A DNA stretch of 50,017 bases. Source: Acidimicrobiaceae bacterium. GTDB lineage: Bacteria; Actinomycetota; Acidimicrobiia; Acidimicrobiales; RAAP-2. Positions within the stretch are counted from its first letter, which is position 1; every line of letters starts with the position of its first letter. The translations under genes and the position numbers were made by a program. The notes beneath the pieces are model-generated. The model was not told the origin of the DNA. It worked only from the letters and a program-made list of their open reading frames with translations, and searched no databases. This document shows, piece after piece, positions 1 to 50,017 of this stretch. The stretch spans positions 1 to 50,017 of the forward strand of contig JAOBWI010000043.1 of the NCBI GenBank assembly GCA_025463285.1, read 5' to 3'.

Positions 1-2
1 TG

Positions 3-896
3 TTTCCTCTCCTGTTACTCCTCATTACCGTTTTGGGCATCGTGCTCGCTAATAACCCAGCGGACCGGGCGCGCGTGTTGCACACAGCTGTTGGTCAGTT
101 TCCCATCATTGGTCAACAACTCGCCCACAATATTCACGCCATAAAACGGAGCTCGGTACTCGGCCTCATCTTCGGACTTCTCGGCTTGGTCTACGGTTCG
201 ACGGGGCTGGCGCAGGCCGGACTGTTCGCTATGGAACAGGTCTGGAACATCCCTGCCGTCGCACGACCGAGTTACTTGATCCGGATGATTCGTGCGGTGG
301 TGTTTCTCGTCGTGCTCGCTGTCGGCCTGATTGTCACCACCGCTCTCGCGGGATTCGGCACCTTCGGAAGGCACAATCTCTGGCTCGGCCTGGTAGGAGA
401 AGTACTCGCTGCGGCGGTCAATGTGCTTCTCTATCTCGCTGCGTTTCGAACTCTTACACCGCGCCAAGTGGCCACCCGATCTCTGCTACCCGGCGTCATT
501 GTGGGAGGAATCGCGTGGACAGTCCTTCAAGCGGTCGGGGGTTATGTTGTGGGCCACGACCTGAAAGGGGCTAGCGCACTCTACGGCCTCTTCGGGCTGG
601 TACTCGGACTGGTCGCGTGGATCTATCTCGGAGCCAAATTTACGATCTATTCTGCCGAGGTGAACACGGTCGTTCATCATCGACTGTGGCCGCGCGGACT
701 AGTCCATCCTCCCCTGACCGAGGCCGACCAGCGCTCGCTCGCCTTCCAGGTCCTTCAAACCCAACAGCGTCGCGAACAAGAGGTCAGCACTCGATTTCAC
801 GGCGAACCAATGACCCAAGACCAATATCGCGAACGCGGTTTCACGATTGACAAGGACTCACTCGGTATTGACGAACACTCTCCTGGTAGCTCATAA
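3..896 (+). CDS. YihY/BrkB-family inner membrane protein (5' end outside window)
   Basis: The frame is open to the left edge of the window, so the N-terminus is missing; a TTG at 33 could be mistaken for the start. What is left (about 297 residues) has five or so hydrophobic segments, including a long GLIFGLLGLVYG helix and, near the end, an EVNTV motif after the last helix, as in the YihY/UPF0761 (formerly RNase BN) family. These are integral membrane proteins of uncertain, probably transport, function. The C-terminal 60 residues after the last helix are hydrophilic and rich in Q, R and E, so they probably lie in the cytoplasm. The gene converges on the transporter at 952-2094; the 55 bp between them show no clear terminator. 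Confidence 0.8.
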   Translation, partial: FPLLLLLITVLGIVLANNPADRARVLHTAVGQFPIIGQQLAHNIHAIKRSSVLGLIFGLLGLVYGSTGLAQAGLFAMEQVWNIPAVARPSYLIRMIRAVVFLVVLAVGLIVTTALAGFGTFGRHNLWLGLVGEVLAAAVNVLLYLAAFRTLTPRQVATRSLLPGVIVGGIAWTVLQAVGGYVVGHDLKGASALYGLFGLVLGLVAWIYLGAKFTIYSAEVNTVVHHRLWPRGLVHPPLTEADQRSLAFQVLQTQQRREQEVSTRFHGEPMTQDQYRERGFTIDKDSLGIDEHSPGSS

Positions 897-951
897 GACC
901 AACAGTCGTCAACGGGGTCTGCGCTATGAAAGGCCAGTGTCGAGTAACCAG

Positions 952-2094
952 CTATCGCTGATTTTGCCGCGGAATCGCCACCTCTTCGAGAATAAGTTGT
1001 ACGGTTGCCGCCGCGGGAATGGCCACGAGGGCGCCGACCAGGCCAAGCAGCGCGGCGCCGATCAGTGTGGCCACAATCGTAAGTCCCGGAGGAACCTTCA
1101 CGGTACGCTTCATGACCCGAGGGTTAAGTAAGTAGTCCTCGAGATATCGATAGGCAATATAGAACGCGCCCGTCGCTATCCCAATGGGCACGCCCCGGGT
1201 GAACGCCACCAGGGTCACCACGACGCCCGCGATTGTTGAACCAACCATAGGAATCAGATCAAAAAGGGCCACGAAGAGCGCGAGGACGAGGGCGTAGGGG
1301 ACGCCAAACGCAAGCAGCCACAAGTAGGTCCCCGCGCCAGAAATAAGTGACGTGAGGAGATTGCCCAACATGAATCCTCCGACCCGGGTAAACACCTCGG
1401 TGGTCAACAAGTCAACTCGACCGCGTCGACTTCTGGGGATCAGCGAGAGCCAGAGCCTCTTCACTCCCGGCAGCGCGAAGAGAAAGTAAATCGTGAGAAC
1501 CATCACGCTGATGGTGGCGACGCCCAGAGAGAGGAGGAACTTTCCAGCCCCTAATACTCCGCCTGCGGGGAGCTTGAGCTTCGAGCTGCCTTTGAGATAG
1601 CTCGTCAAATGAAGTTTGCGCACCAGCCTTCCCGCCCAACCCTTACCCGCCGCCAAGTTCGCCTTATAACGGGGATAGTTCTTCACCAATATTTGAACCT
1701 CGTGCGTAATGGGAGAGGCCGCTAAAATGGTGAACAGCGCGATGACCACCACAAACCCCAGCGTTACGAGGCCGACAGCGAATCCCCGACGAAGGCCTCG
1801 GTTCACTAAGAACTCAATGATGGGATTGAGGCCGATAGCGACAAACAGTGCCAGTCCAATGATGACAAGCACCGTGGTGATATCGGCAATGCCTCTTACG
1901 ATGAGATAGGCCACCGCCACACCAAAAGCAGCATTGAGCCCCACGAAAAACGGTGCCCGGCGATCAAACGGACGACCAAGTAGTCCCAGTGATTCGTCGG
2001 ACTCGTCAAGTTCTCGTTCGAGCGTTGCAGGAAGAATCAGCACGGGCGGAATCTCCTCATCGAGTTCCCGATTCGGTTCGGCGTCCAACGTCAT
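952..2094 (-). CDS. AI-2E family transporter (UPF0118 permease)
   Basis: A 380-residue polytopic membrane protein of the AI-2E exporter/UPF0118 family. A hydrophilic N-terminal tail of about 45 residues rich in D and E is followed by paired helices, a long amphipathic periplasmic-type stretch (residues about 130-190), and the typical C-terminal block with the FDLIPMVGS motif and a conserved PPG segment (VKVPPGLTIV). Family members export signalling molecules or ions; the substrate here cannot be read from sequence. The start is an ATG with a good Shine-Dalgarno, GGAAGGAGAGGT, directly before it. Convergent with the YihY-like gene; stands alone as a transcription unit. Confidence 0.85.
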   Translation of the reverse strand: MTLDAEPNRELDEEIPPVLILPATLERELDESDESLGLLGRPFDRRAPFFVGLNAAFGVAVAYLIVRGIADITTVLVIIGLALFVAIGLNPIIEFLVNRGLRRGFAVGLVTLGFVVVIALFTILAASPITHEVQILVKNYPRYKANLAAGKGWAGRLVRKLHLTSYLKGSSKLKLPAGGVLGAGKFLLSLGVATISVMVLTIYFLFALPGVKRLWLSLIPRSRRGRVDLLTTEVFTRVGGFMLGNLLTSLISGAGTYLWLLAFGVPYALVLALFVALFDLIPMVGSTIAGVVVTLVAFTRGVPIGIATGAFYIAYRYLEDYLLNPRVMKRTVKVPPGLTIVATLIGAALLGLVGALVAIPAAATVQLILEEVAIPRQNQR

Positions 2095-2760
2095 ACCTCT
2101 CCTTCCCCCTGGGTCACAGCGGACTTCCTAATGTCACAAACGAGAGGCCTTTTGCATCGTTGCCACTCGTCGGAACGAATGACGCCCATAGTGTCTTTCA
2201 CGACAGCCACCATGTCAAGCAGCTCCCTAAGTTTTTTTACGCCATGACGCGATCTCTGGCTCGACGAAGGGCACGAGAAAACTCATCTGTAGACAGGTAA
2301 CGAAGGATGCAGCGCACTCGCGTTTGCGCCGTTGAAATGTGGAGCCGTCTCAAAACCCTTTCAGCGACAGCAGCTGATAGCGAGCGGTAGTGAGAAGGAC
2401 TGTGACGATCGACATCATCGCAAGGAAGCCACCGAGTCGCCGCTCGAGGGCGAACCAACAGAACTAGTGAGCGGCCTGTTTGACGTGCACTCCAGAGATG
2501 GCGCGAAATTATCAAGCGCGTTCACACTCGAACGTGGCACCGAGAGAGGCTGGCTGCGGCGAGCTACCGCTGACGTTACCTCGCAGAACGAAACGAAGAA
2601 CATTAAAAATCTAGGGCATGCTTGTATGGGGACGGGCATCGGCGATGGTTCAAAGAAGAATTGTCGATGTTCTTTTCGGACTGCACCAGCGCCCTGCTTA
2701 GCCCCCTCCGAGGGCGGCCGGAAACATTCAGAATGCCCGGCCGACCCGTCGTCGGCGGCG
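2095..2760. other. Intergenic stretch without a convincing gene
   Basis: About 665 bp between the AI-2E transporter start and the end of the PIN-like gene. Open frames exist on both strands, but they overlap each other, give proteins of biased composition, lack ribosome binding sites and show no family motif. No tRNA or clear hairpin-plus-T terminator was seen. The neighbouring region carries a toxin-antitoxin pair and gene fossils, so decayed genes here are plausible. Confidence 0.4.
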
Positions 2761-3186
2761 TCATTTCGGGGTGACGATTTCCCACGCGAGACGTTCGCCG
2801 TCAAGAACAGCCGGCAACACTCCCTTGGCTACCTCTGGAGACAGCCAGATCGTGGCGGCGAGGGCGCGGGCTGCCGCTGCCGCCTCAAGGTTGAGAAGGT
2901 TCAATTTAGGGTGGCGCTCGGCAATCTCAACCATTAGCGGTACAAGCTGCCGTGTTGGGGGAAGGCCAATGCGCTCGGGTAACTGAAGCATTGCGCCGAT
3001 TGCGCGCTGCTGATCGAGAAGCTGTAACTCGCGGAATGGTCCCGAAAGATATCCGCCAGCACTAAGAACGGCAGCACGGCACGCGCGGTAGTACCAGTAG
3101 ACGGTGGTGTGCAATTGCACCCCCGATCTAGGCACGCCAACGAGAAGCTCCTCGATCAAGAGGCGGTCGTCAAGGACGACGTTCAC
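2761..3186 (-). CDS. PIN-domain-like protein, putative toxin of a VapBC-type pair
   Basis: 141 residues, second gene of a two-gene unit. The N-terminus VVLDDRLLIEEL fits the first beta strand and first acidic residue of a PIN ribonuclease fold, and an alanine-rich helix followed by ATIWLSPE resembles the C-terminal strand of PIN proteins. The usual late acidic residues are not all obvious, so activity is uncertain. It starts with a GTG that overlaps the antitoxin stop by one base (TAGTG), which indicates translational coupling. Known for the family: single-strand RNA cleavage held in check by the partner. Inferred here: type II toxin role, mainly from gene order and length. Confidence 0.5.
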   Translation of the reverse strand: MNVVLDDRLLIEELLVGVPRSGVQLHTTVYWYYRACRAAVLSAGGYLSGPFRELQLLDQQRAIGAMLQLPERIGLPPTRQLVPLMVEIAERHPKLNLLNLEAAAAARALAATIWLSPEVAKGVLPAVLDGERLAWEIVTPK

Positions 3187-3428
3187 TACTGCTCTGCGAG
3201 GTCGGGATCGCCGATCGCTGCTAACCCAGCGCTGTAGCGCTCGGTGAGGACACCTTTCAGTACCGCCTTGGCACGAGCCATCCCCCCGGGCAGAACCAAT
3301 GCGGCGTCGCCCAAGTCAATGAAGGCGATTTCGCCACCGTTCTCGATGCCCCAACGATGCCTGAGCTCTGCGGGAAGATTAGTTTGACCACGTTGCGACA
3401 CACGGGCTTGACTGACGGGTGTTGACAT
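3186..3428 (-). CDS. AbrB/MazE/SpoVT-family antitoxin
   Basis: 80 residues with an N-terminal swapped-hairpin (AbrB/MazE/VapB-like) DNA-binding domain: RVSQRGQTNLPAELRHRWGI followed by two short strands ending in ALVLPGG. The remaining 30 residues would bind the toxin. Such antitoxins neutralise their partner and repress their own promoter. The gene lies directly before the PIN-like gene with a one-base overlap. Its ATG is preceded by TACAAT and six bases, so the transcript is probably leaderless, and autoregulation would act on that promoter. Confidence 0.7.
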   Translation of the reverse strand: MSTPVSQARVSQRGQTNLPAELRHRWGIENGGEIAFIDLGDAALVLPGGMARAKAVLKGVLTERYSAGLAAIGDPDLAEQ

Positions 3429-3434
3429 GGATGC

Positions 3435-3440
3435 ATTGTA
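3435..3440 (-). promoter_or_regulatory. Putative -10 box of the antitoxin-toxin unit
   Basis: TACAAT on the minus strand, six bases before the antitoxin ATG, with no Shine-Dalgarno between. Spacing fits transcription starting at or next to the start codon. No strong -35 hexamer is seen. Confidence 0.45.
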
Positions 3441-3572
3441 CCATGCCCCTTGCTACAAAGCGTCGTCGCGAACAGTGCGATTTCACGCCTTTCTAGATGA
3501 TCGACGCGTTGGAGTTCCCTTCGAAATTCACACGTCACATCGCCGCAATGGTTAACACGACGAGACGACGGA

Positions 3573-3653
3573 CTACCTAATGTGCACGTCAGAGATCCCG
3601 CGAGCAATGATGAGCCGTTGAATCTCAGAAGTCCCCTCGAAAATGGTGTAGAT
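3573..3653 (-). pseudogene. Fossil of an acyl-CoA dehydrogenase 3' end
   Basis: By eye, 3574-3653 matches the last 26 codons and stop of the acyl-CoA dehydrogenase at 9905-11119 at about 70 of 80 positions. Read on the minus strand it gives [15 protein letters not shown] and the terminal VHIR before a stop, that is, the family's catalytic-glutamate motif and C-terminus. Similarity ends abruptly at 3653 and the rest of the gene is absent. The piece is either a remnant of a deleted paralogue or a short duplicated fragment. It cannot make an enzyme. Confidence 0.75.
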
Positions 3654-3703
3654 ACTGGAGCGGATCATGAAAACTCCTCATCAACGGACCTTTGTGACAT
3701 GGC

Positions 3704-3777
3704 AGACCCACTAACGATTGGAATAGACCCAGTTTGGAGCCATTTGGGTCCCAGTTACAGAGCCCATAAGTGGGTCT
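3704..3777. repeat. Nested 74-bp palindrome, possible MITE or structured RNA
   Basis: The outer arms are a perfect 9-bp inverted repeat, AGACCCACT (3704-3712) and AGTGGGTCT (3769-3777). Inside lies a second inverted pair of the same core, GACCCA (3726-3731) and TGGGTC (3745-3750). The element lies about 50 bp beyond the acyl-CoA dehydrogenase fossil. The same hexamer pair recurs at 9798-9821. No transposase is near. It could be a miniature transposable element end pair, a regulator site cluster or a chance structure. Confidence 0.4.
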
Positions 3778-3968
3778 CTCACGAGCGCAATTTTCGGTCG
3801 TACATCTCATCGCAGCCTTTGAGATGAATCCAAGCCCCGGGTTTAGGACGAAAAGGCTGCGACCATCGGCGTGGTCGAGATTTGAATGGGGCTCGTCGCG
3901 AAGTCCCTCCTCTTGGTCTCCGCGTGTAACCGCGTGAAGTTTGCGGTAGGTGCTCCCCCACCGTGCAT

Positions 3969-4370
3969 CTAGAGGAACCGCACGTCCACTCCACGACCCA
4001 GTGTCGTATGGATTTTGCAATGCTCGCCGGCACGCAGCAGGCGCGCGCGATCATTTTCACTCAACGTTCCATCGAGTCGGAGCGCGATGGTCGCTTTCGC
4101 CAAACGTGCGGGCGGTCCGACCTCTTCCCCAGTGGCGACTGCGGTCACTTCGAAAAGGCCGTCCACCCCATGGTGCTCGGCGTAGGCGCGTACCGTACCC
4201 GCAACGCACATCGCGAGTGACGCGAGGAGTAAATCGACCGCACGAACTCCTTGGTCGCCCTCACGCCGCGACCGCACTCGAACCGCGCCGTTCGTGAACT
4301 CAAAAAGTCCCCGTTCACTCGACGTAACGCTCACCGTTCGACCATGCAGCGCTACCAATGACTCACTCAT
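3969..4370 (-). CDS. OsmC-family protein
   Basis: 133 residues from the ATG at 4370; a longer open frame to 4454 lies inside the sulfatase and is rejected. The two OsmC cysteines are present: one in LASLAMCVAGTV at the start of the central helix and one in the C-terminal GEHCKIHTTL motif (Cys then Pro/Lys, short spacer, His). Known members reduce organic hydroperoxides or bind acyl/thiol compounds in the cytoplasm. The start overlaps the sulfatase stop by 8 bases (ATGAGTGA), so it is the last gene of the sulfate-ester operon and translationally coupled. A role in coping with reactive sulfur or peroxide by-products is inference. Confidence 0.8.
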   Translation of the reverse strand: MSESLVALHGRTVSVTSSERGLFEFTNGAVRVRSRREGDQGVRAVDLLLASLAMCVAGTVRAYAEHHGVDGLFEVTAVATGEEVGPPARLAKATIALRLDGTLSENDRARLLRAGEHCKIHTTLGRGVDVRFL

Positions 4371-6687
4371 ACGCGTGGGCCGCATCAATCGTCGCCGCAA
4401 GCACGGCTTCGGGACTGTAGGGCGCGTAAGCACCCGGCACGTAGGTGACCGCATCGAGGTCGCCGGTGTAGGGGAATGAACCGTTGCGTTCGAAAACCGG
4501 CCACGACACCGGGGAACGCCGATTAATGCCCACGTCGATACCTTGGAATGGCGCCATGCCGAGCAGCATCAAGACACCATCAAGTCGCACCCGCTCTTCG
4601 CCATCGACGAGCACCGTGAGGTTCCACTGGTAGTCCTCGACACCTTGGACGTCGAGGGTGACGTCGTGTCGACCTGAGTCGAGTGTTCCGGCGTCGACTT
4701 CGTGCAGGTCGCCGTACTCGTTGTACGCGAGTCGCAAGTTTCGACCTTCCACGTAGACCATGTAACCGCCGCCCTGGTCTCCGTGGGCGAAAAGCACGCC
4801 CTCGTCGTCTCTTCCATGCACCAGCGACGCCGTTGCCCGAAAGGATCTCAGCGTCACGAGCTTCGACGAGCGATAGCGCTCCAGTGTCGGCGTGCCGGCC
4901 AGAATCCGGACAGGTTCCGTAAGTCGATCCTCAAACGGTCGACGAACGGTTCCCATGTAGCCGGTGAAGTCATTCAGGGGGAAGACCTTGTTGTCCCACG
5001 CGCTACGCTCCCACGCCGCAGATAGTTCGCGAACGAGTCCCGGTCGTTCGTGTGCGACATTGTGACGCTCAGTGGGATCTGCACGGATGTCGTAGAGCTC
5101 CCACTCCTGGTCGTCGTAGGGACTACGCGGGCGATGCAACGTGACAAGTTTCCACCCGTCCTTGTAGAAACTTCGATTACCCATGAACTCCGAGTACTGC
5201 TCGTGGTGCGCACTGAGATAGTCGCTGTCGTTCAAGGACGCGGCGAAACTCACGCCATCGAGCGCCACGACCTCAACGCCGCGAAACTGCTTCGGCCGCT
5301 CGACGCCGGTCAGTTCCAGCAACGTCGGGAGAAGGTCGGTCACGTACTGGTATTCACGTCGCACTTGACCTCGGGACTGCTCATCGATACCCTTGGGCCA
5401 ACTGAACAGAAACGGGACGCGCACCCCGCCAGCGTGCGTAAATCCCTTGTAGAGACGAAACGGCGTGTTGGACGCCATGCCCCAACCCCGCGGGTAGTGC
5501 ACCATCGCTCGAGGTCCGCCGATCAAGTCGATGTCCCTCGCGACGTCACTCTGCCAATCTGCGGGCAATCGCAGGCCATGGATGAACTGTTTGAAATAAC
5601 TGCGAGTGCCGTGCTCGCCACCCTCGGCAGTGCCGCCATTGTCGGACATGAAGATGACAATCGTGTTCTCGAGTTCACCGAGATTCTCGACTACGTCGAG
5701 CAGGCGCCCTAAGTTCTCATCGACACTCTCTATGGACGCGGCGTACACCTCCATGTAGCGCGCGAACACCGCCCTCGTGTCTTCATCGAGTTCATCCCAC
5801 GATGCCACGTCGAGGAACGCTTCGGCGTTGCGATCCGCCATCTGCGTGTCGTCGTCGAAGAGGCCGGTCTCTTTCTGTCGGGCAAAACGCTTCTCGCGCA
5901 AGTCGTCCCAGCCGGCGTCATATCGTCCGCGATACTTCGCGATGTCCTCGGGCTTGGCCTGGAGAGGACCGTGCACCGCGTTGTGCGCCACGTAGCAAAA
6001 GAACGGTTTGTGAGCGTCGCTCGCGCGCAGACCTTTGATCATTGCAATCGCGTGATCGGTGATGTCGTCCGGTAAGTAGTAACCCGGCGGGTACTCATCA
6101 ACGTCAACCGGCGAGTTGTCACTGATCAACCGGTGAGGATGATGAAGGTTGGTGAGCCCTTCGAGGACGCCGTAGTAGCGGTCGAATCCCTGCTGGCAGG
6201 GCCAACTGCGCCGCGCACCGGCGTCATTCATCACCGCGTCACGCGTCAAGTGCCACTTGCCGACGCAGAACGTGGCGTAGCCCGCGTCGCGCAGCGTCAC
6301 GGCAAGCGTCGGTACGTTCTCGGCGATCTCCATCGTGTACCCGGGGAACCCCGGATCCATGTTGGCAACGGAAGCGAAGCCCGCGCGGTGAGGGTTGAGA
6401 CCAGTCAGGAACGCCCCGCGCGCCGGGGAACACACGGGCGTCGTGTGGTAGTTGGTGTAGCGAAGGCCTTCGCGGGCGAGACGGTCCAAGGTCGGCGTCG
6501 ATACTTCCGCGCCAAAGGGACCGATGTCGCTGAAACCCATATCGTCGAGCAATACGACGATGACGTTTGGTGCCTCGACGGGTGGCATGGGCGTGGGGGG
6601 CCACCACGACGTCGACTCCTCGACGGTCTTGCCGACTTGACCGCCCCACCCGTCATAGTGACGGGTGGGGCCTTCTTCGATAGTCAT
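4363..6687 (-). CDS. Arylsulfatase-type type I sulfatase
   Basis: 774 residues. The N-terminal alkaline-phosphatase-like core opens with NVIVVLLDDMGFSDIG (metal-binding Asp pair at about 48-49) and carries the sulfatase signature CSPARGAFLTG with Cys86, which would be converted to formylglycine; further metal and substrate motifs include FMSDNGG and GKWHL. A C-terminal beta-rich region (about 550-774) follows, as in the large AtsA-like bacterial sulfatases. No signal peptide is visible, so the enzyme should act on imported sulfate esters in the cytoplasm, releasing sulfate. The chosen ATG has AGGGAGACGGAC before it and lies 10 bp after the binding-protein gene; an ATG 14 codons upstream overlaps that gene. 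The formylglycine-generating enzyme is not in this window. Confidence 0.92.
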   Translation of the reverse strand: MTIEEGPTRHYDGWGGQVGKTVEESTSWWPPTPMPPVEAPNVIVVLLDDMGFSDIGPFGAEVSTPTLDRLAREGLRYTNYHTTPVCSPARGAFLTGLNPHRAGFASVANMDPGFPGYTMEIAENVPTLAVTLRDAGYATFCVGKWHLTRDAVMNDAGARRSWPCQQGFDRYYGVLEGLTNLHHPHRLISDNSPVDVDEYPPGYYLPDDITDHAIAMIKGLRASDAHKPFFCYVAHNAVHGPLQAKPEDIAKYRGRYDAGWDDLREKRFARQKETGLFDDDTQMADRNAEAFLDVASWDELDEDTRAVFARYMEVYAASIESVDENLGRLLDVVENLGELENTIVIFMSDNGGTAEGGEHGTRSYFKQFIHGLRLPADWQSDVARDIDLIGGPRAMVHYPRGWGMASNTPFRLYKGFTHAGGVRVPFLFSWPKGIDEQSRGQVRREYQYVTDLLPTLLELTGVERPKQFRGVEVVALDGVSFAASLNDSDYLSAHHEQYSEFMGNRSFYKDGWKLVTLHRPRSPYDDQEWELYDIRADPTERHNVAHERPGLVRELSAAWERSAWDNKVFPLNDFTGYMGTVRRPFEDRLTEPVRILAGTPTLERYRSSKLVTLRSFRATASLVHGRDDEGVLFAHGDQGGGYMVYVEGRNLRLAYNEYGDLHEVDAGTLDSGRHDVTLDVQGVEDYQWNLTVLVDGEERVRLDGVLMLLGMAPFQGIDVGINRRSPVSWPVFERNGSFPYTGDLDAVTYVPGAYAPYSPEAVLAATIDAAHAYE

Positions 6688-6697
6688 GTCCGTCTCC

Positions 6698-7732
6698 CTA
6701 GCCCTTGGGTAACGTCGCGACGAGTGCATTGAACTTCGTCGTATAGAGCGTCTTCGTGTCCACGGGCGTCGTGAGAAGGCCGGCCTGTATGAAGGCGGCC
6801 GCTTCGTTCGTAATGCTGTTGTACTGATTGGGACCGATCTTCACGAACGACGCCAGTGCCGCGTTTACCGCCGCCGTCGCCAGTGGCAGCGAGATGCTGT
6901 TCGCTGTGGCGTAGTCCTGCGCCCACGTGGCGGTGTGCGTCGCGGCCCAGTGTTCGGCTACGGCGTAGCGGTGAAGATAGTCCGCGATCGCGGCACTCTT
7001 CTTCGTGTTGGCGAGTGCCGAATCGGCAGCGAGAAAGTACGAGTAACCCTTGGTGTAGCTCGTGCTGAGGGCTAACACGTCCGCGCCCGCCTGCACCGCT
7101 TCAGCCAGGTAGGGCTGAATCAAGACGGCCGCTTGGACCGAATTGGACGTCAGCGCCGAGAGGGCCAGCGCCGGGTTGAGGTTGACGATGGTGGCGTTCT
7201 TCCAACCGCCGTCGGCGCCGTTGAGCGCCTGAATCGCGACGTACTCAAGAATCGTGCCGCTGGCCGCTGCGATCTTCGTCCCCTTCAGTCCTCCGATTGA
7301 CGTGATCGTCGAGCCCTTGGGAACAACGAGCCCTAACGACGCGCCCGGAGCGACCGGCTGGGTGACGGCGACCACCTTGAGCGGCACGCCACTGGCCTGG
7401 GCGAAGATCGCCGGAGTGTCCGCGGTCACCGTGAGGTCAATTGAGTCGCCTTGAATGGCCGCGACGGCCGGCGGACCGGCGGGAAACGTGGCGAAGTTGA
7501 CTTTGTACTGCGCGCCCTTCAAGGCACCGGAGTCGTTGAGCAGAATCTGCGTCTGTCCCGCCAGGTCGCCGACGTTGAGCGTCACGCCACTGAGGTTGAT
7601 CTTCTTCGGCGTGGTCTTGTGCCTGCTCGAAGCCCCCGACGCTGACGCTCCGCCAATTGCTACAGCAATGGCAACGCTCACCAGCACGAAGGCCGCTCCG
7701 CTGCTTCTTAGATTCTTCCTGCTTTGTCTCAC
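6698..7732 (-). CDS. ABC transporter substrate-binding protein, sulfonate/sulfate-ester (SsuA/NMT1-like) type
   Basis: 344 residues with a secretory signal at residues about 8-35 (hydrophobic AAFVLVSVAIAVAIGG then small residues); no lipobox cysteine is evident. The mature part shows the SsuA/TauA/NMT1 fold features, including VPKGSTITSIGGLKGTKIA at about 150 and the IQGDSIDLTV segment. Start chosen as GTG at 7732 because AGAAGGG lies seven bases before it; an ATG 11 codons upstream has no such site. It follows the ATPase gene after 154 bp, a gap that might hold its own promoter, and precedes the sulfatase. The ligand is inferred to be an organosulfate or sulfonate from the operon. Confidence 0.85.
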   Translation of the reverse strand: MRQSRKNLRSSGAAFVLVSVAIAVAIGGASASGASSRHKTTPKKINLSGVTLNVGDLAGQTQILLNDSGALKGAQYKVNFATFPAGPPAVAAIQGDSIDLTVTADTPAIFAQASGVPLKVVAVTQPVAPGASLGLVVPKGSTITSIGGLKGTKIAAASGTILEYVAIQALNGADGGWKNATIVNLNPALALSALTSNSVQAAVLIQPYLAEAVQAGADVLALSTSYTKGYSYFLAADSALANTKKSAAIADYLHRYAVAEHWAATHTATWAQDYATANSISLPLATAAVNAALASFVKIGPNQYNSITNEAAAFIQAGLLTTPVDTKTLYTTKFNALVATLPKG

Positions 7733-7886
7733 GGTTTTCCCTTCTGGTGCGATGGCGTTGTGCACATCGTCTGGTGCTTTCGCTATTTTCTACTTTATCA
7801 ATGGAAATACTAGAGAATACGACTTAAGAACTCCGCAGCAAACCCTGCGTTCGCTATTACGAGGTCGCCTCCGTCGAGTGCGGTGC

Positions 7887-8609
7887 TCACTGGTTGACGC
7901 CCAACTCGCTCAGAAGTCGCCGACGAAGCGATGTGAACTCCGCACCGATCTCGCGCGGTCGCACCATTGGCACGTCGACTTCAAATCCAAGGTAGCCCTC
8001 TCGTAATAGAACGACACGGTCGGCCAGGAGCAGTGCTTCCTCCACGTCGTGCGTCACGAGCAAGACGGCCGGTCCGTGTCGCGCACACAGGTCCGCTATC
8101 AATTGCTGCATCTTGAGACGTGTCAACGCGTCGAGAGCGGCGAAGGGTTCATCGAGCAACAACAGCTGTGGTTCGCGTACCAGTGCGCGCGCGAGCGCGA
8201 CTCGTTGTGCCTCTCCCCCGGAAAGGGTCGCAGGCCATTCGTTCGCGTGCGACGCCAGACCAACCTCTTCGAGTGCGCCAATTGCCGCCGCGCGTGTCGC
8301 CTTGGAACGCTCGAGGCCTAACGAGACGTTCTGCCAGACGCGCTTGGAGTTCACGAGTCGAGGCTCTTGAAATACAACGGTGCGTGACCGAGGAACGAGC
8401 AGCTCCCCCGAGTCTGGTGTATCGAGGCCGGCGAGCAAGCGCAGCAAGGTGGTCTTACCACTCCCGCTCTTTCCCAACAAGGCGACGAATTCGCCGCGAC
8501 GGATCATCAGGTCGAGTCCATTGAGCGCCGGGTGTTCGCCGAATCGACGAATCAGCTGTTGCGTGTCAACGGCCAGAGACTCGTTACGCATTTCCAGTGT
8601 GGCACTCAT
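7887..8609 (-). CDS. ABC transporter ATP-binding protein (SsuB/TauB-like)
   Basis: About 240 residues with all nucleotide-binding motifs: Walker A GKSGSGKTT, a Q-loop in VVFQEPRLV, signature LSGGEAQRVALARAL, Walker B LLLLDEPFAALD and a switch His in VTHDVEEAL. The EPRL after the Q-loop is typical of the nitrate/sulfonate/taurine importer ATPases. The start at 8609 gives a classic ATGA overlap with the permease stop; an ATG eight codons upstream is less likely. It energises uptake with the permease at 8606-9478 and the binding protein downstream. Confidence 0.9.
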   Translation of the reverse strand: MSATLEMRNESLAVDTQQLIRRFGEHPALNGLDLMIRRGEFVALLGKSGSGKTTLLRLLAGLDTPDSGELLVPRSRTVVFQEPRLVNSKRVWQNVSLGLERSKATRAAAIGALEEVGLASHANEWPATLSGGEAQRVALARALVREPQLLLLDEPFAALDALTRLKMQQLIADLCARHGPAVLLVTHDVEEALLLADRVVLLREGYLGFEVDVPMVRPREIGAEFTSLRRRLLSELGVNQ

Positions 8610-9478
8610 CGAACCGACACTCCGGCTCGCCACGGCAACGCGAGCTTCTCAATCACGCGCACGAGCAGATCGGCGCTCAGACCTAGGGCGGCGTAGATAA
8701 TGACGCCGCAGAACACGATGTTCGTCTGTTGGAACTGCTGAGCCTGGTTGATGAGATAGCCAATACCGCCGGTCGACGCTATCGTCTCCGCTCCGACGAG
8801 TGCGAGCACGGAGATACCGAGTGAAAAACGAAGACCAGTGAGGAGTCCTGGCAGCGACAGCGGAAAGATCACTTCACGTACTAGCGGAATGCCGCGAAGG
8901 CCGTAGGAGCGAGCGGCCTCGACGACCTTGCGATCGACGTTGCGCATCGCCGCAGCGGTGTTGATGTACATCGGGAAGGTCGTCGCCAACGAGATCAGCG
9001 CGACCTTCGGTAGCTCCCCGATGCCCATCCACACGACAAACAGAGGAATGAGAGCGAGAAACGGAATCGTGCGAAGCATCTGCAGCGGCGCGTCAAAGAG
9101 TTCCTCGCCGATCCTGGAAAGCCCCGACATGAGACCGAGTGCAAACCCTAGTGTGACACCAATCGACAGTCCAAAGCCAGCCAGCAATAGCGAGTCACCA
9201 ATCTGACCCCAGAGATCATGAGAGAACAGCGTGCCGAAGGTCTTCACGACCGCGTAAGGCGTGGGCAGTGAGCCGGTCGGCAGCCAATTGGCTCTCGCTA
9301 GCGCCCACCAGAGGAGTAAGAGGAGTAGCGGCGAAAGAACTCGTAGGCCCAGCGAATGCGAGCGCGTACGAGAACGCGAGCGAAGAACCTTAGGCGTGAC
9401 CAGTTCAATCAATGAAGACGTGTCATGGACCTCCTTGGAGCCGATGACGTCACTGTGGTGTACTTCAACTCTGGACAC
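8606..9478 (-). CDS. ABC transporter permease (SsuC/TauC-like)
   Basis: About 290 residues. After a basic N-terminal segment come six hydrophobic helices, with the cytoplasmic EAA loop EAARSYGLRGIPLVREVIFP that contacts the ATPase. The pattern matches the permease of nitrate/sulfonate/taurine importers. Two GTG starts are possible: 9526, without a ribosome binding site, and 9478, with GAGGAG eight bases upstream; I favour 9478. First gene of the five-gene sulfur operon; a perfect TATAAT lies at 9556-9561 upstream. Confidence 0.88.
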   Translation of the reverse strand: MSRVEVHHSDVIGSKEVHDTSSLIELVTPKVLRSRSRTRSHSLGLRVLSPLLLLLLWWALARANWLPTGSLPTPYAVVKTFGTLFSHDLWGQIGDSLLLAGFGLSIGVTLGFALGLMSGLSRIGEELFDAPLQMLRTIPFLALIPLFVVWMGIGELPKVALISLATTFPMYINTAAAMRNVDRKVVEAARSYGLRGIPLVREVIFPLSLPGLLTGLRFSLGISVLALVGAETIASTGGIGYLINQAQQFQQTNIVFCGVIIYAALGLSADLLVRVIEKLALPWRAGVSVR

Positions 9479-9555
9479 GAATCCGACTCCTCGTCGATCA
9501 TCCACTGCGAGTCGCCACGTTGGCACTCGAGCAATACATTACTATTTCACTCGTA

Positions 9556-9561
9556 ATTATA
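9556..9561 (-). promoter_or_regulatory. Putative -10 box of the sulfate-ester operon
   Basis: A consensus TATAAT on the minus strand about 80 bases before the favoured permease start, in an AT-rich patch. No clear -35 hexamer at 16-18 bases, so an activator may be needed. Regulation by sulfur supply is inference. Confidence 0.4.
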
Positions 9562-9904
9562 GGTTATTGGAATGAACCATAGATGATGGAGTGAGCAGAT
9601 GTCAAGCATCTCAACGCAATGACGAACGAATAGCTATTGTGGCAATGCGGGCGAGGACTTCTCGTGGGATATGGAAGGACCACAAATTTCGCGCTCACTT
9701 GGCACACTTCAAACTCACCCTGGTCGCACTATCGAATGGTGGTCGCGTCACCCATCTCAGGCAATAGGTTCGTCAACCAACTGAGGTGCCAACAATCGAC
9801 CCAACAAATCGTTGGTGGGTCTATGGAATCCTGAATGTGGAGTATCCAATGGCAATTATTGGCCGTCGTCGTTGGACTCGGAACTTGATATTTTGAGGCG
9901 GGGA
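9562..9904. other. Intergenic region with a GACCCA/TGGGTC inverted repeat
   Basis: About 340 bp between the permease promoter and the acyl-CoA dehydrogenase end, AT-richer than its surroundings. At 9798-9821 lies an inverted GACCCA and TGGGTC pair with a 12-base centre, the same hexamers found at 3704-3777. An alternative short hairpin CCAAC/GTTGG is nested in it. No T-run follows, so it is not a clear terminator. No gene is convincing here. Confidence 0.35.
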
Positions 9905-11119
9905 TTACCTAATGTGCACGCCGGAGATGGCACGCGCAATGATGAGACGTTGGATCTCAGAAGTCCCCTCGAAGATCGTGTAGATCTTTGAGTCTCGGTG
10001 CCAGCGCTCTACGGGGTAGTCGCGCACGTAGCCGTACCCACCCAGAATTTGGATCGCCTCTTCCGTGACCCTGACCGCGGTCTCGCCCGCGAAGAGTTTG
10101 GACATGGAACCCTCGCCACTAGTAAAGGGCTTTCGCGTCGCGGCCATCCAACTGGCTCGCCAGATCAGCAGGCGTGAGGCGTCCACACTCGTCTTCATAT
10201 TGGCCAACTTAAAAGCGATGGCCTGATTCTCAATGATGAGGCGACCGAACTGTTTGCGCTCTTTGGCGTAGTCCAGCGCGTACTCGTACGCCGCACGCGC
10301 GATGCCCAGGGCCTGCGCGCCGACGGCCGGTCGGGTGGCTTCGAACGTGGCCATGGCCGCTTGGCTGGAGGCTCGCCTTCCTTCGCGAACCCGCGCCAAC
10401 TTTTCGTCCAGCTTTTCCTTTCCTCCGAGCAGACATGACCCGGGCACTCGACAGTCCTCCAGAACCACTTCGGCCGTGTGACTCGCACGAATGCCCATCT
10501 TCTTGAACTTCTGCCCCATGCTGAGACCGGAAGTTCCTTCCGGCACGATGAACGAGGCCTGGCCTCGACTACCGAGTTTGGGATCGACCGACGCCACGAT
10601 GACGTGGACGTTGGCGATGCCTCCATTGGTGATCCAGGTCTTGGTCCCATTCAAGATCCACTCGTCTTTTGCTTCGTCGTAGAGGGCCCTCGTGCGAAGC
10701 GACGAGACGTCGCTGCCGGCGTCGGGCTCCGTGACGGCAAAAGCGGCCAGTTTGATGTCGTCGGGTGTGCCGTAGCATCGAGGCACCCACTCCATCTGCT
10801 GCTCGGGCGTGCCGTTAGAGACAATGGCCGCGACGCCCAGGGTCGTCCCCATGAGCGACATGCAGAGTCCCGCGTCGCCCCAGGCCAGCTCTTCTAGGAC
10901 AATCATCATCGACAGGCCGGTCGGGTCGCGAATGGCGTTCATAATGAAGTCGAGACCGTACACGCCTAACTTGGCGGCCTCTTGAATGAAGGGCCAGGGA
11001 GTCTCTTCTCTCTCGTCCCACTCCGCCGCGATCGGACGCATCTCCTTCTCGGCGAAACCGTGCACCCAGTCGCGCAGCGTGATCTGGTCGTCGTTGAGGT
11101 CCATCGAAAAGTCGCTCAT
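9905..11119 (-). CDS. Acyl-CoA dehydrogenase
   Basis: 404 residues, the usual length for the family. The N-terminal helical domain, the middle beta domain ([11 protein letters not shown], then a KTWITNGG substrate/FAD-binding strand) and the C-terminal four-helix domain ([20 protein letters not shown], then [11 protein letters not shown] with the catalytic Glu) are all present. It oxidises acyl-CoA thioesters to enoyl-CoA with FAD, passing electrons to ETF. Chain length cannot be read; the motif set resembles short/medium-chain or glutaryl-type enzymes. A perfect 16-bp palindrome lies 22 bp upstream and suggests repression by a TetR-type regulator. A fossil of the same gene type lies at 3573-3653. 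Confidence 0.93.
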
Positions 11120-11140
11120 GCCTACACCTTGCGTCGAGGG

Positions 11141-11156
11141 GTTACTGACCAGTAAC
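11141..11156. promoter_or_regulatory. Palindromic operator candidate upstream of acyl-CoA dehydrogenase
   Basis: GTTACTGACCAGTAAC: 7-bp perfect arms GTTACTG/CAGTAAC around a 2-bp centre. TTAC-type palindromes upstream of acyl-CoA dehydrogenases are commonly bound by TetR-family fatty-acid regulators. It lies where a promoter is expected. Confidence 0.5.
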
Positions 11157-11191
11157 TAAACGTACCGTAGAACACGTTCGCGTCACAAAAG

Positions 11192-11223
11192 GAAGAACCG
11201 CCGCCTAGAGGCGGCGGTTCTTC
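11192..11223 (-). terminator. Strong terminator hairpin after the cold-shock gene
   Basis: A perfect 15-bp stem, GAAGAACCGCCGCCT with its complement, and a two-base centre (in practice a small loop). On the minus strand it is followed by CTTTTG. It closes the csp transcript 16 bp after its stop and may insulate the acyl-CoA dehydrogenase promoter. Confidence 0.85.
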
Positions 11224-11238
11224 TCTGAAGAGTGTTGG

Positions 11239-11439
11239 TTAGTTGAGAACGACGCGCTTGGCCAAAGGACCGCGGTCGCCGGGCTCGATGTCGAACTCGA
11301 CCGCCTGACCTTCAACGAGCGTCTTTCGCCCATCACCTTGAATCTCCGAGTAGTGAACAAAGACGTCAGGTTGCCCATCAACAGCGATGAATCCCCAGCC
11401 CTTTTCGTCGTTGAACCACTTGACGGTTCCTGCAGCCAC
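11239..11439 (-). CDS. csp: Cold-shock protein (CspA family)
   Basis: 66 residues, a single OB-fold cold-shock domain. Both RNA-binding motifs are clear: GWGFIAV (RNP1, usually KGFGFI) and VFVHYSEI (RNP2). It binds single-stranded RNA/DNA and melts mRNA structure. The GTG start has GGAGG six bases upstream; an untranslated leader of up to about 100 bp separates it from cysS, as is usual for csp genes, and a strong terminator follows. The RNP1 Phe-to-Trp substitution is seen in many actinobacterial Csps. Confidence 0.95.
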
Positions 11440-11550
11440 TGTGGGCCTCCTTGATTACTTTTACTTCCGGAACTCCGGTTTTGGGAGGGAACCACAACGG
11501 CAACCTCAGTCTCAACGCTACTTGGTGAGAGGCGGCGCTCACAAGGGGAA

Positions 11551-12942
11551 TTATGGCTTGCGAATGAGTGTTCCTGAGGGTCCATCCTCGACGATCCAGC
11601 CTCGCTTCACTAGTTCCTCACGCAAGCGGTCGGCCTCGCTCCAGTTCCTTGCGCTTCGCGCGGCGTCGCGCTCGGCCACGAGGGCCTCGCTCACTTCGTC
11701 CGCCACATCATTACGACCATGTAACGAAAGACCCATCCCTCCGAAGAGTGAGTTGACGCACTGAGCGAGGCGTCGAGCCGGCGCCTCACGACCCTCGTCT
11801 GCGGCCGCGTTGGCGACGCTTACAGCCTCAAACAGTTGAGCCATCGCCAGCGGAGTGTTGAGGTCGTCGTTCATCGCGGTGACGACGCGTTCGTAGAGCT
11901 CAAGCCCTTCGCCTTCCCAGGCGCGTACGCTCGCGATCTCGAAGGCCTCTCCGCCCAACACCGGAAGTGAGAAGCGTCGCGCGAACGTATCAATACGTTC
12001 CAAGGCGCGTTCGGCGTCGGCGATGGTGGACGGCGTGACTTCGATGGGTGAACGGTAGTGCGAGCGAAGAACGAGGAGCCGGTACGCGCGAGGGTCGGTG
12101 CGGGCAAGTAAGTCGGTCAGCGAGGTGAAGTTGTTGAGCGAGGTGCTCATCTTCACGCCGTTCACCATGACCCATCCGTTATGCCCCCAGTGACGAGCGA
12201 ACGGCAACTGCGCCGCCTCGGCCTGGGCGCGCTCGTTCTCGTGGTGAGGAAACTTAAGGTCGAGACCTCCGCAGTGCAGGTCGAAGCCTTCGCCCAAGAG
12301 ATCGAGCGACATCACCACGCACTCGGTGTGCCAGCCGGGACGACCTTCGCCGAAGGGCGCGGGCCAGCGTGGCTCGCCGGGCTTGGCGTTCTTCCACAGG
12401 GCGAAATCGAGGGGTGAGCGTTTTTCGTCATTGACCTCGACCCGCTCGCCGGCTCGCAAGGTGTCCAGTGCCTGTCCGGCCAAGAGGCCGTAGTCCGGCA
12501 CCGTCGAGACGTCAAAGTAGACGCCGTCACTGGTCACGTAGGCGACATCGCGTTCCAAAAAGGCCGAGATCAACTCCACCATGTCGGCCACGTAGTCGGT
12601 GGCGTGAGGCGTGTCGTCCGGTTCTTTGACGCCCAGGAGCGCCATCGCGTCCCACCACTCCGCTTCGTACTGTGTGACGACGTCGATGTCGCTGCGGCCT
12701 TCGTTATTCGCTCGCGCGATGATCTTGTCGTCAATGTCGGTGATATTTGAGACGTAGTGGACGTTCAGTCCTTGAAAGGTGAACCACCGTCGCGCCACAT
12801 CCCAGACGAGGGTGAAACGACCGTGACCGAGGTGGGGAAGATTGTCGACCGTCGGGCCACAGACGTACATCGACACCTGGCCCGGTGTGCGCAAGGAGAG
12901 GTCTCGTACCTCGCCGCGCGCCGTGTCGAAGAGGCGAATCAC
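11551..12942 (-). CDS. cysS: Cysteinyl-tRNA synthetase
   Basis: 463 residues, full length. Class I motifs: the HIGH equivalent PHLGHGRF at about 35, and KMSTS in [12 protein letters not shown] at about 265. Zinc ligands are present: Cys in [10 protein letters not shown], Cys in WHTECVVM, then [15 protein letters not shown]. The C-terminal anticodon domain ends with [14 protein letters not shown]-like helix and DGPSGT. It charges tRNA-Cys. The GTG start has no Shine-Dalgarno but TAGTTT six bases upstream, indicating a leaderless mRNA. It diverges from valS with only 20 bp between the start codons. Confidence 0.95.
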
Positions 12943-12962
12943 TGTTCTAAACTACGCCAACC
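12943..12962. promoter_or_regulatory. Overlapping divergent leaderless promoters of cysS and valS
   Basis: The whole gap between two start codons is 20 bp. The plus strand has TAAACT at 12948-12953, nine bases before the valS ATG; the minus strand has TAGTTT (complement of 12949-12954), six bases before the cysS GTG. The two -10 boxes share five base pairs, and neither gene has a ribosome binding site. Polymerases should compete for the same DNA. Confidence 0.55.
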
Positions 12963-15533
12963 ATGTCTGTCGATTCGACGCCTCGTCGCTACCACGTCCC
13001 CGAAAAGCCCACCGTTGACGGACTCGAAGCGCTCTGGACGCGGCGCTGGGATGAAGAGGCGACCTACCGCTTTAACCCCAGCGCCACGCGAGAGAGCGTC
13101 TACAGCATCGACACCCCGCCGCCCACCGTGTCAGGCGAGCTACACATCGGACACGTCTTTAGCTACACCCAGGGTGACGTGGTGGCGCGCTTTTGGCGCA
13201 TGCGGGGGCGCGACGTCTTCTATCCGATGGGCTGGGACGACAACGGACTGCCGACCGAGCGACGCGTCGAGAACTTCTACGGGGTGCGCTGTGACCCCAC
13301 GCTGCCCTACGACCCCGACTTCACCGCGCCCGAGAAGCCGGCCGACAAGAAGATCTCGATCTCGCGGCAGAACTTTGTGGAGCTGTGCCAACTCTTAACC
13401 GCCGTCGACGAGGTGGCCTTTAAGAACCTGTGGCGCCACCTGGGGATCAGCGTCGATTGGGACCTGGAGTACACCACCATCTCTCCCCTGGCCCGCGCCG
13501 TGTCCCAGCGAGGATTCTTGGAGAACCTGGCGCGCGACGAGGTCTACTCGAGCGTGGCCCCGACCTTGTGGGACGTCGACTTTCGTACCGCGGTCTCTCA
13601 GGCCGAACTCGAAGATCGCGAACGGCCCGGTACCTATCACCGCGTGGCCTTTGAACGTTCCGACGCTCAGGGCTTCGTCGAGATCGAGACCACGCGTCCC
13701 GAGATGCTCGCGAGCTGCGTCGCGCTGGTGGCTCATCCCGACGACGAGCGCTACCGCGACCTCGTCGGTTCGAGCGTCCTCACGCCTCTCTTTCGCGTCG
13801 AAGTTCCGATCGTCGCCCACGAACTGGCCGACCCTGACAAGGGATCGGGCATTGCCATGATCTGTACGTTCGGCGACACCACCGACGTCACCTGGTGGCG
13901 CGAACTGCAACTACCCACTCGGGCACTGATTGGTCGCGACGGCCGATTCCTGCCGGCCGATTTCTCGTCGGCCGAGTTCCCCTCTACCGAGCCCGACGAA
14001 GCCAACGACCAGTACGAGTCGATCGAAGGCGCGACGGTGAGTCAGGCGCGCGCCGCCGTGGTGGACGCCCTGCGAGCGGCTGACGCGCTTATTGGCGAAC
14101 CGCGCGACATCACTCACCAGGTCAAGTTCTACGAGAAGGGTGAACGCCCCCTCGAGATCGTGACCTCTCGTCAGTGGTTCGTCAAGACTTTGGAACACCG
14201 CGACGAGTTGCTCGCTCGCGGCGACGAGTTGCGTTGGCACCCCGGCTACATGAAACACCGCTACCGCTCCTGGGTGGAGGGCCTCAACCTCGACTGGAAT
14301 ATTTCTCGACAGCGATTCTTCGGGGTCCCGTTTCCCGTGTGGTACCCCATTGACGAGAAGGGTGAGGTCGACTTCGATCGCCCACTGCTGGCCGAGCTCG
14401 ATCGCCTTCCCGTTGATCCCTCCAGCGACGTGCCCACGGGGTACGTGGAGAGCCAGCGTGGTGCGCCCAAGGGATTCCTGGGCGACCCGGACGTTATGGA
14501 TACCTGGGCCACCAGCTCGCTCTCGCCCCAGATCGCCGGGCAGTGGGGCAGCGATCTCTACGACCACGTCTTTCCCATGGACGTCCGACTTCAGGCGCAT
14601 GAGATCATTCGCACCTGGCTCTTCTCGACGGTGGTGCGTAGTCACCTCCAGTCGCGCAGTCTGCCCTTTTCGAATGTCCTCATCTCGGGCTGGGTGCTCG
14701 ATCCCAACCGCAAGAAGCTCAGCAAGTCCTCGGGCAACGCCTCGACGCCGATGCCGCTGCTGGAGCAGTACGGCGCGGACGCCCTTCGCTACTGGGCGGC
14801 CTCGGGGCGACCAGGCACCGACACCGCGGTTGACGAAGCCCAGATGAAAATTGGTCGACGCCTCGCTATCAAGGTGCTGAACGCGTCGAAGTTTGTGCTG
14901 GGACGATTGGACCAGACGACTTCCCTCGGCCCCAATGACGTGACGACCCCGCTGGACCGAGACGTCCTAGCTTTGTTGGGCGCTCTAGTCGGCGAAGCAA
15001 CCTCGTCCTTCGAGAACTATGACTACGCGCGCGCGTTAGAGCGTACCGAAGCGTTCTTTTGGACCTTTTGTGACAACTACGTCGAACTCGTGAAAGCCCG
15101 TGCCTACGGCGAAGGGGACGACGCCACGGTGACCTCAGCGCGCGCCACCCTCAACCTCGCGCTCTCTGTCCTTCAGCGCCTGCTAGCTCCCTTCTTGCCG
15201 TTCGTGACCGAAGAGGTGTGGCACTGGTGGCACGACGACAGCGTCCACCTGGCCTCGTGGCCCTCTCTCGACGAGCTGGGACCGCTCAGTGTGAACCCCG
15301 GCTCGATCTACCAACCGGTCTGCGACGTCCTCGAAGCCCTTCGGCGAGAGAAGAGCACCGCCAAGCTCTCCCAGCGTGCGGGCGTCGCGCGTCTCGTGGT
15401 GAGTGGACCGGAGGAGTTCGCCAGCGCGATACGAGCCGGCGGCGCCGACCTCATCGCCGCCGGCAACGTGCACGAACTCGTCGCCGTGGACGCCACCGAA
15501 CTTCTGATCGACGTTACTCTCGACGAGAGTTAG
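12963..15533 (+). CDS. valS: Valyl-tRNA synthetase, DDNGLPTE (archaeal/rickettsial) subtype
   Basis: 856 residues. Class I HIGH motif GELHIGHVFSYTQGD at about 58 and KMSKS equivalent KKLSKSSGN at about 580. The segment MGWDDNGLPTERRVE, and an editing (CP1) domain with ETTRPEMLASC, identify ValRS of the type common in archaea, Rickettsia and some actinobacteria rather than the E. coli type, which reads GTDHAG at this place. The C-terminal anticodon domain is followed by a short tail; the long coiled-coil arm of E. coli ValRS seems reduced. The ATG has no Shine-Dalgarno and follows a -10-like TAAACT. Its stop overlaps the stop of the convergent esterase by 4 bp. Confidence 0.9.
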   Translation: MSVDSTPRRYHVPEKPTVDGLEALWTRRWDEEATYRFNPSATRESVYSIDTPPPTVSGELHIGHVFSYTQGDVVARFWRMRGRDVFYPMGWDDNGLPTERRVENFYGVRCDPTLPYDPDFTAPEKPADKKISISRQNFVELCQLLTAVDEVAFKNLWRHLGISVDWDLEYTTISPLARAVSQRGFLENLARDEVYSSVAPTLWDVDFRTAVSQAELEDRERPGTYHRVAFERSDAQGFVEIETTRPEMLASCVALVAHPDDERYRDLVGSSVLTPLFRVEVPIVAHELADPDKGSGIAMICTFGDTTDVTWWRELQLPTRALIGRDGRFLPADFSSAEFPSTEPDEANDQYESIEGATVSQARAAVVDALRAADALIGEPRDITHQVKFYEKGERPLEIVTSRQWFVKTLEHRDELLARGDELRWHPGYMKHRYRSWVEGLNLDWNISRQRFFGVPFPVWYPIDEKGEVDFDRPLLAELDRLPVDPSSDVPTGYVESQRGAPKGFLGDPDVMDTWATSSLSPQIAGQWGSDLYDHVFPMDVRLQAHEIIRTWLFSTVVRSHLQSRSLPFSNVLISGWVLDPNRKKLSKSSGNASTPMPLLEQYGADALRYWAASGRPGTDTAVDEAQMKIGRRLAIKVLNASKFVLGRLDQTTSLGPNDVTTPLDRDVLALLGALVGEATSSFENYDYARALERTEAFFWTFCDNYVELVKARAYGEGDDATVTSARATLNLALSVLQRLLAPFLPFVTEEVWHWWHDDSVHLASWPSLDELGPLSVNPGSIYQPVCDVLEALRREKSTAKLSQRAGVARLVVSGPEEFASAIRAGGADLIAAGNVHELVAVDATELLIDVTLDES

Positions 15534-17161
15534 ACGAGGACCTCGTCCGACGCGACGGCGCGCACAGTGACGCCATCGGCGTCAACTTCGTAATACGCGA
15601 ACTGATCCCAGCCGCGCGCCACACCCCTCGCGACGTCGCGGCCCACCGCGTGAAGCGCCACGCCCTTCTCGTCGGGCCACGTGTCGTAGATATCTCGACC
15701 AATCGACTCCAAAAACTCGAGACCCCGTCGGGTCAAGGACGCGCGAAACGCCAAGCGCCGCTCTTCGTTCACCCCTTCCTCGTAGCGCTGGGAGAAGGGA
15801 TTGTCCGAGGTCACGACGAAGAAGGGACCGGTGTCGCCGGCGACGTCCTGCGCGTCAAGCCACGTGTCGCGGGCGACTTGGATGCTCAGTCGGGTCGGCG
15901 GGACCTGATAGCTAGCCACCAGTGCGGGCGTCAGTTTCGGCCGCGCCAGGGTGACCGATTCGGCGAAGGCCACCGCCGCTCTCGTGGTGGCCGACGTGCG
16001 CGGACTGGCCGTTAAGTCGTAGGCGTGCTGCGTGAAAGGCAGTTCGATGTAGTACAGCGGCGCGAAGGCCACCTGACGAAATCTTGTCACGAAGGCGCGG
16101 GCCACGTTCACATCGACCAAGGTGTCGTTGATCCCCTGCACCACGAAGAACGGCGGTGAGTCGGGTCGAATGCGATCGTAGGGGGAGAGCGCTCGATAGA
16201 GGCCCTCGTTCTCGAGGAACGGCAGTTGCACCACGTGGCGTTCTAGGAGTCGAAGAAGACCCTTGCCCAGACCGCGCCAGTGCGTCTCGTCGCCCGTCAT
16301 CTCGAGAACGCCGTAGAACGACAGCGCACCCCGTAACGACCAGTCCTTCACCTCGCTCATCTCGGGAGGCCGCCACCGCGAATCGTCAGAACTGAGAGCT
16401 ACCAACGACGCCAGATGCCCCCCGGCCGACGCACCGGCCACGACCACGCGGTCGGGGTCCCCACCGTAGGTGGCGACGTTCTTCTTAATCCACCCGAGTG
16501 CCCGAGTGACGTCTTCGATCTGGGCGGGCCACGGGTGGCGTGGCGCGAGACGGTAGTTAATGGTGACGACGATCCATCCCCGGCGTACGAACTCGTGGAG
16601 CATCGGGCGACCTTGCTCGCGTTTGTCGCCGAAGGTCCAGGCGCCACCGTGGACGTAGTAGATGACTGGAGCATTGGTGGGCGTCGTCGAGAGCCGCCAG
16701 ACGTCGAGGCGATGACGCAGCTGGGGGCCGTAGGGCACGTTGCGATGAAGTTGCATGTCGCGAGGATGAAAGGGAATCTGCAGAGCGGTGCGCCACCAAC
16801 TACCGAAGCGGTCCTCACGTGGTGTGGGTAATCGCAGCGGCCGATCGGGCGACTTCTCCATCGCGCGTCGAACGATCGTGCGCGACCAGAAGGTGATCAG
16901 CATCAAGGACAGGTTCTCAACCACCACGACGCCCGCGAGAGAGAACACCAGCGCGCTCAGCCAGTGCGTGGTCGGCCAGCCCCACCACCACAGCAGGCCC
17001 AACAACAGCCCCTCGAGAGCGATGCCCTGCCCCGCCAGTTCGCCGGCCGCCCACCCGACGGGATACGCGAGGGCCGCGAAGAGTCCAGCGCGGCCCGGGC
17101 GAAGCGCGGTGGCCGCCGACAACGCCAAAAAGGCGCTGATGAGCGCGACGAAATAAGCCAT
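15530..17161 (-). CDS. Membrane-anchored alpha/beta hydrolase with C-terminal DUF3293-like domain
   Basis: 543 residues in three parts. Residues 1-95 hold about four hydrophobic segments. Residues about 140-405 are an alpha/beta hydrolase of the hormone-sensitive-lipase/BD-FAE type: oxyanion motif HGGAW at 171-175, nucleophile GASAGGH (Ser245), acid Asp346 and His379 in TQHAYD. Residues about 420-525 resemble a DUF3293 domain: VTSDNPFS, then NEERR, a DTWPDEKG segment and GWDQFAYYEV. That domain normally occurs alone. Substrates are probably carboxyl esters; the role of the extra domain is unknown. Converges on valS with overlapping stops. Confidence 0.75.
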   Translation of the reverse strand: MAYFVALISAFLALSAATALRPGRAGLFAALAYPVGWAAGELAGQGIALEGLLLGLLWWWGWPTTHWLSALVFSLAGVVVVENLSLMLITFWSRTIVRRAMEKSPDRPLRLPTPREDRFGSWWRTALQIPFHPRDMQLHRNVPYGPQLRHRLDVWRLSTTPTNAPVIYYVHGGAWTFGDKREQGRPMLHEFVRRGWIVVTINYRLAPRHPWPAQIEDVTRALGWIKKNVATYGGDPDRVVVAGASAGGHLASLVALSSDDSRWRPPEMSEVKDWSLRGALSFYGVLEMTGDETHWRGLGKGLLRLLERHVVQLPFLENEGLYRALSPYDRIRPDSPPFFVVQGINDTLVDVNVARAFVTRFRQVAFAPLYYIELPFTQHAYDLTASPRTSATTRAAVAFAESVTLARPKLTPALVASYQVPPTRLSIQVARDTWLDAQDVAGDTGPFFVVTSDNPFSQRYEEGVNEERRLAFRASLTRRGLEFLESIGRDIYDTWPDEKGVALHAVGRDVARGVARGWDQFAYYEVDADGVTVRAVASDEVLV

Positions 17162-17225
17162 CCGTTCATTCTGCCGCTCGCCACGTCACCTCGGCGCCAG
17201 AATCGACACCGGTAGGCTCGCTCTC

Positions 17226-18131
17226 GTGCCCCCTTGGCCGAGCGAACTCGAAAAACTACGCGGCACCCTCGGACTCTGGACCATGACCCTCGACGCGGTG
17301 CCGCCTCAGCGCAGCGCTGAGACGGCACGAGAGATCGAAGCGCTCGGTTACGCCGCTCTCTGGTTCCCAGAAGCCTGGGGCCGCGAGGCCCTGACTAACG
17401 CAGGCCTGTTGTTGTCAACCACCTCGACCCTGGTTGTCGCGAGCGGCATCGCCAACATCTGGGGTCGCGACGCGGTCGCCGCGAGCAACGGCGCCAAGAC
17501 GTTGAGTGCCGCCTACGGCCATCGGTTCGTTCTCGGGCTCGGCGTCAGCCACGAGCCACTGGTGGAACGACTGCGGGGACATCGGTACGCGACGCCCCTC
17601 AGCGCCATGCGGGAGTTCCTCCTCGCCATGGATGCAGCACCGATGCTTGCCGACGAGGGCCCGACTCGCGTCGCGCGCGTGCTAGCCGCGCTCGGACCCC
17701 AGATGCTCGAACTCTCAGCCACCCTCGCCGACGGCGCGTTGTCCTACCTCGTGACCCCCGAACACACGGCCCTAGCCCGCAGATTGCTGGACGATCGATT
17801 CCTCGGCGTCGAGCAGGCGGTGGTCCTCGGCCACGATCGAGATGAGTATCTGCGCCGTGCGCACGAGCACCTGGAGATATACACCGGCCTCGATAATTAT
17901 CGCGCCAACTGGCGCCGCCTGGGATTCAGCGAGGACGACTTCGTGCGGGGCGGCAGCGAGCGGCTCTGCGAGGCCCTCGTCGTACATGGAGATGAGAACG
18001 ATATTCTCGAGCGCGTCAACGCTCACCGTGAGGCCGGAGCCGATCACGTCTGCTTGCAAGTCCTCGGCCCCGATATGGCAACTCCCCCCCTCCATGAGTG
18101 GCGCCAGCTCGCGGGCCTCACTACTGCGTAG
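17226..18131 (+). CDS. LLM-class F420-dependent oxidoreductase
   Basis: 301 residues with the luciferase-like monooxygenase TIM-barrel pattern: AREIEALGYAALWFPEAWG near the N-terminus, GIANIWGRDAVA, and RFVLGLGVSHEP. This looks like the actinobacterial F420-dependent branch (TIGR03620-like). Substrate unknown. GTG start with TAGGCT seven bases upstream and no Shine-Dalgarno: probably leaderless. It is about 65 bp from the divergent hydrolase and about 105 bp before the TetR gene. An alternative role as a desulfonating monooxygenase is possible but not supported by its neighbours. Confidence 0.85.
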   Translation: MPPWPSELEKLRGTLGLWTMTLDAVPPQRSAETAREIEALGYAALWFPEAWGREALTNAGLLLSTTSTLVVASGIANIWGRDAVAASNGAKTLSAAYGHRFVLGLGVSHEPLVERLRGHRYATPLSAMREFLLAMDAAPMLADEGPTRVARVLAALGPQMLELSATLADGALSYLVTPEHTALARRLLDDRFLGVEQAVVLGHDRDEYLRRAHEHLEIYTGLDNYRANWRRLGFSEDDFVRGGSERLCEALVVHGDENDILERVNAHREAGADHVCLQVLGPDMATPPLHEWRQLAGLTTA

Positions 18132-18236
18132 ACGTTTTGCAACTCTCCCGCGTCACTTCGTCACAATCTTTCTGATCTACCTAAAAAACATTTTGTCAAG
18201 ACCACTTTGCCTCGGCGTAACGAGTAATTTCACAGA

Positions 18237-18857
18237 ATGGCCCCATCTCAACCAGGACCCTCCACGCGCGACGCTCTGATTGAGGCCACCTCTCGAAAAC
18301 TCTGGAGTGTGGACGAGAGTGAACTGCGCATACTCGACATATGCCAAGAGACGAATCTGAGCACGAGTGTCATCTACGGACATTTTCGCTCCCGTCAAGG
18401 TCTGATCGACGCCTCGCTTCTGCACCTGTTCGCCATCGTCACCGATCAAATCGCGGACAACATATCGACCGCCGCTGAGAACTCCGGCGATACCCGCTCG
18501 TATGTCGACGCGTTGTACGCGCTTCTCACTAACCCTGAGCGCGAAGAGACGGTGGCCCTACCTCGACAGATGTTTTTTCGCATCTCCGCCACGGCGCTCT
18601 CTCGACCGAGCATTCGACCGGGCTTTCTCGATCTCTACCACCGATTTATGGACCGTATTGATGCGATCTACGACAATCTGGTAGGGCGCGGACTTCTGGG
18701 TTCAGAGCTCACGGGCCACCAGTGGGCGCTCTGCTTTGAGGGCCAGATGCTCAGTCGAGCTTTCCACGACCTCTCATCGAACTGGGACAACCAGGCCGAC
18801 TGGAACCGGACCACGTATCGAATACTCAGCGCACCGCAGGACGAGGTCGCCTCGTAA
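18237..18857 (+). CDS. TetR-family transcriptional regulator
   Basis: 206 residues. The N-terminal 60 form the TetR helix-turn-helix: DALIEATSRKL, then ILDICQETNLSTSVIYGHF with the recognition helix before a conserved Y-HF. The C-terminal ligand/dimer domain is not assignable to a subfamily. ATG preceded by TAATTT and six bases: leaderless. It might control the LLM gene before it or itself. It ends 29 bp before the convergent membrane protein gene. Confidence 0.85.
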   Translation: MAPSQPGPSTRDALIEATSRKLWSVDESELRILDICQETNLSTSVIYGHFRSRQGLIDASLLHLFAIVTDQIADNISTAAENSGDTRSYVDALYALLTNPEREETVALPRQMFFRISATALSRPSIRPGFLDLYHRFMDRIDAIYDNLVGRGLLGSELTGHQWALCFEGQMLSRAFHDLSSNWDNQADWNRTTYRILSAPQDEVAS

Positions 18858-18886
18858 CGAGCGTCACCCCCAAAGCGAGAGCGCCC

Positions 18887-19318
18887 TCAACGACGTTCGG
18901 GATCAATGATGACGACGGGCTCGTCTCGTGGGGCGCCGCGAAGTGAGCGCACCACCAACGACACCAAAGCCAGCGAGGCGAACTCAATAAAGCCAATGCC
19001 TATCCATCCGAAGGTGATGATGAGAAGTCCGAGAAGGAAACCCTTCAAGACTCCAAAGTGAATCATGGAAGCGATCTCCATGGGGAACCAGGCAAAGAGC
19101 CAACTAACGAAAGGCGCCGCTACGACCGCTCCGAAGCGACGTCGCCAGCCCAAGACGATGCCCAACACCGCGGTGAACGCAAAACCGATGATTGTGACGG
19201 TCGCAGAAGGGGCCACGATCGCCATGAACAGGATCACGGTCATCGCGAGAGCCCACACCACCATGGGTAACGACACATTGCCCTTCGCGCGTTCGCGGGA
19301 GAAGTGCACCACATTCAC
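18887..19318 (-). CDS. Small integral membrane protein of unknown function
   Basis: 143 residues with four predicted transmembrane helices (about 17-38, 42-58, 65-85 and 90-122) and a charged C-terminal tail ending DPERR. No family recognised. The GTG start is preceded by TAAGTT and six bases (GAGTCC), without a ribosome binding site, so it is probably leaderless. It diverges from the peptidase-like gene at 19378 and converges on the TetR gene. Confidence 0.6.
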   Translation of the reverse strand: MNVVHFSRERAKGNVSLPMVVWALAMTVILFMAIVAPSATVTIIGFAFTAVLGIVLGWRRRFGAVVAAPFVSWLFAWFPMEIASMIHFGVLKGFLLGLLIITFGWIGIGFIEFASLALVSLVVRSLRGAPRDEPVVIIDPERR

Positions 19319-19377
19319 GGACTCAACTTAACCAGTGAGTTTGGTCTGCCAATCATTGGGAACAGTACGCTGAGTCC
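19319..19377. promoter_or_regulatory. Divergent leaderless promoter region
   Basis: A 59-bp gap between a GTG (minus) and an ATG (plus). Minus: TAAGTT (complement of 19325-19330) plus GAGTCC plus start. Plus: TACGCT (19366-19371) plus GAGTCC plus start. The initial six transcribed-side bases are identical on both sides, so the two start regions are partly mirror images. A TTGGTC at 19341-19346 may be the plus-strand -35. Confidence 0.5.
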
Positions 19378-20484
19378 ATGGCCAGCGGCGTCCTCGCACT
19401 TCTCGGTTCCGGTGAGACAGCCCCAGGAATGACCAAGGTGCACCGCCAACTCTTTTCGCGACTCCCCGCCATAGCCCCGGTCAATCTCGACACCGCGTAC
19501 GGCTTTCAGCTGAACGTGCCCCAGATGAGTGAGAAACTTGAAGCATATTTCGACACTTCGCTGCACGTACATGTCACGACGTTGCACTTTCCGTCGTACG
19601 AGAGCGCGAGCGATGTCGAGCGTGCGCTATTCAAGCGGCAGGTGCGTCAGGCCAACTATGTTTTTGCCGGTCCCGGCAGTCCCACCTACGCGCTGAACCA
19701 GTGGTTCCCGCTCCATTTCGATGACGACCTGCTCAACGTGCTGGGTGCCAACGGCACCTTATGCTTCGCCTCCGCGGCGGCTCTTACGCTCGGCGCCTTC
19801 ACCGCGCCCATCTATGAGGTCTACAAGGTGGGGGTCGAAAGACCCCGATGGCAAGAAGGACTCAACGTACTAGGCCACCACGGTCTCAATTGCGTCGTTA
19901 TTCCTCACTTTGATAACAATGAGGGCGGCAACTATGACACTCGGTTTTGCTACCTCGGAGAGCCGCGACTTCTTGAGCTTGAGCGCCAACTCCCCGAGGG
20001 CGTTGCCACGCTCGGCGTCGACGAACACACCGCCGCCGTTCTGGACTTCACGCAGGACACCCTGACCGTTATGGGGCGAGCGAATGCTTATTGGCGGCTC
20101 AACGGCGAATCTCGGCTATTGGAAAAGGGATCGACCACCAACCTTGAGGACTTACGTACAACTTCCCCCGTCGAGTCGCAATTGCCACCTTCGACGACTC
20201 CGTCGTCCGCCAACGCCTCTCTCGTTGATCTCGCCAATCAAGCCGCGAAAGGGGGAGATGTAGGACTAGAAGCCCTCGCGCAACTGGTTCTCCTCGCCAA
20301 CACCGGTGGCGAAGGGTTCATAGATCCGACGGTTCTCGTGAAAGGCGTGTTAGACGCCCGGGTAGCGGCCAGGGCCAGCGGCCAATACGACATCGCCGAC
20401 CAGCTCCGAGACGCCCTTATCACCGCTGGCGTCGAAGTCAAAGACAGCCCCGGTGGTACGACGTGGTCCTTGGCCACCGACTGA
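19378..20484 (+). CDS. Peptidase E (S51)-like protein fused to a CysRS-type C-terminal domain
   Basis: 368 residues. Residues 1-260 resemble the S51/class I amidotransferase-like fold (peptidase E, cyanophycinase): start LALLGSGETAPGM, then FAGPGSPTYAL, a nucleophile-elbow-like CFASAAALTLG and VIPHFDNNEGGNYDTR. After a 45-residue low-complexity linker, residues about 300-368 resemble the anticodon-domain tail of cysteinyl-tRNA synthetase: ARASGQYDIADQLRDALI then VKDSPGGTTW; compare the ADRLREEL and DGPSGT of cysS in this window. ATG preceded by TACGCT and six bases: leaderless. A bidirectional-looking terminator follows. Substrate unknown; the fused tail suggests contact with tRNA or with a partner. 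Confidence 0.65.
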   Translation: MASGVLALLGSGETAPGMTKVHRQLFSRLPAIAPVNLDTAYGFQLNVPQMSEKLEAYFDTSLHVHVTTLHFPSYESASDVERALFKRQVRQANYVFAGPGSPTYALNQWFPLHFDDDLLNVLGANGTLCFASAAALTLGAFTAPIYEVYKVGVERPRWQEGLNVLGHHGLNCVVIPHFDNNEGGNYDTRFCYLGEPRLLELERQLPEGVATLGVDEHTAAVLDFTQDTLTVMGRANAYWRLNGESRLLEKGSTTNLEDLRTTSPVESQLPPSTTPSSANASLVDLANQAAKGGDVGLEALAQLVLLANTGGEGFIDPTVLVKGVLDARVAARASGQYDIADQLRDALITAGVEVKDSPGGTTWSLATD

Positions 20485-20533
20485 ACAATTGATCTGGCAG
20501 TTCACCCGCGGTGCCCTCAATGAGAGACTGGTA

Positions 20534-20560
20534 AGTCGAGTCAATGTGAGTCGAGTCAAT
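20534..20560. repeat. Tandem 12-bp direct repeat
   Basis: AGTCGAGTCAAT at 20534-20545 and again at 20549-20560, three bases apart, right before a terminator hairpin. Function unknown; may be replication slippage. Confidence 0.6.
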
Positions 20561-20594
20561 AAGGAAGGCCCCCTCTTTCGAGGGGGCCTTCCTT
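20561..20594. terminator. Bidirectional intrinsic terminator hairpin
   Basis: A perfect 15-bp stem, AAGGAAGGCCCCCTC, loop TTTC and complementary arm. It sits between convergent genes (the peptidase-like fusion, plus; the IPT-repeat protein, minus). The T-rich tails are short on both strands, but stem strength supports termination both ways. Confidence 0.8.
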
Positions 20595-20620
20595 ATGTAC
20601 TTCTTGAAGGGTGAGACTAA

Positions 20621-23158
20621 CTAGCGCAGGGTGTTATAGAAAGCCTTGGCAGTCATACCGTTAGCCAACTTCACGGTGAGCGGGTGCTCACCCCTCGTGA
20701 CGGTTTTCTTGGTCGTAACGTGGATAGTCAACAACGTGCCGGTGTCCTTGAGAACACCGAACTTCGTGCCAGCAATACCGGTGATCTTCGGCTGGCCGTA
20801 GAAGCCAGTTCCTGAGATGGTGATCCTGACCGTCCTGCCAGCGACCGCAGAACCGTGCACACCAACCACGGTAAACGTCACCACAGCAACACCAGTGCCG
20901 AGTACAGCAGTCGTGGAGGTAACCGAACCACCGTCAGCGTTGGTGACGACCAAGTACGTCGGCGTCACACCAGGAGTACCCAAGGTGCAGGTCACCGCAA
21001 TCGCAGTCGACGAAGAAACCGTGGTGGTGCCACAGGTACCATTCGCCGGCTTCAATGTTGTCACGGCACCGGCCTTAAAGCCGGTACCAACGACCGCGAA
21101 CGACGTTGTCGCTCCAGCAGCGCCAGTAGCAGGCGTTACTGAGGTGATGGTGGGAGCAGCGTCAATGACCAAACCGGCTGGAGCAACTGCGGTGGCCTTG
21201 ACCACGCCACCATTGGTGTTCGTCACCGTGAAGCCGTCAACCGTGTTCGAGTCACCAGCAGCGATCTTGATTGTCGCCGTGATGGCGGTCCCAGCAGTGT
21301 TCACGCCGGTAACGGTGGCTGTGACGTTGGGGTCAGCAACTCCAGACCCGTTAACGAAGCCCGTGACGGTCGCACCGGTGGCAAAACCCGATCCGTTGAT
21401 CGTGACCGTCTGGCCAGCAGCACCCACGCCAACGCCCGAGGTGCCCGTCACATACGTGGTAGAGGTCACCGTGGGAGCAGCGCCGACTGGGATGCTGAAC
21501 GGAGCTGTCGAGGACGTCGCGCCAAAGCCATCAGTCACCGTCACCGTCAACGTGGCAGGAGTCGCAGCAGCGGTCGCAGCCGTCGGAGACGCAGTGACAA
21601 CGAAGTTCTCCGTCGTCGGATTCACGTACTGGAAGACACCAGCAAGACCGCTCGCCGGTGTTCCCTGGCCGACAGTCCCAGTTGAAGCAGGGGCAAAGCC
21701 CGTACCCGTCAAGACGATGGTTGTTCCCACCGGAGCACCAACAGCGAGAGCCGAAGGGGCAGCCGAGGTAATAACCGGACCGGCAACGCTAAAGGCGTTG
21801 GGGAAGTACGTGCCGACAACGCCACCAAGTTGCACTGAGTGGGGGCCCGTTAGAGCACCAGTTGAAACCGTCAACTCACAGGTGAGCGTCGTGCCGCTGG
21901 ATCCACCAAGGCAGGCAGCCGCATTCCCGTTACCAATGGTCGCGGCAGCGTCGGAGGTGGTTGAAGTACCCGCAGTCGTGTCGACGGGTGTCGTGTACTG
22001 ACTAAAACCGACTCCTGTGAAGGTAATCGCCTGCTGAGGAGCGCCAGGCGACACAGCAGCAGCAGCGGACAGGCTCGAAGCGGTGATGCTCGGAGCAACC
22101 GTTGATTCTTCGCCGAGGCCGAGGGCCCCAGCTTTAGTGGAGAACGAGTCAGTGTTGCCCGTTGTATTCGTGACGGTCAGCACACAGGTAGCAATCGCGG
22201 TGGGCGTACCGGCGACAACCACCGAGTCCGTCATCTGCGTACTACTCACAACCGTACCGGTACCCGACAGAGTCGCACCCGTGCAGGTGGCCAGCGAAAG
22301 ATGCGCGCCCGAAGTGAACCCGCCTCCCCACACCGTGATCGGGTAGGTGCCCGGAACATTTGGCACAGCCGAGGGGCTGATCTCAGTGATTGTGTTACCG
22401 GTCACCGTGAAGAGCGCCCCAGAAGTGACGATGCCACCGTCGGGGTTGATCACCGTAATGGTGTAGGTACCGGGCGTCGCAGACGCACTATCGACAGTGT
22501 TCGTGGGCGTGATAGAGACAACCAAACTTGTGGCAGGCGAAACCGTGGTTCCGCCGGTCGCAGTAACTACCGCGCTGGTGCCCTTCAACTGGGTGCCATC
22601 AACCGTGCTCGTCAAAATCACCGTTGGGGTACCGACAAAGCCAGTGCCCGTGATTGTGCTCGAGACTGGAGTGGGTGTGGTGGTGTCCGCCACGGTGTTT
22701 GGCGTCAGCGAAGTGACCGTCGGGTCAGTGTTCACGGTGAAGGCGCCAGCCAGAGTCGCGGTTCCGTTGTTGTCCTTCACGGTGATGGGGTACGAGCCAG
22801 GTGTCGTCGTAGTCGCTGACGACGTGTAGCTACCGGTCAAAGTCGTGCCATTCGTGTCAACAACGCTCGAGAAAGTAACTCCCGGTGCCGTGGTCGTTAC
22901 GGTCGCGGTCGTTTCACCGTCACCGGCGAACGTTCCGTTGACCTGGAAACTTCCAGAAGCACCCGCGCCAAATGACGCGGTGGTACCAATTGTCTGGGTT
23001 CCACCGTCACCTGTGGTGCTGAAGTACACGCTAGTGACGGTCGGTGTAGCCGCTCCCGCCGCTGTAGCGATGGCCATTGGCAGCGCCGCAGCTGCCAGCA
23101 AGGCACCGGCAGCAAGTGCCTTTACCAAGTGGCGTTGTATCCGTCGTGGATTATTCAT
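20621..23158 (-). CDS. Large secreted IPT/TIG-repeat protein
   Basis: 845 residues from the ATG at 23158, which has GGAGAG eight bases upstream. A signal peptide spans about 1-35 (HLVKALAAGALLAAAALPMA, then AAGAA). The rest is about eight tandem immunoglobulin-like IPT/TIG repeats of 85-100 residues, each beginning PTVTS-, PTITSVTP- or PVITSAAP-like and followed by a GTGF or GSGF turn. Composition is dominated by T, G, A, V and S, with few Cys and almost no Lys until the end. No LPXTG, lipobox or C-terminal membrane anchor is seen, so it may be released or bound non-covalently. Likely an envelope or adhesion protein; the ligand is unknown. The repeats keep long antisense frames open (for example 20817-22001), which I treat as artefacts. 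Confidence 0.8.
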   Translation of the reverse strand: MNNPRRIQRHLVKALAAGALLAAAALPMAIATAAGAATPTVTSVYFSTTGDGGTQTIGTTASFGAGASGSFQVNGTFAGDGETTATVTTTAPGVTFSSVVDTNGTTLTGSYTSSATTTTPGSYPITVKDNNGTATLAGAFTVNTDPTVTSLTPNTVADTTTPTPVSSTITGTGFVGTPTVILTSTVDGTQLKGTSAVVTATGGTTVSPATSLVVSITPTNTVDSASATPGTYTITVINPDGGIVTSGALFTVTGNTITEISPSAVPNVPGTYPITVWGGGFTSGAHLSLATCTGATLSGTGTVVSSTQMTDSVVVAGTPTAIATCVLTVTNTTGNTDSFSTKAGALGLGEESTVAPSITASSLSAAAAVSPGAPQQAITFTGVGFSQYTTPVDTTAGTSTTSDAAATIGNGNAAACLGGSSGTTLTCELTVSTGALTGPHSVQLGGVVGTYFPNAFSVAGPVITSAAPSALAVGAPVGTTIVLTGTGFAPASTGTVGQGTPASGLAGVFQYVNPTTENFVVTASPTAATAAATPATLTVTVTDGFGATSSTAPFSIPVGAAPTVTSTTYVTGTSGVGVGAAGQTVTINGSGFATGATVTGFVNGSGVADPNVTATVTGVNTAGTAITATIKIAAGDSNTVDGFTVTNTNGGVVKATAVAPAGLVIDAAPTITSVTPATGAAGATTSFAVVGTGFKAGAVTTLKPANGTCGTTTVSSSTAIAVTCTLGTPGVTPTYLVVTNADGGSVTSTTAVLGTGVAVVTFTVVGVHGSAVAGRTVRITISGTGFYGQPKITGIAGTKFGVLKDTGTLLTIHVTTKKTVTRGEHPLTVKLANGMTAKAFYNTLR

Positions 23159-23671
23159 GGTCAATTCTCTCCATTCATAAGGGCCGAACACTGTCGACCT
23201 TTAATTTTCAGATCATGCGGCACTGCGCTAAATCTCACAAGGTAGGGCCTCGTGACATAACACGGCCGTTTCCTTACGAGCAAGTATAGGTAACGACCAG
23301 GGTCGAAGCGAAGACGGTGCCGCGAAACTTTGCATCGTCATCGCAACACTTCGCGGTGCGTAATGCGCCCTGTACTACCTGATCAAACGCACGATAATTT
23401 TATTTCTATTGTTGGGCAAAATGGAAGATTGTCATAAACAATGAAATCGTAACCATATTGTAAGCCACTACCGAACATGATTTCGACGCCGTTCACTCTG
23501 CCGTCACCTCGCGATTTTTCGTCGATATTTCAACGAAACAGATTGCTTTTTGCGCCTCGGACACTTCGCTCTTTGTTCTCACTTGGAGGCTCCAGTCAGT
23601 GAGACGCGACCTCGAGAAAATCCACGAAGCCTGGTCGCCATGTGGCGAGCAGCGGGGATGATCGGAAATAT
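23159..23671. other. AT-rich leader/promoter region of the IPT-repeat gene
   Basis: About 510 bp with no convincing gene. Its middle (about 23380-23460) is clearly AT-rich, with ATTGTT and AACAAT arms about 24 bp apart. It probably holds the promoter and a long leader for the secreted protein, and the 3' region of the metallo-beta-lactamase/rhodanese gene on the other side. Confidence 0.35.
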
Positions 23672-24766
23672 TTACGCAATTGCGCAGCGATTGGGCCCCA
23701 CCTCAAGTGCAGACTCGTCACCGTCGGGTACGTCCTGACCCATGTTGATACGAACGATCTGCTGATAGTTACCCGGGCGATCCTTGACGTTCGCAACAGC
23801 CCAGTTCACAAAGGACTTTTCGTCGAGAGCAAGCGCGGGCAAGGCATTCCGCAAAGATCCGAGCCGTCGAGCCACGAACTCCCCGCTATATACCTCGACT
23901 CCTTGGCCAAAGTGTGCCGGAAACACGGTGATCTCGTCATTAAGAGGAAGGACCCTCTCGTGGAGGCTGTGATACAGGTGATGCGCGTAGTCCACCGCTT
24001 CGTCAGCCAAATCGGGCCGTCCCACGCTTTCTAAGAACAGCGTATCGCCGGTGAAGATGGCCTCCTCGGCCAACTGGTACATGGTGGAGCCTTCGGTGTG
24101 ACCGGGCACACTGACCGAGGACACCTTTAGGTCCACGCCGGGCGTGAGCTCGAGGGACTTTCCGTCCACCAACGGTTCAAAATCGAATCGGAAGGGTTCG
24201 GCGGGATTCAACCAGAGCTCCCCACCAGCGGCGCCAGCCAGCCCCCGGGCCCCACTGATGTGGTCCGCGTGCAAGTGAGTGTCGAACACGTGGGTAATAG
24301 TCCAGCCGTATTGCTCTGCCACATCGAAGTATTGCGACAGCTCCAAAGAGGGGTCAATAACTACGGCTCGCCTCCCCGCGCCGATGACGTAGGACAGACA
24401 TCCTTTGCCCCGTCGACGCACCTGAACGACGGTGGCACCAGCAAACTCTCCAGTCACGTGGTCGTACGTCGAGGACCACGCCCCCATGCCACCGTCGAGT
24501 ACGCGGCTCGCGAGCCCGTATTCGGCCAAGATTTCTGCACCCTTGAGAGCGCGAGTTCCTTTGGCGCACACCACGACGAGGTCGTGGTCGCGAGGAATTT
24601 CGTCGATACGCGACTCCAGCAACTCCAGCGGGTAGTTATGAGCCCCCGAGATGCTCCACGCCTCGACTTCGTCGGGTTCGCGTACGTCAATGAGATAGAG
24701 GTTGGCGGTATTCAATCGGGTCGCCAGGTCACTGCCGCTAATAAGAGGAATCGCCGCCGAAGTCAC
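23672..24766 (-). CDS. Rhodanese-metallo-beta-lactamase fusion, persulfide dioxygenase-like
   Basis: 364 residues. Residues 1-105 form a rhodanese domain with the persulfide-forming Cys67 in VVVCAKGTRA. Residues about 112-330 form a metallo-beta-lactamase domain with THLHADH (His164, His166, Asp168, His169), a later PGHTEG and FTGDTLF, the ETHE1/persulfide dioxygenase pattern. Known fusions oxidise glutathione- or other low-molecular-weight persulfides to sulfite and move sulfur through the rhodanese part; here the rhodanese is N-terminal. GTG start with TAGTCT six bases upstream: leaderless. Divergent from a second rhodanese gene 147 bp away, which suggests joint sulfide/persulfide control. 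Confidence 0.85.
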   Translation of the reverse strand: MTSAAIPLISGSDLATRLNTANLYLIDVREPDEVEAWSISGAHNYPLELLESRIDEIPRDHDLVVVCAKGTRALKGAEILAEYGLASRVLDGGMGAWSSTYDHVTGEFAGATVVQVRRRGKGCLSYVIGAGRRAVVIDPSLELSQYFDVAEQYGWTITHVFDTHLHADHISGARGLAGAAGGELWLNPAEPFRFDFEPLVDGKSLELTPGVDLKVSSVSVPGHTEGSTMYQLAEEAIFTGDTLFLESVGRPDLADEAVDYAHHLYHSLHERVLPLNDEITVFPAHFGQGVEVYSGEFVARRLGSLRNALPALALDEKSFVNWAVANVKDRPGNYQQIVRINMGQDVPDGDESALEVGPNRCAIA

Positions 24767-24772
24767 GTTTCC

Positions 24773-24778
24773 AGACTA
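24773..24778 (-). promoter_or_regulatory. Putative -10 box for the rhodanese-MBL gene
   Basis: TAGTCT on the minus strand followed by GGAAAC and the GTG start, with no ribosome binding site. It fits the leaderless pattern seen at many genes here. Confidence 0.45.
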
Positions 24779-24913
24779 GAACCGGACCCATTACTTAGGG
24801 CGCGTACCGCACCGTCCGGTCCGGAGAGATCTCGACGACCGCTACGCGGGGCGTAGATTCGAATCGGGGCACAGACAGGCCCCGCGGCAAGATGCGATAG
24901 AGGCAGACGACCC

Positions 24914-25246
24914 ATGTCCGTAAATGAAGTCAGTGCGAACGAAGCGTTGGAGTTGCTAGGCGGTGACGCGATCCTCATCGACGTGCGCCAAGAGGCCGAG
25001 TGGGACGCGGGACACGCTCCCATGGCGACCCTGATTCCTCTCGCCGACGTTCCCGATCGGCTCGACGATCTTCCAAAGGACCGCCTCATCATCTGCGCCT
25101 GCCGCTCGGGCGCCCGGTCGTCTCGCGCCGCATCTTTCCTCCAGGAAAACGGTTTCGAAGTCGCCAATTTGGCGGGCGGCATGATCGCGTGGTTCGCCGA
25201 AGGTTTGCCACTCGAAAGCGAGCACGGGGACGCCATTATCGACTAA
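24914..25246 (+). CDS. Single-domain rhodanese-like protein
   Basis: 110 residues, one rhodanese domain: ILIDVRQEAEWDAGHAPMA in the first half, active-site loop CRSGARSS with Cys63, then LAGGMIAWFAEGLP. A second Cys lies two residues before the active one. It would carry sulfane sulfur as a persulfide in the cytoplasm (GlpE/PspE-like). It diverges from the rhodanese-MBL fusion, which points to shared sulfide or persulfide metabolism. The ATG lacks a strong ribosome binding site. Confidence 0.9.
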   Translation: MSVNEVSANEALELLGGDAILIDVRQEAEWDAGHAPMATLIPLADVPDRLDDLPKDRLIICACRSGARSSRAASFLQENGFEVANLAGGMIAWFAEGLPLESEHGDAIID

Positions 25247-25384
25247 CCGGCTATGGATCTTGCCCCAGAGCGTTGAACCGTCAATGAAAGGCTTTTCCCC
25301 CGGTAGCGAAACATGAATTAGAGTCGTGTTCGATTTGTGGCGTTCGCGATTTCACAAAATTTGCCGAACATGGGGGCGGGAACA

Positions 25385-26329
25385 ATGGCAATAAATTCAC
25401 CAAACGAACCTATTACTTTCAAGGACCAGGTGGTCGTGGTGACTGGGGGTGCCAGGGGGCTCGGTCGCGATTATTCGCTCGAATTGGGCCGGCGTGGAGC
25501 AGCAGTCATCGTCAACGGGATATCTACTGATGCAGACGGACGAACATTCGCCGAGAAAGTTGTTGAAGAAATCCGGGCCGCTGGGGGAACCGCAACTGCT
25601 GACCATCATTCAATCAGCGATAGCAACGCTGCCGCTTTGGTGATCGACGCCGCCATAAAGGAATTTGGGCAGGTTGACGCAGTCATAAACAACGCTGGCT
25701 TCAACCACTACAGCTTGATTGAGGATACGGACTTGGATTTGTATCGTAGTTTGATCGAAATGCACCTCATTGGGTCATTTTTAGTTTCCAAGCGAGCATA
25801 TGAACACATGGTTCAGCGGGGGTACGGCCGAATTGTATTGACCGCGTCAATGAGTGGGATGTACGGTCGTCGCTTCGGCGTTGGCTACACCAGCGCAAAA
25901 ACAGGATTAATAGGACTCATGAACTCCTTTTCAATTGAGGGCGCCGAGAGAGGCGTCTTTACCAACGTTGTCAATCCATCAGCCAAAACCACAATTCTTG
26001 ATAGGTCGATCACGCGTGGAGATGTCAAACCTGCTGAACTCTTTCCGGAGGAAGAAGCCCCGCGCGGTATGCCGCCTTTCGTGACCCCTCTTGTGCTGTA
26101 TCTCGCGAGTAATCAGTGCAAGACGAGCAAATGCATTTTCAATGCGGCCTACGGGCGTTACGCTCGTGAAGCCATCGCTCAAGCTCCCGGTTGGAGGAGC
26201 GAGGATGATGTGAACCCTCCAACACTCGAAGAACTCTCCGCCCATTGGGATGAGGTGTGCCGGATGGATGGCGCCTGGTATCCGACATCGTCACGAGAGG
26301 ATGTCTTGGCTGCAAAGTCCAGAGGGTGA
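25385..26329 (+). CDS. SDR-family oxidoreductase
   Basis: 314 residues from the ATG at 25385; an in-frame upstream start at 25337 is less likely. Classical SDR motifs: VVVTGGARGLGRD (NAD(P) binding), NNAG in VINNAGFN, a Ser in TASMSGM, and YTSAK as the YxxxK active site. The roughly 60-residue tail after the catalytic core (ending HWDEVCRMDG) resembles the SDR domain of multifunctional beta-oxidation proteins (3-hydroxyacyl-CoA dehydrogenase type). Base composition differs from its surroundings: two hand-counted 60-base stretches have 26 and 24 G+C, against 36 in a stretch of sdhA. Recent acquisition is likely. Substrate unknown. Confidence 0.85.
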   Translation: MAINSPNEPITFKDQVVVVTGGARGLGRDYSLELGRRGAAVIVNGISTDADGRTFAEKVVEEIRAAGGTATADHHSISDSNAAALVIDAAIKEFGQVDAVINNAGFNHYSLIEDTDLDLYRSLIEMHLIGSFLVSKRAYEHMVQRGYGRIVLTASMSGMYGRRFGVGYTSAKTGLIGLMNSFSIEGAERGVFTNVVNPSAKTTILDRSITRGDVKPAELFPEEEAPRGMPPFVTPLVLYLASNQCKTSKCIFNAAYGRYAREAIAQAPGWRSEDDVNPPTLEELSAHWDEVCRMDGAWYPTSSREDVLAAKSRG

Positions 26330-26589
26330 AACAACAGAGACCAATTAAGCGTGACTCGGAAATTGGGGCTCAGGTCAACAAAAATGTCTCCGTAATATCC
26401 CAGCGTCTGTGCTGTACCACGCTCCTCGAATAGAACTGGCGAAGAAGGTCTTTCGACAAGAGCATCTCCGATGAACAGGCGCGGCCTATTGCGGTAAGAA
26501 TCAACTGCAAACAGTCCCGCAAGTACTAGGAACGGAGCCGCCAGTCCCGCCACGGCCCTCGCAGTCCAAGTGTGAACGGCGAAAGCCAC
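26179..26589 (-). CDS. Doubtful small membrane protein or fragment
   Basis: The frame follows the G1 peptidase gene on the same strand and encodes a hydrophobic segment AVAGLAAPFLVLAGLFAVDS and then a region up to VTLNWSLLF that looks like real protein. It has no good start (GTG at 26589 is a guess; the frame is open back to 26643). Its last 50 codons run antisense through the end of the SDR gene, which is unlikely to be coding. It may be the remnant of a two-helix membrane protein truncated when the SDR gene arrived. No family recognised. Confidence 0.25.
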   Translation of the reverse strand: MAFAVHTWTARAVAGLAAPFLVLAGLFAVDSYRNRPRLFIGDALVERPSSPVLFEERGTAQTLGYYGDIFVDLSPNFRVTLNWSLLFHPLDFAAKTSSRDDVGYQAPSIRHTSSQWAESSSSVGGFTSSSLLQPGA

Positions 26590-26648
26590 GGCGAAGCCGA
26601 AGAAGCCGACGGCCCACGTGTGCGTCGTCCCGTCTTCCAGTTGCTACC

Positions 26649-28241
26649 TCACGAGCCAGCGTAGGAAACGGTGAAGCCGTCCGTTGTCGAATTTGTCGGC
26701 GTTGCCAGTGTCACTCCGTTTTGAACGATTCCCCATTCTTCATCGGGCGTCAGCGACCACGATGAGAAACTGGCTCTCAAGTCGCTGAATGTAACCGAGC
26801 CGAAATTCGCGAATGGGTAAAGGGGGTTTCCGGGCGTCGCCGTACTTTCCTCGGGGTCTTCAACTATCCATTCAGCAGTGTATCCGCCAGAGTAGCTGTA
26901 CCCCGCGGCGTTACCTTGAGATGAAAAGGTGATCGTGCCACCCTCCGTCGGGCCAACACCCCACGCCTCACCCGTCACCATAAGCGCCGACAGTCCGGTG
27001 TTCAGATTGCTGACGAGGGTCTCCCACTCACCATTGGACAATTGAAAAACAGACGCCTTTATCTCGTTCCCCGCCGTTATTGGAAAGTGGGTGAACTCCT
27101 CCTCGTGGTTCGGGTTCGCAGGAACGACCTCCCACCAAGCCGAGTTCTGCTGAACGCCGTTCGCGCAACCCACTGAAATTCCCGTCTGGAGAAGGGCGCC
27201 TGACCATGATGTCGCGTTCCATTGCACGCCCCCTATGCCGATCCAAATAGAGTCCTCGCCATTTGGTGTGTCAGCGCAGTTCATTGTTGGAACAGTCCAC
27301 TCGCCCTCGGCATCAGTAAGAAGCGCGCTAGTCGAAGGGACAACATAGCCAGACCAGTTCGTCGACGCATTTACGAACTGCGTAGTCGATACGACGGTCC
27401 ATTGCGCGTAAAGCGTGACGCTGGCAGCGAAGTTGTATGTCGCGCCATTGGCGTAACTCGTGCCACTGCCAGATGCAGCTGTGTTCCAACCGCTAAAGCT
27501 GTACCCGGCTCGGGTAAAGACATCAGTCGTCAGTGCCGCCGAGAAGTTCAAGTTCTCAGTCTCAGAAGCCATCGTGCCGATCCCGCCATTGGCGTTGAAT
27601 GTGACGGCGGCCGTCGTTACCGAGCCCACGGTCCATTGCGCGTAGAAGGTAGCGCTTCCATTGAATTTCACAAGAGAACCGTCGTTGAACGCAGTACCGC
27701 TGCCGTTGGCTTTGCTGTTCCAACCGGCGAACGTATAGCCCACGTAGGTGAAAGTGTTAGGCGTGAGGGCGGCGGTCGCATCATAGGGCTCGGTCTCGGG
27801 AGCCATCGTGCCGATTCCGCCGTTGGCGTTGAAGGTGATGGAAATCGATCCGGTTGCTGTGACGACCTTCGATGGGAGTGAATATGCGCCTCTTCCAACC
27901 TTGGTTACGGCGGCAACTTGAAAGAAATACAAAGTTCCTGCTGTCAATCCCCCTATGCGACAGTCCGTCGCCGTGCAGGTGTAAGCGCGCTTCGTGACAG
28001 CCGTTTCGCTGAGGATGTCATAGCGATCGACCCTATAGCCACCGCTGGAAGAAGGGGGCAAAAAACGCACAGTCGCCGAATTGCTACCTGCAATGGCAGG
28101 TACGTCGCGAGGCTCACCTGGCCGTGCCCTGGTCGCCGCCGCTGCCGTTGAAGCAGACGCGAGAGTCGTAACGGACGCCAAAGGCAACGCAATTAGCAAG
28201 ACGATAGCGAATCGTTTGAGATGGCTCTTAACGTGCATCAT
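26649..28241 (-). CDS. Secreted Fn3-InlB repeat-G1 (eqolisin) peptidase
   Basis: 530 residues. Signal peptide about 1-36 (RFAIVLLIALPLASV, then ASA). Residues about 40-130: a fibronectin type III-like domain. Residues 131-204 and 208-283: two InlB B-repeats (Listeria-Bacteroides repeats), each with ITFNANGGIGTM or VTFNANGGIGTM and ending YAQWTV. Residues about 290-530: a family G1 glutamic peptidase with NWSGYVV, WIGIGGVQW, Gln352 in LLQTG and Glu457 in YTAEWIVE, the Gln-Glu catalytic dyad of eqolisins. These enzymes cleave proteins at acid pH, which suits an acid-tolerant secreting organism. The ATG pair at 28241/28238 follows GGGAG. AT-richer than the respiratory genes. Confidence 0.82.
   Translation of the reverse strand: MMHVKSHLKRFAIVLLIALPLASVTTLASASTAAAATRARPGEPRDVPAIAGSNSATVRFLPPSSSGGYRVDRYDILSETAVTKRAYTCTATDCRIGGLTAGTLYFFQVAAVTKVGRGAYSLPSKVVTATGSISITFNANGGIGTMAPETEPYDATAALTPNTFTYVGYTFAGWNSKANGSGTAFNDGSLVKFNGSATFYAQWTVGSVTTAAVTFNANGGIGTMASETENLNFSAALTTDVFTRAGYSFSGWNTAASGSGTSYANGATYNFAASVTLYAQWTVVSTTQFVNASTNWSGYVVPSTSALLTDAEGEWTVPTMNCADTPNGEDSIWIGIGGVQWNATSWSGALLQTGISVGCANGVQQNSAWWEVVPANPNHEEEFTHFPITAGNEIKASVFQLSNGEWETLVSNLNTGLSALMVTGEAWGVGPTEGGTITFSSQGNAAGYSYSGGYTAEWIVEDPEESTATPGNPLYPFANFGSVTFSDLRASFSSWSLTPDEEWGIVQNGVTLATPTNSTTDGFTVSYAGS
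27393..27851 (-). repeat. Two tandem InlB B-repeat coding units
   Basis: The two 74-76-residue units of the peptidase are alike at DNA level too; for example the stretches starting at 27559 and at 27793 share GCCATCGTGCCGAT followed by CCGCC and TTGGCGTTGAA. This indicates a fairly recent internal duplication. Confidence 0.65.
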
Positions 28242-28291
28242 CTGCTCCCATACGCAGATACAAAGTCATCCAAGGTTGCTGAACAAAGTGA

Positions 28292-28429
28292 TCCTACCGC
28301 GGTCAAGAGATCCGCCTCTACGTCCTTGACGACGTAGTCACCTTCGCGACCCAAGACGGAGAGTTCATCGGGGAGACAAAAATCAATCCCGAGCGCGACT
28401 ACCAGCCCAAAGGACCAGGCTTCAGATAA
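28292..28429 (+). pseudogene. Fossil of an IS481-like transposase C-terminus
   Basis: A frame of 44-45 codons closed by a stop on each side reads GQEIRLYVLDDVVTF, then GEFIGETKINPERDYQP and a stop. The VLDD-type strand, a GE-L/I turn and DPTRDYQP-like end are characteristic of the C-terminal tail of actinobacterial IS481-type (rve/DDE) transposases. The catalytic core is absent. It lies in the 240-bp gap between the G1 peptidase and tRNA-Glu, as expected for a decayed island border. Assignment is by recognition only. Confidence 0.45.
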
Positions 28430-28476
28430 TCTGCACAGGTTCGGTTGTTCACGATGTCCCGACAGATTTCAATTTG

Positions 28477-28549
28477 CAGTCCCAACGGGATTTGAACCCG
28501 TGTCTCCACCTTGAGAGGGTGATGTCCTAGGCCACTAGACGATGGGACC
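28477..28549 (-). tRNA. tRNA-Glu (CTC)
   Basis: A 73-nt cloverleaf on the minus strand. Acceptor GGTCCCA pairs with TGGGACT (G-U at the first pair), D-stem region GTCTAGTGGCCTAGGAC, anticodon loop CTCTCAA with anticodon CTC, T-arm ACGGGTTCAAATCCCGT. CCA is not encoded. It lies 33 bp downstream of tRNA-Gln and in the gltX operon. The terminal stop of the ydcF frame falls inside its D-arm. Confidence 0.93.
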
Positions 28550-29336
28550 ATGAAAGAGACGACATCACTGTCACCTCATTCGCTCGGGGGCAAGGACTCG
28601 AACCCTGAATAACTGGACCAGAACCAGTTGTGTTGCCAATTACACCACCCCCGAAGGGCTGGGCAATCTTATCGGAGGGCTCTCCTCGTCCGCCAGACGA
28701 GAGGTGGTGCCGCAGCGGTGCGGTAGTCCATGAACTCAACCGACCGTAACCGACGATGCGCGCCAACCCCACTTCGAGCGTCTCTTTGAGGTAGTAACGC
28801 CACAGCTCGAACTTGATGGTCGGAGAGTTCCGCACGGGCGAGGGGTACGGGATCAGCCCTTGGGCTGAGGTGATGGCCATCGCGCGATACTCATGAAAGG
28901 GATCGGTCACCGTGATCACCGTTTTGAGGTGGTGCTCTTTTAACTTGGGCAGTACCGTCTCGACGTTCTGCCAGGTATCAGACCCGCTCCCTTTCAATAT
29001 TCGATCAGAGGGCACGCCACGATTCTCAAGGTACGTGGCGGAGACGCCGGCTTCGGTGTACACGTCGCCGGGTTGGCGACCCCCGGTGACAGCCACCCAC
29101 GGCGCTCGGCCTTCGCGGTAGAGCGTCAAGGCTTGGTTGAGCCGAGTAGTCAACTCCGCTGACGCGGTCCCGTTATCTTCGGTCGTTCCAAAGACCAACA
29201 CGGCCTGGGCGTCTTCGGTGGCGTGTTCGTGACCGCGCCACCAGATCTGAACGAAGGTGACACCAAAGTAGAGAACGATCACCAACAACAGCGCGGCGAG
29301 AACGCGAAGGGTCCACTTGAGTGGCCCTAAGATCAC
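28527..29336 (-). CDS. YdcF/SanA-like (DUF218) membrane protein; frame runs into two tRNA genes
   Basis: The first 225 or so residues are a good DUF218 protein: one N-terminal membrane helix (about 9-29), AQAVLVFGTTEDNG, WVAVTGGRQPGD, SDTWQNVETVLP and a VTDPFHEYRA motif. Such proteins act in envelope or peptidoglycan-precursor metabolism. It starts with GTG overlapping the gltX stop (GTGA). The frame has no stop before tRNA-Gln (5' end at 28654): it reads through that tRNA and ends in the D-arm of tRNA-Glu. A TAA in another frame lies near 28670, so a one-base shift would give a normal end. The true C-terminus is therefore uncertain. Confidence 0.75.
   Translation of the reverse strand: MILGPLKWTLRVLAALLLVIVLYFGVTFVQIWWRGHEHATEDAQAVLVFGTTEDNGTASAELTTRLNQALTLYREGRAPWVAVTGGRQPGDVYTEAGVSATYLENRGVPSDRILKGSGSDTWQNVETVLPKLKEHHLKTVITVTDPFHEYRAMAITSAQGLIPYPSPVRNSPTIKFELWRYYLKETLEVGLARIVGYGRLSSWTTAPLRHHLSSGGRGEPSDKIAQPFGGGVIGNTTGSGPVIQGSSPCPRANEVTVMSSLSWSHRLVA
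28583..28654 (-). tRNA. tRNA-Gln (CTG)
   Basis: A 72-nt cloverleaf on the minus strand. Acceptor TCGGGGG pairs with CCCCCGA, D-arm GTGTAATTGGCAACAC, anticodon arm AACTGGTTCTGGTCCAGTT with anticodon CTG, T-arm with GGGTTCGAGTCC. CCA not encoded. In lineages without GlnRS this tRNA is charged with glutamate by GltX and then amidated by GatCAB. Confidence 0.93.
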
Positions 29337-30784
29337 GCGGCTCTCGCGAGCGCGTCGCGCAACCGCTGAATTGTACTTTCTCTTCCCAAGACTTCGAGCG
29401 ACTCAAAGAGCGGAGGCCCGACCAGTGTTCCCGTGACCGCACAGCGAACGGGTGCTTGGGCTTTGCGCAGGGCCAAGCCATTGGCTTCACCGATCGCGGC
29501 GACCGTTTCGTGCAGGACGCTCGAGTCCCACGCGTCGAGACGCTCAAACGCTTCCACGGCGGCTTTCAATACGGCGCGACCGAGGGGGTCGTTCGTGACG
29601 ACTTTGGCGAAACCGGTCTCGTCAACCCTCGGCTCGTCGAGAAAGAAGAACTCCACCATGGCCGGTATCTCGGCGAACGTGGCGACTCGCTCTTGGATGA
29701 AGGGCGCGATGCGCTCGTAGGTCGCCTCATTGAACTGATCTTCGCGCCAGGGCGGTTCGCGATCACTCGGCTGCCAGGGTGTGGACCACGGTCGCAGCCA
29801 CGGGGCGCTCAGCCGCACGAACTCCTCACGAGACAGCGCCCGAATGTACTCCCCGTTCATGTGGGTCAGCTTCTTGACGTCAAAGAACGCCGGCGAGTGC
29901 GACACGTCCTCTAATCGAAACTCCTCGATCAAGGTAGAGAGCGGCACGATCTCTACGGCCCCGCGGGGGCTCCAGCCGAGCAGGGCCAGGTAGTTCACAA
30001 AAGCGTCCGGCAGATATCCCTGATCGCGATAGCTCTCGGTCGCCACCGGGTCCTTTCGCTTGGAGAGCTTCTTTCGCTGTTCGTTCACTAGTAGCGGCAG
30101 ATGCGCGTACTGGGGAAGGGGCACGTCGTCGTCAGTGGCCACGCTCAACGCCGACCACAGCATCATCTGCTTGGGGGCGTTCGCCAGATGCTCCTCACCG
30201 CGTATGACGTGCGTGATGCGGTCGTGGCGATCGTCGGTCACGTTGGCAAGAGCGTAGAGCACGACACCGGACGACTTGACCACCACGAAGTCGTCGATCA
30301 GTCGGTTCTCGAACTCGACGTCACCTCGAATCAGGTCGTGCACGATGGTGACGCCCTCACGGGGTGTGCGGAATCGAAGGGCCGTGTCCTCACCACGTTC
30401 TACGCCACGCTCGCGACAGAAACCGTCATAACCCGGGGGGGCGCCGGGGCCCTTGCGTTCTTCCACCATCGCCGGCGTGCAGTCGCAGTAGTAGAGGTAT
30501 CCCCTTTGACGAAGGAACCCCGCCGCCGATTGGTGGGCCTCCTTGGAGTCGCTCTGTCGAAACGGCCCCTCATCCGGCGCCAAACCTAGCCAGGCCATCG
30601 CCGAGTAGATGCCTTCGACCCACTCCTCTCGGTTGCGGCTTTCGTCGGTGTCTTCAACGCGCAAGATGAAGACCCCGCGCGCGTCGTGGCGCGCCACCAG
30701 CCAGTTAAATAGGGCAGTTCGAGCGGAGCCCACGTGAAAGTAGCCCGTCGGCGACGGCGCGAAACGGACTCTCGGTCCGCTCAC
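29333..30784 (-). CDS. gltX: Glutamyl-tRNA synthetase
   Basis: 483 residues, full length. Class I motifs: HIGH equivalent in RFAPSPTGYFHVGSARTALF at about 7-26, and KMSKS equivalent KLSKRKDP at about 253. The catalytic domain has VEDTDESRNREEWVEGI and the VIRGEEH segment; the C-terminal half is the anticodon-binding cage. Actinobacterial GltX usually lacks discrimination and charges both tRNA-Glu and tRNA-Gln, and both tRNAs lie downstream in this same unit. GTG start, three bases after the ferredoxin stop. Confidence 0.95.
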   Translation of the reverse strand: MSGPRVRFAPSPTGYFHVGSARTALFNWLVARHDARGVFILRVEDTDESRNREEWVEGIYSAMAWLGLAPDEGPFRQSDSKEAHQSAAGFLRQRGYLYYCDCTPAMVEERKGPGAPPGYDGFCRERGVERGEDTALRFRTPREGVTIVHDLIRGDVEFENRLIDDFVVVKSSGVVLYALANVTDDRHDRITHVIRGEEHLANAPKQMMLWSALSVATDDDVPLPQYAHLPLLVNEQRKKLSKRKDPVATESYRDQGYLPDAFVNYLALLGWSPRGAVEIVPLSTLIEEFRLEDVSHSPAFFDVKKLTHMNGEYIRALSREEFVRLSAPWLRPWSTPWQPSDREPPWREDQFNEATYERIAPFIQERVATFAEIPAMVEFFFLDEPRVDETGFAKVVTNDPLGRAVLKAAVEAFERLDAWDSSVLHETVAAIGEANGLALRKAQAPVRCAVTGTLVGPPLFESLEVLGRESTIQRLRDALARAA

Positions 30785-30787
30785 GAG

Positions 30788-30979
30788 TTACTCCCCAAGA
30801 GTGATGGCGCCATTGGGACAGCTCGTCACCGCGAGTCGTAGTCGCTCGTCAAACTCGGGACCAGGGCTCTCGTTGATGACGTAGAGGAAGCCGTCGTCGC
30901 GTACTTCGAAGACCTCGGGGGCGATGCCCATGCAGACGGCATTCGACGTACAGAGGTCAAAGTCAACGTTCACTTTCAT
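30788..30979 (-). CDS. [3Fe-4S]-type single-cluster ferredoxin
   Basis: 63 residues with Cys10, Cys16 and Cys54 (C-x5-C and a late CPNGAI): the spacing and missing fourth Cys point to a 3Fe-4S ferredoxin like those that feed cytochromes P450 and Rieske oxygenases in actinobacteria. The cytoplasmic partner is not in this window. ATG start with AAGGAGCGCC upstream. First gene of the gltX unit, an unusual partner for a tRNA synthetase, and probably a shared promoter only. Confidence 0.9.
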   Translation of the reverse strand: MKVNVDFDLCTSNAVCMGIAPEVFEVRDDGFLYVINESPGPEFDERLRLAVTSCPNGAITLGE

Positions 30980-31009
30980 TGGCGCTCCTTTTTAAACTCA
31001 TCGTAGTTG

Positions 31010-31167
31010 AGCCATGTTCTCGGCGAGTCCTGCACGCTCTGCCTGCTCCTGTGGGGAAAATTGACTCGACCGGGGTTAGTCCAGCGGAGTTTCGATGTGG
31101 CGCGTGCCTTCACGAGGCCCGCGCCGACGTGAGGGCAGCGCATAACATTCTTCGGGCCGGTAGTTAG
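31010..31167 (+). pseudogene. TnpB (IS200/IS605 OrfB) C-terminal fossil
   Basis: The end of the frame reads FRCGAC, then HEARADVRAAHNILRAGS and a stop: the zinc-ribbon second CxxC and the ADxxAAxNIL motif carrying the third RuvC acidic residue of TnpB. Upstream, the first CxxC-like element (TGC TCC TGT GGG) lies in another frame; removing one G at about 31057 joins it to KIDSTGVSPAEFRC. So the gene is truncated and frameshifted, and all the N-terminal part is gone. A hairpin typical of IS605-family right ends follows within 4 bp. It lies between the ferredoxin and the aldo/keto reductase. Confidence 0.65.
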
Positions 31168-31170
31168 CGA

Positions 31171-31186
31171 GCGGGCTCTAGCCCGC
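31171..31186 (+). other. Right-end hairpin of the TnpB element (omega-RNA 3' region)
   Basis: GCGGGC, loop TCTA, GCCCGC, beginning 4 bases after the tnpB stop. In intact IS605-family elements this position holds the right-end hairpin and the 3' scaffold of the guide RNA. GGGTC/GACCC arms follow at about 31190-31206. The next gene's ribosome binding site begins about 40 bp on. Confidence 0.5.
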
Positions 31187-31225
31187 GGAGGGTCGAAGTT
31201 GACCCACTACTAATAAGGAGAGGGT

Positions 31226-32146
31226 ATGGAACGACGCAAACTGGCATCTCTGGAGGTCTCCGAGGTGGGTCTGGGTTGTAACAACTTCGCGAAACGCCTC
31301 GACCAGGACGCGGCGACGATGGTGGTGAACGGCGCGCTGGACGCGGGCGTCAACTTCTTTGACACGTCCGACACCTACGGCGCCACCCTGTCCGAGGTCT
31401 TCTTGGGTCGGGCGCTGGGCGCCCGACGTGGTGAGGTCATCATCGCCACCAAGTTCGGCATGCCCCTCGACGACACGCACTTCGGCGCGAGTCCCCAGTA
31501 CGTACGTTCGGCCTGCGAGGACTCCCTTCGGCGACTCAACACCGAGTACATCGATCTCTATCAACTCCACCACCCCGATGACACCGTGCCCATCGCCGAT
31601 ACGCTCGGCGCGCTGCAGCAACTGGTCGCCGAGGGCAAAGTCCGTGAGATCGGCTGCTCGAACTTCACCGCAGATCAACTGCGCGAAGCGAAGATCGCTG
31701 CGGGCGAGGGGTCGGCGTTTGTCTCGGTGCAGAATCAGTTCTCGCTGCTCGGCCGCTACCCCGAGCGTGACGGTGTCCTCGAGGCCTGCGCGGAGCTCGG
31801 CATCGGGTTTCTGCCCTTCTACCCGCTGGCCAACGGACTGCTGACCGGCAAGATCCGTCCGGGTGAACCGCTGCCCGAAGGGACGAGGCTGTCGAAGCTG
31901 CCTCCCGAACAGAGGGTCCACTGGCTGAGCGACGAGCTCCAACGTCGCGTCGGCTCGCTACTCGAGTACGCCGAGACCATCGACACGCCAATTCTCTCGA
32001 TCGCTTTCTCGTGGCTCTTGAGCCACCCGGCGGTGGCGTCGGTGATCGCCGGAGCGAGTTCAAAAGAACAGATCCACGCCAACGTCGCCTCGGTCACGAG
32101 GTTGACGCCCGGTCAGATTGAAGAGCTCAATCGACTGACCGCGTAG
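31226..32146 (+). CDS. Aldo/keto reductase
   Basis: 306 residues, a TIM-barrel AKR. The tetrad is visible: Asp46 and Tyr51 in FDTSDTYG, Lys76 in IATKFG and His in LYQLHHPD. The C-terminal NADPH site shows ASSKEQIHANV. Reduces carbonyl compounds with NADPH in the cytoplasm; substrate unknown, closest in look to the AKR11/12-type (YhdN/Tas) proteins. ATG with AAGGAGAGGGT upstream. Its leader carries the end of a TnpB element, so the insertion may have changed its promoter. Convergent with pntB after 4 bp. Confidence 0.9.
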   Translation: MERRKLASLEVSEVGLGCNNFAKRLDQDAATMVVNGALDAGVNFFDTSDTYGATLSEVFLGRALGARRGEVIIATKFGMPLDDTHFGASPQYVRSACEDSLRRLNTEYIDLYQLHHPDDTVPIADTLGALQQLVAEGKVREIGCSNFTADQLREAKIAAGEGSAFVSVQNQFSLLGRYPERDGVLEACAELGIGFLPFYPLANGLLTGKIRPGEPLPEGTRLSKLPPEQRVHWLSDELQRRVGSLLEYAETIDTPILSIAFSWLLSHPAVASVIAGASSKEQIHANVASVTRLTPGQIEELNRLTA

Positions 32147-32150
32147 ATCA

Positions 32151-33545
32151 CTAGGACGCCTTCACCGCGGCGACGATTTTCGTCAGCGTGTCTTTCGCGT
32201 CCCCGAAGATCAGCGTCGTCGTGGGGTTGTAGAGGAGTTCGTTGTCGATGCCCGCGAAGCCCGGGCGCATGGAACGCTTGAGGAAGAGCACGTTCTCCGC
32301 CAAGTCCGCGTGGATGATCGGCATCCCGTAGATCGGCGATGCGGGATCGCTGGCGGCCGCGGGGTTGACCGTGTCATTCGCACCAACCACCAACGCGACG
32401 TCGGCCGTCTGCAACTCGGAGTTGGCTTCGTCCATCTCCACCAGTTCGTCGTAGGGGACGTTGGCCTCGGCCAACAGGACGTTCATGTGTCCGGGCATGC
32501 GACCAGCGACGGGGTGAATGGCGTAGAGAACTTTGATGCCCTTGCTCTCGAGCTCGTCGGCCAACTCGCGCAACACGTGCTGGGCCTGGGCCACGGCCAA
32601 GCCGTAGCCCGGGATGATGACCACTTTGCTCGCGAAGGTCAATAAGACCGCCGCGTCCTCCGGGGATCCCGAGCGCACGCTGCGCCCCTCGACGCCACTG
32701 GCGCCGGTCGCCGTAATGTTCGAGCCAAAGGCCGAAAACAGCACGTTGGAGAGGCTGCGGCCCATGGCTTTACTCATGAGGCGAGTGAGCAAAATACCCG
32801 AGGCCCCGACCAAGGTGCCCGCAATGATCAACAGGTTCGAGCCGAGCGTGAAGCCCGAGGCGGCCACGGCGAGTCCGGTGAAGGAGTTCAGCAGTGATAT
32901 CAAGACCGGCACGTCGGCGCCGCCGATCGGCAGGACGAAGGCGATACCAAGAACGAACGCCACCGCCAAGAGAAACCAGAGCAACGCCGTCGATCCGCTC
33001 ACCAGAATGGTCACGATGAGCCCGAGAGCCGCCAGGCCGATGACGGCGTTGATGATCTGTTGACCGGGATACGTGACGGGTCGACCCGTCATTAGTTCTT
33101 GCAACTTGGCAAAGGCGATGGCCGAACCAGAGAAGGACACCGTTCCGATGAGAACGCCGAGCAAGACCTCCAAGGTCACGTAGGTTGCGGGGTTCGACGA
33201 TTTGATGTGGACGAACTCGGTGATGGAAACGAGCGACGCCGCGCCACCGCCCACCCCGTTGAAGATGGCGACCAGTTGGGGCATAGCCGTCATCTGCACA
33301 AAGCGCGCCGTGGGAACGGCCACCAGAACACCGATCAACATGGCGAGCAATATCAGGTCGACGTGGTGCAGTGGGTGACCGTCGACATACTTAAAGAACG
33401 TCGCCACGATCGCGACGAGCATGCCGAAGGCCGCCACCATGTTGCCGCGTCGCGCGTGCTTGGGACTACCCAGGCCTTTCAGGGCAACCAGGAACGTCGT
33501 CGCCGAAAAGAGGTAGAGGAGGTCAATCAGCGTTTCGCGACTCAC
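32151..33545 (-). CDS. pntB: NAD(P) transhydrogenase subunit beta
   Basis: 464 residues. About nine membrane helices (1-260) form part of the proton channel; residues about 290-464 are the NADP(H)-binding domain III, with IIPGYGLAVAQAQHV, HPVAGRMPGHMNVLLAEA and VGANDTVNPAA. With the alpha subunits it couples hydride transfer between NADH and NADP+ to proton entry. GTG start overlapping the pntAB stop (GTGA). Last gene of pntAA-pntAB-pntB. Confidence 0.96.
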   Translation of the reverse strand: MSRETLIDLLYLFSATTFLVALKGLGSPKHARRGNMVAAFGMLVAIVATFFKYVDGHPLHHVDLILLAMLIGVLVAVPTARFVQMTAMPQLVAIFNGVGGGAASLVSITEFVHIKSSNPATYVTLEVLLGVLIGTVSFSGSAIAFAKLQELMTGRPVTYPGQQIINAVIGLAALGLIVTILVSGSTALLWFLLAVAFVLGIAFVLPIGGADVPVLISLLNSFTGLAVAASGFTLGSNLLIIAGTLVGASGILLTRLMSKAMGRSLSNVLFSAFGSNITATGASGVEGRSVRSGSPEDAAVLLTFASKVVIIPGYGLAVAQAQHVLRELADELESKGIKVLYAIHPVAGRMPGHMNVLLAEANVPYDELVEMDEANSELQTADVALVVGANDTVNPAAASDPASPIYGMPIIHADLAENVLFLKRSMRPGFAGIDNELLYNPTTTLIFGDAKDTLTKIVAAVKAS

Positions 33546-33859
33546 GCGGCGTCCTTCGACTTGGTGTCAGGCGCCTTGGGCTTGCGGGCTTTGAACATCT
33601 CCAGCATGCGGTCGGTCACCACGAACCCGCCCACCACGTTGAGGGTGGCCAAAATAACCGCGAGAAAGCCCAGTACCTCTTCGAGGTTCGTGTTGGCCGA
33701 GCCGAGGATGAGCATGGAGCCCACGATGATGACGCCGTGGATGGCGTTCGAACCACTCATGAGAGGCGTGTGCAGGATGCTCGGCACTTTGGAAATGATC
33801 TCCGTGCCGACGAAGGCCGCGAGGACCAACACTGTCGCGTACTGCAGTAGGGCGTTCAT
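33542..33859 (-). CDS. pntAB: NAD(P) transhydrogenase subunit alpha, membrane part
   Basis: 105 residues with three hydrophobic helices: domain II part of the alpha subunit as a separate protein, as in many actinobacteria and alpha-proteobacteria. HTPLMSGSNAIHGVI is the conserved membrane motif. A charged lysine-rich tail follows the last helix. It overlaps its neighbours on both sides by 4 bp (ATGA before, GTGA after), so the three subunits are translated together. Confidence 0.95.
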   Translation of the reverse strand: MNALLQYATVLVLAAFVGTEIISKVPSILHTPLMSGSNAIHGVIIVGSMLILGSANTNLEEVLGFLAVILATLNVVGGFVVTDRMLEMFKARKPKAPDTKSKDAA

Positions 33860-35013
33860 GTTGCGCTCTCCTTCACAACTACTTCGGGCTCGAGAGGGGT
33901 GGGCGTCACGCCCAGCGCTTCAGCGCTCGCCACGTGACTAATCGCGCCATTGCGCGCAATGGTGACGCCGAGCACGATCTCGTCGTTCCAGTCCGGAGCC
34001 AGTTCGCCCTTCGTGCCGAAGAGACCTAACAGCTTTAAGACGTTGTTGGCGTAGAGAAAACTCGCGTGCGTACCCATCTCGGCGGGCGGATTTGCCAAGC
34101 CCACGATGCGCACGCCCTGGTGGGTCACGACCTCACCCACTTTGGTCAGTTCCACGTTGCCGCCGCCGTCGGCCGCCATGTCGATGATGAGAGAGCCTTC
34201 GGCCATCGCTTCCACCATGGTGGTCGTCACCAAGATCGGTGCCTTTCGCCCGGGCACGGCGGCCGTGGTGATCACCACGTCGGAGTTGGCCACTTCGCTC
34301 AACAGCGCGGCCTGTTGTTGCTGGCGTTCTTCATCGGTCAGTTCGCGCGCGTATCCTCCCGCCGCGTCGGCCGTCACCCCGAGTTGGACGAAGGTCGCCC
34401 CGGCCGACTCCGCCTCTTCCTTCGCGGCGCTTCGCACGTCGTAGGCCCGCACCCGAGCCCCGAGACGCTTAGCCGTAGCGATCGCTTGCAGACCGGCCAC
34501 TCCCACGCCCATGACGAGCACCTTGGCCGGGCGAATCGTGCCGGCGGCCGTGGTGAGAAGCGGAAAAAATCGATCCAGATACGTCGCGCCAGCCAAGGCC
34601 GCGCGATACCCCGATACCGTCGACTGCGAGGAGAGCGCGTCCATGTACTGCGCACGCGAGATCCGCGGCAATAGGTCGAAGGAGGCAATCGTCACTTTTC
34701 GGTCGTTCAGCGCCTTGACCACGTCGAGCGACAGGAGCGGCGAAAGGAAGGAGAGATGGAAAGAACCCTCCTTCACTCGCGCCACTTCCTCGAGGGTGGG
34801 AGCGTTGACGCGAAGATTCACGTCACCCGTGGCGGCCTCGACGATAGAGGCTCCGCTCGAGCGATAACTCTCATCGTCAAAGTGAGCTAACTGTCCTGCT
34901 CCGCTCTCCACCACAACCGACCAGCCGTCAGCGACGAGGGTCTTCACGGCGTCGGGAGTGAGCGCGACTCGGGTCTCACCGGGGCGCGACTCTTTAAAGA
35001 GCGCAATTTGCAT
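33856..35013 (-). CDS. pntAA: NAD(P) transhydrogenase subunit alpha, NAD-binding part
   Basis: 385 residues, soluble domain I. Alanine dehydrogenase/PntA pattern: ESRPGETRVALTPDAVKTL at the N-terminus, the dinucleotide fold VLVMGVGVAGLQAIATAKRLG at about 165 and the DMAADGGGNVELT loop. Binds NAD(H) and docks on the membrane subunits. The start ATG is preceded by TAGAAC and six bases with no clear ribosome binding site, similar to the leaderless layout elsewhere. First gene of the pnt operon; divergent from the MGMT gene. Confidence 0.95.
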   Translation of the reverse strand: MQIALFKESRPGETRVALTPDAVKTLVADGWSVVVESGAGQLAHFDDESYRSSGASIVEAATGDVNLRVNAPTLEEVARVKEGSFHLSFLSPLLSLDVVKALNDRKVTIASFDLLPRISRAQYMDALSSQSTVSGYRAALAGATYLDRFFPLLTTAAGTIRPAKVLVMGVGVAGLQAIATAKRLGARVRAYDVRSAAKEEAESAGATFVQLGVTADAAGGYARELTDEERQQQQAALLSEVANSDVVITTAAVPGRKAPILVTTTMVEAMAEGSLIIDMAADGGGNVELTKVGEVVTHQGVRIVGLANPPAEMGTHASFLYANNVLKLLGLFGTKGELAPDWNDEIVLGVTIARNGAISHVASAEALGVTPTPLEPEVVVKESAT

Positions 35014-35164
35014 CCTAATGTTCTAGCAGTACCGGGGATGTCCGCCCTATGACGCGAGGTCAGTGAACGGAACTCTCCCGTGGCGCGAGCGAGTCCGAGG
35101 GGCGTACTTCGAACGACCAGAGTCTCCTTGGCGTCACCGTACAGGGACGCACTAGAACGGCACC

Positions 35165-35632
35165 ATGGAAACCTTTATTGCGAACGTCTCTTCGCCCGTC
35201 GGGCCGTGGGCGGTCGCCGGCACGACCAACGCGCTGACGGCGATTTACCTGCCAACAAGACCCCAGCGGCCATCCCCGGGCGCTCCCCCGCGGGCCGTGG
35301 CGCTCGGCGTTCAACAACTCGAGGAGTACTTCGTGGGTCGACGACGAGAGTTCGACGTGACCTTGGCCGACGTGATCGCGACTACGTTCCAACGCCAGGT
35401 GTGGGACGCTCTCGTCGACATTCCTTACGGACACGTGCGAACCTACGGCGAAATAGCCAACAGCGTCGGACGCCCTCAGGCCTCACGAGCGGTGGGTAAC
35501 GCCAACCACGTCAACCCGTGGCCCATCGTCGTGCCGTGCCACCGGGTCGTCTCGGCGACCGGTCTGGGCGGCTACGGCGGAGGCGACGCGGTGAAGCGAT
35601 ACCTTCTCAATCTCGAAGGAGGGCACTACTAG
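35165..35632 (+). CDS. ogt: Methylated-DNA-protein-cysteine methyltransferase (MGMT)
   Basis: 155 residues. The acceptor Cys125 lies in the canonical IVVPCHRVV, preceded by the helix-turn-helix with TYGEIANSVGRPQASRAVG and followed by LGGYGGG. It removes O6-alkyl groups from guanine in a single-turnover reaction. The N-terminal domain is short and degenerate. The ATG is preceded by TAGAAC and six bases, as at pntAA. Stops 3 bp before the convergent membrane protein gene. Confidence 0.95.
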   Translation: METFIANVSSPVGPWAVAGTTNALTAIYLPTRPQRPSPGAPPRAVALGVQQLEEYFVGRRREFDVTLADVIATTFQRQVWDALVDIPYGHVRTYGEIANSVGRPQASRAVGNANHVNPWPIVVPCHRVVSATGLGGYGGGDAVKRYLLNLEGGHY

Positions 35633-35635
35633 CAG

Positions 35636-36172
35636 CTACTCGTCCTCGGGAGGCAACAGAGGCACGCGTGGCACGGGCGACACCATGAGATCGCAGTGCT
35701 CGGGGTGTGTCTCGATCAGTCGGCGCGACGCGCGCCAGGCGATCCACAACAACAGTACGGCCAAAGGAATCTCCGCGAAGACCGCCAGCAGGACACTCTG
35801 GAGAAAGGCGCCACGTCGCGCGGTCGTGACGTCAAACCACGCGTCGACAACCAGCAGTGTCGCCAGCACAATCGAAAAGAGAATGACCACGGCGCGTTGG
35901 CGTGACGCGGCCCAGGCCGTGGCCAACAGCATGACGATTTCGGCGACGTCGAGTCCCACCCACGCCACTTCCCAGTGATTGGCGACGTAGTGACGCGGCA
36001 GCGTCCAGCCGAGATAGATAACCCAGAGAAGCTCCGTGATCGCGACGGCGGTGAGAAGGACGAACAGTAGTTCGCGCGTATTGCGTAAGGCGTGGGGACG
36101 CCTCACGTACGTGGTGCGACCGGCGCCGGCTCGGCGACTATCACCTTCGTGCCCGCCGCCACAGTGAAACAC
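35636..36172 (-). CDS. Membrane protein of unknown function
   Basis: Up to 178 residues with four helices (about 32-55, 66-88, 91-110 and 122-145) and a Pro-rich C-terminus. No family recognised. The start is uncertain: GTG at 36172 has no ribosome binding site and the first 25 residues look atypical; a later GTG near 36103 is possible. A short frame that starts at 36224 behind a TAGAGT box ends inside this region in another frame, so a frameshift may separate the true N-terminus from the body. Confidence 0.55.
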   Translation of the reverse strand: MFHCGGGHEGDSRRAGAGRTTYVRRPHALRNTRELLFVLLTAVAITELLWVIYLGWTLPRHYVANHWEVAWVGLDVAEIVMLLATAWAASRQRAVVILFSIVLATLLVVDAWFDVTTARRGAFLQSVLLAVFAEIPLAVLLLWIAWRASRRLIETHPEHCDLMVSPVPRVPLLPPEDE

Positions 36173-36224
36173 TCCGGCACCTGAAGGGATCGGTGATGAA
36201 ACTCGACGGGTCGTCGGTGTTCAT
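36141..36224 (-). CDS. Short leader-like frame upstream of the membrane protein
   Basis: 27 codons from ATG at 36224, starting MNTDDPSSFITDPF. TAGAGT lies seven bases upstream (complement of 36232-36237), overlapping the histidine-kinase stop codon, which is the layout of a leaderless start. It could be the true N-terminus of the membrane protein, split off by a frameshift, or a leader peptide. Confidence 0.3.
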   Translation of the reverse strand: MNTDDPSSFITDPFRCRSVSLWRRARR

Positions 36225-36234
36225 ATCGATGACT

Positions 36235-37647
36235 CTACGTGGTAGCGGGCGGAGTATCTAAGCGCTCGCCGTCGCGGCGAACGAGGAGCTCGATACGCGA
36301 ACCGTTGGCGACTTCTACGAAGCGGGCCGAGCCGCCGTGTCGTAGCGCGATCTCGCTCACGATGGCCAATCCCAGGCCCGTTCCCCCCGAGCGGCGCGAG
36401 CGGGCCGAGTCCGCCCGCGAGAAGCGTTCGAAGAATCGAGCGCTGTCGGACACGTCAATCCCGTCGCCGTCGTCGCTCACCACAACCACGGCGTCCTCAC
36501 CATCGAAGTGGGAGTCGAAGCGCAGCTCACTCTGGGCGTATCGCATCGCGTTGTCGACCACGTTGCGAATCATGCGCTTGAACATGGTGGGGTCCCCCAT
36601 GACTCGCGTGGGTTGCACCGCGGAGGTGTCCACACTCAGCTCGCTGATCGAACGAACTCGCGAAGCTTCTTCGTAGAGAAGGTCATCAAAGTCCACCTCC
36701 ACCCGTTCAGAGTCAAGGTGGTCTTCGTCGTGTCGAGCGAGCCAGAAGAGGTCAGCGATGATGCCATCGAGGCGGCGACCCTCACGCATGATGACCTCAG
36801 CCGCCTCGGGCCAGTTCGCTCCCTCGGGATCGCCCGTGGCCCGTTCGGTCGTGGCCAACAAGGTGGTCAAGGGGCTTCTCAGTTCGTGACTGGCGTTGGA
36901 GACGAACTCCTGTTGGAATCGCGACGCCGCCTCCAAGCGATCAAGCATCTCATTCACCGTCCTCGCCATTCGGGCGATCTCGTCGTCCCCCCCGGTCACC
37001 GGGACACGTTGGGTCAGATCCTGAGCGGCAATGGCGTCGACTCGTCGACGTATGGCCTCCACCGGAGCCAGGGCCAGACCAATACCAAGCCAGATCAGCC
37101 CGCCGGACATTAAGAGCAGCAACGGGAAAGAGATCAACAAGCTGGCCAACAACACGCGCACGCTGTGTTGAATGGGGCCGCCGTACACGAAGCCGAAGAC
37201 GAGTCCCGGACCGCGTTTGGTTATGATCGAGGCCACCTGTCCGTTGCTCAACTCCGCCAACGTGGGATTGGTCTTCGTGTTGCGAATAAACCTGACCCCA
37301 AGGCCGCTGCCGGCGGCGGCGTCGGGGTAGGGGTGCGCCAAGACCGGAGCATTTTCAATAGCCGAACTGGCCGCCCACACTTTGGTTCCCTGGGAGTTGG
37401 TGACCTGGACCACGATGTCGCCTTGCGTGGAAAGAACCACCATGCGATAGATCGGCTTGGTCGCGGTGGCGAAGCGTGTTTGGGTCTGCACCATGACCTC
37501 GTCGATCTGGTTGGACGCCTGACCCAAGAGTGACTGGTGCACCAGGTTGACCAACGCGATGCCGGTGAAGATCAAGATGACGGCGATCGCCAGAACGAAG
37601 ATCAGGGTGAGGCGAGCTCTAATCGAGAGTTTGCGCTTCTCGGCCAT
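36235..37647 (-). CDS. Sensor histidine kinase (HAMP, HisKA, HATPase)
   Basis: 470 residues. Two membrane helices (about 11-36 and 163-195) enclose an extracytoplasmic sensor of about 125 residues; then HAMP (about 195-245), HisKA with His254 in SNASHELRSPLTTL, N-box RNVVDNAMRYA, G1 DDGDGID and G2 GTGLGLAIV. Autophosphorylates and passes phosphate to the response regulator, whose stop overlaps its ATG (TAATG). The signal is unknown; being the third gene after the DoxX-Rieske protein suggests redox or sulfur status at the membrane. Confidence 0.93.
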   Translation of the reverse strand: MAEKRKLSIRARLTLIFVLAIAVILIFTGIALVNLVHQSLLGQASNQIDEVMVQTQTRFATATKPIYRMVVLSTQGDIVVQVTNSQGTKVWAASSAIENAPVLAHPYPDAAAGSGLGVRFIRNTKTNPTLAELSNGQVASIITKRGPGLVFGFVYGGPIQHSVRVLLASLLISFPLLLLMSGGLIWLGIGLALAPVEAIRRRVDAIAAQDLTQRVPVTGGDDEIARMARTVNEMLDRLEAASRFQQEFVSNASHELRSPLTTLLATTERATGDPEGANWPEAAEVIMREGRRLDGIIADLFWLARHDEDHLDSERVEVDFDDLLYEEASRVRSISELSVDTSAVQPTRVMGDPTMFKRMIRNVVDNAMRYAQSELRFDSHFDGEDAVVVVSDDGDGIDVSDSARFFERFSRADSARSRRSGGTGLGLAIVSEIALRHGGSARFVEVANGSRIELLVRRDGERLDTPPATT

Positions 37648-38333
37648 TAGCTTTCGCGCGCGCTGTATCCAAAACCTCGCACCGTGCGAATCACGGACGG
37701 CTGAGTAGCGACGTCAATTTTCTTGCGGAGGTAGCCCACGTAGACCTCGACGATGTTCTCATCCCCGTCGAAGTCGCTCCCCCACACCACCGACAGAATC
37801 TCGGTCTTTGAAAGGGTGGAGTTCGAGTGGCTCATGAGGTACTCGAGCAGCGAGAACTCTCTGGGCGTCAAGGTCACGTCACGACCGTGGGAGGAGACGT
37901 GACGACTCACCGGGTCGAGGGTCACGGGGCCGACGGTGAGTTGTTGGGGACGGCCCCGCTCTTGGCGCCGTAGCAGGGCGTGAATTCGGGCCATCAAGAC
38001 CGATCGCTCGAAGGGCTTGCGCAAGAAGTCGTCGGCGCCGACGTCGAGCCCTTCGACTTCGTCCCACTCCCCCTCCTTGGCCGTCAGCATCAGCAAGGGC
38101 GTCTGCACGCCGGCCGCGCGCAGGTCCTCACAGACGCGAAAGCCGCTGCGCTTGGGCAACATGATGTCGAGCACGATGACGTCGTAGTTGCCGTGTAGCG
38201 CCTCGTCCAGGCCGCTGTCGCCGTCGTAGCGCTGGACGACCACGAAGCCCTCGTCGACCAAGAGACCGGCCACCGCGTCGGCGAGGTCGTGATCGTCTTC
38301 TACAAAGAGCACCCTGCGGGATTCATCGCTCAT
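37647..38333 (-). CDS. OmpR-family response regulator
   Basis: 228 residues. Receiver domain 1-120 with the acidic pair in VEDDHD, phosphoacceptor Asp56 in VLDIMLP and Lys in LRKPFE; winged-helix DNA-binding domain from about 130 with LTPREFSLLEYLM and VYVGYLRKKID. Its ATG overlaps the stop of the DoxX-Rieske gene (ATGA) and its stop overlaps the kinase start (TAATG), so one transcript makes all three. Likely autoregulates this operon. Confidence 0.95.
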   Translation of the reverse strand: MSDESRRVLFVEDDHDLADAVAGLLVDEGFVVVQRYDGDSGLDEALHGNYDVIVLDIMLPKRSGFRVCEDLRAAGVQTPLLMLTAKEGEWDEVEGLDVGADDFLRKPFERSVLMARIHALLRRQERGRPQQLTVGPVTLDPVSRHVSSHGRDVTLTPREFSLLEYLMSHSNSTLSKTEILSVVWGSDFDGDENIVEVYVGYLRKKIDVATQPSVIRTVRGFGYSARES

Positions 38334-39649
38334 TCCAAGTAGAGGTTACCGTTGCTCCCTTCGACGATAGTGAGCTTGGTCAGACCACGTGTGGCCGGTC
38401 CCTGTATGACCTCACCACTGCTCACTTGAAACTCCGATCCGTGGCAGGGACAGACGATGATCTTGGTGGCCGTTGAGTATCCGACGGTGCAGCCCATGTG
38501 CGGACAGACCGCGTTGAAGGCGACAAACGGCCCGCTAGCGGTGTGAATGACGATGCCGGGGTCATTGTTCGAAGGAATGGTGAAGACCGCCGCCGAGTTT
38601 TCGGGCACTTCGCGGGCGGTGCCGATCAGCGATCCCGGGTGAGTCGGGGACGTGGTCGTGGTGGTCGACGGGGTCGTGGTGGTCGACGGGGTCGTGGTGG
38701 TCGACGTCGTCGTGGTGGTGGGTGCGTTCGGCGTCGTGGTCGTGGTCGTGGTGGTGGTGGTTGCGATCGTCACGGGCGTCGTCGTAGTGGTGGTGCTCGG
38801 AACCGAGAGAGCGCGAGGCGACTTCGGCTTCGGGGCGTCGCCGATGAGCTGTCCCGTGTCGGCGACCGCGCCTCCCAGAAGTAGGACGCCCACACCGGCG
38901 GCGGCGGCGCTCAGCCCACCCACGATCAACGTCCGTCGGTCCACGTCATCGACCACTCGGCGCATCACCAGGGGGGCTCGAGCGCCGAGCAAGACCGGAC
39001 AGAGCGCCGCGTCACACGGCGCGCCACCTCGAGCGCTACAGTCACCCTCCACGAAGTTGCCGCAGATCGCTTGGACGGTTGCGAAGGGGATGGGGACCAA
39101 CTCCGGTGACGAGCGGCCCGACTTCTTCGCCAGACGAGAGGCGATCCACCCGTCCAGTGAGAGCCGAGTGCCACCGCCGGCGACGAGAAGCGGCAGCCAG
39201 GCGAAAAAGAAGACGATGTCGGCGCCCGTGAAGTAGGGCGACGAGTGATAGCTCACGGTGAGGAAAAGACTGAGTGAGAGCACTAACCCCCCGAGCGCGG
39301 CGAGACGAGTCCACAGTCCGAGCACCGTGCCGAGGCCGACGGCTACTTCGCCGAAGGCAATGGCGAGGCCGAGGGGCTTGGCGGCCCCGAGTAGGTGCGA
39401 GAGGAGAGCGTGAATCGGACTGGTGTGGGTCGCCGCCAGTAGTTGCGCCTGAATGGAGATGGGACTTTTCGCCTTAAAGAAATTGGGGTTCGCCAACTTC
39501 TGTAAGCCGGCGTAGAGAAAGCTCACGCCAATGAAGAGTCGCAACGGCACCAGGGCCCACTCACTGAGGGCCCACGCGCGAACCGGCGCGTGAAAGGGCA
39601 AACCTCGCTCGTCGCGACGCGCCGCCGAATTCGAGGGGGAGGCGCTCAT
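38330..39649 (-). CDS. DoxX-Thr linker-Rieske fusion protein, internal Tat-like signal
   Basis: 439 residues in five parts. Residues 28-165: four-helix DoxX/DoxD-type domain (DoxD is a subunit of thiosulfate:quinone oxidoreductase). Residues 190-220: Cys196, Cys204, Cys212 and Cys217, a possible metal site. Residues 238-265: DRRTLIVGG and a hydrophobic helix, like the Tat-dependent helix of actinobacterial QcrA. Residues about 285-335: Thr-rich linker. Residues 345-439: Rieske domain with C382PHMGC387 and C400PCH403, all cluster ligands and the disulfide pair present. Inferred: a membrane protein exposing a [2Fe-2S] cluster outside, moving electrons from a sulfur compound or quinol. First gene of an operon with a two-component system. 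Confidence 0.85.
   Translation of the reverse strand: MSASPSNSAARRDERGLPFHAPVRAWALSEWALVPLRLFIGVSFLYAGLQKLANPNFFKAKSPISIQAQLLAATHTSPIHALLSHLLGAAKPLGLAIAFGEVAVGLGTVLGLWTRLAALGGLVLSLSLFLTVSYHSSPYFTGADIVFFFAWLPLLVAGGGTRLSLDGWIASRLAKKSGRSSPELVPIPFATVQAICGNFVEGDCSARGGAPCDAALCPVLLGARAPLVMRRVVDDVDRRTLIVGGLSAAAAGVGVLLLGGAVADTGQLIGDAPKPKSPRALSVPSTTTTTTPVTIATTTTTTTTTTPNAPTTTTTSTTTTPSTTTTPSTTTTTSPTHPGSLIGTAREVPENSAAVFTIPSNNDPGIVIHTASGPFVAFNAVCPHMGCTVGYSTATKIIVCPCHGSEFQVSSGEVIQGPATRGLTKLTIVEGSNGNLYLE
38655..38706. repeat. 18-bp tandem repeat encoding the Thr-rich linker
   Basis: GTCGTGGTGGTCGACGGG at 38655-38672 and 38673-38690, with a partial third copy to 38706; further imperfect GTGGTG/GTCGTC runs continue to about 38800. 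On the coding strand they give TTTTP-like units. Prone to slippage, so linker length may vary between strains. Confidence 0.75.
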
Positions 39650-39731
39650 CGTTCCATCGTGGCACAGCCCCTTTCGCGACTCCCCGGCAGCGGGTCGCCT
39701 TTAGAAAACATTTATCCACCACAATGGAGAC

Positions 39732-40406
39732 GTGTCCAGCGCCTCCATCGTGTCCTACCTCGTGGGAAGAATCCAAGACCTGCCCGGCGGGCTCGTCTAT
39801 GGACTGGTGGCGTTGCTCGTCTTTAGTGAGGCCGGACTCTTTTTCGGATTCATTCTGCCCGGCGAGACGGCCGTCCTCGTGGGCGGCGTCGTGGCCAGCA
39901 AGGGTCACGTCAACATCGTGACCTTGTGCGCGGTCGTCGTGGTGGCCGCGGTCGCTGGTGACTCTCTCGGCTACGAAGTGGGGAAGCACTACGGCGAGCG
40001 ACTCCTCACCCTGCCGATCATTCGTCGACGTAAGTCGGGGGTGGAGCGAGCGCTCCAGGGTCTGCGCCGACGGGGCCCGATCTACGTCTTCGTGGGTCGC
40101 TTCACCGCGTTTCTGCGAGCCATCATGCCGGCCCTAGCCGGCATGAGCCCCCTGTCGTATCGCCGCTTCTTCGTGGCCAACGCCTCGGGGGCACTGGTCT
40201 GGGGGGTGAGTTACGCGTTACTCGGGTACTTCGCCGGCGACGCCCTGACCTCTATCGAGCGCTACTCCGGTTGGGCCGGAGGGGCGATCCTGGTGCTGGT
40301 GGTGGGCGTCATCGTCGGGCTGCACTTTGTGAAGAAACGCGGCGAGAGACGCCTCGAAGCGAGGCTGCAAGATCACAAGGGCGACTCAGCGCAAGGCGCT
40401 CAGTAA
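39732..40406 (+). CDS. DedA-family membrane protein
   Basis: 224 residues with about five hydrophobic segments. DedA/SNARE-associated motifs: EAGLFFGFILPGETAVLVGG near the N-terminus and GRFTAFLRAIMPALAGMS in the middle, with the conserved arginines. DedA proteins act in lipid carrier (undecaprenyl phosphate) or phospholipid flipping and need the proton gradient. GTG start, without a clear ribosome binding site; CACAAT lies six bases before. The last 21 bp overlap the end of the convergent GH1-like gene. Divergent from the DoxX-Rieske operon. Confidence 0.9.
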   Translation: MSSASIVSYLVGRIQDLPGGLVYGLVALLVFSEAGLFFGFILPGETAVLVGGVVASKGHVNIVTLCAVVVVAAVAGDSLGYEVGKHYGERLLTLPIIRRRKSGVERALQGLRRRGPIYVFVGRFTAFLRAIMPALAGMSPLSYRRFFVANASGALVWGVSYALLGYFAGDALTSIERYSGWAGGAILVLVVGVIVGLHFVKKRGERRLEARLQDHKGDSAQGAQ

Positions 40407-41201
40407 CTCCTCATCGGCGCTCACTCGCCACTGGCCCGCGCGAGTAGAGAGAAGTCCCACGCCGACACTGGTGGGGCCCGTGCCACGTAGGAGTGAGCGC
40501 ACGTAGAGTTCGTCCACGTCGCTCGCGTTTCGCGCGCTGGCAAGGTCCGACGAGGAAGCGTCGAGCGATATCACGGCGCTTCGCCGTACGAGTCGCGGAC
40601 CGACACTCTCGTCATCGAGCAGCGCCTGGGAGATTCGCGCGATCTGCGCGCTGGCGAAGCTGGCGTCCTTAAGAGCGCTCTTTCGCCACGGCGGCGCGCT
40701 GGCCAGCAGAAAACCTCTGGTGACCAACTCCTGGGGTTGCGTGAAAACCACAAAGCCCGTGGCGTCGTCACCGAAGGTGTCGATCATCCGTCGCGCGTGA
40801 GTGAACACGTGCGGCACCACCCAGGGCAAGAGCCACGCTTCTAATCCGAGCCACGAGGGCCACGCCGCGTCGATCAGGGCAATCGTCACCAAGAGACCGA
40901 GCGATCGAGCGTGACGCACCACCGCTAGGTACCGACGCAGGGCGCGGTCGTCAATCTCTGCGTCGTGCGGTTCGATTCTGGCCCACTCCAGGGTGAGACG
41001 AACGCCGTCGCAGCCGAGCGACGGTACGACGTCGAGGACGCGTTCGTAGTCGTGCCAGAGATCGTCGGCCGCCCCGGGACCACTGTGTCGACCGAGCGCG
41101 ATAGTGGGCGAATAACACGTCATTGGCTCACTGGCGCGATCGAAACCACCTTCCACGGCGTAGCCCTCGAGCGTGACCAAGAGTCGCGGTCGCTCGTTCA
41201 T
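40386..41201 (-). CDS. GH1-like (beta-glucosidase fold) protein, probably inactive
   Basis: 271 residues from ATG at 41201. The middle resembles the first half of a family GH1 barrel: DYERVLDVVPSLGC, then GVRLTLEWARIEP (GH1 reads YRFSIEWARIEP) and a YLAVVRHARSLGL helix with a following VTIALIDAAWPSWL strand. Where GH1 has its TLNEP acid/base, this protein reads FTQPQE, so the catalytic Glu is shifted or lost. It is much shorter than the usual 430-480 residues and lacks the nucleophile half. May be a sugar-binding or vestigial protein. Longer upstream starts overlap the divergent crotonase gene and are rejected. Confidence 0.55.
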   Translation of the reverse strand: MNERPRLLVTLEGYAVEGGFDRASEPMTCYSPTIALGRHSGPGAADDLWHDYERVLDVVPSLGCDGVRLTLEWARIEPHDAEIDDRALRRYLAVVRHARSLGLLVTIALIDAAWPSWLGLEAWLLPWVVPHVFTHARRMIDTFGDDATGFVVFTQPQELVTRGFLLASAPPWRKSALKDASFASAQIARISQALLDDESVGPRLVRRSAVISLDASSSDLASARNASDVDELYVRSLLRGTGPTSVGVGLLSTRAGQWRVSADEELLSALR

Positions 41202-41283
41202 CGCGCCAGTTTCGCACGGACGTGACGCGGCGAAGTCCACTAGCGTTTCACCCAGTTCCTCTGGGGCAGTGAAAAGGAGAGTC

Positions 41284-42048
41284 ATGGCCGACGAAGTACT
41301 CCGTGAGCGACGTGGTCACGTCGAAGTCCTCACCATCAACCGACCCGAGGCGCGCAACGCGATCAACCGGGCGACGGCCGTCGCCCTCGGCGACGCGCTC
41401 GACGACTGCGAGAAGGACGGTGACGTCTGGGTGGTCGTTTTGACGGCCAGTGGCGACAAAGCTTTTTCGGCGGGCATGGACTTAAAGGCCTTCGCCGCCG
41501 GGGAGATTCCCATCACCAAAGAGGGTTTCGGTGGTCTGACCAAACGGAACTTCCCCAAACCACTCATCGCCGCGGCCAACGGCTCGGCTCTGGCTGGAGG
41601 GTTCGAGATGATGCTCAGTTGCGACTTGGTGGTCGCGGCCGACCACGCCAAGTTCGGCATTCCCGAAGCGTCGCGAGGACTCGTCGCCGGAGCGGGCGGG
41701 CTTATTCGACTACCCAAGCGCGTGCCGCTCGCCGTGGCTTACGAGATGGCCCTCACCGGCGATCCGATCGACGCCGATCGTGCCTACGAACTGGGACTGG
41801 TCAATCGGGTGGTCCCCAGTGACGACGTGCTGCCCGCCGCCCTGGCCCTGGCCGAGCGCATCGTGAAGAACGCTCCGCTGGCCGTACGCGCGTCAAAGGA
41901 CGTCATGCGACAGGCCCACGACATGAGTGAAGAACAGGCCTGGACGGCCAACGACACGGCCTTCGGCATGATCGGCCAGACGGCCGACGCTATGGAGGGC
42001 GCCGTGGCCTTCGCCGAAAAGCGAGAACCCAACTGGACAGGAAAGTAG
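41284..42048 (+). CDS. Enoyl-CoA hydratase/isomerase (crotonase family)
   Basis: 254 residues from an ATG with AAGGAGAGTC upstream. Crotonase motifs: RPEARNAINRATAVALGDAL, AFSAGMDLKAF (oxyanion hole), NGSALAGGFEMMLSCDLVVA with the first catalytic Glu, and GIPEASRGLVAGAGG with the second. Hydrates trans-2-enoyl-CoA in fatty-acid or other acyl-CoA breakdown; isomerase or hydrolase activity cannot be excluded. Stands alone, divergent from the GH1-like gene and convergent with azlD. Confidence 0.93.
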   Translation: MADEVLRERRGHVEVLTINRPEARNAINRATAVALGDALDDCEKDGDVWVVVLTASGDKAFSAGMDLKAFAAGEIPITKEGFGGLTKRNFPKPLIAAANGSALAGGFEMMLSCDLVVAADHAKFGIPEASRGLVAGAGGLIRLPKRVPLAVAYEMALTGDPIDADRAYELGLVNRVVPSDDVLPAALALAERIVKNAPLAVRASKDVMRQAHDMSEEQAWTANDTAFGMIGQTADAMEGAVAFAEKREPNWTGK

Positions 42049-42059
42049 TCGCGACGAGG

Positions 42060-42374
42060 TCAGTGCAGGTGATAGACGAGGGCCGACGCGCCAGCCGCCC
42101 CGACCACCACGACCGGAAACGGCGCTTTCGCGAAGAGGAGACCCAGGGCTACGGCCACGCCGGCGGCCCGGTGATCGATGACCACGCTGGTCTTTGACAC
42201 CAACCCTTCAGCCACCACGAGGGCGCTCAGGAGCGAGATGGGGATAAGTGCGTTCACTCGCTGTAGTCGAGGGTGCGCTAACCATCTCTCGGGCACGTAG
42301 TAACCGAAGAGCTTGATCGAGAAGCACAGGGCGCTGGTGGCACCGACCACCATCCACGCGGTGGTGGAGCTCAT
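42060..42374 (-). CDS. azlD: AzlD-family branched-chain amino acid exporter subunit
   Basis: 104 residues with four short helices; typical AzlD size, with KLFGYYVPERWLAHPRLQR between helices 1 and 2 and a VIDHRAAGVA segment. Partner of AzlC in exporting branched-chain amino acids or their analogues. Its ATG overlaps the azlC stop (ATGA). A longer frame upstream is inside azlC and is rejected. Confidence 0.88.
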   Translation of the reverse strand: MSSTTAWMVVGATSALCFSIKLFGYYVPERWLAHPRLQRVNALIPISLLSALVVAEGLVSKTSVVIDHRAAGVAVALGLLFAKAPFPVVVVGAAGASALVYHLH

Positions 42375-43036
42375 CGCTCCCCCCAACCAAGAGCAATAGC
42401 CACCACCACACTGGCGATGATGGGCAGTCCCGCTGGCAGCCACGTCGTCACGACGAGGGCGAAGGCCATGGAGGTGATGGCCACCACCCGCAGGAAGGTG
42501 GTGGTGAGCCGCGGCCACAAGAGACCCAGAAACGCGGCCGGTACCGCGGCGTCGAGTCCCCACGACGCCGGGTTACCGAGGGCCTTCGCCCCGAGTGCAC
42601 CGAACAACGTGAAGAGATTCCAAAAGAGAAACGTGCCACCACCGGTAATCCAAAAACCGAGCCGCATGGCGTGAACGCCGCGTCGCGACTGCGCCAGCGC
42701 CACGCCGGTCGATTCGTCAATCGTGATCTGAGCGGCCGCTACCCTCTTCAGCCCCTGGGCTCTCAGCAGCGGCGCCATCTGAAGTCCGTAGAGGGCATTA
42801 CGCGTGCCGAGCAGCGAGGCCGTGGCGATGGCACTCGCGGCGCCTCCGCCAGCGGCCATAACGCCGACCGCGGCGAACTGGCTGGCACCGGTAAAGGTAA
42901 GAAGTGAGAACAGACAGGTCTGAAGGACGCTGAAGCCCGCAGCGACACCGGCGGCGCCAAAGGCCACGCCGTAAGTGCCCACCGTCACAGCGACGCTCAA
43001 CGCGTCGCGCACGGTCTGGCGGCGCTCGTCAGTCAC
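42371..43036 (-). CDS. azlC: AzlC-family branched-chain amino acid exporter subunit
   Basis: 221 residues from GTG at 43036; the frame stays open up to 43345, but that part is antisense to tatA. AzlC motifs: a first helix GTYGVAFGAAGVAAGFS, LTFTGASQFAAVGVM, GTRNALYGLQMAP and TIDESTGVA. Forms a two-component exporter with AzlD. First gene of the pair, divergent from tatA by about 100 bp. Confidence 0.9.
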   Translation of the reverse strand: MTDERRQTVRDALSVAVTVGTYGVAFGAAGVAAGFSVLQTCLFSLLTFTGASQFAAVGVMAAGGGAASAIATASLLGTRNALYGLQMAPLLRAQGLKRVAAAQITIDESTGVALAQSRRGVHAMRLGFWITGGGTFLFWNLFTLFGALGAKALGNPASWGLDAAVPAAFLGLLWPRLTTTFLRVVAITSMAFALVVTTWLPAGLPIIASVVVAIALGWGER

Positions 43037-43139
43037 CCTAGTGATTCTTGCCGAGCCTGATGAGGGCGGGTGACGGCGCCGTCGCGCGCCTCTCAGGAGC
43101 GCACTACTGTTACTTCTAAGCACGTCAAAGGAGTCGACC

Positions 43140-43349
43140 GTGTTCTTTGGTGATATTTTCGGGCCCGACCTTCTGGTAGTCGTGATCGTGGTTGCCGTGC
43201 TCATTTTTGGTGGTGCCGCCATTCCCAAGCTCGCGCGAAACCTGGGCTCGGCCAAGACCGAGTTTGAAAAGGGTCTCAAAGATGGCAAGACGGGTAACGC
43301 GTCGACCTCCGACGCGACCGAAACGAAGGCCTCCGACTCCGACAAGTAG
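43140..43349 (+). CDS. tatA: Sec-independent protein translocase TatA/TatE
   Basis: 69 residues. One N-terminal membrane helix (LLVVVIVVAVLIFGGAAIP), hinge PKLARNLGSAK, amphipathic helix with FEKGL and a polar Ser/Thr/Asp tail: the TatA architecture. It forms the pore for folded Tat substrates; a candidate Tat client with an RR motif is the DoxX-Rieske protein 3.5 kb away. GTG start with AAAGGAGTCGACC upstream. Monocistronic. Confidence 0.93.
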   Translation: MFFGDIFGPDLLVVVIVVAVLIFGGAAIPKLARNLGSAKTEFEKGLKDGKTGNASTSDATETKASDSDK

Positions 43350-43473
43350 TTCTGCGTGAACGTCGTGGAACTCGCGCCTCTGGCGCGGTGAAGAACGTCG
43401 TCGGTCGAGTCCCCTCGGTCAGGGCGGCCACCTCGCCGCGACGGCCCGGCTCGGGCTCCGACAACGAAAGAGT

Positions 43474-43617
43474 TCAGGCGGTTGCAAGCGCGTCTCTCGT
43501 CGTGGCGACGAACGCCACCTCTTCGATGTTGCGCGGGGTCTTTCGATGGGCCGAGCGAGAGATCACCGTGGACACTTGTGGGGTCTCTGTCTCATCGAAG
43601 TGAAAACGCAGTGCCAC
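43474..43617 (-). CDS. Possible 47-residue protein upstream of the cytochrome oxidase genes
   Basis: Between tatA and ctaC (316 bp), the minus strand has a 47-codon frame from GTG at 43617, starting MALRFHFDETETPQVSTVIS and containing IEEVAFVATTRDAL. The composition looks protein-like, unlike the other frames here, but there is no ribosome binding site and no known family. It would diverge from ctaC. The rest of the gap shows only a small CGCGCC/GGCGCG hairpin at about 43374-43388. Confidence 0.3.
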   Translation of the reverse strand: MALRFHFDETETPQVSTVISRSAHRKTPRNIEEVAFVATTRDALATA

Positions 43618-43665
43618 GAGCGCAGGCGGGATAAGCGCCCTTAAAATTTGAGTAAGGTTTCCAGA

Positions 43666-44514
43666 GTGGAACCACCAGCCCTGCCCCCCCAGGGAGTTTC
43701 GAAACGCTCTCGTCGATGGCGTCGCGTGAGCCGATTGGCGTTACTCCCCGTCGCTGCGCTCGCGCTGGCGGGATGCGTGCCCACCTTTGGCGCCGCCCCC
43801 GGCGCCACCACTAGTTCCAAGTCCGCTTTTCGCCTGTGGCAAGGCTTCACCGTCGGCGCCATCATCGTGGGGGGCATTACCACCGTCTTAATCGTGTGGG
43901 CCGTCGTGTTCTACCGCCGACGGGGCGACAACATCCCCAGGCAAAGTCAGTACAACCTTCCCCTGGAGTGGACGTACACGATCATTCCGATCCTGGTGGT
44001 GCTCGGACTGTTCGTCGCCACGATGGTCGTAGAAAACAAAGAAGAGGCACTGCCAAAAACGAACGTCACCATCGAAGTCAACGCCTTTCAGTGGGGCTGG
44101 CAGTTCATCTACCCCGGCAAAGAAGTGGTGGTGGTGGGCCAGACCACCCAAGACCCCACGATGGTCATGCCCGTCAACGAGAACGTGCACATCAACCTGA
44201 CCTCGTCTGACGTCCTCCACGGTTTCTACGTGCGCTCCTTTAACTTCTCGCGCTACGCCCTGCCGGGCGTGCTGAACCAGTTCACCTTGCGCGCGGTTGA
44301 TGTGGGCACGTACCACGGTCAGTGCACACAGCTCTGTGGCCTATATCACTCCCTCATGGTCTTTCGGGTGAAGGTCGTCTCCCAGTCGCAGTATGCGTCG
44401 TGGCTGAGCGCCCACTACAACCCGAAGGCGGCCAACGCCGCGCAGGCTGCGTTGAATCAGCAGACGTCGTCGATCGTCCCGACGACGCCCTACAAGAGCG
44501 AAGGGAACAACTGA
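43666..44514 (+). CDS. ctaC: Cytochrome c oxidase subunit II
   Basis: 282 residues from GTG at 43666; a TTG 18 bases upstream is the alternative. TAAGGT lies seven bases before the GTG, as in the leaderless genes. The N-terminus is basic, then a lipoprotein signal ALALAGC. Two helices follow, then the cupredoxin domain with the full CuA motif C-TQL-C-GLY-H-SL-M and FQWGWQF for cytochrome c docking. It receives electrons from cytochrome c. Followed by ctaD with a one-base overlap (TGATG). Confidence 0.95.
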   Translation: MEPPALPPQGVSKRSRRWRRVSRLALLPVAALALAGCVPTFGAAPGATTSSKSAFRLWQGFTVGAIIVGGITTVLIVWAVVFYRRRGDNIPRQSQYNLPLEWTYTIIPILVVLGLFVATMVVENKEEALPKTNVTIEVNAFQWGWQFIYPGKEVVVVGQTTQDPTMVMPVNENVHINLTSSDVLHGFYVRSFNFSRYALPGVLNQFTLRAVDVGTYHGQCTQLCGLYHSLMVFRVKVVSQSQYASWLSAHYNPKAANAAQAALNQQTSSIVPTTPYKSEGNN

Positions 44515-46214
44515 TGACCGACGTACTCGACCCTCCCGTCGTCCACGAGTCGCACGAACCCGAGCACGAGGAGCACCACGGCCCGACGGGAATCTTGAAG
44601 TGGATGACCTCGACCGACCACAAGGTCATCGGTATGTCGTACACCATCACTTCGGTGCTCATGATGGTGATTGGCGGCATCTTCGCCGAGATTATTCGCG
44701 CCCAACTCACGACGCCGAATAACAGCCTCGTTTCACTGGCCCAGTACAACGAGCTCTTCACCATGCACGGCTCGGTCATGATCTACCTCTTCATGGGGCC
44801 TTTCGCCTTCGGCGCGCTGGCCAACATCATCGTGCCCATCCAAATCGGTGCCCCGGACATGGCCTTCCCCCGTCTTAACGCTCTGAGCTATTGGCTCTAC
44901 CTGACCGGTTCGATCACCATGCTCTCGGGCTTCTTCGTCGCCGGCGGCGCGGCCAACTTCGGCTGGGTGGCCTACGCGCCCTTATCCAACTCGGTCAATA
45001 CCCCCGGTGCCGGAGCCGACCTCTGGATCGGCGGACTGCTCCTCACGGGTTTCTCAGCCATCTTTACCGGGGTGAACCTCACGGCCACCATCTTCTATCT
45101 GCGAGCACCGGGAATGACGATGTTCCGCATGCCGATCTTCACTTGGAACCTCTTGATCACGGCAATCTTGATCCTCTTGGCTTTCCCGGTACTAACCGCC
45201 GGGCTCATCATGCTGTACTGCGACCGACACTTCGGGACCCATATCTTCTCTGTCGCGGGAGGTGGTGTGCCCGTGCTCTGGCAGAATATTTTCTGGTTCT
45301 GGGGTCATCCCGAGGTCTATATTTTGGCCCTGCCGATCTTCGGCATGGTCACAGAAATCATCGCTGTCTTCTCCCGCAAGCCCGTCTTTGGCTACAAGGG
45401 AATGGTCTTCGCCACGCTGACCATCGGCGCGCTCTCCCTCGGCGTGTGGGCTCACCACATGTTCACGACGGGCGTCGTTCTCCTTCCCTTCTTCTCCATC
45501 ATGAGCCTGCTCATCGCCGTACCGACGGGCATCAAGATGTTCAACTGGATCGGCACCATGTGGCGAGGGCAAGTCTGGTTCTCGACCGCGATGTTGATGG
45601 CCATAGGCTTTCTCTTCACGTTCCTGGTGGGCGGCATCACCGGCATCTACTTGGCCAGCCCCCCGCTCGACTTCTTCACCCACGACACCTACTTCGTGGT
45701 CGCGCACTTTCACTCGGTGGTGATGGCCTTAATGATGGGTGCCATGGGCGCGCTGTACTACTGGGGCCCCAAGATGACCGGCTACCTCTTGAACGAGCGA
45801 ATCGGCAAGGTCCAGTTCTGGCTGCTCTTCATCGGAACCCAAGTCTTTACGTTCCCCATGTACATCTTGGGACTGCGCGGTATGCCGCGACGCATCGCGA
45901 TCTATCCGTTGCACCCCTCGTGGCAGTACCTAAACGGCGTGGCCTCCGTCGGAGCGATGCTGATCGGCCTCTCGACCGTCGCCTTCTTGGTGAACATCGC
46001 ATACAGCTGGAAGAAGTACCCGGCCGGTGACAATCCCTGGGACGGTCACACGCTGGAGTGGTTCACCACCTCGCCCCCTCCCCACCACAACTTCTACCGG
46101 CTGCCCCAGATTCGTTCGGAGCGCCCGACCTGGGACTACAACCACCCGGGACACCAGGCCGCGGCTCACGGACACTTAGCCGAAGCCCTGATCGAAAGTG
46201 ACGTCAACTCGTGA
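44514..46214 (+). CDS. ctaD: Cytochrome c oxidase subunit I
   Basis: 566 residues, about twelve helices. Haem-copper motifs: FTMHGSVMI (haem a His), WFWGHPEVYILALP (CuB His and the cross-linked Tyr), HHMFTTG (CuB His pair) and HFHSVVMALMMG (haem a3 and haem a His). This is the proton-pumping aa3-type core. The N-terminus is His/Glu-rich. The ATG overlaps the ctaC stop by one base and its stop overlaps the ctaF GTG (GTGA). Subunit III is not in this window. Confidence 0.97.
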   Translation: MTDVLDPPVVHESHEPEHEEHHGPTGILKWMTSTDHKVIGMSYTITSVLMMVIGGIFAEIIRAQLTTPNNSLVSLAQYNELFTMHGSVMIYLFMGPFAFGALANIIVPIQIGAPDMAFPRLNALSYWLYLTGSITMLSGFFVAGGAANFGWVAYAPLSNSVNTPGAGADLWIGGLLLTGFSAIFTGVNLTATIFYLRAPGMTMFRMPIFTWNLLITAILILLAFPVLTAGLIMLYCDRHFGTHIFSVAGGGVPVLWQNIFWFWGHPEVYILALPIFGMVTEIIAVFSRKPVFGYKGMVFATLTIGALSLGVWAHHMFTTGVVLLPFFSIMSLLIAVPTGIKMFNWIGTMWRGQVWFSTAMLMAIGFLFTFLVGGITGIYLASPPLDFFTHDTYFVVAHFHSVVMALMMGAMGALYYWGPKMTGYLLNERIGKVQFWLLFIGTQVFTFPMYILGLRGMPRRIAIYPLHPSWQYLNGVASVGAMLIGLSTVAFLVNIAYSWKKYPAGDNPWDGHTLEWFTTSPPPHHNFYRLPQIRSERPTWDYNHPGHQAAAHGHLAEALIESDVNS

Positions 46215-46603
46215 AAAACGAGGCGAAGATGCTCGTCGGCCTCGGGATGTTCTTCGGCGTGATGTGCCTCGTCTACTGGCTCTGGTCGAAAGAGCAGGGG
46301 GGCAGCGTCATGATGTTGGCCGGCATGCTGCTCTGCTTCCTGCCGGGCAGCTACTACTTCTGGTGGAGCCGTCGGATGCGGCCCCGCGCGGAGGACGATC
46401 CTAAAGCCACCCAGGCCTCGGGCGCTGGGGTGATCGGGACCTTCCCGGGCACGTCGATCTGGCCCTTCACGATGGGTATGGGCGCCTTCTTCGTAGTGCT
46501 CGCGTTGGTGTTTGGTATTTGGTTCTTAGTTCCGGGCATCGGCCTCGTGGGCTGGGCACTCTTCGGGGGCACCTCCGAAGGTCGTCGCGGCGGTAAGCAC
46601 TAG
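46211..46603 (+). CDS. ctaF: Cytochrome c oxidase subunit IV, actinobacterial type
   Basis: 130 residues with four helices: two in the first half (LGMFFGVMCLVYWLW and MLAGMLLCFLPGSYYF) and two after the FPGTSIWPFTMGMG motif. The layout matches the actinobacterial CtaF, an essential small subunit of aa3 oxidase; its presence supports the phylum assignment. GTG start overlapping the ctaD stop. Ends with a basic RRGGKH tail. Confidence 0.9.
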   Translation: MKNEAKMLVGLGMFFGVMCLVYWLWSKEQGGSVMMLAGMLLCFLPGSYYFWWSRRMRPRAEDDPKATQASGAGVIGTFPGTSIWPFTMGMGAFFVVLALVFGIWFLVPGIGLVGWALFGGTSEGRRGGKH

Positions 46604-46691
46604 CTCACCGCTCGAAGTAATGGCGCAGCGTTCGACGGCATCGAGTGTTGTGACGTGTGTTGTTGGGCTTAGGCACTGTGACGTGCTTGCC

Positions 46692-46697
46692 TAGTAT
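46692..46697 (+). promoter_or_regulatory. Putative -10 box of the succinate dehydrogenase operon
   Basis: TAGTAT in the 131-bp gap after ctaF. Two copies of GTGACGTG (46650-46657, 46678-46685), 28 bp start to start, lie just upstream and could bind a regulator. The ribosome binding site GAGGAG follows 25 bp later. Confidence 0.35.
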
Positions 46698-46734
46698 GGA
46701 TTTGCTGTTCAGGGGACTACAACGAGGAGAAACA

Positions 46735-47550
46735 GTGACGGCCCTAGAGAGTTCAACGAAAGTTCAACTGGGGGGGAAACGCGGAGGTCCCGACCAGCGG
46801 ACCCTGCGCCAAGATCACTGGGCTATCCAGCCCTTCGCGATTGTGACGTTGCTCAGTGCCTTCGTCATCTACTCCACGTGGGCGGCCTTTCAAAATAAGT
46901 ACTACTTCGTGGGCGCCAACGTCCACCGGGACCTGATCTCGCCGTTCTACTCCCCGTGCGTCGGAGGCTCCTGCGTCCCCGGCGCCAAGTTCGCCTTCAC
47001 CTGGCACTGGTGGACCTGGTCGCCGGCCCTGATAATTCTCGCCTTTCCCGGAGGGTTCCGCTTCACTTGTTACTACTACCGGCGCAGCTACTACCGGGGG
47101 TTCTGGAGATCGCCCCCTAGTTGCGCGGTGGCGGACGATCACGGAAACTACTCGGGAGAGACTCGCTTCCCCCTGATTTTTCAGAACTCGCACCGTTACT
47201 TCTTCTACATCGCACTGATCTTTAACGTGTTGTTGACCTACGACGCGGTCCTCTCGTTTCACCAGCCCGGACTTGGCTGGGGTGTCACGGTGGGCACCAT
47301 TGTGTTGAGCGCGAACGCGGCGCTGCTCTGGCTGTACTCGCTGTCGTGCCACGCCTGTCGCCACCTCTGCGGCGGTCAGGTGAAGAGCTTTAAGGCTCAC
47401 CCGCTGCGCTATCGCTTCTGGAAGTTCGTGACTCCTCTCAATGCGAAGCACATGAACTTCGCCTGGGCCTCGCTCTTCGTGGTGGCCTTGGCCGACGTCT
47501 ACGTACGCCTGGTCGCCTCGGGCGCTATCACCGACTACAAGCTTTTCTAG
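46735..47550 (+). CDS. Succinate dehydrogenase/fumarate reductase membrane anchor
   Basis: 271 residues from GTG with GAGGAGAAACA upstream. About five helices with several His, including FAFTWHWWTW, QNSHRYFFYIALIFN and CHACRHLC. It is the single-protein anchor type found beside sdhA-sdhB in actinobacteria; haem and quinone binding are probable. No separate sdhD is visible, and 15 bp separate it from sdhA. Residues 70-85 carry a Cys pair in SPCVGGSC of unknown role. Confidence 0.8.
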   Translation: MTALESSTKVQLGGKRGGPDQRTLRQDHWAIQPFAIVTLLSAFVIYSTWAAFQNKYYFVGANVHRDLISPFYSPCVGGSCVPGAKFAFTWHWWTWSPALIILAFPGGFRFTCYYYRRSYYRGFWRSPPSCAVADDHGNYSGETRFPLIFQNSHRYFFYIALIFNVLLTYDAVLSFHQPGLGWGVTVGTIVLSANAALLWLYSLSCHACRHLCGGQVKSFKAHPLRYRFWKFVTPLNAKHMNFAWASLFVVALADVYVRLVASGAITDYKLF

Positions 47551-47565
47551 GTTTAAGGACGTTTT

Positions 47566-49383
47566 GTGAGCGAGCCCAGGTACGAACAACACGAGTACGA
47601 CGTACTCATCATCGGCGCCGGCGGCGCGGGACTGCGCGCGGCCATCGAAGCCCAGCAGCGCGGTCTCAAGGTCGGCATCATCACCAAGTCGCTGTTGGGT
47701 AAGGCCCACACCGTCATGGCCGAAGGCGGCATGGCCGCCGCCATGGGTAACGTCTACCCCGACGACAACTGGATGGTCCACTTTCGCGACACCATGCGCG
47801 GTGGCAAGTACCTCAACAACTACCGCATGGCCGAGTTACACGCGAAAGAAGCGCCCGATCGCGTCTGGGAGCTCGAGCAGTGGGGTGCCCTTTTCGATCG
47901 CACCAAGGACGGCAAGATCCTCCAGCGCGACTTCGGCGGGCACCGCTTCGCGCGACTGGCTCACGTGGGTGACCGCACGGGCTTGGAATTAATTCGCACC
48001 TTGCAGCAAAAGGTGGTCTCTATGGGTACCGACGTCTTCATGGAGTGCAAGGTCCTCCAGCTAGTCCACGACGCCCAGGGTCGCATCGCCGGGTGCGTAG
48101 GCTACTGGCGCGCCACCGGGGAGTTCGTCGTCTTCCAAGCGAAAACCATCATTCTCGCGACTGGCGGCGTGGGCAAGTCGTGGAAGATCACCTCGAACTC
48201 CTGGGAAGGGACGGGCGACGGACACGCCATGGCCCTGTGGGCCGGCGCCAAGTTGATCGACATGGAGTGCATCCAGTTCCATCCGACCGGCATGGTCTGG
48301 CCGCTCAGCGTGCGCGGACTTTTGACCACCGAGAGTGTGCGCGGCGACGGCGGGGTACTGCGCAACTCCCTGGGCGAACGATTCATGTTCAACTACGTCC
48401 CCGACATGTTCCGTGCCGAGACCGCCGACTCCGAAGAGGAGGGCGACAAGTGGTACGACGATCACAGCGCCGGACGGCGTCCCCCGGAACTCCTCCCCCG
48501 CGACGAAGTGGCCCGCGCCATTAACTCCGAAGTCAAAGCCGGACGGGGCAGCCCCCACGGGGGCGTCTTCCTCGACATCGCCTCGCGGCGAACGCCCGAG
48601 TTCATTCGTCGTCGCCTGCCCTCGATGTACCACCAGTTCATGGAGTTGGCCGGCGTCGACATCACGCGAGAGGCCATGGAGATTGGTCCGACCTGTCACT
48701 ACATCATGGGTGGCGTACAGGTCGACGCGGACACCGAAGAGACCGCTGTCCCGGGGCTCTTCGCCGCGGGCGAGGTCGCCGGCGGCATGCACGGGGCCAA
48801 CCGGCTCGGTGGCAACTCGCTGTCGGACCTGATTGTCTTTGGGCGTCGAGCGGGCCTCGGTGCGGCGGACTACGTCGCCGCGGGCAACGGGGCCACCTCC
48901 TTTAACCAGGACGAAGTGGACGCTGCTATCAAAGAGGCGCTGGCGCCCCTGGAGCGAACCGACGGCGAAAACCCCTACACCGTTCATCACGACCTCCAAG
49001 ACTTGATGCAGGCCGACGTGGGCATCATTCGTAACGCCCTCGAACTGGAAGAGGCTCGCGTCAAGCTCGATGAGTTCACTGAGCGGATCAAGCACGTCGC
49101 CGTCAAGGGCGGCCGGAGTTACAACCCCGGTTGGAATCTGGCTACGGACCTGCCCGCCATGATGACGGTCTGTCGAAGCGTCACGCTGGGGGCCACCCTG
49201 CGTAAAGAATCCCGCGGCGGACACACCCGCGAGGACTTCCCTAACCCGGACCCCGAGTTGGGCAAGATCAACTTCGCCCAACGTTCTGACGGCGGTCACT
49301 GGGACAGCCCGATCACCGTGGAGGAGTCACCGATTCTGGTGCTGCCCGCGGAGTTAAAAGCGCTACTCGAGGAGGCGAAGTAA
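47566..49383 (+). CDS. sdhA: Succinate dehydrogenase/fumarate reductase flavoprotein subunit
   Basis: 605 residues. FAD fold VLIIGAGGAGLRAAIEA at 13-29; covalent-FAD His48 in KAHTVMAEGG; capping domain with FHPTGM and TESVRGDGG; active-site region HGANRLGGNSLSDL. It oxidises succinate to fumarate (or the reverse) and passes electrons to SdhB. GTG start with AAGGAC upstream. Ends with a one-base overlap (TAATG) with sdhB. Confidence 0.97.
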   Translation: MSEPRYEQHEYDVLIIGAGGAGLRAAIEAQQRGLKVGIITKSLLGKAHTVMAEGGMAAAMGNVYPDDNWMVHFRDTMRGGKYLNNYRMAELHAKEAPDRVWELEQWGALFDRTKDGKILQRDFGGHRFARLAHVGDRTGLELIRTLQQKVVSMGTDVFMECKVLQLVHDAQGRIAGCVGYWRATGEFVVFQAKTIILATGGVGKSWKITSNSWEGTGDGHAMALWAGAKLIDMECIQFHPTGMVWPLSVRGLLTTESVRGDGGVLRNSLGERFMFNYVPDMFRAETADSEEEGDKWYDDHSAGRRPPELLPRDEVARAINSEVKAGRGSPHGGVFLDIASRRTPEFIRRRLPSMYHQFMELAGVDITREAMEIGPTCHYIMGGVQVDADTEETAVPGLFAAGEVAGGMHGANRLGGNSLSDLIVFGRRAGLGAADYVAAGNGATSFNQDEVDAAIKEALAPLERTDGENPYTVHHDLQDLMQADVGIIRNALELEEARVKLDEFTERIKHVAVKGGRSYNPGWNLATDLPAMMTVCRSVTLGATLRKESRGGHTREDFPNPDPELGKINFAQRSDGGHWDSPITVEESPILVLPAELKALLEEAK

Positions 49384-50017
49384 TGGCTGAAGTGACCATG
49401 CGAGTCTGGCGCGGCGACGAGAGCGGCGGCGCGTTCGAGGACTTCGTCCTCGAGCAGAACGACGGTGAGGTGGTCTTAGACGTCATCCACCGCATCCAGT
49501 CGACCGACGCGCCCGACCTGGCCTGTCGCTGGAACTGCAAAGCCGGTAAGTGCGGGTCGTGCTCCGCCGAAATCAACGGCAAGCCCCGTCTCATGTGCAT
49601 GACGCGAATGGACACGCTGCCGAGCGGCCCGGTGACGGTAGCTCCCATGAAGACCTTCCCGATCATTCGCGACCTCGTCACCGACGTGTCCTTTAACTTC
49701 GTGCAAGCGGCGAAGGTGCCCGCCCTCTTACCCCCGCCCATGCCCGAAGGCGGCTACCGCATGTTCCAAGAAGACGTCGAGCGCGGCCAAGAGTTTCGTA
49801 AGTGCATCGAGTGCTTCATGTGCCAGGACGTCTGTCACGTCATTCGCGATCACGAGGACAACAAGCAGCACTACGCCGGGCCGCGATTCTTCATCCGCTA
49901 CGCCGAGCTCGAGATGCACCCGCTCGACCAGAACGACCGTCGCGACTTCATTCGCGAGGAAGCCGGTTTGGGGTACTGCAATATCACGAAGTGCTGCACC
50001 GAGGTCTGCCCCGAGCA
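49383..50017 (+). CDS. sdhB: Succinate dehydrogenase/fumarate reductase iron-sulfur subunit (3' end outside window)
   Basis: 211 codons are present before the window ends. [2Fe-2S] motif CRWNCKAGKCGSC with a later Cys in RLMCMTR; [4Fe-4S] motif CIECFMCQDVCHV; the start of the [3Fe-4S] motif CCTEVCPE lies at the edge. Transfers electrons from the flavoprotein to the quinone site of the anchor. ATG overlapping the sdhA stop by one base. Confidence 0.96.
   Translation, partial: MAEVTMRVWRGDESGGAFEDFVLEQNDGEVVLDVIHRIQSTDAPDLACRWNCKAGKCGSCSAEINGKPRLMCMTRMDTLPSGPVTVAPMKTFPIIRDLVTDVSFNFVQAAKVPALLPPPMPEGGYRMFQEDVERGQEFRKCIECFMCQDVCHVIRDHEDNKQHYAGPRFFIRYAELEMHPLDQNDRRDFIREEAGLGYCNITKCCTEVCPE

Follow-up and report, generated by a model that had tools for sequence, protein, structure and literature searches.

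A DoxX–Rieske fusion protein encoded in one operon with a two-component system in an Acidimicrobiaceae bacterium

Genes and domains of the operon

The window, by which we mean the whole analyzed stretch of 50,017 nucleotides (contig JAOBWI010000043.1), carries on its minus strand a DoxX–Rieske fusion gene (DR, a name also used here for its product), followed 5′-to-3′ by an OmpR-type response regulator gene and a histidine kinase gene. An open reading frame and sequence check placed all three where the initial annotation had put them, and the overlapping operon described there can be read directly from the junctions: DR and the regulator share 4 bp (ATGA) in GGAATGAGC, and the regulator and kinase share 1 bp (TAATG) in GCTAATGGC. 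The host is a soil actinobacterium. The features are as follows.

36235..37647, minus strand: HAMP/HisKA/HATPase histidine kinase gene, 470 aa
37153..37542, minus strand: extracytoplasmic sensor segment of the kinase, residues 36–165, 130 aa (AlphaFold2, pLDDT 79)
37647..38333, minus strand: OmpR/PhoB-family response regulator gene, 228 aa
38330..39649, minus strand: DoxX–Rieske fusion gene (DR), 439 aa
38378..38623, minus strand: Rieske [2Fe-2S] domain, residues 343–424, CPHMGC...CPCHGS (Pfam, PDB sequence search, Foldseek)
38636..38806, minus strand: Thr-rich tether, residues 282–338, 63% Thr (composition, low pLDDT)
38852..38938, minus strand: twin-Arg (238–239) and fifth transmembrane helix, Tat-type, residues 238–266 (RR conservation, hydrophobic stretch)
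38999..39064, minus strand: four-Cys segment, residues 196–217, C-x7-C-x7-C-x4-C, predicted cytoplasmic
39125..39553, minus strand: DoxX/DoxD domain, residues 33–175, four predicted helices (Pfam, AlphaFold2)
39701..39716, minus strand: candidate 11-bp-period direct repeat GATAAATGTTTTCTAA, putative regulator site (upstream of DR; some members of the genus have a similar repeat)
39732..40406, plus strand: divergent VTT-domain (DedA-like) membrane gene, a conserved neighbor of DR (Pfam, neighbor comparison)

Pfam and sequence agree that one protein joins the DoxX part, the four-Cys segment, the RR helix, the Thr-rich spacer and the Rieske domain. The N-terminal part is DoxX, as first annotated, by matches above the curated cut-offs to both DoxX (PF07681, E 6.1e-9, residues 33–132) and DoxD (PF04173, E 2.9e-8, residues 34–175, 34.2 bits against a cut-off of 22.7), with AlphaFold2 helices at 23–53, 80–110, 114–133 and 141–157; the C-terminal match to Rieske (PF00355, E 1.5e-12, residues 343–424) likewise exceeds its cut-off. 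By fold, the DoxX part was not recovered among the best 50 of 519 Foldseek matches, all Rieske or Rieske-containing proteins, to a weak model (pLDDT 66). In an alignment of the window's DR with 28 of the 34 loci L031–L064 (L032, L056 and L060–L063 were left out), C382, H384, C387, C400, C402 and H403, which we take to be the cluster ligands and disulfide of the Rieske domain, are invariant in all 29 sequences. The tether that carries this domain is predicted to be disordered.

Hydrophobicity and AlphaFold2 together predict five helices, the last directly preceded by R238 and R239, again invariant in 29/29. A Tat-dependent helix is expected to have low hydrophobicity (PMC5449189, in excerpt); on a crude hydrophobicity scale, helix 5 was less favorable than all of helices 1–4 in 0 of 28 cases, and the 25 residues behind it hold on average 2.1 Lys plus Arg. 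The host genome encodes TatC, which makes Tat-dependent insertion possible. The four cysteines (residues 196, 204, 212 and 217), present as a motif in 57 of the 88 collected fusions, lie in a segment that drew no Pfam or NCBIfam match, and three PDB profile matches (E 0.89–7.4) that might have marked it as a known domain look like chance.

Distribution of the fusion and its tie to two-component systems

The initial annotation had raised the hazard of an assembly fusion. Since the fusion is conserved in many genomes, across the genus, the order and beyond, an assembly artefact or a chance fusion is ruled out. Both parts are matched in 31 of 37 genomes of the same genus, counting the window's own; G021 has the C-terminal part only, at a contig end, G010 has DoxX only, and neither part was matched in G011, G017, G029 and G033. 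Of the 64 loci L001–L064, 61 have the Rieske motif in frame with DoxX, the misses being a contig end (L020) and two broken frames (L056, L060); within the order, the same holds for 26 of 248 genomes. (The sets L001–L030 and L031–L064 overlap, some contigs being common to both.) The fusion is also found in two families outside the order and in some Streptomycetaceae. In plasmid records, the best 40 of 57 matches cover the Rieske part only. The proposal of an undescribed membrane redox unit thus stands only in part: the architecture itself is real, but it is not confined to this operon, and a five-helix Rieske protein already figures in the excerpts of PMC5449189. Judged by titles and abstract openings, none of the papers listed from an open-access library gives an account of a DoxX–Rieske fusion.

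How closely is the fusion tied to its regulatory genes? By Pfam, the regulator comprises Response_reg and Trans_reg_C, and the kinase HAMP, HisKA and HATPase_c; a fold search of the PDB with the kinase sensor segment gave no match at E ≤ 0.001. A regulator match lies directly downstream of DR in 25 of the 30 loci L001–L030 (missing in L002, L014, L027 and L028, with L020 a contig end) and in 30 of the 34 loci L031–L064 (missing in L041, L054, L057 and L064). In families f73/f107 a regulator is divergent from DR, within about 200 bp, in 7/8 fetched loci, and in Acidimicrobiales outside family f1 one lies at most 2.1 kb away in 6/18 fetched loci; by simple arithmetic, 14 regulator matches in the 2.15 Mb host genome give a background of roughly 5% per 7-kb neighborhood. 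A tree assigns the regulators beside DR outside f1 to two further clades, with G127 in the window's clade and G057 without clear placement. The tie of DR to two-component systems is recurrent, the system usually lying directly downstream of the fusion. It is very improbable that this co-location is a frozen neighborhood with no functional coupling: the block from VTT to transhydrogenase is largely syntenic within the genus, and DR and the two-component system each occur alone, but the 4-bp and 1-bp overlaps argue otherwise, as does the presence next to DR, in different families and often in another orientation, of regulators from three or more clades.

The tie has its exceptions. Five genomes (G013, which is 80% complete, G006, G012, G110 and G146) keep DR without an orthologue of the window's regulator, the best matches reaching 40–45%; DR therefore probably does something in its own right as well. 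Conversely, G204 and G033 keep the two-component system without DR, and in G010 a 154-aa DoxX protein alone, with no Rieske part, precedes the regulator and kinase. None of 11 fusion loci in Streptomycetaceae has a regulator or kinase match within 2.5 kb; in one of that family (L193) the kinase match lies at 2.8 kb and the regulator at 4 kb. The four-Cys motif does not strictly track the two-component system, since four cysteines occur without it in L002, L027, L028 and L066; in L140 the system is present and the cysteines are missing.

The repeat upstream of DR has two exact pattern matches in the whole host genome; the second GATAA-pattern site (C18:7517) runs into the 3′ end of a predicted gene and could be a chance occurrence. 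A repeat scoring at least 12/15 lies upstream of DR in 16/64 loci (12 distinct sites); it is weak or missing in the other 48, many of them with a two-component system, and present in L002 and L041, where that system is missing. In six intergenic regions of f73/f107, self-similarity at lag 11 reaches z 6.6, measured against single-base shuffles of sequences that are related; in family f1 it reaches z 3.8 but is not the only lag to stand out, with 3.0 at lag 10 and 3.6 at lag 14.

Genomic context and competing readings

DR is flanked by transhydrogenase genes on one side and by cytochrome oxidase/succinate dehydrogenase-type genes on the other. The 20 scanned neighbors are a mixed set (HTH_67, alpha/beta hydrolase, amine oxidase, MFS, ABC, HipA and Kelch, among others), with no enzyme partner conserved across families, and no cytochrome b was among the scanned window neighbors. 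A further Rieske match in the host genome falls in a 349-aa frame, the size of QcrA. The only sulfur-linked gene seen, a rhodanese/metallo-lactamase gene, lies about 14 kb from DR.

It is a serious, if tentative, possibility that DR is a plain electron-transfer enzyme, a quinol or sulfur-compound oxidoreductase controlled by the two-component system and having no contact with the kinase. Its genomic setting and its survival without that system in five genomes fit this, as does the finding that G127 is the only locus of the tree outside f1 with a window-clade regulator. Against it, the scanned neighbors include no enzyme partner conserved across families, and the reading does not predict G010, where the order DoxX–regulator–kinase is kept without the Rieske part.

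We give very little credence to the reading of DR as a DoxDA-type thiosulfate:quinone oxidoreductase equipped with a Rieske relay. The DoxDA enzyme of Acidianus pairs a DoxD-type membrane domain with a DoxA partner. DR has the DoxD domain in common with it, together with a weak match to TQO_large_DoxD (21.8 bits, cut-off 300), but its Rieske domain is fused, and DoxA had no match in the host genome (94% complete) in a search that was positive in 1 of 14 control genomes. Sulfur-oxidation genes were likewise absent from the DR neighbors scanned, and the thiosulfate link drawn in the initial annotation is thus not upheld; a SoxY search found no control genome positive and so carries no weight on that link.

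Alternatively, the operon could be a heavy-metal (copper/gold) stress module, in which the two-component system senses metal, DR repairs or buffers and the four-Cys segment binds metal. The metal-induced GIG operon begins with a DoxX gene (PMC5413113, in excerpt), and among NCBIfam models the regulator and kinase match cztR_silR_copR and cztS_silS_copS best. Both nevertheless score below the curated cut-offs (201.3 bits against 279.2 and 200.6 against 292.55), the match of DR to HvfX is far below its own (16.9 against 80), and no metal exporter is among the scanned window neighbors, which leaves this role quite improbable.

Parallels and a proposed mechanism

On analogy, the closest functional parallel of the operon is SaePQRS of Staphylococcus aureus, ordered saeP-saeQ-saeR-saeS (PMC5083920, in excerpt), where a DoxX-family membrane protein likewise stands directly upstream of a regulator and then a kinase. 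From the excerpts of two papers, SaePQ induce the phosphatase of SaeS and SaeR binds GTTAAN6GTTAA (PMC5083920), while SaeQ is DoxX-like, SaeP is a DM13 protein and Sae responds to respiration (PMC7189620). In both systems the outer domain is thought to be of an electron-transfer type, and an 11-bp-period direct repeat lies upstream of the operon, a putative site in the case of DR. The differences are equally clear. SaePQRS has a separate lipoprotein, SaeP, whereas DR carries a Rieske domain fused to DoxX via a Tat-type helix, plus the four-Cys segment, and DM13 has no match in DR or the scanned neighbors. SaeS has a very short extracytoplasmic linker, in contrast to the 130-aa sensor of the kinase described here. 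The hosts belong to different phyla, and the likeness drawn here is one of arrangement and proposed function.

For membrane assembly, the excerpts of PMC5449189 offer two models, the dual Sec/Tat actinobacterial QcrA and KSE_30950 of Kitasatospora, a five-helix Rieske homologue (Tooke et al., 2017) described there without mention of DoxX. Both share with DR an outer Rieske domain and an RR that stands before the last helix and follows an even number of helices, and the Rieske cluster motif of QcrA-like proteins is present in DR. QcrA-type proteins have three helices and adjacent bc1 genes; DR has five predicted helices, the first of them DoxX rather than QcrA helices, and no bc1 genes were seen beside it.

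In mycobacteria, the DoxX-SodA-SseA membrane complex gives DoxX a membrane redox role in another actinobacterium; DR differs in having no superoxide dismutase or rhodanese directly beside it among the scanned window neighbors.

We tentatively favor reading DR as a membrane redox protein of five helices, probably assembled by Sec and Tat, that is controlled by the two-component system and probably feeds back on the kinase. Helices 1–4 would enter by Sec and helix 5 by Tat, as in actinobacterial QcrA, with the Rieske cluster loaded in the cytoplasm before the Tat step and the four-Cys site facing the cytoplasm. The tethered Rieske domain would then pass electrons to or from the quinone pool or a partner outside the membrane. 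The regulator may switch the operon on through the 11-bp-period repeat, and DR may report its redox state or presence to the kinase via the DoxX bundle, in the way SaePQ act on SaeS, making it both a target and a likely modulator of its own two-component system. Because DR persists without that system, the redox activity would be primary and the kinase feedback an added layer. The earlier suggestion that the kinase senses the output or substrate of DR is possible, and is better grounded by SaePQRS than by thiosulfate:quinone oxidoreductase, but five genomes keep DR without a regulator orthologue.

A bolder, and rather unlikely, variant would make the Rieske center itself a sensor of the quinone or envelope redox state, acting through the DoxX bundle and the presumably cytoplasmic four-Cys site to set the kinase/phosphatase balance of the adjacent kinase. 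If true, it would be a Rieske protein used for signaling, a fused iron–sulfur counterpart of SaePQ.

What DoxX proteins precisely do is described as unknown in the excerpts of PMC5413113, and SaePQ are suggested as possible sensors of a block of respiration, by a mechanism left open, in those of PMC7189620. The layout of the operon might allow cells to monitor their own respiratory state. Since the Rieske domain, an electron carrier that should give a clean EPR signature, is here fused to DoxX, electron exchange of DoxX with the quinone pool and cross-talk with the kinase become directly testable. DR may also add another type to the five-helix Sec/Tat proteins that carry a cofactor domain, and its four-Cys motif is a candidate metal site.

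Architecture of the DoxX–Rieske protein

The initial annotation had described three genes, for a DoxX–Rieske fusion protein (DR) and a two-component system (TCS) of response regulator and kinase. All three are present where it located them, on the minus strand, and encode 439 aa (DR), 228 aa (the regulator, OmpR-type) and 470 aa (the histidine kinase); both junctions show the 4-bp and 1-bp overlaps it reported, ATGA between the DR stop and the regulator start and one base between the regulator stop and the kinase start.

The DR gene and respiratory genes around its operon (window coordinates)
38330..39649, minus strand: DR gene, DoxX + DoxD + Rieske protein
32151-35013: transhydrogenase
43648-49383: cytochrome oxidase and succinate dehydrogenase-type flavoprotein

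Pfam matches and sequence agree with the claimed architecture, including the DoxX identity of the N-terminal part: DoxX and DoxD match residues 33-175 and Rieske residues 343-424, all above Pfam cut-offs, with four Cys between these parts (196, 204, 212, 217), a hydrophobic helix immediately preceded by Arg-Arg (238-239), and a tether of 57 residues, 63% of them Thr. In the AlphaFold2 model (mean pLDDT 66) the Rieske domain is well built and the tether disordered, and helices fall at the DoxX positions and at 238-269; among the Foldseek matches listed, all are Rieske domains. The topology resembles that of actinobacterial Rieske proteins inserted by Sec and then Tat, as described in excerpts of PMC5449189, which also mention, in 2017, a five-helix Rieske protein of Kitasatospora. 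The window's genome encodes TatC, and its second Rieske match is a 349-aa frame of QcrA size.

Because four helices precede it, the four-Cys segment should face the cytoplasm; it matched none of the families searched. Among 128 DoxX-family sequences remaining after duplicate removal, 88 carry the Rieske motif and 57 of these the four Cys (56 by motif script, plus L061, a locus whose four Cys preceded the script's cut). Spacing in the 59 script-caught sequences, three of them without a Rieske motif, is 7-7-4 in 49, 7-6-4 in four, 7-8-4 in three and different in three, and F, CG, G, C, C, CP and L are invariant in a 13-sequence alignment. Within this collection the motif is confined to MAG loci and loci from the window's order, and was not found in the collected Streptomycetaceae fusions or those of families f73/f107.

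Spread of the fusion

The DoxX–Rieske fusion is real and conserved. Both parts match in 31 of 37 same-genus genomes, counting the window's own, which bears out the co-occurrence of the two domains in close relatives; of the others, G021 has the C-terminal part alone, at a contig end, G010 has DoxX without Rieske, and neither part matched in G011, G017, G029 and G033. Across the order the DoxX part matches in 31/248 genomes, 26 of which have the Rieske motif in the DoxX frame (G083 and G178 stop at contig ends, G182 was not fetched, and G193 and G074 lack the motif). The phylum sample gives 53 matching genomes of 396, a count that takes in DoxX proteins without Rieske. The motif is in frame at seven of the nine f73/f107 loci L105-L113 (same phylum, other order), the two misses running off contig ends. 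In assemblies L056 and L060 the reading frame is interrupted between the two domains, near the linker in L060, possibly through sequencing error.

Of 14 loci putatively assigned to Streptomycetaceae and chosen because their frames are long, 11 hold genuine fusions; the other three have DoxX, a helix and a Ser/Thr/Pro tail, Rieske being absent. At eight further putative Streptomycetaceae loci the long DoxX paralogue again has the tail and an RR-preceded helix but not the Rieske motif. Such tail-bearing paralogues indicate that the DoxX–RR helix–tether scaffold is modular. Long paralogues with an RR-preceded helix and Ser/Thr/Pro tail, lacking the motif, are seen at the putative Streptomycetaceae loci L149, L170-L188 and L196-L198.

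The two-component system and the role of DR

The regulator lies directly downstream of DR at 25 of 30 same-genus loci (misses L002, L014, L027, L028 and, at a contig end, L020) and at 30 of 34 loci of a second, genome-contig set (misses L041, L054, L057, L064), the two sets sharing contigs. The proposal that the TCS is kept beside DR stands for most of these loci. Five genomes, G013 (80% complete), G006, G012, G110 and G146, keep DR with no regulator above 45% identity. Conversely, G204 and G033 keep the TCS without DR, and both are missing from G011, G017 (75% complete) and G029. G022 has its TCS on a different contig; in G021 the next gene called after the DR fragment encodes 252 aa, and the TCS is absent from that short contig. 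In G010 a lone 154-aa DoxX protein (L220:5085-5549), scoring above Pfam cut-offs, ends 77 bp before the regulator, which the kinase follows; it looks like a natural deletion of the Rieske part. Since DR and TCS each occur alone in relatives, the case for tight coupling is weakened.

Farther afield, where counts from related lineages are not independent, a regulator lies within 2.1 kb of DR at six of 18 retrieved Acidimicrobiales loci outside family f1 (L117, L121, L127, L133, L134, L137), some of the 18 with less than 2 kb of sequence on one side, and 4 kb away at L116. At seven of the eight retrieved f73/f107 loci L138-L145 it runs divergently, no more than about 200 bp away (miss L143; distances at L140 and L142 were remeasured, as overlapping matches first gave a negative figure, and G511 was not fetched in full). 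No regulator or kinase matched within 2.5 kb of the 11 Streptomycetaceae fusions. Orientation relative to DR varies among same-strand downstream, convergent, divergent and same-strand upstream. In a 32-row regulator tree, the sampled f1 regulators beside DR form one clade with G127 of f47 (100/99); a second (100/100) joins G117, G233, G126, G081 and G160 (f31, f45, f47) with another regulator of the window's genome, and a third (100/100) G289, G452 and G492 (f73/f107). The G057 regulator falls in none of the three with support.

The closest functional parallel is staphylococcal SaePQRS, which resembles the DR operon in gene order and parts. As excerpts of PMC5083920 and PMC7189620 describe it, SaeQ is a predicted DoxX-family membrane protein, and the DM13-like domain of SaeP is assumed to be connected with electron transfer; the SaeS phosphatase is induced by SaePQ, which activation does not require; the sites that SaeR binds read GTTAAN6GTTAA, and some of them precede saeP; and Sae responds to respiratory status. 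DR would put on a single chain what SaeP and SaeQ keep apart, the electron-transfer domain outside the membrane and the DoxX bundle. Unlike SaeS, the kinase here has its own 130-residue sensor, for which no solved structure gave a fold match at E<=0.001. We tentatively favor, as the most likely role, a membrane redox protein controlled by its TCS and exerting SaePQ-like feedback; that the TCS controls DR without feedback on the kinase comes a close second. The literature searched touches on the fusion at most in passing.

Candidate control site and surroundings

GATAAATGTTTTCTAA sits in the 82-bp gap between DR and a divergent DedA-like (VTT) membrane gene, and the pattern GATAANNNTTNNNTAA is found twice in the window's genome. 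A repeat of 11-bp period similar to that in the gap occurs in part of the genus: of 64 upstream regions, 16 match it at 12/15 positions or more, at 12 distinct sites, and some regions come from the same genome; the consensus was drawn from these same sequences, so shuffle values are no independent tests. By single-base shuffles, lag-11 self-similarity in 54 upstream regions reaches z 3.8, a weak signal because lags 10 and 14 are nearly as high (3.0 and 3.6); in six f73/f107 intergenic regions it reaches 6.6, the next being lag 12 at 3.4. Short 11-bp-period repeats, e.g., TTACCG/TAACCG, lie between the divergent regulator and DR at f73/f107 loci L138, L139, L141, L142, L144 and L145.

In many relatives (L031:9329-10087 and other genus loci) an HTH_67 gene, absent in the window, separates the kinase from the membrane gene that follows. 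A rhodanese–metallo-beta-lactamase fusion (window 23672-24766), which we take to be persulfide-dioxygenase-like, is the one gene seen nearby with a link to sulfur. The window also encodes a repetitive Thr/Ala-rich protein of 856 aa (20621-23191) and a secreted-looking protein (26649-28241) whose C-terminal part, by eye, presumably resembles an acid (G1/A4-type) peptidase.
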